IMG/VR virus record: IMGVR_UViG_3300031612_000034
Coordinates: 1-34,303 of that record
Length of the DNA stretch: 34,303 nucleotides
Direction: 5' to 3' (one strand)
Source of the DNA: a virus
In this document: positions 1-34,303 of the stretch, in pieces
How positions within the stretch are numbered: position 1 is the stretch's first letter
How the letters are laid out: every line of letters begins with the position of its first letter
The notes under the pieces: model-generated
Database searches by the model: none
Told to the model about the DNA's origin: nothing
What the model saw: the letters and a program-made list of their open reading frames with translations, nothing else
Position numbers and translations under genes: made by a program

Positions 1-1
1 A

Positions 2-121
2 TCTCAAGGTGTGCTTTCAGTAAACGCTGACAACCTTACTTGGCATCTGGTAAAGTCAGTACAAGAACTGTCAACAGCATTAGACGCAGCCTTGGCTCGT
101 ATAGCAACACTGGAAGGATAA
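2..121 (+). CDS. C-terminal end of a tail fibre/tail-associated protein (partial)
   Basis: The reading frame is open from the left edge and ends with TAA at 119-121, giving the last 39 residues of a protein that begins outside the window. The tail reads as a helical segment (VQELSTALDAALARIATLEG), the kind of short coiled coil that closes phage tail fibres carrying an S74-type intramolecular chaperone domain. The chaperone domain itself is outside the window, so that identity is inferred from the C-terminal style and from the neighbouring tail genes. The next gene starts three bases after the stop. Confidence 0.6.
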   Translation, partial: SQGVLSVNADNLTWHLVKSVQELSTALDAALARIATLEG

Positions 122-124
122 GAT

Positions 125-532
125 ATGGCAATTACATTCACATGGTCTGTAGCAGACATGCACAAAGTTACTGAAACAGGTGCAGTATATAAAGTTGAGT
201 GGTCTTGCAGTGGCGTAGATGCTGACACTAAGATAAGTCACATTCGGTCTGGGTCATACCTGCATATGGGTGAAGTCACTGCTGATGAAGTCACAGGAAC
301 AGATGCTGATGGTAATAATGTAATTGAGGCAGTCACACGGACTGTGCCTGTTACACCCGACCACACTGCATCTGGGTTCACAGCTTATGCCTCACTAGCT
401 GAAGCAGATGTGTTAGTTTGGTGCAAGGCTGGCGGTGTAGGCACAGAGAATGAAGCACTTATAACAACTAACATCACTAATAAGATAGCTGCTCAAGTAA
501 ACTCTACAGGTATGCCGTGGGCTGCTGAATAA
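125..532 (+). CDS. Small conserved phage protein, DUF7936-like
   Basis: This 135-aa protein starts MAITFTWSV and ends with a helical stretch plus a PW-containing tail (STGMPWAAE). That layout (TW-V start, beta-rich body, short helix, terminal PW) is that of a small family often found beside tail fibre genes of marine and cyanobacterial phages, which I recognise as DUF7936-like. Its function is unknown; the position suggests a virion-associated or tail assembly role. An AAGGA ribosome-binding site lies six bases before the ATG. The family name is from memory and unverified. Confidence 0.8.
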   Translation: MAITFTWSVADMHKVTETGAVYKVEWSCSGVDADTKISHIRSGSYLHMGEVTADEVTGTDADGNNVIEAVTRTVPVTPDHTASGFTAYASLAEADVLVWCKAGGVGTENEALITTNITNKIAAQVNSTGMPWAAE

Positions 533-562
533 TTTTAACCCCAACCCCGAAAGGAGATCACA

Positions 563-778
563 ATGGCTGAGAAAAAAACAAACACCATTACGATCAATGA
601 CGTAGACTACACTGAAGACCAACTTACGGACCAACAGAAGGTTATGGTGAACCACGTTGCTGATTTAGATCGAAAGATTGGCTCTGCTAATTTTAACATC
701 GACCAGTTGAAAATGGGACGCATGGCGTTTATGCAAGCGTTGACAACTTCTTTAGACTCTAATGTAGAGGCTGTTTAA
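563..778 (+). CDS. Small tail-region protein, DUF6447-like
   Basis: The product is 71 aa: a short beta segment (NTITINDVDYTEDQL) followed by a long helix that could form a coiled coil. This matches the pattern of the DUF6447 family, short proteins next to phage tail genes whose opening strand resembles I-x-I-d-g-x-x-Y. Function is unknown. The AAAGGAG site at 549-555 is a strong ribosome-binding site and fixes the ATG. Co-transcription with its neighbours on both sides is likely, since the gaps are 30 and 24 bases. Confidence 0.8.
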   Translation: MAEKKTNTITINDVDYTEDQLTDQQKVMVNHVADLDRKIGSANFNIDQLKMGRMAFMQALTTSLDSNVEAV

Positions 779-802
779 CGAGTTTTCATTCAAAGGATTA
801 AA

Positions 803-2737
803 ATGCCGCTAACAAAGTTACAATTTCGTCCTGGGATAAACAGAGAAACAACTTCTTATTCAAATGAGGGGGGTTGGTTTGACTCAGATAAAACTCGTTT
901 TCGGTTTGGTTTTCCAGAAAAAATAGGCGGTTGGATCAAGTTTACCATAAAGGCGTACTTAGGTTCAGCTCGGTCCTTACATCCATGGGTTTCGTTAGAT
1001 GGTACTCAGTTTTTGGGTGTTGGCACGAACCTCAAATACTATATAAATGAGGGGGGTGGATTTAACGATATAACCCCCCTCCGTGCTACAACTACAAATG
1101 GCATCGTTTTTGCAGCAACAAACGGTTCGTCTACAATTACGGCTACTGATAATAATCATGGAGCATCTATTAATGATTTTGTTACTTTATCAGGGGCTGC
1201 TACTCTTGGAGGTGTGATAACGGCAGGAGTTTTAAATCAAGAGTATGAAATTGTGGCTGTGCCTACAGTTAACACGTTTACTTTTGTAGCCAGAATAGCA
1301 GATACATCTATAGGAAGTATTACCACAACATCAGGTTTAAATCCCACCCCTGTTTTAGCAAACTCAAGTGACTCAGGTAATGGGGGCTCTGCTGCAGATG
1401 CTGCTTATCAAATTACGGGTGGGTTAGATACCTCGATTGGGGGTAACGGTTGGAACGCCGGATCATACGGTAGGGGAACCTGGAACTCTAACGCTGATCT
1501 TAGCATTGCAGGTTTGACCTTACGAATATGGAGCCACGATAATTTTGGTGAAGATCTAATTGTAAATGCACGGGATTCAGGAGTATTTTATTGGGATAGA
1601 ACAAACGGGGTAGAGACAAGGGCTGTACCTCTTTCTTCGTTGAACAACCCATCAGGAGCTAATCTTGCGCCAACAATAGCAAAAAAAGTTTTGGTAAGCG
1701 ATATAGACAGACATATTATAGCATTTGGGTGCGATCCAGAAACTAATCTTGGAGTACAGGACCCCCTGTTAATTAGGTTTAGTTCACAAGAAAGTTTAAC
1801 TGACTGGCAGAGTTTGGTCACAAATACAGCAGGAGATTTAAGGCTGGGTTCTGGTTCGGAAATCATAACAGCTATTGAAACCCGCCAACAAATACTTGTT
1901 TTTACTGATGAATCTTTGCACGCCATGCAGTTCTTAGGGCCTCCTTTCACATTTGGTATAAACGCTCTATCTGAAAACATAACCATTGCGGGACCGTTAG
2001 CAGCAATAGCCGTTGAAGATATGGTTTTTTGGATGGGCAAACAAGAGTTTTATGTGTACGGGGGGGGTGTCCAAAAACTGCCTTGCACTGTACGGGATTA
2101 TGTGTTCAATGATTTTAATGAAAACCAAATACAAAAAGTAACAGCAGCAACAAATGTTTCCTTTTCAGAAATTTGGTGGTTTTATCCTAGCTTGGATTCT
2201 GCAGAAAACGATAAGTATGTCGTTTACAATTACGAACAAAAAATATGGTACTACGGCAACTTAGATCGAACTGTTTGGTTAGATCGTGGGATGGAAAATA
2301 GACCTATAGCAGCGGGGACAGATCATTTTCTGTACACACATGAAAGTGGTTTAGATGATGGCAGTACCGACCCAGCATCAGCCATTTCGTCCTACATTGA
2401 ATCAAGTCAATTTGATATGGGCGAAGGCGATCATTTCACTTTTATCAATAGGTTAATACCAGACCTTACGTTTAGGGATTCTACTGCGACGTTGCCTAAA
2501 GCTACTTTTACAATTAAAACCCGAAATTATCCTGGAGGGGTTTATTTGCAGTCCCAAGCAGGTTCGGTTGCTCGATCAGCAGCAGCAACTTCTACCGTAG
2601 TAGAACAGTTTACAGATGAAATTAACTTACGTCTTAGGGGTAGGTCTTTTGCATTGAGAGTTGACTCTTCTGACGAAGGTGTAGCATGGCGGTTAGGTTC
2701 TCCCCGAGTAGATGTTAAGCCCGATGGACGAAGATAA
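803..2737 (+). CDS. P22 gp10-like packaged-DNA stabilisation / tail hub protein
   Basis: The protein is 644 aa, and its opening (MPLTKLQFRPGINRETTSYSNEGGW..D..RFRFGFPEKIGGW) is the signature of the gp10-like stabilisation proteins that close the portal channel in podoviruses and connect the tail needle or spike. P22 gp10 is about 470 aa. Much of the excess lies at about residues 95-190, a Ser/Thr/Asn-rich segment (NHGASINDFVTLSGA and following) that looks like an inserted beta-sandwich. The rest is rich in repeated beta strands, as expected for a propeller. An AAAGGA site precedes the ATG, and the stop overlaps the next start (TAATG). Confidence 0.8.
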   Translation: MPLTKLQFRPGINRETTSYSNEGGWFDSDKTRFRFGFPEKIGGWIKFTIKAYLGSARSLHPWVSLDGTQFLGVGTNLKYYINEGGGFNDITPLRATTTNGIVFAATNGSSTITATDNNHGASINDFVTLSGAATLGGVITAGVLNQEYEIVAVPTVNTFTFVARIADTSIGSITTTSGLNPTPVLANSSDSGNGGSAADAAYQITGGLDTSIGGNGWNAGSYGRGTWNSNADLSIAGLTLRIWSHDNFGEDLIVNARDSGVFYWDRTNGVETRAVPLSSLNNPSGANLAPTIAKKVLVSDIDRHIIAFGCDPETNLGVQDPLLIRFSSQESLTDWQSLVTNTAGDLRLGSGSEIITAIETRQQILVFTDESLHAMQFLGPPFTFGINALSENITIAGPLAAIAVEDMVFWMGKQEFYVYGGGVQKLPCTVRDYVFNDFNENQIQKVTAATNVSFSEIWWFYPSLDSAENDKYVVYNYEQKIWYYGNLDRTVWLDRGMENRPIAAGTDHFLYTHESGLDDGSTDPASAISSYIESSQFDMGEGDHFTFINRLIPDLTFRDSTATLPKATFTIKTRNYPGGVYLQSQAGSVARSAAATSTVVEQFTDEINLRLRGRSFALRVDSSDEGVAWRLGSPRVDVKPDGRR

Positions 2738-3048
2738 TGTCAAGAAATTTAGTCTTACCATTTTTTCCTGTACCCCCAGAAGAGTACCAGCAAGAGTATA
2801 TGGCCGAGATAATGCGGTCATTTACGGTGTATTTGAATCAAATGCAAAATCCAGGTGAGGGAAGAAACACCCGTTTAACTTTAACGGACTTACAAACTGA
2901 TGACCAAGGGTTAGCTCCTGGAGGGTTATTCCAATATAGAGATGTTGCTGGGATGATGGGTAGCGTCAAAATAGCTGTAGCAGATATTTCCAATTTAAGA
3001 GGAAACTCAGTTACAGGAGCAGTAGGAATTGTGACGGTAGTGACATGA
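2737..3048 (+). CDS. Small virion-region protein of unknown function
   Basis: This is a 103-aa protein whose N-terminus (LPFFPVPPEEYQQEYMAEIM) and N-Q-x-x-NPG motif recur in short proteins that follow the gp10-like gene in marine podoviruses. The first 45 residues are probably helical and the C-terminal half is beta/Gly-rich. Its ATG overlaps the stop of the preceding gene by one base, so the two are probably translationally coupled. Its role is unknown; a minor tail or connector component is the likeliest reading. Confidence 0.8.
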   Translation: MSRNLVLPFFPVPPEEYQQEYMAEIMRSFTVYLNQMQNPGEGRNTRLTLTDLQTDDQGLAPGGLFQYRDVAGMMGSVKIAVADISNLRGNSVTGAVGIVTVVT

Positions 3049-3179
3049 TAACGATTAAAGGAATATGTAGGTTGCGATATTGTATAGTTGACTGTATTAT
3101 GTCTATAGCGTCTGTACAGGAGTTAACGCCTCCTGCATGTTTCCCCCAGAAAGACACAGGTGAAAAATGCAAGGCATAG
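3045..3179 (+). CDS. Possible 44-aa Cys-rich small protein
   Basis: An ATG overlapping the upstream stop (ATGA) opens a 44-codon frame with five cysteines (for example RLRYCIVDCIM) and a C-terminal part PPACFPQKDTGEKCKA. It overlaps the next gene by 13 bases. It would fill an otherwise empty 118-base gap in a region where every other junction is tight. No good ribosome-binding site is visible, so translation would depend on coupling. The family was not recognised, and it may be a chance frame. Confidence 0.35.
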   Translation: MITIKGICRLRYCIVDCIMSIASVQELTPPACFPQKDTGEKCKA

Positions 3180-4879
3180 AAACACTAGATTATGAAGTAG
3201 TAGAAACTTCTCCCCTAGAGGGCATCCTTTCAGAAGGCGGAATTGCTCAACACCAACAAGCAGCTGAGATGCTTGCAGAGTTTGGGCGTAATGGTGATAC
3301 TTATGTTGTTCATGCTGCTGAAGGTGAGACAGTAATCCCTTTAGAGGTTTTAGAAAACAACCCTAGACTTAAACGTATGATCTTTACTCAAATGGAAGAA
3401 ATGGGTTTAGAGCCAGAGCGTTATGTTGTTGGTAATGAGTTGAACTCTTTAAACCCTGAAACGGGACAACCTGAATTCTTTTTCAAATTTCTAAAAAAGC
3501 TTGTTAAAAAAGTAGTCAATGTTGTTAAGAAAATAGCCCCCATTGTGTTAGCTATTGCTGCTCCAATCTTACTTCCAGCGATGCCTTTAGCTCTTGCTGC
3601 GGGATTAGGGAGTACCGTAGGTAACTTGATATCTGGTAAAAATTTAGGTGACTCGTTAAAACAAGGTGTTGTGGTAGGTCTTACCGCAGGTGCAGGTAAT
3701 ATGGTTGCAGGAGGCAAGTTTTTAGGCTCTAGTATAGATCCTGGAAATGTAAAAGGTTTACAAGACTTAGGCACTATGTTTACCCCTGATAACCCGTTTA
3801 CTGCGCAACTTAGCACAACTCTTTCTGGTGTATCTGCTGATGTAGCAGCGGCAGGTGGTAAAGTCGGCGGTGGTGTATTTAAGCAAAAAGGCTTTACTGG
3901 TGATATAGATACAAACGCTGCTGGGAAGGTTATAAATTCTACTGATGCAGTTTCTGATGCAGTTACTGAAGGTGCAGTTACTGATGGTTCAGTATTATCA
4001 GATGTAGCTCCTAAAGAAAACGTATTCGATGGTATAAAATCTGCTCTTACCCCTAATGATGGCTACGGCTTTGGCGATTTTTACACTGAGTTTTTAAGTC
4101 CCGGACGAGAAGGTATCTCCGCAGCAAATAAAAAAGGATATATAAAAGATTTAGCAGAGTACACGAAAAAATTCCCAAATGTAGAAGCAGCAGACTATAA
4201 TTCATTCATTGCGGGTCTCGATGCCAAGTACGCTCCAAGTTTATTATCTAAATATGGTCCCGCTACGGCAACAATTCTCGGAACTGGTGTGGCAAGCGAC
4301 GCGGCATTTGGCACAACTTTTATTACTCCCAAAGAAGAAGAAGGAACCGATGTAGCAAGTATGATGGGTGCGGGTCAACGATTGCTTGATGAAAACCCTG
4401 AACAATTCGCTTTTGGTCCTGGATTTTATGGAACTGGAAATGAAGTTTATAACCCTGATTCCGTCATACCGACCTTAATCCAGCCCACCGTTTTTCCCGA
4501 AAATGCAGGAGGTGTAAATGTTGCTTCTGCCCCTATAGCCCCTACAGGAATTCAAACAGTGAATACTCAACTCCCTGGAGCAACAGTTGCTAATCCAAAC
4601 GCAACAAACCAATACGCTGGAATGCTTGGTGGCAATTACTTTGACCAGACGCCCTATACCAATTTATACGAAAATGCTTATGGTGGGCCGATTAGAGCAG
4701 CCTCTGGCGGGGAAATCATGGGTCCTGGAACACCCACCAGTGATTCTATACCCGCAATGTTAAGCGATGGTGAGTTTGTTATGAATGCTAACGCCGTAAG
4801 GGGCGCAGGAGGTGGCGACCGCCAAGAAGGTGCAAAGCGTATGTATGATATGATGCGTTCATTTGAGAGGACAGCATAA
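3167..4879 (+). CDS. Large virion/ejection protein with SDSIPAMLSDGEFVM-type C-terminus
   Basis: This 570-aa protein has three visible parts. Residues 40-95 carry the motif YVVHAAEGETVIPLEVLENNP, a pattern recurring in marine phage tail and internal virion proteins. Residues about 105-165 hold a Lys-rich stretch (LKKLVKKVVNVVKK) followed by a hydrophobic Ala/Pro/Leu segment that could enter a membrane. The last 60 residues hold GPGTPTSDSIPAMLSDGEFVMNA, a motif shared with the C-terminal ends of many tape-measure and virion proteins. A role in DNA ejection or tail-tube formation is inferred. The ATG follows CAGGTGAAAA. Confidence 0.75.
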   Translation: MQGIETLDYEVVETSPLEGILSEGGIAQHQQAAEMLAEFGRNGDTYVVHAAEGETVIPLEVLENNPRLKRMIFTQMEEMGLEPERYVVGNELNSLNPETGQPEFFFKFLKKLVKKVVNVVKKIAPIVLAIAAPILLPAMPLALAAGLGSTVGNLISGKNLGDSLKQGVVVGLTAGAGNMVAGGKFLGSSIDPGNVKGLQDLGTMFTPDNPFTAQLSTTLSGVSADVAAAGGKVGGGVFKQKGFTGDIDTNAAGKVINSTDAVSDAVTEGAVTDGSVLSDVAPKENVFDGIKSALTPNDGYGFGDFYTEFLSPGREGISAANKKGYIKDLAEYTKKFPNVEAADYNSFIAGLDAKYAPSLLSKYGPATATILGTGVASDAAFGTTFITPKEEEGTDVASMMGAGQRLLDENPEQFAFGPGFYGTGNEVYNPDSVIPTLIQPTVFPENAGGVNVASAPIAPTGIQTVNTQLPGATVANPNATNQYAGMLGGNYFDQTPYTNLYENAYGGPIRAASGGEIMGPGTPTSDSIPAMLSDGEFVMNANAVRGAGGGDRQEGAKRMYDMMRSFERTA

Positions 4880-4880
4880 T

Positions 4881-6254
4881 ATGGCTATATCCGAAAATAT
4901 TAATACCCAATTAGAAGACCCCGCTGTTGCTGCTCGAAAACTAGCTGCGATAGATCAAGCAAAAGCCTTAATTGAAAAAGACATAAACATTGCTGCCCCA
5001 ACGTCTACGGGCGAGGGTGCAATGACTTTACAAGCTCAAAATCTTGCACAGGCGGGACTTGGGTCTTTTCAACCTTTTTTACAGTCAGGTTCTGATTTCC
5101 TTACAAATGCTGGACAACAAGCCAATCTTGGGAATCAAATGGCAGCAGGGATCAGCGGTAGCTATAATCCTGCTCAACAAGAAGCAATGCAAGGAACTGC
5201 CCTTGGTGCTCAAATGGGACAACAAGCCTCTGCAGCAGGAATACAAGGAATACAAAATCAGTTAACGGCTAGTAACCCTTACTTAACAGGGGCCGTAGGA
5301 AATGTGAACCAAGCTGCGACTGATGCACAAAGCCAAGCATTGCTTGCACAAGGAATGTTAGACGGTTCTGCAGGACAATACAATCCTAATTCTGCACAGG
5401 CGTACATGAACCCGTATGAAGATGCGGTTGTTCAACGAACTCTTGCTGATATGCAACGTGCAAGTGATATTTCAGGACAAAGCGATGCGGCGGCTGCGAT
5501 CGGTGCTGGAGCTTTTGGAGGTTCTAGGTCAGGTATTGTTCAATCTGAGCGGGGCAGAAACTTATTAGATCAACAAGCTAAAGCCGCTGGAGGCATAAGG
5601 CAACAAGGCTATCAACAAGCTCTCCAACAATCTATGACTGCACAAGAAGCGGCTATGCAAAGACAACAAAAAGCAGCGGGATTAACTGGGCAATTAGGGC
5701 AGCAAGCCTCACAACAAGCAATGCAAGCAGGACAAATTGGTGGTCAGTTAGGCGCTCAGTATGGACAAATGGGCCTCGCAGGTCAGGAAGCTTCTGCTAA
5801 ATTAGGGCTTATGGGTGCTGAAATGCAAGGAGCAGCTTCTGGTCAAATAGGGGATTTAGCTGCACAAAGAGCTCAGTTAGAGCAAGCTTCTGTAGGTCAA
5901 TCCTATGATGCGGCACAAGCAATGGCAGGTTTGGGACAAACGGCTGCGGGTCTAGGGCAGTTAGGCCAACAAATGCAGTATACAGATGTAGATGCTCTTG
6001 CTAAACTTGGGGGCCAAAAGCAGGTTATGGATCAAGCAGCACTAGATCAAAGGTATAACTATGATCTCCAACAAGAGATGCGACCTTACCAAAAATTAGG
6101 CTTCTATAGTGATGTTTTACAAGGAGCGCCATCTAGTCAAATGTCAATCTCACAAAATACTGCCCCTTCTCCTTCTATGTTGAATCAAGTAGTTGGCGCA
6201 GGGATTAGTGGGTTGGGCATTGCAAACGCATCAAGAAACGCAGGAGTAATTTAA
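4881..6254 (+). CDS. Gln/Ala/Gly-rich internal virion protein
   Basis: The ATG at 4881 (MAISENINTQ) is preferred over the TTG 18 bases upstream because it follows the previous stop and a GAGAGGA site. The 457-aa product is extremely rich in Gln, Ala, Gly and Met, with repeated short units such as QQAxQxGQ and LGQQ across residues about 60-400, so it is probably long helices. Such proteins sit between the channel-forming and the giant ejection proteins of marine podoviruses. The function is inferred from context, as no domain was recognised. The last base of its stop overlaps the next ATG. Confidence 0.75.
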   Translation: MAISENINTQLEDPAVAARKLAAIDQAKALIEKDINIAAPTSTGEGAMTLQAQNLAQAGLGSFQPFLQSGSDFLTNAGQQANLGNQMAAGISGSYNPAQQEAMQGTALGAQMGQQASAAGIQGIQNQLTASNPYLTGAVGNVNQAATDAQSQALLAQGMLDGSAGQYNPNSAQAYMNPYEDAVVQRTLADMQRASDISGQSDAAAAIGAGAFGGSRSGIVQSERGRNLLDQQAKAAGGIRQQGYQQALQQSMTAQEAAMQRQQKAAGLTGQLGQQASQQAMQAGQIGGQLGAQYGQMGLAGQEASAKLGLMGAEMQGAASGQIGDLAAQRAQLEQASVGQSYDAAQAMAGLGQTAAGLGQLGQQMQYTDVDALAKLGGQKQVMDQAALDQRYNYDLQQEMRPYQKLGFYSDVLQGAPSSQMSISQNTAPSPSMLNQVVGAGISGLGIANASRNAGVI

Positions 6255-8803
6255 TGGCAGAATTTGCACAACGGCCGATGGTAACTCAAGGGTTGCCACC
6301 TTCTGCACCAGATGCAGTAGGGACAGGCATTACTTCTGGACTTGTACCAGAAAATAACGACCCAATAATTCAGCAGGGGTTGGAGCAGTTTGCTTCTTCT
6401 GTGGAAGGTTTGTACGGAAAACTTGACCAATCAGAAACTTTTGAAGATGTTATAAACTCTATAAGGGGCAACGAGATGCCTAAAGAAGAGCGAGTAGCTG
6501 AACTAGCTGAGATGGTTGGTGAAAAAGATGCAAAGAAAACCCCTGACTCAGTGTTAGCGGTTATGCAACCGTTTTTCCAAATTCTAGAAATGGTACAATC
6601 CCAAGCGAGCGAAGCGGCTCCTGGAGGAATTGCAAATGCTCCAATGGCCGGAGGTGGGCAGCCCAACGTAAATTTTAACCAAGCCTCTCCAATCCAAGCT
6701 CCTGGAACGGAAGAGGCGATGATGCGTATGGCTATGGGTGAAACACCAGTTGGTTTCTCGCATGGTGGTTATCACAGAATTACTCCGGGGATGCCTTCTA
6801 GGATGGACGCTGCGTACCCTAGATATACGTCACCTGATTACGCCAAATTTGTGGCACCTCAAGCTAAGGCTTTTTTGGGAATACAAAAAGAGCTTGGGTA
6901 TGACCAACTCCCTACTGATGTAACTTCAATCATGGAAAACCAAAATAAGTATTTAGACGAGTTTAAAATAGAACCCCGAAGCAAAGAAGAAATCCTAGCT
7001 GAACAGACAGGTTTTTTTGGAAACCAAGACCAAAGAGATATGGAAACACAAGGCTCTTTAGCGTTGGCTAAATTTGGAGCTGGGATTGCTAATACTGGGG
7101 GGTCTTTGTTACAGGCTTTGACAGGCAACACTTCTCAACTCGCGGGTGATCTAAGTAACGTAGCGGCTCAAAAAGCTGCTTTAGATCGTCAACAAAAAGA
7201 GTTTGCATATTCTGTAGCAGCAAAAGAGAAAACAGAAGAGCGGTCAACAAATCTTAGTTTAGCTCTGGATGCGGTGAAAACAGCAGCGGCAAATGGCACC
7301 TCAAATACAGCCCAAACCAATGCCGCTATTAAGATGGCTATGGAATTTGGAATTACCAATGCACAAAAAGCAGCAGATCTTGTTAACAAACAAAAATCGG
7401 AGGGCTTCAACGCCTCGATGCTATTTGCAGGAAAACCTGAAGTAATCTATGGCGGTATAAATCCTGAAACAAATAAGTATGAAAGCTTTAGATCACAAAT
7501 GGGCCGAGAAGGTCAAGGCCCAATGGCTATAGATAAGACTGATCCTTTACAATTAAACGCTCTTCCTCCGTGGGCTAGACCTCAAACTGCGGCTTCTAAT
7601 TTGGCTAATACTCAATCAGGTAAAACTGATTGGTCAAAGGCACAGAAAACCACATTTACTATTCCAAGCAAAACCTCTGGAGATGGTTGGGAGCAAGTTC
7701 AGGGTGTGTTTGTTCCAGACTCGGGTTATTATTTAACACCAGATGGTAATTATACAACAGCGATTAGGCCTCCTCCAGGAAGTATCGTTGGTGAAAAATC
7801 TAGTATAATCACTGTAGGTAAAGCTGATGGTGCAGGTAGAATTCTAACAACTGTAACACCTCCAAACGGAGTATCGTACACTCAATTAACAGCGATAAAG
7901 GCAAGAAACCCTGAAACGGGAGAAATAACCAGCGAGGTTATCCCAATCAGTGCAAGAGCTTACTCTTTAGACCCGTTTACAACAAAAACTAATGAAGAAA
8001 CTGGCGAAAGAGAAATAGTTTCAAACGGTAATCCGTTAGTGTTTGAAAGACCAACTTCTGGGGTAAGACCCATTGATTTAGCCGCTAAAGACATGACTTC
8101 AAGGGCAAGAAGGGTTGTGGCTATCGTCAATACTCTTGATGCAGGAGAAGAACTATTAGGAACCTTAAAAAATGTAATTGGCCCTATCGCTACCCTTAAA
8201 GGTTTTAGCACTAATCGCCTTGCATCTTTCATTCCTGCGGGTCGTATGGCAGATTATTTAACTTGGTTCAAGAGTTCTGAAGGACAAAAAGCTTTATCTT
8301 TGTTTGAAAGAACAGTGCAGAAGTCTGACATCGTTAGTGATCGTTTTGCTATGGGTGAGCAAGCGATTGTAGCAGAAACTGTTCCAAAATTTGAGTTTTC
8401 TAAAAACCCTGACGCAGCTTTGGTTCAGTTCCAAGAATACCTAAGACAAAAACAAAATCAACTATCGAATGAAAGACACAGCTTAGATCCTGACAATGTT
8501 CCGCGGTATGCTTTAGATCGTGTGCCTACAGGGGGTGCAAGAGATCCGTTTATGTTCTTTGACGAAACTCTTCCTGCAGGAGCCACTTCACACTTTGATT
8601 ACTTAACTAAAATAGCAAGTGATAACACGATGCCCGCTGATCTAACTGGTGTTTTTGTTAATATAACAGGAGCCCAGCTTGAATACATTATGCGAGACAA
8701 CACACAAGAGGGCAAAGAATCACTTTACCTAAATTCAGATGGGTCGTTAAAAGAAAACATTCTTGTAGATGCATCAAGAATGATACAGTTGACAGGACAA
8801 TAA
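6254..8803 (+). CDS. Giant internal virion / ejection protein (849 aa)
   Basis: This 849-aa protein has an N-terminal low-complexity region (to about residue 190), a helical Ala/Gln-rich middle (about 265-380) containing FGAGIANTGGSLLQALTG, a beta-rich section (about 455-590), and a helical C-terminal part with LVQFQEYLRQKQNQL. No lysozyme or transglycosylase motif was seen. Size, position and composition match the large internal proteins released with the DNA by podoviruses. An AGGAG site lies seven bases before the ATG. The name is inferred from context. Confidence 0.75.
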   Translation: MAEFAQRPMVTQGLPPSAPDAVGTGITSGLVPENNDPIIQQGLEQFASSVEGLYGKLDQSETFEDVINSIRGNEMPKEERVAELAEMVGEKDAKKTPDSVLAVMQPFFQILEMVQSQASEAAPGGIANAPMAGGGQPNVNFNQASPIQAPGTEEAMMRMAMGETPVGFSHGGYHRITPGMPSRMDAAYPRYTSPDYAKFVAPQAKAFLGIQKELGYDQLPTDVTSIMENQNKYLDEFKIEPRSKEEILAEQTGFFGNQDQRDMETQGSLALAKFGAGIANTGGSLLQALTGNTSQLAGDLSNVAAQKAALDRQQKEFAYSVAAKEKTEERSTNLSLALDAVKTAAANGTSNTAQTNAAIKMAMEFGITNAQKAADLVNKQKSEGFNASMLFAGKPEVIYGGINPETNKYESFRSQMGREGQGPMAIDKTDPLQLNALPPWARPQTAASNLANTQSGKTDWSKAQKTTFTIPSKTSGDGWEQVQGVFVPDSGYYLTPDGNYTTAIRPPPGSIVGEKSSIITVGKADGAGRILTTVTPPNGVSYTQLTAIKARNPETGEITSEVIPISARAYSLDPFTTKTNEETGEREIVSNGNPLVFERPTSGVRPIDLAAKDMTSRARRVVAIVNTLDAGEELLGTLKNVIGPIATLKGFSTNRLASFIPAGRMADYLTWFKSSEGQKALSLFERTVQKSDIVSDRFAMGEQAIVAETVPKFEFSKNPDAALVQFQEYLRQKQNQLSNERHSLDPDNVPRYALDRVPTGGARDPFMFFDETLPAGATSHFDYLTKIASDNTMPADLTGVFVNITGAQLEYIMRDNTQEGKESLYLNSDGSLKENILVDASRMIQLTGQ

Positions 8804-8804
8804 T

Positions 8805-11800
8805 ATGGCTGGATTAACAGAAGAAGACATCAAAAATCTTGGGGCTTTAAGTAAACCTCCAACAGTAAATGTAAACGATTTAGTACCAAACCCCGATATT
8901 AAAATGGACAAGGTTGAAACACTCGAGGGAACAATTAAAAAAGAACCAAGTCGGATCACTGGTAAATTAGAACCTGGATATGGTGCAGACGTTGTAAGTA
9001 GCCAAGATAGTTTTGCCGAAAAAGCGTTCGCAGCGGGTGCGACTTATTCAAACGATGCTGTTGGGCCATTGTTTAAAGGATTCAACAGGGCGGTTGCTTT
9101 TTTACCTGATGCCGTATTGAACGCCATCACTACAGGATTTAACCTTGCAACAGGATCAGAAATAGATAAGGATATTTTACTTAGGATTTTTAATTCAAAC
9201 GATTTTGAATCTCAAAAAGTGTTGATTCCGTATGTTTTGAATTACGGCACCGATGGTTATGTGGGCCGATCTGACTCAGATAGTGCTTTTACACGATATT
9301 CAGGTGCAGTGGGTGAAGGGTTAGGCATGGCTGTCCCTGTTGCAACGGCCTCTACGTTGTACGCTAAAACTGCTCAGGCATTGCCCACGGTAGGGAAGTT
9401 TGCTCAAAATACAGGGATAGGAACTGGAATATTAAATACTCTTACAAAACCTTTTGTAAAAACTCCTGTACTCGCTACCACTCTTGAAGGGGGTTTAAGT
9501 GCTGTTTCTGCTGTAGGGGTGCAAGCAGAAGAAGACATATTTGGAACAAAAACAGGTCTAGGTGGCTTATTACCTTTCGGTGGTCCTGCTATTTATTACG
9601 CTGTAAAATCGGGTGTTGTTACTCCCATAAGTTGGGTAGGCAAGAAAGTTTTCACCAAAGGCGCGGATACTCTTGATAATTTAAGAGTAGAAGCAGGGAC
9701 GGTTGACCCTAAATCTGGCAAACGTGGAGATGAAGCTAAAGTTATAGTAGATAAACAACTTCAAGATGCAGCATTGGGTAATGAAGAGAAAATAGCTCGA
9801 GCTATAGAAATAGAAACAGCATTGCAGCCTTTTGCACAAGAACGAATCGTGTTTAGTCCTGCAGAGACTACTTTAGATGCCCCTACTTTAAAGACACAAG
9901 CAGGTATTGAACAAACAGCTACGCCTGAGTTTACAAGGAAAAACTTGGCAAGGAAAGAAAACATTTTAAATTCAATTTCTAACTTTATTTCTGCTAAGTT
10001 CACAGGAAACGCTATAGATGATGCCCCTTTAATGGTGTTTGATGCTGCTAAAAATAAATACACCCTAACAGTCGGGCGAATAAATGCAGGAGAGAAAGAA
10101 CTCTCAACCAAGATTTCAATTTTAGCGAACTCGGATACGGGTGTTTATCCCACAATAAATAGTAAAACAGATGCAGGACAAGAAATCAGACAGGTTGTAT
10201 CTCTTGCCCATGCACAAGCTAAATCAAATGCAGAAGCGTTAGCTAACAATTTAAACATAAACAAAGCTGACCAAGTGGCTAGTATGGATTCTCTTGACGC
10301 AGCTAAAACGGCTGTTCGCGAAGCGGTGACTTCAAGAGAAGGAACCGAAGCGTTCAGTTATGCGGGTTTAAATAAAACTGTAAAAGGATTTATTGAAAGC
10401 GACAAAACAAAGATAACTTTCCAAGATTGGAAAATGTTTAGAGATCAAGTAAGTTCTCAAATAGGGAAAGCTTTTGCAACGAATAACAAGTCAGATCAAA
10501 GAAGTTTAGCTATTCTTGGAAAAACATTAGACGATATGGGTGAAGCGTTTGGAAGAACAAATGTAAAGTTTAAAGAATTCCAAAATTATTATGATCAAAA
10601 TGTTATCCGACCTTTTGAAACTAGTCAGGTAGTAAAAATTCTAGCTAAAGGTAGGGGTGGAGCTAAAGACAGGGATGTTTATTATTTGGCCGATGAACAA
10701 GTAGCAGGAGCTTTTTTGAAAGATAGCAACACTGCGAGACAGTTCATGACTTTATTTGGAGACAACCCTAAACAGTTGGAAAACATAAAGGCTTCTGTTT
10801 TAGATGCGATTAGAACAATAGGCGTTGTAAGTGGGGAGTTTAAACCCAACGCGATAAATAAATATATGAACACAAACAGAGAAGTTTTAACTGAGCTAGG
10901 TTTGTACAGCGATCTTATTAACACACAAAGTTTAATCAAGCAGGTGACTGCAAGACAGGCTTCCTTAGAAACAAGAAGAAAGATAATAAATCAAAATTCT
11001 ATGTATTCTGCTGTGGCTCGAGCCATGAAAGTAGAAAACCCTGAAAAACTTATTGATGATTTATTAAAGAGTCCTAAACTAGCTCGTGAAGTTTCAACAA
11101 AATTAGGTCGGGATCCAGAGGTACTAGAAGCATTTAGAGCAGCAGTAATGCAAAAAGCACTAGGTAAAGACCCTAATGCTTTAGTTGACCCATACGCTTT
11201 TAAGAAGTTTCTTGTAGAAAACCATCGAGCATTAGACAACGTGTTTGATAAATCTCATATAGATAATATGTATCTTATCGCGGATGCTGCTGAACGGGCT
11301 TTTGCTACCCCGATAGTAGCAGGAAAAGGTTTAACCTCTGAAGATGTTATGTCTAGGTTTGCAGCAAAATTTGGCGCAACAGTCCCAGGATCAACAACCC
11401 GTTTCATTGCGTTAAACGAGGGGCGTATAGGTCCAAAAGCAGTGGGTGCCTATTTCTTAGCAAGGGGATTATCTGCAAGATCAGCAGCAAGAGCCGATGC
11501 TTTGTTTAAGGAAATGATGTTTGACCCAGATGTAGCCAAAGCCTTAGTGAAAAAGGGTCCAGAAAACTTTAGTATTACCCCAGAAAGTAACAGACAGATT
11601 AACTCTATTTTGTTTAACATGGGCGTTCTTCCTACAGTGCGGGAAAAAACAGGGGAATCAAGTCCTGCAGAAGATTTCCAAATAGAATTTCCTAAAGCTT
11701 TTGAGTTGCCTGATGACAATACGCAGGGTTCTGTTTCTCCTGAAATACTTTCAACCCCAACAGAGACAACACAGTTTGCTGCTGCGAGTAATCCAGCTCC

Positions 11801-11927
11801 CCCACCTGTGGCGAGCCAAGAACAGAAGCAAACTGCCTCAGCAAGTGATCTCTTTCCTTTTGATCCAACGCTTGCTGCTATAGAAAAAAGACAGAATGCC
11901 AAGCAAGGCATAATGTCTGTAACCTGA
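8805..11927 (+). CDS. Giant internal virion / ejection protein (1040 aa)
   Basis: At 1040 aa this is the largest gene here. Residues about 75-160 contain an amphipathic, Gly/Ala/Phe-rich region (FKGFNRAVAFLPDAVLNAITTG) typical of membrane-interacting segments in internal virion proteins. The middle (about 330-800) is mostly long helices rich in Lys, Glu and Ala, and the last 90 residues are Pro/Ser/Thr/Gln-rich and probably disordered. No enzymatic motif was recognised. It is the last long gene of the structural block, which suits the core protein that follows the DNA during ejection. Confidence 0.75.
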   Translation: MAGLTEEDIKNLGALSKPPTVNVNDLVPNPDIKMDKVETLEGTIKKEPSRITGKLEPGYGADVVSSQDSFAEKAFAAGATYSNDAVGPLFKGFNRAVAFLPDAVLNAITTGFNLATGSEIDKDILLRIFNSNDFESQKVLIPYVLNYGTDGYVGRSDSDSAFTRYSGAVGEGLGMAVPVATASTLYAKTAQALPTVGKFAQNTGIGTGILNTLTKPFVKTPVLATTLEGGLSAVSAVGVQAEEDIFGTKTGLGGLLPFGGPAIYYAVKSGVVTPISWVGKKVFTKGADTLDNLRVEAGTVDPKSGKRGDEAKVIVDKQLQDAALGNEEKIARAIEIETALQPFAQERIVFSPAETTLDAPTLKTQAGIEQTATPEFTRKNLARKENILNSISNFISAKFTGNAIDDAPLMVFDAAKNKYTLTVGRINAGEKELSTKISILANSDTGVYPTINSKTDAGQEIRQVVSLAHAQAKSNAEALANNLNINKADQVASMDSLDAAKTAVREAVTSREGTEAFSYAGLNKTVKGFIESDKTKITFQDWKMFRDQVSSQIGKAFATNNKSDQRSLAILGKTLDDMGEAFGRTNVKFKEFQNYYDQNVIRPFETSQVVKILAKGRGGAKDRDVYYLADEQVAGAFLKDSNTARQFMTLFGDNPKQLENIKASVLDAIRTIGVVSGEFKPNAINKYMNTNREVLTELGLYSDLINTQSLIKQVTARQASLETRRKIINQNSMYSAVARAMKVENPEKLIDDLLKSPKLAREVSTKLGRDPEVLEAFRAAVMQKALGKDPNALVDPYAFKKFLVENHRALDNVFDKSHIDNMYLIADAAERAFATPIVAGKGLTSEDVMSRFAAKFGATVPGSTTRFIALNEGRIGPKAVGAYFLARGLSARSAARADALFKEMMFDPDVAKALVKKGPENFSITPESNRQINSILFNMGVLPTVREKTGESSPAEDFQIEFPKAFELPDDNTQGSVSPEILSTPTETTQFAAASNPAPPPVASQEQKQTASASDLFPFDPTLAAIEKRQNAKQGIMSVT

Positions 11928-11998
11928 TAATTGTAGTAAACAAACAGGGGTGTTGAGTTTGTCAAAACTAACGCTTCGTTATATCAAAGGAGCTTAAT

Positions 11999-12169
11999 TT
12001 GTGGGTTCTAGTTTGGATACAGCTTATCTCTGGAAAACCAGTAGATCACTTTCAGCTTGGGTCTTACTCAAGCCGAACAGTTTGTGAAGTAGTAAAAAAT
12101 AAAGCTGAGGTTATGATTACCCACAGTGGAATAGCCGTGGCTTGTTTAGAGGTTAATATAAATGATTGA
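11999..12169 (+). CDS. Hidden 56-aa protein with TTG start and hydrophobic N-terminus
   Basis: A TTG codon eight bases after a strong AAAGGAG site (11986-11992) opens a 56-codon frame reading MWVLVWIQLISGKPVDHFQL and ending VACLEVNIND. The start is hydrophobic and Trp-rich, then a compact alpha/beta body with two cysteines follows. The frame fills most of the 234-base gap after the 1040-aa gene and overlaps the next gene by eight bases. The sequence has the look of a real conserved small phage protein (few rare residues, balanced composition). Its function is unknown; a membrane-proximal or secreted role is possible. Confidence 0.65.
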   Translation: MWVLVWIQLISGKPVDHFQLGSYSSRTVCEVVKNKAEVMITHSGIAVACLEVNIND

Positions 12170-12638
12170 TCCTGTCTCGGCCATTGCCCTAGCGACTAGT
12201 GCCTACAAAGGTATAAAGAAAGCCGTTGAGGTAGGCAAAGAAATTAGTAGTTTTTCTGGAGCTATATCTCAGTTTGCTAAAGCGTCATCTGATATAGATT
12301 TCCTTGAAAAGAGATCACAAAAACCCTCGTTATTTCACAAGATATTTTCTAACACTGAGGCTACTGCTCTTGACATTTGGTCTGCAAAAAAGAAATTAGA
12401 GCAGCACAGAACCGAATTGAAAAATCATATATCTTGGGTGTATGGGCCATCTGCATGGAAAGAAATTGTCCACATCGAGGCGCAACAACGCAAGCAACAA
12501 AGAGCATTGGTGTACGCTCAACAAGAGTTTAAAGACAACTGTATTAATGGTGTGCTTATATTTATAATCTGTGTTGTTGGTATTGGTGCTTTAGGAGCTA
12601 TCATATACTTCATAGGAAAAGGGCAGGGTAAGTGGTAA
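12162..12638 (+). CDS. Small protein with C-terminal membrane segment
   Basis: This 158-aa protein starts MIDPVSAIALATSAYKGIKKAV, an opening that recurs in marine and cyanobacterial phage proteins placed at the end of the structural block. Residues 60-128 are charged helix. Residues about 129-152 (VLIFIICVVGIGALGAIIYFIG) are a clear transmembrane segment, leaving a short basic tail. It could be a tail-end virion protein or a lysis accessory; the sequence does not decide. Its stop codon directly abuts the stop of the convergent helicase gene. Confidence 0.75.
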   Translation: MIDPVSAIALATSAYKGIKKAVEVGKEISSFSGAISQFAKASSDIDFLEKRSQKPSLFHKIFSNTEATALDIWSAKKKLEQHRTELKNHISWVYGPSAWKEIVHIEAQQRKQQRALVYAQQEFKDNCINGVLIFIICVVGIGALGAIIYFIGKGQGKW

Positions 12639-14078
12639 TTAGATAATCCAGTCTTTGTAGCCCTCAGCTAACACTTGGGAGCTAATATCTATCTTGTTAC
12701 GCAAAGCTTTTAGTATTTTCTCATCACTTGTGTTTTCAGCTATGATATCAACGTAGGTTACTTTATTGGTTTGTCCAATACGGTGAGCTCTATCTTCGCT
12801 TTGTAAACGAACTTCTAGATCATAACCATTGCTGTAATAGATCACTGTTTTGGCTTCTGTCAGAGTCAATCCGTAACCACCTGTGCGTGGTTGCCCAACG
12901 AAGAACCTCAGAGGATCGTCTTTATCTTGGAACCTTTCAACAATTAACTGCCTTTCTTCTCCTGGAGTGCCACCATAAAATAGCTCTACAGATTCGGGGC
13001 CATATTGCTTTGCAAGAGCCTCGCCTATGATTTCAAGGTCATGGGTAAAGTTGCCCCATATAATTGCCTTGCCATCTGTTTCTTCCAACAAAGACATTAG
13101 CTCATTAAGCTTGTTACTTGGTACCTTGATCATTCGACCGTCTTCTAACTTTGCAAACCCAGAGCATACTTGTTGCAACCGCAACAGTTGAGTTAGTATA
13201 GTAGATGCAGACACCATGCCTTCGCCTTCAATGATTGCGAGGGCATTGCGTTTTAATTGGTCGTATAGCTTTCGTTGTTCTGGCGTTAACTCAACACTCC
13301 GTTTGGTGTAAACTTTGTCAGGTAGATCCAAACAATCTTCTTTACGCACTCTGAAACTAAAGTTTTCTATAAGCCCGTTAAGCTCGCTCAAGTTTTGGTA
13401 CCCTACGATCTGGTTAAAGGAATGCGCTCCCATAGTTTTACGAACCATTTTAGCATAGCGGTTTTGGAATGTCCAAAAGGAACTATGGCCTAGCACATCG
13501 TTTTCCAAAAACTCACACTGTGTAAACAAATCAAGAGGCGATTTAGTTACGGGGGAACCTGTTAGTATCCTACGATAAGGGGCGTTTTTACCAAGTTTGA
13601 TAATGCTTTTGGTACGGTTCGCTGTTCTGGATTTAATGGTGGTGCTTTCATCTACAGCAAACATTGCCCTATGGCACAGAAGAAACTTGTCTGCCATTTC
13701 TACTCCGCGTTTGCTGGACAACGCTTCCACGTTCATTAAGAATATCTGTAAATCTTCAGTTGATTGGTTTAGCGTGTTTAATTCTTCTTGTTTCTTTTTA
13801 GTTTTTTCTGGGGACCATGTAACGATGTTCGCTTTAATATGGTCTGGCAAATGTGTTGGTATTTCTTTGCGCTCCCAGTTACGATAAACACCCTTTGGTG
13901 CAATGATCAACGCAGAATCTATTTCGCCTTTGTCATACAACATGGCTATGTTATCTATAAGGACCTTAGATTTACCTGTACCCATATCCATAAAAAGAGC
14001 ATAGTATTCTTTGTTCCAAGATCTTTCTAATGCCTCGATCTGGTGATCGTAAGGCTGGAGTTTAAACTTGTATCGCAT
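12639..14078 (-). CDS. SNF2-type superfamily 2 DNA helicase/translocase
   Basis: The product is 479 aa from the ATG at 14078, which follows an AGAGGG site; a GTG at 14102 would add eight residues. Helicase motifs appear in order: Walker A MGTGKS (residues 32-37), motif II VDEST (142-146), motif III LTGSPV (172-177), motif V GGYGLTL (400-406), and motif VI QSEDRAHRIGQ (426-436), which is diagnostic of SNF2 proteins. Such phage helicases probably move on duplex DNA to remodel forks or clear bound proteins. Motif II is DEST instead of DEAH/DECH. It is the only clear minus-strand gene and has its own promoter at 14105-14133. Confidence 0.92.
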   Translation of the reverse strand: MRYKFKLQPYDHQIEALERSWNKEYYALFMDMGTGKSKVLIDNIAMLYDKGEIDSALIIAPKGVYRNWERKEIPTHLPDHIKANIVTWSPEKTKKKQEELNTLNQSTEDLQIFLMNVEALSSKRGVEMADKFLLCHRAMFAVDESTTIKSRTANRTKSIIKLGKNAPYRRILTGSPVTKSPLDLFTQCEFLENDVLGHSSFWTFQNRYAKMVRKTMGAHSFNQIVGYQNLSELNGLIENFSFRVRKEDCLDLPDKVYTKRSVELTPEQRKLYDQLKRNALAIIEGEGMVSASTILTQLLRLQQVCSGFAKLEDGRMIKVPSNKLNELMSLLEETDGKAIIWGNFTHDLEIIGEALAKQYGPESVELFYGGTPGEERQLIVERFQDKDDPLRFFVGQPRTGGYGLTLTEAKTVIYYSNGYDLEVRLQSEDRAHRIGQTNKVTYVDIIAENTSDEKILKALRNKIDISSQVLAEGYKDWII

Positions 14079-14104
14079 ATTCCCTCTTTCTATTGGGTAC
14101 ACTA

Positions 14105-14133
14105 ATTTTATTGCACAGCACCTAAGTAGACAA
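14105..14133 (-). promoter_or_regulatory. Leftward sigma70-like promoter for the SNF2 helicase
   Basis: On the minus strand TTGTCT (-35) and TAAAAT (-10) are separated by 17 bases, with TGCAA directly before the -10. The start of transcription would fall just upstream of the helicase ribosome-binding site. The same arrangement, TTGTCT-17-TAAAGT with TGCAA before the -10, occurs at 20674-20702 on the plus strand. Confidence 0.55.
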
Positions 14134-14231
14134 CTGCTATTTTATCTAGTTTGCTTTATAGGGGTAAAAGATCGATAGGAACGTTTTACGTTTTAAACAA
14201 TCTTCGATATACGATATACACTATCTTCACT

Positions 14232-14304
14232 TTCGTGTTCGCGCGACCAAATCAGAGTTTATTTTATTGGTCTTTGCTTTGTATTTGGCCCTATTAATAA
14301 AAGT
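14232..14304. repeat. Intergenic control element, copy 1
   Basis: The element begins TTCGTGTTCGCGCGA, continues with AAATCAG (14249-14255) and ends CCTATTAA (14290-14297) plus AAAGT. The same three blocks, in the same order and almost the same spacing, lie at 32531-32605. The CGCGCGA block runs into a small dyad (GACCAA 14245-14250, TTGGTC 14267-14272). A related AT-rich box precedes both copies. It may be a protein-binding or origin element. Confidence 0.7.
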
Positions 14305-14336
14305 ACACCGCTAAAAATATAGTGGAGATAGTAAAA

Positions 14337-14371
14337 GATAAATTGCTGCTTTTATTTTTACGCTATACATT
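14337..14371 (+). promoter_or_regulatory. Probable rightward promoter of the replication operon (divergent box)
   Basis: GATAAATTGCTGCTTTTAT resembles the 19-nt box at 19276, 29215 and 30847. TTGCTG with TACATT 17 bases downstream could serve as -35 and -10. It lies 30 bases before the first gene of the operon. It is weaker than the other copies and the assignment is tentative. Confidence 0.4.
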
Positions 14372-14403
14372 GTAGAAGTAAGCTTAACCATGTGGAGAAA
14401 GAC

Positions 14404-14730
14404 ATGACCGTTTATATTACCCAAGAAATGCGGGGCCGTGACATTACAGATGCCACTAGCTTCGGTGATGTTGAAGTGCTTGTACCTGCTGGGGAGCAAG
14501 CAAGCTTTTCCACACAGCCTACAATACGACGCATTGCAAGAAAACTACACAAGTTTTCCGACGACGATTACCTTATTCTAGCAGGAGACCCTGTTGTTAT
14601 CGCGCTGTGTGCTTGTCTTGCAGCAGCGAGTAACAGGGGCAAATTTAAAATGCTAAAGTGGGATAGGCAAGATGGGAAGTATTTTCCATTAACAGCAGAC
14701 ATTAACTACAGACCTGGAGGTGACAAATGA
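14404..14730 (+). CDS. Conserved small phage protein, first gene of the replication operon
   Basis: The ATG at 14404 is chosen because a GGAG site lies six bases upstream; a GTG at 14392 would add only four residues. The 108-aa product starts MTVYITQEMRGRDITDATSFGDVEVL and contains DDDYLILAGDPVVIALCACLAA. That layout (N-terminal beta segment, central D-D-Y-L-x-x-x-GDP, then a C-terminal LKWDRQ-x-x-YFP) recurs in phages just upstream of ssDNA-binding-like genes. No enzymatic function is known to me. It overlaps the next gene by four bases (ATGA). Confidence 0.85.
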   Translation: MTVYITQEMRGRDITDATSFGDVEVLVPAGEQASFSTQPTIRRIARKLHKFSDDDYLILAGDPVVIALCACLAAASNRGKFKMLKWDRQDGKYFPLTADINYRPGGDK

Positions 14731-15287
14731 GTAGCGATTTTGAATCTGTTGCAGAGCAGTTCAGTTCGATAAACGAAGATGGTATGAGCAGGGTTAGTAA
14801 GCTCGCCCATTTACAGTTAACATTAGAAGACCGTGTGAAAGCATTAGAAGAAGATGTTAAAACAGCTAAACGTAGCTTGAAAGAGGTAGCCGAAGAACAG
14901 CTACCTGCTGCGATGGCCGAACACAATATGACCAAAATTGGTTTAGAAGATGGTTCTGAAATAAAGATTAATAAGTTCTACAATGCTTCTATACCTAAAG
15001 ACAAAGCAGATATGTCGTTTGCTTGGCTTTTGGAAAACGGCTTTGGTGATCTTATAAAGAACCAAGTAGCTACAAACTTTGTTCGTGGACAAGAAGCACA
15101 AGCGAATGAGTTTGCAGATGAATTGGCAGAACGGGGGATGCCTGTCAATAGTAGAAAGTGGGTAGAACCCATGTCCTTAAAGGCTTGGTACAAAGAGTCT
15201 ACAGAAAAAGGTATTTCAATACCTGATGAGCTATTCGGTGGTTACATCGGAGAGAAAGCAAAAATAACTACTCCAAAGAAAGGGTAA
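14727..15287 (+). CDS. Conserved phage protein with N-terminal coiled coil (DNA-metabolism operon)
   Basis: This 186-aa protein has a coiled-coil N-terminus (residues about 28-65, LEDRVKALEEDVKTAKRSLKEV). A compact domain follows, with IKINKFYNASIPKDK and ending VEPMSLKAWYKES...IPDELFGGYIGEKAKI. This layout is common in proteins that sit directly before the next gene's family in many phage genomes. The pair probably works together in DNA replication or recombination, but no biochemical role is known to me. A GGAGGTGA site precedes the ATG, and the ATGA overlap with the gene before suggests coupling. Confidence 0.85.
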   Translation: MSSDFESVAEQFSSINEDGMSRVSKLAHLQLTLEDRVKALEEDVKTAKRSLKEVAEEQLPAAMAEHNMTKIGLEDGSEIKINKFYNASIPKDKADMSFAWLLENGFGDLIKNQVATNFVRGQEAQANEFADELAERGMPVNSRKWVEPMSLKAWYKESTEKGISIPDELFGGYIGEKAKITTPKKG

Positions 15288-15290
15288 AAT

Positions 15291-16106
15291 ATGTCTGATA
15301 ATAAAACAATAACAAAAGTAGCCAATACAGAGGTGTCTGCATACGAAGGCATGGAGGAATATAGCGGGACAGGGTTTGCTGAGGTCACTACAGAAGACCT
15401 TTCAATCCCGTTTCTACGGATTCTTGCACAGCTTTCACCGCAAGTTAATAAACAAGATGGTGCTTATGTTGCAGGAGCAGAAGCAGGTATGATGTTTAAC
15501 ACTGTACTGAACGAAGCTTACAATGGTGATGAAGGCATTCAGGTTGTACCTTGCCATTACAACAGACGTTACGTTGAATGGAAACAACGTGAGCAGGGTG
15601 GTGGGTATGTTGGCTCTTATTTACCCGATGATCCGATTGTAAACACAACGATGAAGAACGAAAGAGGGCAGGATGTATTGCCAAACGGTAACTTGTTGAC
15701 CAACACTTCACAGTTTTTTGTATTGATGTTGCATCCTACGTTTGGCGCTCAACGTGTTTTAATGACCATGTCTTCCACACAGCTTAAAAAGGCGCGGAAG
15801 TGGTTGACGCAAGCACAATCTATGACTTCTAAAGGTAAGAACGGTATCTTTGTTCTGCCCCTTATGTCACAAGTTTACACGGTAAAAACCACGCCTGAGA
15901 AAAACGATAAAGGCAACTGGTTTGGTTGGGATATTAGCCGTGAACGTGGGTTAGACCTTTCTTCTGCCGCAGACAAAGAGTTGTTTGAAAACGCTGTTGG
16001 GTTTGCCAAATCTGTTGAAGCAGGTGAGGTAAAGGTTAAAGAAGAAACATCTGAAGACTCTAAAGACGTAACTCCTAGTATAGATGATGGTAAAAACATC
16101 ATGTAA
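15291..16106 (+). CDS. Conserved phage protein, possible ssDNA-binding or recombination factor
   Basis: The 271-aa product has the core LSIPFLRILAQLSPQV-K-DGAYVAGAEAGMMFN followed by GIQVVPCHYNRRYVEWKQRE-GGGYVG, widespread in tailed phage genomes next to primase or recombination genes. The C-terminal 40 residues are acidic, as in phage ssDNA-binding proteins, where an acidic tail recruits partners. That similarity is suggestive only. A GAAAGGG site lies six bases before the ATG. No catalytic motif was seen. Confidence 0.85.
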   Translation: MSDNKTITKVANTEVSAYEGMEEYSGTGFAEVTTEDLSIPFLRILAQLSPQVNKQDGAYVAGAEAGMMFNTVLNEAYNGDEGIQVVPCHYNRRYVEWKQREQGGGYVGSYLPDDPIVNTTMKNERGQDVLPNGNLLTNTSQFFVLMLHPTFGAQRVLMTMSSTQLKKARKWLTQAQSMTSKGKNGIFVLPLMSQVYTVKTTPEKNDKGNWFGWDISRERGLDLSSAADKELFENAVGFAKSVEAGEVKVKEETSEDSKDVTPSIDDGKNIM

Positions 16107-16116
16107 AGGAACAGCT

Positions 16117-16176
16117 ATGGGGAGTCATGACCCCGTACTGCGTAGACCACCGTTCATACGTGATTTGCATCTGTAA
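16117..16176 (+). CDS. Possible 19-aa mini-protein
   Basis: A consensus AAAGGA site followed six bases later by ATG opens a 19-codon frame, MGSHDPVLRRPPFIRDLHL, ending in TAA. It lies in the 117-base gap before the primase. It contains the palindrome GTCATGAC (16124-16131) flanked by GGGG and CCCC, and the left arm of a 10-bp inverted repeat. It could be a leader peptide or a real mini-protein; the palindromes could also be what matters here. Confidence 0.4.
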   Translation: MGSHDPVLRRPPFIRDLHL

Positions 16177-16205
16177 AATGTAATAACGTGTTTGGGGTGG
16201 TCTAC
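16142..16205 (+). promoter_or_regulatory. Long-loop inverted repeat upstream of the primase
   Basis: GTAGACCACC (16142-16151) and GGTGGTCTAC (16196-16205) are perfect 10-bp inverted copies separated by 44 bases. The right arm ends seven bases before the primase ribosome-binding site (AGGAG). In mRNA this could form a stem that encloses the end of the 19-aa frame and influences primase translation. No T-run follows, so it is not a standard terminator. Confidence 0.45.
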
Positions 16206-16223
16206 ATTTATTAGGAGAAAACC

Positions 16224-17750
16224 ATGTCACTTGCAGAGAATTTTTACGATTTATTTAAGGGAAGCGATATTGCTCACGGCACTTATGTTGTAAAGAGCAA
16301 TAGAGAATCAGATGGGAAGAAACAGGGTACTGCAAAAGTTATCCGTGAACCCACTACTGTAGCCATGTGGGAAGAACACTTAAAAGGTTCTACTCGTGGT
16401 CTTGGTATCATACCTATTAAAAGTGATAACACTTGCCAATGGGGTGCTATAGATATTGATGAGTATAGCGTTAGCCATAAAGATTTAATTACGACATTAA
16501 CTAAAAACAAGATCCCCGCTGTAGTTGGAAGAACTAAAAGCGGAGGAGCCCATGTTTGGATGTTTTTAACAGAGCCTGTAGAAGCAGAAGAAATGCAACG
16601 CAGGTTGACTGAGTTGAGTGCTGCTCTTGGCTTTTCGGGCAGCGAGATATTCCCGAAACAAACAACCATTCTGCTTGATAGGGGTGACACAGGCAACTTC
16701 TTGAATATGCCTTACTTTAGTGGCGACAAATCCACACGGTATGCGTTTGACCAGAAAGCAGAAACGCTAACGCCAGAAGAGTTTATAGAGTATTGCAAGA
16801 AGTATATTACCACCCCTGCTCAGTTTCGCAAACTAAACATGAGTTTTGGCACAAAAGAAGGTGTGCTATCAGACGGACCTCCCTGTTTACAGCACCTGTG
16901 TAGTAAAGGATTTGGCGAAGGTTCACGAAACAACGCTCTGTTTAATCTTGGTGTGTACGCCCGAATGTTTGACGAAGATAACTGGGAGCAGTTAGTACAA
17001 CGATACAATGTAGATTACTTAACACCACCATTAAGTCACGGTGAGGTTGGCAATACCATCAGGCAATTAAAGAAAAAAGATTATTTCTATAAGTGTGAAG
17101 ACCAGCCTATTAAACCGTTTTGCGATAAAGAGCTGTGTAAAACAAGGAAGTTTGGAGTTGGCCCTAGTGGTGTAGCCAACGATATGTCCAGCCTTACTAA
17201 AATAGATGGCGACCCCCCTATCTGGATTCTTAATGTAGATGGCGAACGGTTAGAGCTTAGTACCAATGGTTTGACTAGTCAGGCACAGTTTCAAAAGGAA
17301 TGCGTTTCGCAAATAAACAAGTTCCCTGTGATGGTCAACCAACGGTCTTGGCAAACACGGATCCAACTGTTGCTGGATAATTTAACTATAGTAGAGGTGC
17401 CACCAGATGCTACGTTTAAGGGTGAGTTTGAAGACTTACTTCATGCGTTTGCTGCTGAAAGAGCCAAGGGCGAAGAGCGCGAGGATATTTTACAAGGCGT
17501 TGCTGTTTGGGCAGAAACACGAGTTTACTTCCAAGTAAAAGATTTAAAGAAGCACTTATCTGTAAATGATTTTAACCACTATACTTCCAATAGGATTACG
17601 CTACGGTTACAAGATCTACAAGCAGAGAAAATGTTCTGGAGAGTAAGGGGGAAGGGTATTCATGTTTGGTCACTGCCACAAAACTATTTTGAAACAGATG
17701 ACTCAGAAATGCCCCTACCCAGTCTACCTGTTGAAGACGATATAATATAA
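16224..17750 (+). CDS. Archaeo-eukaryotic-type DNA primase (TOTE-like)
   Basis: This 508-aa protein would make the primers for phage DNA synthesis. Its first 200 residues show the archaeo-eukaryotic primase signature: the metal-binding pair in WGAIDIDEY (D77 and D79), the nucleotide-binding SGGAHVW (residues 106-112, H110), and NFLNMPYF (158-164). TOTE-type phage primases have this order. Residues about 220-310 are a helical, Cys-containing linker (CKTRKFG, CEDQPIKPFC). The rest is an uncharacterised C-terminal domain, perhaps for helicase contact. TAGGAG precedes the ATG. Its stop overlaps the helicase start by one base. Confidence 0.85.
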   Translation: MSLAENFYDLFKGSDIAHGTYVVKSNRESDGKKQGTAKVIREPTTVAMWEEHLKGSTRGLGIIPIKSDNTCQWGAIDIDEYSVSHKDLITTLTKNKIPAVVGRTKSGGAHVWMFLTEPVEAEEMQRRLTELSAALGFSGSEIFPKQTTILLDRGDTGNFLNMPYFSGDKSTRYAFDQKAETLTPEEFIEYCKKYITTPAQFRKLNMSFGTKEGVLSDGPPCLQHLCSKGFGEGSRNNALFNLGVYARMFDEDNWEQLVQRYNVDYLTPPLSHGEVGNTIRQLKKKDYFYKCEDQPIKPFCDKELCKTRKFGVGPSGVANDMSSLTKIDGDPPIWILNVDGERLELSTNGLTSQAQFQKECVSQINKFPVMVNQRSWQTRIQLLLDNLTIVEVPPDATFKGEFEDLLHAFAAERAKGEEREDILQGVAVWAETRVYFQVKDLKKHLSVNDFNHYTSNRITLRLQDLQAEKMFWRVRGKGIHVWSLPQNYFETDDSEMPLPSLPVEDDII

Positions 17751-19267
17751 TGAAGATCGTACTTGGACCTCCAGGAACAGGGAAAACAACTAAACTTCTA
17801 GACCTAGTTGAACAATATCTTGCTTCTGGTGTACCCCCCGACCGTATAGGGTATTTTGCTTTTACCCGAAGAGCAGCACAGGAAGCAGTAGAAAGAGCTT
17901 GTGCTAAATTTAATATATCTAAAAAAGAACTGCCCTACTTTAGGACTTTGCATAGTCTAGCTTTCTTGCAAGCAGGTTTAACTCATTCACAAGTAATTAC
18001 ACCCGATAAGTACCAAGAAATAGCAGATTGGTTAAAGATAGGAAAGTTTTATGGTGGCGGCTCTGTTGAGCAGGGACCATACAAAGACTTCGGGTATGGA
18101 GATAAGTTCCTTGAGATTATTAACATTGCTCGCATACTACGCCAACCGTTACGCAAGATATACAACGACAGCATCGTGCCATTAAAAACAGATTGGGCTA
18201 GGGTTGATTATGTAAACAGGGGGATAGAGCATTGGAAAAACTCCTACGGTTTGTATGATTACACAGGAATGTTAGAAGCTTTTTTAGAGCGTGACCTTTG
18301 CCCCAAACTAGAAGTTGTGTTTATTGATGAAGCCCAAGACCTTTCACCTTTGCAGTGGGAAATGGTAAGACAATTAGAACAAAAAAGCAAGATATGTTAT
18401 GTAGCAGGTGATGACGATCAAGCTATTTATCGGTGGGCGGGGGCAGATGTAGACCACTTTGTAAACCTAGAAGGTGAAGTCACCCTCTTAAATAAAAGCT
18501 ATCGTATTCCTTCTTCACACCACACGCTAAGTCACAATGTTATTAAGACAATAGTGGGGCGAAGGGAAAAAGTGTTTGAACCTAGACAAGAAGATGGCAA
18601 CATTACTTGGCACCGCCATTCAGAAGAAGTCAGCTTATCTGAAGGTGATTGGTTGTTACTTAGCAGAACCACCCGAGGAGCTCAACAAATAGAAGAAGAG
18701 GTAAGAAGACGGGGGCATTTGTACATCTACAACGGTTCTAAAAGTATTGATGGCAAAGTGCTAGAAGCGGTCAGGCTTTGGGAATATTTAAGGGAAGGCA
18801 ACAAGATAAGCAAAGACCAAGTCTTGCTTGTGTATAAGCACATGATGTTAAACAGTCAGGTAAAGTACGGGTTCAAAACTATGCCTGATGGTGAGGAAGG
18901 CTCTTTCTACAGTTTGCAAGAGTTACAGAAAAATCACGGTTTGTTGCACAACCATCCGTGGGATATTGGTTTAGGCAAGATTAACCAGAAAGATAAAACC
19001 TACATAAAGGCTTGCTTACGAAAAGGCGAAAGCTTGACTGAAACGCCCCGCCTACGGATCTCCACCATACATTCGGCCAAGGGAGCTCAAGCTACTAACG
19101 TAATGCTTTTAACCGATACGATGAAACGCCCTTACTCTATGTGGCGTAAGATTCACACTTATGAAGAAGATGAAACAAGGGTTTTCTATGTTGGATTAAC
19201 TAGAGCCACACATAATATACACCTGATACATCCTATGTACAGTCAAGGCTACGCTTTGCCCTACTGA
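17750..19267 (+). CDS. UvrD/Rep-like superfamily 1 DNA helicase
   Basis: The 505-aa product has all core SF1A motifs: Walker A GPPGTGKTT (residues 6-14), motif Ia FAFTRRAAQEA (37-47), Walker B VFIDEAQD (190-197), motif III GDDDQAIYRWAGA (220-232), motif V STIHSAKGAQ and motif VI FYVGLTRAT near the C-terminus. UvrD and Rep are about 670-720 aa, so this is the compact phage form with reduced accessory subdomains. Fixed coupling to the primase gene (TAATG) suggests it works with it at the fork as the main unwinding enzyme. No DnaB-type helicase is in the window. Confidence 0.93.
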   Translation: MKIVLGPPGTGKTTKLLDLVEQYLASGVPPDRIGYFAFTRRAAQEAVERACAKFNISKKELPYFRTLHSLAFLQAGLTHSQVITPDKYQEIADWLKIGKFYGGGSVEQGPYKDFGYGDKFLEIINIARILRQPLRKIYNDSIVPLKTDWARVDYVNRGIEHWKNSYGLYDYTGMLEAFLERDLCPKLEVVFIDEAQDLSPLQWEMVRQLEQKSKICYVAGDDDQAIYRWAGADVDHFVNLEGEVTLLNKSYRIPSSHHTLSHNVIKTIVGRREKVFEPRQEDGNITWHRHSEEVSLSEGDWLLLSRTTRGAQQIEEEVRRRGHLYIYNGSKSIDGKVLEAVRLWEYLREGNKISKDQVLLVYKHMMLNSQVKYGFKTMPDGEEGSFYSLQELQKNHGLLHNHPWDIGLGKINQKDKTYIKACLRKGESLTETPRLRISTIHSAKGAQATNVMLLTDTMKRPYSMWRKIHTYEEDETRVFYVGLTRATHNIHLIHPMYSQGYALPY

Positions 19268-19275
19268 ACAAACTA

Positions 19276-19316
19276 GACAAATTAACGCTTATCAAGAGTA
19301 ACCTTGCGTGTATTAT
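19276..19316 (+). promoter_or_regulatory. Promoter of the 86-aa / DUF932 pair
   Basis: GACAAATTAACGCTTATCA (19276-19294) differs at three positions from the identical boxes at 29215 and 30847. TTATCA (-35) is followed after exactly 16 bases by TATTAT (-10, 19311-19316). The downstream gene begins 34 bases later after an AGAAAGGG site. Confidence 0.6.
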
Positions 19317-19349
19317 AGGGGGGCATTATAAAACATAGAAAGGGATACA

Positions 19350-19610
19350 ATGCAGGTAAAGTATTTCAGTAAAGACCTTTTGGTTAAGGCTAACAAAGCA
19401 GCGATACGCACTAACCGCAATCGCTCGCTTGAACCTAAGTTTTTAACCAAGCTCGATGAAGACAACAAGTACCCAATCGTTTGGGCTACACCACACAATG
19501 ATGTAGAAATGCGTGTGCGTCTATTGTTAGACGCAAAGTCAGAAGCATGGCTTGACATACCATTTAAAACCTACGACAAACTACCTGTCGTAACAATGCC
19601 AACACATTAA
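19350..19610 (+). CDS. Small conserved protein upstream of DUF932 gene
   Basis: This 86-aa protein starts MQVKYFSKDLLVKANKAAIRTNRNRSL and ends WLDIPFKTYDKLPVVTMP. It looks like a basic N-terminal helix followed by a small beta domain, which could bind nucleic acid. I do not recognise a family with known function. It has an AGAAAGGG ribosome-binding site and its own promoter, and the DUF932 gene follows 20 bases later, so the two are probably co-expressed. Confidence 0.8.
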   Translation: MQVKYFSKDLLVKANKAAIRTNRNRSLEPKFLTKLDEDNKYPIVWATPHNDVEMRVRLLLDAKSEAWLDIPFKTYDKLPVVTMPTH

Positions 19611-19630
19611 CTCTAGAAAGGAGTATTAAA

Positions 19631-20659
19631 ATGGCACACGAAGTAGAAACAATGGCTTATGCAGGACGAGTTCCTTGGCATGGGCTAGGCAAACAGGTTG
19701 ACAATAGTATGTCTCCTGACGAAATGTTAAAAGCTGCCCAGATTGACTGGACAGTAAGTAAGCGACCTGCTTACACAATTGACAAGCCTAACTGTTGGAA
19801 TATTGTAGACCCAACAGGCGAGGCAGGTTTTTTACGTTGCCCCGACAACCACTTCCTTGTTCGTGACAGCGATAACAAAGTGCTTTCACCTTGTGGTGAG
19901 GGTTACGTTCCTTTCCAAAACGCTGAGGTTATGGACTTTTTCAAAAAGTTTACCGAGGCAGGTTCTATGACCATGGAAACAGCAGGAAGCCTTAAAGAAG
20001 GCAAAGACATTTGGGGGTTAGCAAAGCTTAAAGACGAGTTTTCCCTTGCAGGTGGCGACGAAGTAAAAGGTTATCTGTTGTTAAACAATAGCCACCAAGT
20101 CGGCAAAGCCATGACAATTATGTTCACACCTATACGAGTCGTGTGCAACAACACCTTAACGATGGCCCTTAACAATGACGGCAACCGTTTCCGAGTGTTG
20201 CATCTACAAATGTTCGACGAAGAGATACAAAAAGCTGCTGAAGATGCTTTGGGTCTTAGTGGTCAGCAAATGACACACTTCAAAGAACAGTCTGAGTTTT
20301 TGGCTAACAAACGAGCTAAAGCGTTTGATATTGATAACTTTATTGCAGAGTTATTCCAGCCCAATCTGCTGATTGAAAGGGCTAAATCCAGTAACCCCGA
20401 CACACTACCTGCTCTACGTGAAGAGTTTAAAAACACAGCAGAGCTTGTGCATGAGGCAGTGGAAAACAGTCCAGGTCATAACTTAACCTCTGCCAAGGGT
20501 ACTTGGTGGGGAGCAGTTAATGCTGTGACCTATGTTGTAGACCACCAAAAGAAGTCTTTAGCTGAGGGTAATGCCTTACACTCTGCATGGTTTGGGTCTG
20601 GTGCAAATACCAAACGCAAAGCATTGACCAAAGCACTGGAGTACGCTAACATATCCTAG
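19631..20659 (+). CDS. DUF932 (TIGR03299-type) phage/plasmid protein
   Basis: The 342-aa product starts MAHEVETMAYAGRVPWHGLGK and contains YLLLNNSHQVGKAMTIMFTPIRVVCNNTLTMAL, both hallmarks of the DUF932/TIGR03299 family found in phages and conjugative plasmids. The length is normal for the family. The family occurs with DNA replication, repair or anti-restriction genes, but its activity is not established. The AGAAAGGAG site eight bases before the ATG is one of the strongest here. Confidence 0.92.
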   Translation: MAHEVETMAYAGRVPWHGLGKQVDNSMSPDEMLKAAQIDWTVSKRPAYTIDKPNCWNIVDPTGEAGFLRCPDNHFLVRDSDNKVLSPCGEGYVPFQNAEVMDFFKKFTEAGSMTMETAGSLKEGKDIWGLAKLKDEFSLAGGDEVKGYLLLNNSHQVGKAMTIMFTPIRVVCNNTLTMALNNDGNRFRVLHLQMFDEEIQKAAEDALGLSGQQMTHFKEQSEFLANKRAKAFDIDNFIAELFQPNLLIERAKSSNPDTLPALREEFKNTAELVHEAVENSPGHNLTSAKGTWWGAVNAVTYVVDHQKKSLAEGNALHSAWFGSGANTKRKALTKALEYANIS

Positions 20660-20673
20660 TGATAAATTAAATA

Positions 20674-20702
20674 TTGTCTTGGTGGTGTTCATGCAATAAA
20701 GT
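20674..20702 (+). promoter_or_regulatory. Rightward promoter before the modification cassette
   Basis: TTGTCT (-35) and TAAAGT (-10) are separated by 17 bases with TGCAA just before the -10, the same layout as the leftward helicase promoter at 14105-14133. A GATAAATT half-box (20661-20668) precedes it. It overlaps a stable hairpin (20681-20714). The downstream gene begins 35 bases after the -10. Confidence 0.5.
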
Positions 20703-20714
20703 GTGAACACTACC
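20681..20714 (+). promoter_or_regulatory. 11-bp hairpin overlapping the promoter before the 217-aa gene
   Basis: GGTGGTGTTCA (20681-20691) pairs with TGAACACTACC (20704-20714) over all 11 positions (one G-U pair), with a 12-base loop. No T-run follows, so it is not a standard terminator. As DNA it may be an operator over the -10. As RNA it could stabilise the 5' end or attenuate transcription. Confidence 0.5.
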
Positions 20715-20736
20715 AGTTTCCACAGAAAGGGAATAA

Positions 20737-21390
20737 ATGCACTACGCGATATGTAACAGCGATAATGAAAACAGCCCTTACCAAGTGTTGTCTTTTACTT
20801 CGTTAGTTTCCATGAAAAACTGTGAGTATGTGGACAAAGACAGTTTGGTTTATACCAATACTGTCCCAGAAGTTGGACACCACACAGGAGTAGGCTACTT
20901 AATAGAGAGTTACCAAAAAGAAGAGCTTGAAGGTGTGTGGACTTCTATTTTATTAAACGACAAAAAAGCCCACCTCAGATTTTCTGATGACTTTCACAAT
21001 GGGCTGAGTAGGGGCTTTCTAAACAAAGAACGAGCAGCACAAAAACTCCATGAACTTGTGCTGTTCTGTGTGAAACCATGGAAAAAGGAAAAACAAATGA
21101 ATGAAGCCGTACACATCGATAATGATGCTATCGATCAGTTTAATAATAAAGCCCAAAAGTCTGAAAAAGAGGTACGCCCTCGTTTTGAAAAGACAACTAA
21201 AATAGTTGCTTTGATGGAAGTACCACCAATCCGTTCAGGCACCAATCGTTACCGTAACATGGAAGTTGTTATGGGATGCACTACTGTAGCAGAAGCGATG
21301 GAAAAGCTTCGTGCATTAGAACCTGCTGCGGGAGGCGGTGTTGATATTAAAATTGCTGTAAAGGCGGGAGCCATAAAGCTAGAGGAGTAA
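20737..21390 (+). CDS. Two-part protein with internal start; C-terminus of a conserved phage family
   Basis: This 217-aa protein has two visible parts. Residues 1-118 (MHYAICNSDNENSPYQ...) resemble nothing I know. Residues 120-217 start at an internal ATG (21094) that follows AAAAAGGA at a proper distance, and end LRALEPAAGGGVDIKIAVKAGAIKLEE. In other marine phages a separate protein of about 95-110 aa ends this way. Either one polypeptide arose by fusion, or two products share one stop. The AGAAAGGG site precedes the first ATG. The function is unknown; it is the immediate upstream neighbour of the base-modification cassette. Confidence 0.8.
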   Translation: MHYAICNSDNENSPYQVLSFTSLVSMKNCEYVDKDSLVYTNTVPEVGHHTGVGYLIESYQKEELEGVWTSILLNDKKAHLRFSDDFHNGLSRGFLNKERAAQKLHELVLFCVKPWKKEKQMNEAVHIDNDAIDQFNNKAQKSEKEVRPRFEKTTKIVALMEVPPIRSGTNRYRNMEVVMGCTTVAEAMEKLRALEPAAGGGVDIKIAVKAGAIKLEE

Positions 21391-21393
21391 ACT

Positions 21394-22305
21394 ATGGATA
21401 CCGAAGCTGTAGAAAGTTACTTTGGTTGGATAAATGAAAGACATTCTATTTACCAACGCAGGGTCGCAAACGAAAACCCCCCGTGGACGGAAGATAGAAT
21501 TCTTCAGGATTACAAGTTTACAAACCCTTTTCGTGAAAACGATAAAGTAACCGTGTGGATGCGTGAGAACTGGACTAAACCAAACCACAACCGTCCACAC
21601 GGTGAAATTATCTTTAACTGTTGCTTGTTTCGCATGATAGGAACAAGCGAGTTTGCTGATGCTCATAAGTGGGTTTATGAAGACTACGGTTGGGATAAAG
21701 ACAGGACCAAAGAATTAATACAAGACAGGCTTTCAAAAGGTTTACGAACCTTTACAGGAGCCTACATAATTACTAATCAAGGATTAAAAGCACCTAAATC
21801 CGAGGTAGTAGTTGACCATTTTCTTACGCCCGTTTGGGAAAACAAAGACGCGCTTTCCGAGGTGGCAACCAAAACTGCATCCCTCCAAGAAGTACACTCA
21901 GCGTTGGGTGCCTATAAAGGATGGGGCGGGGGAGGTTTTATGTCATACGAGGTGGTTACGGACCTCAACTACACACCTGCATTGGACTTCGCGAAAGATA
22001 AGTTTACATGGGCGAACGCGGGTCCTGGAGCCAAGCGAGGATTAAACCGTATACACCTGCGTGATTTGAAAAAGGGTATGAACCAAGAAACAGCCAACAC
22101 CGAAATGCAGCTCTTGTTAGGAGCTTCTTTAATATATTGTAAATCCCATGTGCCTGTGGATCGTGTAGATATGCGTACCATTGAGCATAGCTTATGCGAG
22201 TGGGATAAATACGAGCGGGTACGTTTAGGACAAGGTACCCCAAGAAGCAGATATAAAGCCGACATACTATCCAATGACAACTTTAAGAAAGGAACTGTAG
22301 AATGA
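21394..22305 (+). CDS. 5-hmdU DNA kinase helical-domain (base hypermodification) protein
   Basis: This 303-aa protein begins YFGWINERHSIYQRRVANENPPWTEDRILQDYKFTNPFRENDKVT, the conserved start of the 5-hydroxymethyl-dU DNA kinase helical domain (HMUDK_hel), which is related to the alpha-glutamyl/putrescinyl-thymine pyrophosphorylases of phages with hypermodified thymine. The family's second signature, GxGGFMSYEVVTDLNYT, is at about residues 170-190. No Walker A motif is visible, so this is the helical part alone; its exact reaction (kinase partner or pyrophosphate-displacing transferase) is open. GAGGAG precedes the ATG. It overlaps the glycosyltransferase start (ATGA). Confidence 0.85.
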   Translation: MDTEAVESYFGWINERHSIYQRRVANENPPWTEDRILQDYKFTNPFRENDKVTVWMRENWTKPNHNRPHGEIIFNCCLFRMIGTSEFADAHKWVYEDYGWDKDRTKELIQDRLSKGLRTFTGAYIITNQGLKAPKSEVVVDHFLTPVWENKDALSEVATKTASLQEVHSALGAYKGWGGGGFMSYEVVTDLNYTPALDFAKDKFTWANAGPGAKRGLNRIHLRDLKKGMNQETANTEMQLLLGASLIYCKSHVPVDRVDMRTIEHSLCEWDKYERVRLGQGTPRSRYKADILSNDNFKKGTVE

Positions 22306-23654
22306 AGTTCTTAATGACGCTATTCCAAATACAGGATTATGGCGGGATAATCAACCATGCGGAGTACTTGACTAAAGGGCTAAAAGAGCTCGGGCATGAA
22401 GTAGACTTCCGTATTCTAGTTCCCAAAAGTGCTGTGTCTAACAAACAGCTTATGCGAGGCAGAAGTAATCATGAAGGTTACAAATCGTTAGAAGGTGGGA
22501 CAGGGTATATGTTCCATCAAGCAAGAGGCTGGAAAGGTGTTCCTAAAGTCCCCTATGTTAGTAAACAAGCAAGACAACAGTTTAAAGAAGACTGTAGTAA
22601 ATACGATGCTGTTCTCTGGCACATCCCTGTACCAACCCTTAACAAAGACAACGCTGGAATTAAGGAATGGCTAGAACTATATGACCACGGCAGTAAAAAC
22701 ATAGCCATCATACACGACGGTAATCTGCCCAAGCTGTACCCACATTTAATCTCTGTTTCAAAGCATTTTCATGCTGCGGTCTGTGTTCACGAGAGTGCCT
22801 ATAACTCAGCTGAGTACTTAAACATCCCACGCAAGTTAATCCTTAATCCTTTTGATATACACGGGGAGTTAGGGCCAGAGTTTAGTAAGCGTGATGGGCT
22901 TATGGCTGTGCAGGTATTTAAAGCATGGAAACGTGTGGATACGTTAATTCGTGCCATACCCCATGTGAGGCCTTACGCTGATATGTTTGTGGGGGGAGCA
23001 GGAATAGAATACCGTTACATGACAAGCAAAGAAAAGTGTAAGCCCCAATACTTTGATGCTTATGGCAATCGCATCTGGGAAGTAGCATTAAAACATGGGA
23101 TGCAGTATTTAGGCGTGTTAGAAAATGAAACTGTTTTAGATTTGTTGAAAAAAGTAAAGCTGCAAATAGATCCTAGCTTTTCTAAAAAGTATTCTGGATA
23201 TGGAGCGCACTTTAATCGCACAACCATAGAAGCTATGATTAATGGTGCTGTCCCAATGGCTACTGATCTAGGTATGAAAGATAGCCAAATATTTAAATCG
23301 GGTAAGAACTTCATAGAAATACCACATACTGCTACACCTGAAGAGTTTGGCGACATAATTAACGACAGCCTAATAAACAAAGCTCAATGGGACACTATTA
23401 GGGACAACAATATATCCCTGCTGTATAAGTTTGATAAACGAAATGTAGCACAAGAATATGTTGATCTGGTGACACAGCCCACGCATTTTCTTGAAAAAGG
23501 TAGACCTGAAAACAATATTAGTTTCATCGAAAGTTGTAACAAGAACTTAAAGTTTTTTGGTTTGCCCGAGCTCTCCACGCTGGTCGAGGACCCCTTGTTG
23601 GCAATAATGGGGGCAACACCAGCCAATAACAACAACAACAGTCGAGGAGGCTAA
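22302..23654 (+). CDS. GT4-like glycosyltransferase in the modification cassette
   Basis: This 450-aa protein has a GT-B-like layout. The N-terminal half starts KFLMTLFQIQDYGGIINHAEYLTKGLKELGHEVDF, with the glycine-rich loop and helix typical of GT4 enzymes. The C-terminal half has VGGAG, QYLGVLENETVLDLLKKVKLQIDPS, and the donor-site segment TTIEAMINGAVPMATDLG. Family members move a sugar from a nucleotide donor to an acceptor. Its place between two thymine-modification genes with overlapping stops suggests a hydroxymethylated or phosphorylated base as acceptor; a capsid or host-surface target cannot be excluded. The Asn-rich last 10 residues are probably disordered. Confidence 0.82.
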   Translation: MKFLMTLFQIQDYGGIINHAEYLTKGLKELGHEVDFRILVPKSAVSNKQLMRGRSNHEGYKSLEGGTGYMFHQARGWKGVPKVPYVSKQARQQFKEDCSKYDAVLWHIPVPTLNKDNAGIKEWLELYDHGSKNIAIIHDGNLPKLYPHLISVSKHFHAAVCVHESAYNSAEYLNIPRKLILNPFDIHGELGPEFSKRDGLMAVQVFKAWKRVDTLIRAIPHVRPYADMFVGGAGIEYRYMTSKEKCKPQYFDAYGNRIWEVALKHGMQYLGVLENETVLDLLKKVKLQIDPSFSKKYSGYGAHFNRTTIEAMINGAVPMATDLGMKDSQIFKSGKNFIEIPHTATPEEFGDIINDSLINKAQWDTIRDNNISLLYKFDKRNVAQEYVDLVTQPTHFLEKGRPENNISFIESCNKNLKFFGLPELSTLVEDPLLAIMGATPANNNNNSRGG

Positions 23655-23655
23655 T

Positions 23656-24699
23656 ATGCGGTCTTTATACGTTCGTAACGTAAGCGAAGCACTATTCGTA
23701 GGCAAACAAGCTTTGCAGAGTGAAGGCAAAGAAGTACAGACTCGCAATGGCCTCGCCCTAGAGTTTGCTACTCCTGTCGCAACAACCTACTACAACCCCA
23801 GAGAAAGAGTAATGTTCTTTCCTGAACGTGACGCCAACCCCTATTTCCACTTCATGGAATCTTTATGGATGTTGGCAGGGCGTAATGATGTAGAATGGAT
23901 CAGCCAGTTCAATGGCAGGATAAACACCTACAGCGATGACGGTGAGTATTTCCATGGAGCATACGGTTTTAGATGGCGTCAGTGGTTTGGTGAAGACCAA
24001 CTACTAACCGCTATTCATAGGTTGAAGAATTATCCTAATGATAGACGAACAGTTATTGGGATGTGGGATCCATGGGAAGATTTGCAACAAGATAACGATG
24101 GTAAAGATTACCCCTGCAATACACAGATATACTTTTGGGCGCGTGAGAACAAACTAAACATGACCGTAGCCAACCGTAGCAATGATATGGTTTGGGGAGC
24201 CTACGGAGCTAATGCTGTGCATATGTCCTTCTTGTTAGAATACATGGCAGGGATGTGTGGGTTTGAGGTGGGTGAGTACAACCAGTTCAGTAACAATCTA
24301 CACGCATATGTTGATGTGCTAAGTAGCTTAGACAATATACGGCCCGACCATGAGCCTTACCTTACCATTGCCGAAGATGGTTTAAGCTATGTTTCTCCTT
24401 TTCTTATAGACAACCCTGCTACTTTTGATAACGACCTCAGCCTATGGTTTAAAACGTGGGGTGGCGATAATAGTGCTACAAAAACAGAGATGTTTTATAA
24501 CCCTCACGTCCAAGACACAGGGGCAGTTAACGATTACCTTAACACGACAGCAACCCCCATGATTAAATCTTGGAAGGCGTGGAAAAATAAAGGCACGAGC
24601 ACTATGTACATGAAAGATGCCATTATGGAGGCAACAGCAATTAACGACGCAGCATGGCGTAAGGCTTGCCTTGAATGGCTTGAAAGGAGGAATAAATAA
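23656..24699 (+). CDS. Thymidylate synthase-like dUMP/dCMP hydroxymethylase
   Basis: This 347-aa protein has the thymidylate synthase fold. Visible motifs are HFMESLWMLAGRND (residues 65-78), RRT (130-132), the nucleophilic cysteine C154 in DYPCNTQIYF, and MTVANRSNDMVWGAYGANAVHMSFLLEYMAGM (about 169-200), the counterpart of RSxD-xxLGxPFNI. PCN and the WGAYGAN variant are the pattern of phage deoxynucleotide hydroxymethylases, rather than PCH and LGxPFN of housekeeping synthases. It would add a hydroxymethyl group from methylene-tetrahydrofolate to C5. dUMP is the likely substrate because of the 5-hmdU-type neighbour. GAGGAGG precedes the ATG. Confidence 0.85.
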   Translation: MRSLYVRNVSEALFVGKQALQSEGKEVQTRNGLALEFATPVATTYYNPRERVMFFPERDANPYFHFMESLWMLAGRNDVEWISQFNGRINTYSDDGEYFHGAYGFRWRQWFGEDQLLTAIHRLKNYPNDRRTVIGMWDPWEDLQQDNDGKDYPCNTQIYFWARENKLNMTVANRSNDMVWGAYGANAVHMSFLLEYMAGMCGFEVGEYNQFSNNLHAYVDVLSSLDNIRPDHEPYLTIAEDGLSYVSPFLIDNPATFDNDLSLWFKTWGGDNSATKTEMFYNPHVQDTGAVNDYLNTTATPMIKSWKAWKNKGTSTMYMKDAIMEATAINDAAWRKACLEWLERRNK

Positions 24700-25112
24700 T
24701 GGATCACATTGAAAAGCAAAACAGGTTGGATTCTAAAGCAAAACAAAAAAGCACTAGCTCAAGCTATAGCGAAATGATTACAATCGTAGAAGAAGTAGCA
24801 CAAACAGATGTTCTATCACTACACAAGGCAGAGCAGAGTTACGGAAACAGCTGGAAACAAAGAGGTGGCGTAGGTGCATTTATGATGCTTGCCCGAAAGT
24901 GGGATAGGCTTGAAAAGCAAGTAAACGAAAGCAACCACGACATTTTCCAAGCTGCTGAAAAAGACAATCGACCTGAAGGCATACTTGATGATATCCAAGA
25001 TTTACGCAGGTATCTTATGCTAGTCGAAGCAGAACTTATTCGGAAGGAACCAACGAATGACCCAGACCCCGACCTCTTCCTCGAAGAGCGATGTGAATGG
25101 AAAACTGGATGA
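24699..25112 (+). CDS. MazG-like / DUF1599-like nucleotide pyrophosphohydrolase candidate
   Basis: This 137-aa all-helical protein contains SYGNSWKQRGGVGAFMMLARKWDRLE (about residues 47-72) and ILDDIQDLRRYLMLVEAEL (about 94-112). Together they resemble the YG-x-SW...K-x-x-R...D-x-x-DL-x-x-Y layout of DUF1599, a nucleotide-modification-associated branch of the MazG-like superfamily. Such enzymes hydrolyse unwanted dNTPs; here it could remove unmodified dTTP or dUTP. That role is inferred from the cassette. AAAGGAGG precedes the ATG, which overlaps the upstream stop (TAATG). Confidence 0.65.
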   Translation: MDHIEKQNRLDSKAKQKSTSSSYSEMITIVEEVAQTDVLSLHKAEQSYGNSWKQRGGVGAFMMLARKWDRLEKQVNESNHDIFQAAEKDNRPEGILDDIQDLRRYLMLVEAELIRKEPTNDPDPDLFLEERCEWKTG

Positions 25113-25257
25113 AGTGTGTGTTGCTGTTTGTGAGTGTGGGGTTACAAAAGAGGTAACTTTCCGCAATCTGAAGAACAAGTGGGCAAGATGTCATAAATGC
25201 AACCAACCGATGAGAGTGAAAAGCAATGCAGTTTCCTTTATTTCAACCCCCGACTGA
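25057..25257 (+). CDS. Zinc-ribbon mini-protein overlapping its neighbours
   Basis: This 66-aa frame has an AAGGA site eight bases before the ATG. It contains two metal-binding pairs, CEC (about residues 25-27) and CHKC (about 45-48), as expected for a zinc ribbon. It overlaps the preceding gene by 56 bases and the polymerase gene by 32. Retention of the Cys pairs in a frame so heavily overlapped favours real coding. It could be a small nucleic-acid-binding or protein-contact factor for the polymerase; this is inference. Confidence 0.6.
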   Translation: MTQTPTSSSKSDVNGKLDEVCVAVCECGVTKEVTFRNLKNKWARCHKCNQPMRVKSNAVSFISTPD

Positions 25258-27142
25258 GTGGGTTATGCCAGATGGTTTCCCTGATATTAGCTATGCAAGA
25301 GAAGTAGCTATAGATTTAGAAACACGAGACCCTAACCTTACAACAATGGGGTCAGGGTGGGCTAGAAAAGATGGGCATATAATCGGTATCGCCGTAGCAG
25401 TAGAAGGCGATCAATGGTATTTCCCTATACGGCATGAAATCGGCCCAAATCTTGATATCAAAACAACAATGAGGTGGTTACAAGATGTTGTTTCAAAAGA
25501 CCGTGATTATATCTTCCATAATGCTCCTTATGATGTTGGGTGGATGCTCGCAGAAGGTGTGTCTGTCAAAGGGCGAATCGTGGATACAATGGTCGTTGCA
25601 CCACTGTTAGATGAAAATCGGTTTAGTTATGCTTTGAATGCTATTGGTAGGGATTACCTGCAAGAGCGCAAGTCAGAAAAAGAACTACGAGAAGCAGCAG
25701 AGGCCTTCGGTGTTAATGCTAAAAGCGAGATGTACAAACTCCCTGCGGCTTATGTGGGGGCTTATGCAGAACAAGATGCTGCCCTGACATTACGGCTGTG
25801 GACTTTCTTTAAAGGATTAATAATTAAAGAAGACATCGGTGATATTTTCGACCTTGAATTAAAGGTGCTGAAAACTATTATCCCTATGCGCGAAAAGGGA
25901 GTGCGTGTGGATTTAGAAAAAGCTGAGCGCATTAAAATTGATTTAGAGCAGCGTGAAAAGAAGTTACTTGCTGAGATTAAACGGCAATCAGGTATCTCGG
26001 TAGAGCTATGGGCTGCTGAAAGTGTATCCAAAGCTTTTGACGCATTAGACTTGCAGTACAACAAAACAGAAAAGACAGGAGCGCCTAGCTTCACCAAAGG
26101 ATTCTTAGCCAACCACCCACACCAAGTGCCGAAAATGATTGTAGAGGCCCGTGAGTTCAATAAAGCAAGAACTACTTTTGTAGATGCAATACTAAAACAT
26201 CAGGTGAACGGGCGCATCCATGCAGAACTTCATCCTCTGCGCTCTGACGTTGGCGGTACAGTGACGGGTAGATTTAGTTACAGCAATCCCAATTTGCAAC
26301 AGATTCCTGCACGGCATGGCGAAATAGGCCCAATGATACGCAGCTTATTTATACCAGAAGAAGGCACGTTATGGGGCGCTTTCGACTACTCTAGCCAAGA
26401 ACCACGCATTGTTGTACATTACAGCAAGCTCATGGGTTTCAGAGGGGCTTCTGACTTTGCTGAACAGTATAGTGTAGACGCACGAACAGACTTCCACCAA
26501 ATGGCTGCTGATATTGTGGGTGTGCCTCGCAAACAAGCTAAAGATATCAACCTCGGTTTGTTTTATGGCATGGGTTCTAAGAAGTTGGCGGCAAGTCTAG
26601 GGTTGGAGTTTGAAGATGCCAAGGAACTGTTTGCTGAGTACCATGACAAAGTACCATTCGTACGAGAATTAAGCGACTATGCTATAAACCGAGCAAGCCG
26701 CAAAGGTGTGATTCGTACTGTCTTAGGCCGACGCTGTAGGTTTGACAAATGGGAGCCGAACAAGTATGGTAGCTGGAAACCCATGACATACCAAGAAGCT
26801 TATGCCGAGCATGGCCCTGCGATTAAACGAGCGTTTACTTACAAGGCTCTTAATAAACTAATTCAAGGAAGTGCTGCCGATCAAACTAAAGCCGCGATGG
26901 TTGCTTTAGCTAATGAAGGTATACTTCCCATGATTCAAGTACACGATGAACTAGACGTCTCCGTAGAAAGTGAAGACCAAGCTAAAATGATTACGGAGAT
27001 AATGCAAGATTGCGTCAAACTAGAAGTACCCTCCGTAGTCGACGCAGAGTTTGGACCAAATTGGGGGGAAGCGAAACAAACATTTACGGAGAAACCATGG
27101 ACACGCGGATTAAAACACAACCACAGCGAAATGCAAACCTAA
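25226..27142 (+). CDS. polA: Family A DNA polymerase with 3'-5' exonuclease (Leu762 type)
   Basis: The 638-aa product has a proofreading domain with ExoI DLETRD (D30, E32), ExoII HNAPYD (98-103) and ExoIII YAEQDA (D184). Polymerase motif A is FDYSSQEPR (D387), motif B RKQAKDINLGLFYG (435-448) and motif C VHDE (H573-E575). No 5'-3' exonuclease domain is present, as usual for phage enzymes. Leu443 occupies the place of E. coli Phe762, a substitution known to be common in marine virioplankton polymerases. It replicates the phage genome and must accept any modified thymidine triphosphate made by the cassette. Confidence 0.95.
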   Translation: MQFPLFQPPTEWVMPDGFPDISYAREVAIDLETRDPNLTTMGSGWARKDGHIIGIAVAVEGDQWYFPIRHEIGPNLDIKTTMRWLQDVVSKDRDYIFHNAPYDVGWMLAEGVSVKGRIVDTMVVAPLLDENRFSYALNAIGRDYLQERKSEKELREAAEAFGVNAKSEMYKLPAAYVGAYAEQDAALTLRLWTFFKGLIIKEDIGDIFDLELKVLKTIIPMREKGVRVDLEKAERIKIDLEQREKKLLAEIKRQSGISVELWAAESVSKAFDALDLQYNKTEKTGAPSFTKGFLANHPHQVPKMIVEAREFNKARTTFVDAILKHQVNGRIHAELHPLRSDVGGTVTGRFSYSNPNLQQIPARHGEIGPMIRSLFIPEEGTLWGAFDYSSQEPRIVVHYSKLMGFRGASDFAEQYSVDARTDFHQMAADIVGVPRKQAKDINLGLFYGMGSKKLAASLGLEFEDAKELFAEYHDKVPFVRELSDYAINRASRKGVIRTVLGRRCRFDKWEPNKYGSWKPMTYQEAYAEHGPAIKRAFTYKALNKLIQGSAADQTKAAMVALANEGILPMIQVHDELDVSVESEDQAKMITEIMQDCVKLEVPSVVDAEFGPNWGEAKQTFTEKPWTRGLKHNHSEMQT

Positions 27143-27660
27143 GTCTGCTTCATGCACGACTAAAAGGAGGCCACGTTGTTCGGTATCATACAAAGCCCGA
27201 ATTAGGGGATGGACAGAATGTAGCTGCCCATACTTGGAGAGCTGTGGTGATATTGCAAACGCTTTACCCTGAGGCAAGCAAGAACTGCATCTTGCATTTG
27301 TTGTATCACGATGTTGCCGAGGCAGAAGTAGGGGATGTCCCTGCCACAACCAAGTGGGGCTATCCTGAAATAAATAAGCTGATGGTAAAAGCCGAAAAAG
27401 CTTATGAGCTATCTATTGGCGTAGGCGAAATAGTACACCCTATCACTGAAGAAGACAAGAAAATGTGTGATATTGTGGACAAATTAGAGCTGGTGCTGCA
27501 TTGTTATCGTTTAATGCTGCAAGGAAACAGTATGGCCGAGGAAGTATTTTTGCGTGGGATAGATTATTTAAACAAAAAGTACAAAAAGGAATTGATTTTT
27601 GAACCTGCTTCTGAGATAATAACAACTCTGTGTCTAGCAAATGACACCCGTAAACTTTAG
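27097..27660 (+). CDS. HD-domain deoxynucleotidase (YfbR-like)
   Basis: The ATG at 27097 follows GGAG by five bases and is preferred over an ATG 87 bases upstream that lies deep inside the polymerase. The 187-aa protein has the HD signature in order: AAHTWRAV (H45), LLYHDVAEAEVGDVP (H71, D72) and CDIVDKLEL (D127). YfbR-type enzymes remove the 5'-phosphate from deoxynucleoside monophosphates. Next to the hydroxymethylase it could shape the dUMP, dTMP or 5-hm-dUMP pools; this is inference. It overlaps the polymerase by 46 bases. Confidence 0.85.
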   Translation: MDTRIKTQPQRNANLSLLHARLKGGHVVRYHTKPELGDGQNVAAHTWRAVVILQTLYPEASKNCILHLLYHDVAEAEVGDVPATTKWGYPEINKLMVKAEKAYELSIGVGEIVHPITEEDKKMCDIVDKLELVLHCYRLMLQGNSMAEEVFLRGIDYLNKKYKKELIFEPASEIITTLCLANDTRKL

Positions 27661-27668
27661 GAGCTCAA

Positions 27669-27824
27669 ATGTTAGTCCAACAGGTAATAAATGTAAAGGT
27701 AACTTTTGAGGAGCTTATGATTATTAGACAAGCAGTTATGTCTACTTGTGCTCATGAAGCTCGGCAAGCAGAGGTTATTTATCGGCTTTGCGAAAGATTA
27801 AATACTCTATTGGAGGATAGATAA
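27669..27824 (+). CDS. 51-aa helical small protein
   Basis: An AGGAG site, partly formed by the previous stop codon (TAGGAG), leads after five bases to ATG. The frame encodes MLVQQVINVKVTFEELMIIRQ followed by a second helix (EVIYRLCERLNTLLEDR). The stop overlaps the start of the cytidylyltransferase (TAATG), so translation is coupled. Small two-helix phage proteins with a V-T-x-E-E-L turn are frequent, and the function is unknown. Tight packing supports real coding. Confidence 0.65.
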   Translation: MLVQQVINVKVTFEELMIIRQAVMSTCAHEARQAEVIYRLCERLNTLLEDR

Positions 27825-28252
27825 TGATTGTTGGATTCACTTGCGGAGCTTTTGACTTGTTACACGTAGGTCATGTATTGATGTTACAAGAAGCAAGCGA
27901 AGTGTGCGATTATTTGATCGTAGGGTTGCATATAGACCCCAGTACCGAACGGGAGTTTAAAAACAAACCAGTGCAATCTATCCACGAACGGTTCATACAG
28001 TTAGAAGCGATAAAGTATGTAGACTTTGTTCTCCCTTACCACACCGAAGAAGATATGCACATCTTACTGAAGATATTAAGAGTAAATGTCCGTATTGTAG
28101 GGGAAGAGTACAGAAACAAGTCATTAAGCGGGGAGCAAATCCACCACGACTTAGGGATCATGTTGCACTACAATACCCGTGGACATCAGTTCTCCTCGAC
28201 CGAATTGCGAGACCGAGTAAAAAGAGCAAATAAAAAAAGTCAAATGAATTAA
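27824..28252 (+). CDS. Glycerol-3-phosphate-cytidylyltransferase-like nucleotidyltransferase
   Basis: The 142-aa protein contains GAFDLLHVGHVLML (HVGH at residues 14-17), the nucleotide-binding HxGH motif, and FSSTELRDRV near residue 123, equivalent to the ISTS-type second motif. The length fits TagD-like cytidylyltransferases, which couple CTP and a phosphorylated alcohol to a CDP-derivative. A phage function is not obvious; it could supply an activated group for base modification or alter a host polymer. GGAGG precedes the ATG. Confidence 0.85.
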   Translation: MIVGFTCGAFDLLHVGHVLMLQEASEVCDYLIVGLHIDPSTEREFKNKPVQSIHERFIQLEAIKYVDFVLPYHTEEDMHILLKILRVNVRIVGEEYRNKSLSGEQIHHDLGIMLHYNTRGHQFSSTELRDRVKRANKKSQMN

Positions 28253-28298
28253 ACGGTGTTACGTTAAAACACAGGCAAAGTCACAGAAAGGATTTTAC

Positions 28299-28559
28299 AT
28301 GGATAATGAAGAAGGCAACCTTCGGGTATTGGGACAAGTTAAATATCATTACGGCAAACCATTGCCAAGACATGGTAGCCCACGAGACCGAGGCAGCGCA
28401 GATGCGTATTACGGTCGCCAACCACGTCCACATTATTTCTTAGGCAAAACACGCCAATCGTTAGAAATAAACGAAGACGGTATGTCTGACAAAGAAATAA
28501 AAGAATACTATAAAGGCTTCGACGAAGAAGATGACCGCAAAGACTGGGGCGAAGAGTGA
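28299..28559 (+). CDS. Conserved small phage protein with DRGSADAYYGR motif
   Basis: This 86-aa protein contains SPRDRGSADAYYGRQPRPHYF and ends with an acidic tail (YYKGFDEEDDRKDWGEE). The DRGSADxYY motif together with an E-I-x-x-Y-x-x-G-x-D-x-x-x-D-x-KDWG end is common in small phage proteins of unknown function. An AGAAAGG site precedes the ATG. The GTGA overlap links it to the next gene. Confidence 0.8.
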   Translation: MDNEEGNLRVLGQVKYHYGKPLPRHGSPRDRGSADAYYGRQPRPHYFLGKTRQSLEINEDGMSDKEIKEYYKGFDEEDDRKDWGEE

Positions 28560-29080
28560 ATATATTCTTACTAGATTACGACCACGAAACTTGTGCTCAG
28601 TATCACTGTGACAAACACGTTGTTAAAATGCCCCTAGAATCTACCCAGATGTTGAGTACCGTCCATTGGCGGCACAATGCCGAGGGGCCATATCTAGCTG
28701 TTCACCAAAAACATCCCTGTACTTTATGGGCAGGACAAACAGTAGAGAACTATAGGTGGCTCTGGAACCTTGGTGTAGCTTTATGTAAGGAATACACCTT
28801 CAGGTATGAAAAGACCCATGCTTGTGAAAGAATACTTGCCATACTGCGATGTCCCCCTGTAGAACTAACAGCACGAGGAGTAACAAAACACCCTCAGGCA
28901 ATGCCTGATGAATATAAATCACCGGAACCGTTAGTTGCTTATCATAACTATTACATCGGTGAGAAAGCGAGGCTATGCACATGGAAAAAAAGAATAGTTC
29001 CCCCATTCATGGAGGAAATAATGTTATCCCGTTCACACGAGAAAAAACCTCCCATTCCGCAGGAGATGACGTCACCATAG
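28556..29080 (+). CDS. Conserved phage protein with GTG start, His/Cys/Trp-rich
   Basis: This 174-aa protein starts with GTG in a four-base overlap (GTGA) with the preceding stop. Its signature is NIFLLDYDHETCAQYHCDKHVVKMPLESTQMLSTVH, then HPCTLWAGQTVENYRWLWNLGVALCKEY, then AMPDEYKSPEPLVAYHNYYIGEKAR. All three blocks recur together in phage proteins of this length. The conserved His, Cys and Trp residues suggest an enzyme or metal site. I cannot name a function. Confidence 0.82.
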   Translation: MNIFLLDYDHETCAQYHCDKHVVKMPLESTQMLSTVHWRHNAEGPYLAVHQKHPCTLWAGQTVENYRWLWNLGVALCKEYTFRYEKTHACERILAILRCPPVELTARGVTKHPQAMPDEYKSPEPLVAYHNYYIGEKARLCTWKKRIVPPFMEEIMLSRSHEKKPPIPQEMTSP

Positions 29081-29214
29081 AATACAGCGAAGTTGATGTT
29101 CTTCTCTGCTCTTTATGCGAGGGCAATTCTTTTTATCTACTCAATGATCAAACAGGACAAATCGGTTGCTCTTCTTGTGGATATTTGACAGGGAGCCACT
29201 GGGCGAACAAATAA
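28981..29214 (+). CDS. Small zinc-ribbon protein
   Basis: The product is about 77 aa from the ATG at 28981; an ATG six bases upstream is the other option, since the GAGG site lies close to both. The C-terminal half has two Cys pairs, CSLC and CSSC, about 20 residues apart, with the hydrophobic pattern of a zinc ribbon (SFYLLNDQTGQIGCSSCGYL). The N-terminal NNVIPFTREK is typical of short phage zinc-ribbon proteins. It overlaps the preceding gene by about 100 bases. Confidence 0.65.
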   Translation: MEKKNSSPIHGGNNVIPFTREKTSHSAGDDVTIEYSEVDVLLCSLCEGNSFYLLNDQTGQIGCSSCGYLTGSHWANK

Positions 29215-29255
29215 GATAAATTGATGCTTATCAGCGCCAACTGCCGTGGTACTAT
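29215..29255 (+). promoter_or_regulatory. Promoter box, perfect 19-nt copy
   Basis: GATAAATTGATGCTTATCA (29215-29233) is identical to the box at 30847-30865. TTATCA serves as -35; TACTAT (29250-29255) lies exactly 16 bases downstream. The box begins right after the preceding stop codon, and the next gene starts 34 bases past the -10 after an AGAAAGGGG site. Confidence 0.65.
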
Positions 29256-29288
29256 AAGGTACAGACATTCCGCAGAAAGGGGATATTT

Positions 29289-29471
29289 ATGCGACTAACT
29301 AAACCACAATCCAAGTCTTTGCTCCGCAAGTGGCAACAAGACGACCAAGGGCTCTCGTTCCTTGGTTTCCGTAAACTTGTACAATCCACCAGTTTTATGG
29401 AAGATGCTGTTGTCGTAAAATGGTGCAATATGTTTCTTGCAATAGAAATCAGTGGCTATACACACTCGTAG
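29289..29471 (+). CDS. 60-aa conserved phage protein
   Basis: The product reads MRLTKPQSKSLLRKWQQDDQ, then FLGFRKLV and VVVKWCNMFLAIEISGYTHS. The N-terminal helix followed by an F-x-x-FR motif and a C-terminal W-C-x-M-x-x-x-I-E-x-x-GYTHS is a pattern that recurs in very small phage proteins. Its function is unknown. The AGAAAGGGG site and a dedicated promoter suggest strong expression. Confidence 0.78.
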   Translation: MRLTKPQSKSLLRKWQQDDQGLSFLGFRKLVQSTSFMEDAVVVKWCNMFLAIEISGYTHS

Positions 29472-29483
29472 AAAGGGGTAATT

Positions 29484-29753
29484 ATGAAACCACAACCAGA
29501 CGCATATGTATTTAACGAGGGCAAATCTCGTACGATACTACATTATGCAGACATCAACCAAGCTTATATCGTGTACCGCGAAGACGGTATACACACCGAT
29601 TCTCCGATGCAGGGGAACGTAAGAGTTCACAACCAGTATAGCGATGCTAAAGCCGATTACGACGGCAGGGTTGTAGCGATTGAACATATGAATATATTTA
29701 TAAACAGAGTCGAGCAAGAAGCTGAAGAGCTTTTTGGCTCAGACGAAATGTAG
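29484..29753 (+). CDS. Unrecognised 89-aa protein
   Basis: This protein starts MKPQPDAYVFNEGKSRTILH and ends with a helical, acidic tail (INRVEQEAEELFGSDEM). No family was recognised. It has a strong AGAAAGGGG site, and the 12-base gap behind the preceding stop places it in the same transcript. The opening beta segment with conserved aromatic residues suggests a folded small domain. Confidence 0.7.
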   Translation: MKPQPDAYVFNEGKSRTILHYADINQAYIVYREDGIHTDSPMQGNVRVHNQYSDAKADYDGRVVAIEHMNIFINRVEQEAEELFGSDEM

Positions 29754-29763
29754 GAGAATACAA

Positions 29764-30111
29764 ATGTTATCAGCCGATCTAAAAATGTTTACGGGTACCG
29801 AGCAATGGTTCCGTCACCCACTGAGCTCTAACTTTCTTTATACCGATGGTGTAAAGTTCTTTGCTGAACACTGCGGAGGAGGTGCTTACTGGTTCCTAGA
29901 TATACTGGCTACCGAACTCGCCGACCTACAGGAAACAGAAGAGTTTATGTCTATCACACTTAATGTTGTAGACCGTTCTGCTAAAATAATTGCCGACGAT
30001 GGCAACGGCAATGTTCTATGGACAAGGGTAATAGACTTTACAGATGCCGAAGACGGTACATGGAAGTTCTTTCTTACTAACAATGTCTTGCTACTGCCCA
30101 GTGAGTATTAA
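29764..30111 (+). CDS. DUF6876-like protein
   Basis: The ATG at 29764 follows TAGGAG by seven bases and is preferred over an upstream ATG at 29734. The 115-aa protein contains MFTGTEQWFRHPLSSNFLYTDGVKF, GGGAYWFLDILATELADLQ and a C-terminal FLTNNVLLLPSEY, which together are the layout of DUF6876. The family's function is unknown. It is found in phages and plasmids. Confidence 0.82.
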   Translation: MLSADLKMFTGTEQWFRHPLSSNFLYTDGVKFFAEHCGGGAYWFLDILATELADLQETEEFMSITLNVVDRSAKIIADDGNGNVLWTRVIDFTDAEDGTWKFFLTNNVLLLPSEY

Positions 30112-30112
30112 T

Positions 30113-30316
30113 ATGACTATTGGTGGTTATAGCATGAAAGACGACGGTGTGTATGGCATCGTCGTCAAACAACACGAGGCAGGTTGGTCTTTTTTCTTAC
30201 AAGGGGATGATGCTGACACTTTTCGTAAAGAGTGGGGATTTTGGCAAGAACATCTCCCAGAAGAACCGTTTGGTCAGTTTTTAAATGACCATGAATATAA
30301 AGAGCTTTTTCAATGA
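30113..30316 (+). CDS. 67-aa protein, unrecognised
   Basis: The ATG at 30113 lies two bases after the preceding stop; an ATG at 30134 is an alternative start (MKDDGVYGIVVKQHEAGW). The product has a small beta-rich body and a helical end (FLNDHEYKELF). The ribosome-binding site is weak, so translation may rely on coupling. The stop overlaps the next start (ATGA). No family is recognised. Confidence 0.6.
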   Translation: MTIGGYSMKDDGVYGIVVKQHEAGWSFFLQGDDADTFRKEWGFWQEHLPEEPFGQFLNDHEYKELFQ

Positions 30317-30414
30317 ACCTCACTGATTTTGCAGCTTTGATTGGCTTCGTCTGCGGTTTGATCGTAGGCGGGGCTATCGTATTTTTTACTTTGTCTATTT
30401 TGTGGTACAGTTAA
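30313..30414 (+). CDS. 33-aa single-membrane-segment peptide, candidate mini-holin
   Basis: The frame overlaps the preceding stop (ATGA) and ends one base before the SleB-type hydrolase gene. It encodes MNLTDFAALIGFVCGLIVGG followed by AIVFFTLSILWYS. Nearly the whole peptide is one transmembrane segment with a small-residue patch (GLIVGGA) of the kind that promotes helix packing. Position directly before the cell-wall hydrolase and hydrophobicity suggest a holin or membrane partner. At 33 residues it would be much shorter than known classical holins. No strong ribosome-binding site is seen. Confidence 0.6.
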   Translation: MNLTDFAALIGFVCGLIVGGAIVFFTLSILWYS

Positions 30415-30415
30415 A

Positions 30416-30856
30416 ATGATAGAAACAGCATTAATGTGTCTTGCTTTGAATATTTATTTTGAGGCAAGATCTGAGCCCATCCAAGGGCAAATAGCTGTAG
30501 CGGAGGTCACTCTTAACAGAGTGGCTTCCCCCAATTACCCCGACACAGTGTGTGGAGTAGTCTTGCAAGAAAACAGTAAGACTTGTCAGTTCAGTTGGTG
30601 GTGCGACGGAAAGTCCGATCAACCAAAAGAACATAAATCTCTGTTAACCTCTAAAGCTCTTGCTGAATTAATGTTGACAAAAGGTGAGCATATTACTGTC
30701 CTCGGTGATACAGTCACCCATTATCACAATAACGATGTCCACCCATATTGGGCAGATCATTTGCGGGTGATAGGGAAGATTGGCAATCATATTTTCTATA
30801 CGAAGAAAAAAGAAGATTCCTTGAGCCCCCGAGCTAGAACTAAAAAGATAAATTGA
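30416..30856 (+). CDS. SleB-type cell-wall hydrolase (endolysin)
   Basis: This 146-aa protein matches the Hydrolase_2 (SleB) family: ALNIYFEARSEPIQGQIAVAEVTLNRV (residues 10-36, with the catalytic Glu in YFEARSE), then CQFSWWCDG and a later HYHNNDVHPYWA (about 101-112). These enzymes cut peptidoglycan glycan strands. No cleaved signal peptide is evident, so the 33-aa membrane peptide just upstream may provide passage. Its stop overlaps the promoter box at 30847. Confidence 0.88.
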   Translation: MIETALMCLALNIYFEARSEPIQGQIAVAEVTLNRVASPNYPDTVCGVVLQENSKTCQFSWWCDGKSDQPKEHKSLLTSKALAELMLTKGEHITVLGDTVTHYHNNDVHPYWADHLRVIGKIGNHIFYTKKKEDSLSPRARTKKIN

Positions 30857-30888
30857 TGCTTATCATTAACATTATCTTGCGGTAATGT
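30847..30888 (+). promoter_or_regulatory. Promoter box, perfect 19-nt copy with overlapping palindrome
   Basis: GATAAATTGATGCTTATCA (30847-30865) is identical to the copy at 29215. TTATCA is the -35; the -10 is weaker (TAATGT at 30883-30888, 17-base spacer). A perfect 12-bp palindrome, ATGTAATTACAT (30885-30896), covers the end of the -10 and the likely start of transcription. It could be an operator. The downstream gene starts about 105 bases later. Confidence 0.55.
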
Positions 30889-30995
30889 AATTACATGGTG
30901 TGCAGTGTTGTTCGCAGATACGCCTATGAAGTGTTCTGTGATCCTTTACCTTCATTGCATACCATACCACTCCAACGCTCTAGAAAGGAGCCATC

Positions 30996-31319
30996 ATGGA
31001 ACAGAAAGCTTTAAATGATACAAATGTTAATTATATTGCTGATACTAATAGGAATCGGCAGTCTACTGAAGAACCCACGTTAGCAGGATCTCTTACTGCT
31101 GTTTGTGAGAACTTAGGGCAGACGCTACAGTTACTCGCAAACCAAGTTGAAGAGCTCAACAACCTACAAACTGACAACATTATCGACGATGCTGACGAGT
31201 TATGGGATAAAATACAGCCTAAACTTGATGACTACGTTGAAAGGCTTGTAAAAGACTTCCTAGAAAATGCAGATGTTGACCTTGATATTAGTGTTGACTG
31301 CGTTTCGTTGAGGTTGTAG
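30996..31319 (+). CDS. Unrecognised 107-aa acidic protein
   Basis: This 107-aa protein has a coiled-coil-like central helix (LGQTLQLLANQVEELNNLQ, about residues 40-58) and an acidic C-terminal half (DDADELWDKIQPKLDDYVERLVK). No family was recognised. The AGAAAGGAG site eight bases before the ATG is strong. It may be a dimeric regulator or DNA-mimicking protein, given its acidity; that is speculation. Confidence 0.7.
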   Translation: MEQKALNDTNVNYIADTNRNRQSTEEPTLAGSLTAVCENLGQTLQLLANQVEELNNLQTDNIIDDADELWDKIQPKLDDYVERLVKDFLENADVDLDISVDCVSLRL

Positions 31320-31321
31320 CG

Positions 31322-31636
31322 ATGGCGAAGTGGAAAGAAATACCTATGGTAAAGACTACTCATACTCTAGCCGAAGTGCGAACTACTATTAGTTCGTTAC
31401 TTTCGGCTTCGGAGAGAGAGTTCAAGCTAGAGTTTGATGCTATTGGCGTTCAAACAAAAGAGTTTGATGATAGTCGCAAGCTAGGAGTGATCATGTTCAC
31501 CCTAGCTACAATCTGCTTTAATAACCCTGAAGCTCTTAAACGCCTTGAAAAAAGGGTGGCAGACATCAATCGGCAAGTACACATTCTTGATGCTCGCCGA
31601 ACAGTAGATAAAGGCAAGCGGAGGAAAATTACATGA
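31322..31636 (+). CDS. Unrecognised 104-aa helical, basic-ended protein
   Basis: This 104-aa protein is almost entirely helical (TLAEVRTTISSLLSASEREFKL; LKRLEKRVADINRQVHILDARR) and ends with a basic tail (KGKRRKIT). GAGG lies eight bases upstream of the ATG; an ATG at residue 9 is another possible start. It could be a small DNA-binding or structural accessory. The TGA overlaps the next ATG (ATGA). Confidence 0.68.
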   Translation: MAKWKEIPMVKTTHTLAEVRTTISSLLSASEREFKLEFDAIGVQTKEFDDSRKLGVIMFTLATICFNNPEALKRLEKRVADINRQVHILDARRTVDKGKRRKIT

Positions 31637-31968
31637 CCAATCCATTACTGACCTTTTATATTGAAGAACAAAACGAAGACTACTGCCCCATGTGTCAGCC
31701 GTTAGGCGAACCGGAATACGGGACAACTAAGATGCACCGCAGTCTACCAACTCAAGTGCATTGGGTGCGAGCCATAGCCAAGGACTTGCCAGAAGACAAA
31801 AAGTATGTCAAATTATGTTCAGATTGTTTGTATGATGCAAGCAAGTCTAAAGAAGTTGAAGCCATATTCAAGGATGATAAACCCTGGATTCCTGAGCAGT
31901 CCGGGATGTTTTTCATCCGTAGCAAATTAGGAGGAACACATGACCAAGAAAAAAAGAATACTGCCTAG
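31633..31968 (+). CDS. Zinc-binding small protein (CPMC...CSDC)
   Basis: This 111-aa protein has two Cys pairs, CPMC (residues 18-21) and CSDC (about 62-65), about 40 residues apart, as for a zinc finger or ribbon with an insertion. The rest has several Trp and Pro residues (KPWIPEQSGMFFIRSK). A GGAGG site precedes the ATG. No family with known function is recognised. It overlaps the next gene by 29 bases. Confidence 0.7.
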   Translation: MTNPLLTFYIEEQNEDYCPMCQPLGEPEYGTTKMHRSLPTQVHWVRAIAKDLPEDKKYVKLCSDCLYDASKSKEVEAIFKDDKPWIPEQSGMFFIRSKLGGTHDQEKKNTA

Positions 31969-32293
31969 TGATGAGTTTGTGGCACGAATTCTTACAGATA
32001 AAGAAAAAGGCTTGACTGCAAAGCAAATTCAGTCTTTCCACGGGATTACACCAAATCAGTATAAGTACATTGTGTACACGCTCGCCAAAAAGTTAGATAA
32101 AAGCCCTAACTTCAAATCAACTAAGTCAGCTCGATCCGTCAACGTGAGCGTGTTATCCGCTACAGGGGCTAGTGCCGAAGTCTGGAATCCAATGGAAAAA
32201 ACAGTAGATTTTTTCTATCCCAAGAAAGAAACGAAATCTTTTTGGAAAGTCCTTGTGTCAAAAATCTTTTTTTGGTACGGTAAAAAAGCATAG
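31940..32293 (+). CDS. Small basic protein with possible N-terminal HTH
   Basis: The first 50 residues of this 117-aa protein contain EFVARILTDKEKGLTAKQIQSFHGITPNQYKYIVYTL, whose spacing of hydrophobic residues fits a helix-turn-helix. The C-terminus is basic and aromatic (FWKVLVSKIFFWYGKKA) and might associate with membrane or nucleic acid. GGAGG lies five bases before the ATG. It is the last gene before the strong terminator at 32330. It could be a late regulator; this is inference from position. Confidence 0.68.
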   Translation: MTKKKRILPSDEFVARILTDKEKGLTAKQIQSFHGITPNQYKYIVYTLAKKLDKSPNFKSTKSARSVNVSVLSATGASAEVWNPMEKTVDFFYPKKETKSFWKVLVSKIFFWYGKKA

Positions 32294-32329
32294 TCTCACC
32301 TCCCTGTCCTATGCTTCACTCTCTGTAAG

Positions 32330-32365
32330 CCCTCTGACTCCCCTTTCTGGTCAGGGGGTTTTTTT
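32330..32365 (+). terminator. Intrinsic transcription terminator
   Basis: CCCTCTGAC (32330-32338) pairs with GTCAGGGGG (32350-32358) over nine positions, with one G-U pair and an 11-base loop. Seven T residues follow at 32359-32365. This closes the long rightward transcript that ends with the 117-aa gene. Confidence 0.9.
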
Positions 32366-32530
32366 ACATGATAAACGGACTTTGCTATATAGGACCAAAT
32401 GATGGACAGGACTCATTTGTGTTTTAATGATTTGATAATATACAATATCTCACTATACACATATATTCAATGGGTTAGCATGGACTATGACTCTCTGATT
32501 CCGATATCTTGATCACAAAGGATCATTACA

Positions 32531-32605
32531 TTCGTGTCCGCGCGATCTTAAATCAGGGCCATTTCAAAATGGCTACTTTTCTTTTCCCGTCCTATTAAGT
32601 AAAGT
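32531..32605. repeat. Intergenic control element, copy 2
   Basis: It begins TTCGTGTCCGCGCGA, then AAATCAG (32550-32556), then CCTATTAA (32591-32598) and AAAGT, matching copy 1 (14232-14304) block for block. Between the blocks lies a 7-bp hairpin, GCCATTT/AAATGGC (32558-32573). It ends 30 bases before the terminase small subunit gene. Confidence 0.7.
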
Positions 32606-32635
32606 TGTCCCATCATAAAGAGAGAAAGGTCTTAA

Positions 32636-33190
32636 ATGGCTCTGGCAAAAGCTACTCACAAACCTACTATCGATGTCGTCGCTAATCCTCGTGTAGAAAA
32701 AGGAATCACTCCGAAACAAGAAGAGTTTTGTAGAATCTACGTTTGCGAGGACATAAGCCAAACTGAGGCCGCTGTGCGAGCAGGATATTCTGTGAAATCT
32801 GCCCATGCCATTGCGTCCCAATTACTAAACGGACAACGGTATCCTCATGTTGTGCAAAGGATAGGCGAACTAAAAGGCGAGCTGTCTAAGAAATACGAAG
32901 TAAGTTTTGAAGGACACGTCAAAAAGTTAGCTGAGATACGTGACGCTGCCATGACTGGAGGAAACTTCGCCGCCGCCGTCGCAGCCGAAAAGTCTAGAGG
33001 ACAAGCGGCAGGGATCTACATAGATCGTAAAGAAATCCTTCATGGACGCATTGACCAAATGGACAGAGACCAAGTTATGAAAGAGATACAGCGTTTGCAA
33101 AAAGAGTTCCCTGCACTCGCAGCAGTAGCCGACGGCAATATGATTATCGAAGGAACTGTGCAAAACAAGATAACAAAAGACACTGCTTGA
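32636..33190 (+). CDS. Terminase small subunit
   Basis: This 184-aa protein contains GITPKQEEFCRIYVCEDISQTEAAVRAGYSVKSAHAIASQLLN (residues 23-65), the N-terminal DNA-binding helix-turn-helix of the terminase_2 small subunit family, then VVQRIGELKGELSKKYEVS. The family recognises packaging sites in the concatemer and loads the large subunit. The large subunit gene is not in the window and would be expected to the right. GAGAAAGG lies eight bases before the ATG. The preceding control region may contain its binding site. Confidence 0.85.
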   Translation: MALAKATHKPTIDVVANPRVEKGITPKQEEFCRIYVCEDISQTEAAVRAGYSVKSAHAIASQLLNGQRYPHVVQRIGELKGELSKKYEVSFEGHVKKLAEIRDAAMTGGNFAAAVAAEKSRGQAAGIYIDRKEILHGRIDQMDRDQVMKEIQRLQKEFPALAAVADGNMIIEGTVQNKITKDTA

Positions 33191-33214
33191 CATTTACCTG
33201 TGCTATTGTAAGGT
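33187..33214 (+). promoter_or_regulatory. Weak promoter overlapping the end of the terminase gene
   Basis: A perfect TTGACA (33187-33192) is followed after 16 bases by TAAGGT (33209-33214), a poor -10 match. The downstream gene begins 37 bases later after GAGAAAGGGG. The overall position and spacing resemble the other intergenic promoters. Confidence 0.4.
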
Positions 33215-33251
33215 AAGACAAATGTAACTAACCCGAGAAAGGGGTTTTGAT

Positions 33252-33452
33252 ATGGCTACTAAGTTTAGTGAGTGGACTAAAAAGTTAGGACAACAGCATT
33301 TTGCAATGGCTGACGGCACAGGCAGGACGCTTTGTGATATGCCAATGCTCGGCAATAACTACGCCCGAGATTACCACCAAGAAGACAAAACGCCTTGCAC
33401 GACCTGTGCCGAGCGTGTTGACTTTATTGTAACAGGGGAGCTCGTAGACTGA
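33252..33452 (+). CDS. 66-aa protein with CTTC motif
   Basis: This 66-aa protein has a single Cys pair, CTTC (about residues 49-52), and an upstream Cys (TLCDMPML). That could form part of a zinc site. A GAGAAAGGGG site precedes the ATG, and the TGATG overlap with the next gene suggests coupling. No family was recognised. Confidence 0.7.
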   Translation: MATKFSEWTKKLGQQHFAMADGTGRTLCDMPMLGNNYARDYHQEDKTPCTTCAERVDFIVTGELVD

Positions 33453-33769
33453 TGGCCTTTCCAATGACAAATGAGTACCAAGTCGTTTCTACATATTTTT
33501 GTAAAGACGAAGAGAAGGTAGCTTCAACGACTACTGGGATTGAAAAACGCATAGATGCAATTTTGTTAGCCAGACAAGAAAAGAAATTAGGCTTTAACGT
33601 CTATGTCTACGAAATGAACCCGACGCCTATTTTAGAAGAAGACGGTGTAGAGCCAGAGCCTGATAATTGGCACGAAGATGACCACCACGGTGAATCTTTA
33701 TCTGACCACTATTACGAAGATATTGAAAGTCGCACGGAGTACTGTAACCGCATGGGATTTGATATGTAA
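33452..33769 (+). CDS. Unrecognised 105-aa acidic/His-rich protein
   Basis: This 105-aa protein starts MAFPMTNEYQVVSTYFCKDE and has an acidic, His-rich stretch (EPEPDNWHEDDHHGESLSDH) at about residues 67-86 that could bind metal. The start overlaps the previous stop by one base; an ATG at residue 5 is another option. No family was recognised. Its stop overlaps the nuclease start (TAATG). Confidence 0.68.
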   Translation: MAFPMTNEYQVVSTYFCKDEEKVASTTTGIEKRIDAILLARQEKKLGFNVYVYEMNPTPILEEDGVEPEPDNWHEDDHHGESLSDHYYEDIESRTEYCNRMGFDM

Positions 33770-34203
33770 TGGGAACAAAACCCGAATCACAGTTATGGTA
33801 TAAACTCCGTGACGGAACCAAAGATCTAGGTGTGTTTTGGACACGCCTAGAATCATGGGCAAGTCCAGGTGTGCCGGACTTACACGGCATCGTCCAAGGT
33901 CATCCTTTTTGGTTAGAATTGAAGGTCCACAGGTTAAAGTCCCTAAAGTCTATAACCTTACGTCCTCACCAAATCGCGTGGCAAACAAGATATTCTATGA
34001 ATGGCGGCTCGGTTTATAACTTGGTTCATCATCCTTCGTCCTCTACCCTAAATATATATGGTGGACAAAGAGCGATGCAGATAGCGGGAAACGGAGAATC
34101 ATGGACCCCTGACTGGAGTTGCCCGACACCGTACGATTGGACGGGTATCATCAATCATATTCTATCATCAAATCAGACCCATCACAAGGAGAAGGATCTC
34201 TAA
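33769..34203 (+). CDS. PD-(D/E)XK / VRR-NUC-like nuclease
   Basis: The 144-aa protein contains FWTRLESWASPGVPDLHGIVQGHPFWLELKVHRLKS (about residues 23-58): a Glu in the first helix, PD in VPDLHG, and ELK in FWLELKV, which give the PD-(D/E)XK catalytic order. LRPHQIAWQTRY follows, as in VRR-NUC/Holliday-junction-resolvase-like phage nucleases. It may resolve branched replication intermediates before packaging; that role is inferred. It lies three genes from the terminase small subunit. Confidence 0.8.
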   Translation: MGTKPESQLWYKLRDGTKDLGVFWTRLESWASPGVPDLHGIVQGHPFWLELKVHRLKSLKSITLRPHQIAWQTRYSMNGGSVYNLVHHPSSSTLNIYGGQRAMQIAGNGESWTPDWSCPTPYDWTGIINHILSSNQTHHKEKDL

Positions 34204-34250
34204 TTTTGTCCCATGATAGAGGAAGAATGATTATGACAAAGAGTTTGAGG

Positions 34251-34303
34251 ATGATTGATGATGAACGAAAATCCACGGACGATGATTGATGATGACGATG
34301 ATT
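34251..34303 (+). repeat. Short tandem direct repeat at the right edge
   Basis: ATGATTGATGATGA occurs at 34251-34264 and again at 34282-34295, a 31-base period, and a further ATGATT begins at 34298. The repeat codes for Asp/Met/Ile in the frames that cross it. It could be a real low-complexity coding stretch or the place where an assembly ended. Confidence 0.6.
34258..34303 (+). CDS. Possible start of a gene running off the window
   Basis: An ATG at 34258 (or 34261) eight bases after GAGG opens a frame reading MMNENPRTMIDDDDD that is still open at the right edge. A competing 20-aa frame begins at 34227 (MIMTKSLRMIDDERKSTDDD) and ends at 34289. Both are too short to identify. The former fits the position where a terminase large subunit or small neighbour would begin, but nothing in the sequence identifies it. 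Confidence 0.3.
   Translation, partial: MMNENPRTMIDDDDD

What the first reader, a model, noticed from the sequence alone, without database searches (positions are those of the whole stretch)
22302..23654. GT4-like glycosyltransferase as candidate DNA base glycosyltransferase
The gene overlaps the HMUDK-like gene (ATGA) and is followed two bases later by the hydroxymethylase gene. A GT-B enzyme locked between two base-modification genes is more likely to act on DNA than on surface polymers. T4-type beta-glucosyltransferases are a different lineage.
Basis: inference. Interest (0 to 1): 0.6.

Follow-up and report, generated by a model that had tools for sequence, protein, structure and literature searches.

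The report
Swappable phage DNA-base glycosyltransferase
An uncultivated phage carries a sugar-transferring enzyme, almost certainly used to coat a modified base (5-hydroxymethyluracil) in its own DNA, and close relatives have repeatedly swapped this gene for other DNA-decorating enzymes at the same spot.

Summary
The 450-aa GT (22302-23654) overlaps a PF18723 gene by ATGA and is separated from a thymidylate-synthase-like gene by one base. AlphaFold gives a confident GT-B fold (pLDDT 91) nearest GT4 enzymes, with T4 DNA alpha-glucosyltransferase also matched.

Three results carry the case. (1) Of 58 non-redundant homologues, 52 lie within 400 bp of the TS-like gene, PF18723 or a TET/JBP dioxygenase gene. 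TS-like and TET/JBP enzymes are unrelated makers of 5-hydroxymethylpyrimidine. (2) The position between PF18723 and TS is exchangeable: 101 of 102 TS loci carry exactly one of GT, TAGT (a known DNA-glycosyltransferase family), a 340-aa GT-B, an unknown 338-aa protein, or the 5-hmdU DNA kinase; at least 18 changes on a DNA-polymerase tree. (3) The TS keeps the uracil-type Asn and is 42% identical to that of phage M6, whose DNA modification derives from 5-hmdU.

Correction: the neighbour is only the helical HMUDK domain; no 5-hmdU kinase was found. The family is absent from isolate-phage records and PHROGs, and TS-linked members lack the first Glu of the GT4 EX7E motif. Donor sugar and direct activity remain unknown.

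The parts
22302..23654 (+). GT4-like GT-B glycosyltransferase, 450 aa (candidate DNA 5-hydroxymethyluracil glycosyltransferase)
21394..22305 (+). HMUDK_hel (PF18723) protein, 303 aa, helical domain only, no P-loop kinase; homologue of M6 gp055 and YuA gp14
   Evidence: Pfam 1.1e-52, phrog_2396, tblastn
22302..22305 (+). ATGA stop/start overlap (probable translational coupling of HMUDK_hel and GT)
23656..24699 (+). Thymidylate-synthase-superfamily gene, probable dUMP 5-hydroxymethylase (Asn186 kept, Cys154-Asn155)
23644..23650 (+). GAGGAGG, likely Shine-Dalgarno of the TS-like gene, inside the GT 3' end
22713..22724 (+). HDGN motif (GT residues 138-141; Asp139 and Gly140 invariant in 59 sequences, His138 and Asn141 in 58)
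23202..23219 (+). G-A-H-F-N-R (GT residues 301-306): position of the first Glu of GT4 EX7E is Ala302; G301, H303, N305, R306 invariant
24699..25112 (+). 137-aa protein of unknown function, conserved 3' of TS
27010..27660 (+). HD-domain phosphohydrolase (YfbR-like); M6 has an HD gene directly after its TS
27824..28252 (+). CTP_transf_like nucleotidyltransferase (HldE domain II / TagD-like); lies directly upstream of the GT in TET-linked phages, possible donor-sugar synthesis
25226..27142 (+). Family A DNA polymerase, backbone marker for the tree of exchanges

Best explanation
The gene encodes a phage DNA-base glycosyltransferase. The neighbouring TS-like enzyme makes 5-hydroxymethyl-dUMP, which after further phosphorylation is incorporated into phage DNA. 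The GT, a GT-B enzyme of GT4-like fold (the nearest solved structures are mainly retaining enzymes), then transfers a sugar from a nucleotide-sugar donor onto the 5-hydroxymethyl oxygen of 5-hmdU in the replicated DNA. It thus takes the place that the 5-hmdU DNA kinase has in Pseudomonas phage M6. It occupies an exchangeable 'cap' position in the hypermodification operon, where relatives carry TAGT glycosyltransferases, another GT-B enzyme or the kinase, presumably to vary the DNA coat against host restriction. Shown here: gene, fold, conservation, purifying selection, context, mutual exclusivity and exchange. Inferred: substrate, reaction, order of steps and purpose.
For: Gene order HMUDK_hel-GT-TS in the window and most relatives. 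52 of 58 non-redundant GT homologues lie within 400 bp of TS, HMUDK_hel or TET/JBP. The strongly supported TET clade (100/100), which lacks TS and HMUDK_hel, sits beside a Tet_JBP dioxygenase gene instead, an unrelated route to hydroxymethylpyrimidine. The slot is exchangeable and exclusive: 102 unique TS loci, one cap gene each in 101 (GT 60, TAGT 21, GTB340 11, S338 4, kinase 5, none 1), never two. Contig-wide over 34 records, no GT contig has TAGT or the kinase and no TAGT or kinase record has the GT. At least 18 changes on the PolA tree. L049 and L053: DNA 96.6% identical up to the HMUDK_hel stop and 91.8% from the last 18 bases of the GT on, with dissimilar DNA between. TAGT slot genes hit phrog_842 'beta-glucosyl-HMC-alpha-glucosyltransferase' 3e-47. 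TS is 42% identical over 99% to phage M6, whose 5-NedU derives from 5-hmdU (PMC6449724), and keeps Asn where T4 dCMP hydroxymethylase has Asp. Fold: GT4 enzymes first, T4 DNA alpha-GT among the hits with TMq 0.57-0.60, the highest in the list.
Against: No biochemical data and no close characterised homologue. TM-scores to GT4 enzymes and to T4 alpha-GT overlap, so the fold alone does not specify DNA as acceptor. The first Glu of the GT4 EX7E motif is missing in TS-linked members. The family's median pI is 7.3 (window 8.7), so no strongly basic DNA-binding signature. Two homologues, L257 and the interrupted copy L200, have neither TS nor TET in the DNA searched. L032/L033 carry the GT about 6 kb from TS.
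Confidence: 0.78

Rival explanations
1. The GT acts on DNA but at a second step: the HMUDK_hel protein (or another enzyme) first modifies 5-hmdU and the GT then adds a sugar to that group, as glucosylation is secondary in phage SP-15's dihydroxypentyluracil.
For: HMUDK_hel accompanies TS in nearly all TS loci. The second-best viral fold match is a glycosyltransferase of Bacillus phage SP-15, whose hypermodified thymine carries glucose (PMC5977210). TAGT in T6 likely adds a second sugar (PMC13390438).
Against: No kinase, PLP enzyme or amino-acid transferase was recognised near the GT in the window. In TET-linked phages, and in L247 and L041, the GT occurs without HMUDK_hel, so it needs no HMUDK_hel product there. 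GT and kinase are exclusive, which fits competition for the same hydroxyl.
Confidence: 0.15
2. The GT modifies host surface polysaccharide, virion protein or a small molecule and is only a passenger in the operon.
For: Closest solved structures by fold are GT4 enzymes of lipid, polysaccharide or low-molecular-weight thiol pathways. L041 lies near a GT9-like gene and a PfkB kinase gene, L257 near B12 radical SAM genes.
Against: Association with TS/HMUDK_hel or TET across several phage lineages and gene orders, replacement by TAGT or the 5-hmdU kinase, and no polysaccharide genes recognised near the GT in the window.
Confidence: 0.05
3. The TS-like gene is an ordinary thymidylate synthase and the slot genes serve unrelated functions.
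For: Pfam and PHROG call it thymidylate synthase.
Against: NCBIfam thymidylate synthase models score far below their cut-offs. The catalytic Cys is followed by Asn where E. coli TS has His (own knowledge of the TS sequence). It is full-length similar to M6 and Lydia dUMP hydroxymethylase. It nearly always travels with PF18723.
Confidence: 0.02

Closest known systems
Pseudomonas phage M6 / Yuavirus 5-hmdU hypermodification cluster (kinase gp054, PF18723 gp055, TS-like gp058)
   Same: TS-like gene 42% identical, PF18723 gene about a third identical to those of Yuavirus relatives, the same core order PF18723 ... TS, HD gene after TS, family A DNA polymerase nearby
   Different: M6 has the 5-hmdU DNA kinase (5-NedU product) and no GT; GT-bearing relatives have the GT and no detected kinase
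TAGT / T6 beta-glucosyl-HMC-alpha-glucosyltransferase (PF20691)
   Same: Occupies the same slot in relatives; linked to glycosylation of T6 DNA (PMC13390438, PMC13216743)
   Different: GT-A fold superfamily (PMC13216743); the window enzyme is GT-B
T4 DNA alpha-glucosyltransferase (GT72; 1y8z solved with HMU DNA)
   Same: GT-B fold, acts on hydroxymethylpyrimidine DNA, TMq 0.57-0.60 to the model
   Different: No detectable sequence similarity; T4 substrate base is 5-hmdC made by a dCMP hydroxymethylase with Asp at the discriminating position
CAZy GT4 / Pfam Glycos_transf_1 enzymes (BshA, HepE, PimA)
   Same: Best structural matches and marginal profile matches
   Different: Below Pfam gathering score; first Glu of EX7E replaced (Ala302); relatives found almost only in phage contigs
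Phage TET/JBP plus GT clusters
   Same: One clade of this GT family lies beside Tet_JBP genes
   Different: The window phage uses the TS route and has no Tet_JBP hit among its screened genes

Membership tests
GT4 / Glycos_transf_1 (PF00534) | Profile match above Pfam gathering score | tested here: not met
   24.7 bits against 26.4
GT4 / Glycos_transf_1 (PF00534) | GT-B fold with GT4 nearest neighbours | tested here: met
   pLDDT 91, pTM 0.89; top PDB hits are GT4-type enzymes, E 1e-13 to 1e-12
GT4 / Glycos_transf_1 (PF00534) | EX7E motif | tested here: not met
   Ala302...Glu310 in the window; of 59 sequences only the 3 TET-linked ones have Glu at 302
T4 beta-GT / alpha-GT (GT63 / GT72) | Sequence-level homology | tested here: not met
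   No PHROG match, no tblastn hit in 50,697 phage records, no alpha-GT/beta-GT among PDB profile hits; alpha-GT found by fold only
TAGT (PF20691) | PF20691 match | tested here: not met
   No TAGT match for the window GT or in 20 GT contigs
DNA-base glycosyltransferase (functional class) | Genomic association with makers of 5-hydroxymethylpyrimidine | tested here: met
   56 of 58 with TS and/or TET in the locus or contig; 52 of 58 within 400 bp of TS, HMUDK_hel or TET
DNA-base glycosyltransferase (functional class) | Transfers a sugar to a base in DNA | not testable with these tools
   needs assay or LC-MS
dUMP hydroxymethylase (neighbour TS-like gene) | Uracil-type Asn instead of the Asp of dCMP hydroxymethylase | tested here: met
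   Asn186 invariant in 11 homologues and shared with M6; T4 gp42 has Asp
5-hmdU DNA kinase (HMUDK) | P-loop kinase domain (PF18748) | tested here: not met
   Upstream gene has PF18723 only; no PF18748 in 20 large GT contigs, while M6 and Sonora controls ring. One divergent kinase (L093) scores below cut-off, so a remote one could be missed

The most novel reading that the evidence does not exclude
The PF18723 protein is a general 5-hmdU-presenting (base-recognising) module that works with interchangeable hydroxyl-capping enzymes: the kinase in M6, GT-A, GT-B or other enzymes in relatives. Phages would then change their DNA coat by swapping one gene, and this GT family would make directly glycosylated 5-hmdU, a phage counterpart of kinetoplastid base J.
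Probability: 0.3. Interest if true: 0.78.

Novelty: new variant of a known kind. Interest (0 to 1): 0.62.

Why it matters
Glycosylated phage DNA is best known from 5-hydroxymethylcytosine in T-even phages; here a sequence-divergent GT-B family is tied to the 5-hydroxymethyluracil pathway of M6-like phages. Mutual exclusivity and repeated one-gene exchange between near-identical phages give a natural experiment on how phages change DNA chemistry, presumably in response to host defences, and yield a panel of enzymes to test on one substrate (5-hmdU DNA).

Tried and rejected
First AlphaFold job with 8 close homologues was poor (pLDDT 51) and was discarded for the 59-sequence model. Searches for the GT in isolate phages and PHROGs gave nothing. 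A GT-HMUDK_hel fusion as direct proof of partnership was looked for and not found. Base J chemistry for the TET-linked phages (no C5-methyltransferase in their contigs) is suggestive only, since the contigs may be incomplete. CTP_transf_like as universal donor maker is rejected as a rule: it was seen in only 41 of 136 TS-linked GT loci, counted with redundancy. Basic charge as DNA-binding evidence is not supported. S338 could not be related to GTB340. The key papers on thymidine hypermodification and viral DNA GTs (Iyer 2013, Lee 2018, Lee 2022, Pyle 2024) are not held, so novelty against them could not be checked directly; Pyle et al. 2024 is known here only by title.

Full report
The thing itself. 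The window is an IMG/VR virus record of 34,303 bases. The ORF at 22302-23654 encodes 450 aa. Its start overlaps the upstream stop as ATGA and the next gene starts after one spacer base, with a GAGGAGG ribosome-binding motif inside the GT's 3' end. Pfam sees a weak, sub-threshold Glycos_transf_1 match (1.9e-5); PHROGs sees nothing and tblastn against 50,697 phage records finds nothing. Close pairs show strong purifying selection. With 59 diverse homologues AlphaFold gives pLDDT 91 and pTM 0.89. Foldseek finds GT4-type enzymes first (HepE, BshA, PimA and others), and T4 DNA alpha-glucosyltransferase in complex with DNA among the top 50 with the highest query TM-score in the list (0.60); T4 beta-GT is not in the top 50. 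Among viral models a glycosyltransferase of Bacillus phage SP-15 is second.

The neighbours. The upstream gene matches PF18723 over nearly its full length (1.1e-52) but has no kinase domain, so 'HMUDK-like' should read 'HMUDK helical-domain protein'. The downstream gene is of the thymidylate synthase superfamily, scores far below the NCBIfam thymidylate synthase cut-offs, and is 42% identical over 99% of its length to the gene of Pseudomonas phage M6. M6 DNA carries 5-NedU derived from 5-hmdU (PMC6449724), and this gene is called deoxyuridylate hydroxymethyltransferase in the M6 relative Lydia (PMC11946847). All 11 window-type homologues and M6 keep the Asn that in T4 dCMP hydroxymethylase is Asp, and the catalytic Cys is followed by Asn. 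The substrate base is therefore most likely uracil.

Homologues and the refutation test. Searches with the GT alone found relatives in viral contigs and in three MAG contigs. After removal of near copies, 58 GTs remain: 52 lie within 400 bp of TS, HMUDK_hel or TET. In L032 and L033 the GT has moved about 6 kb upstream while HMUDK_hel and TS stay together. L247 and the L041 contig contain TS-like genes further away. A clade of three (support 100/100) lacks TS and HMUDK_hel; there the GT is next to a Tet_JBP dioxygenase gene in two phage types, one T4-like. TET/JBP and TS-like hydroxymethylases are unrelated and share only the product class, so this independent context points to the hydroxymethylpyrimidine as acceptor. 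L257 and the interrupted copy L200 have neither. Caveats: the later searches used profiles rich in TS-linked members and kept only the best 80 of 151 matches.

The exchangeable slot. A search with the TS-like protein showed that in relatives with conserved primase, helicase, DUF932, HMUDK_hel, TS and PolA genes, the position between HMUDK_hel and TS holds different genes: TAGT (PF20691, up to 3.6e-22; phrog_842 3e-47), a 340-aa protein distantly homologous to this GT (hhalign 7e-8), an unknown 338-aa protein, radical SAM/SPASM and FkbM methyltransferase accessories, or a P-loop 5-hmdU kinase (L093, weak). In M6 the kinase gp054 (7.7e-18) lies just before the PF18723 gene. Among 102 unique TS loci with enough upstream sequence, 101 carry exactly one of GT (60), TAGT (21), GTB340 (11), S338 (4) or kinase (5), and none carries two. 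Contig-wide searches of 34 records of 50-76 kb confirm that GT, TAGT and kinase do not co-occur. On a PolA tree of 98 rows the slot changed at least 18 times (quick tree). L049 and L053 are 96.6% identical in DNA up to the HMUDK_hel stop codon and 91.8% identical from the last 18 bases of the GT on, but hold different slot genes without DNA similarity; L007 and L063 show the same pattern. A precedent exists in T-even phages, where TAGT and beta-GT occupy syntenic positions (PMC13390438).

Mechanism. Best explanation: the TS-like enzyme makes 5-hmdUMP, polymerase incorporates it, and the GT caps the hydroxyl with a sugar. Shown: gene, fold, context, exclusivity, exchange. Inferred: acceptor, donor, order of steps, and protection from host nucleases. 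The donor is unknown; a CTP_transf_like gene (27824-28252 in the window) has a homologue directly upstream of the GT in one type of TET-linked phage and may make the nucleotide sugar, but most GT loci lack it. The catalytic site is unusual: the first Glu of the GT4 EX7E motif is replaced (Ala302) in all TS-linked members and kept only in the three TET-linked ones, while G301, H303, N305 and R306 are invariant.

Known or new. DNA-base glycosylation by phage enzymes is known, and clusters combining TS-like or TET enzymes with GTs have been described (own knowledge; the papers are not held). What appears new is the family: absent from isolate-phage records and PHROGs, sequence-divergent, linked to the 5-hmdU pathway rather than 5-hmdC, and exclusive with the 5-hmdU kinase. 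I rate it a new variant of a known kind.

Noticed in passing
L049:8669-9943 against L053:8950-9921; L007 against L063: Near-identical phage genomes differing almost exactly by one slot (one or two ORFs) in the hypermodification operon: recent exchanges.
   Followed up: yes
L055:8893-9915 and relatives (GTB340); L075:8969-9985 and relatives (S338): Two further protein families without Pfam or PHROG match occupy the same slot; GTB340 is a distant GT-B relative, S338 is unassigned and may be a new DNA-modifying enzyme.
   Followed up: partly
L265-L273, L276, L278, L279: In L265-L267, L269-L271, L273, L276, L278 and L279 the same GT family lies directly beside Tet_JBP dioxygenase genes; no C5-methyltransferase found in the contigs checked, so the TET may act on thymine (base-J-like) rather than 5-methylcytosine.
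   Followed up: partly
L074:8832-9866 and relatives: Radical SAM/SPASM gene accompanies TAGT in the slot of many relatives, suggesting a further-modified glycosylated base.
   Followed up: no
window 27824-28252: HldE domain II / TagD-like nucleotidyltransferase, possible maker of an unusual nucleotide sugar.
   Followed up: partly
window 803-11927: Five large ORFs (463-1040 aa) with no Pfam match, probably tail and other structural proteins of this uncultivated group.
   Followed up: no
L041:10001-11323 and surroundings: GT homologue in a 114.6-kb phage contig beside a radical SAM gene, near a GT9-like gene and a PfkB kinase gene.
   Followed up: partly
L200:8001-9249: Reading frame of a GT homologue interrupted in a Pseudomonadales MAG chromosome; probably a decayed phage remnant.
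   Followed up: no
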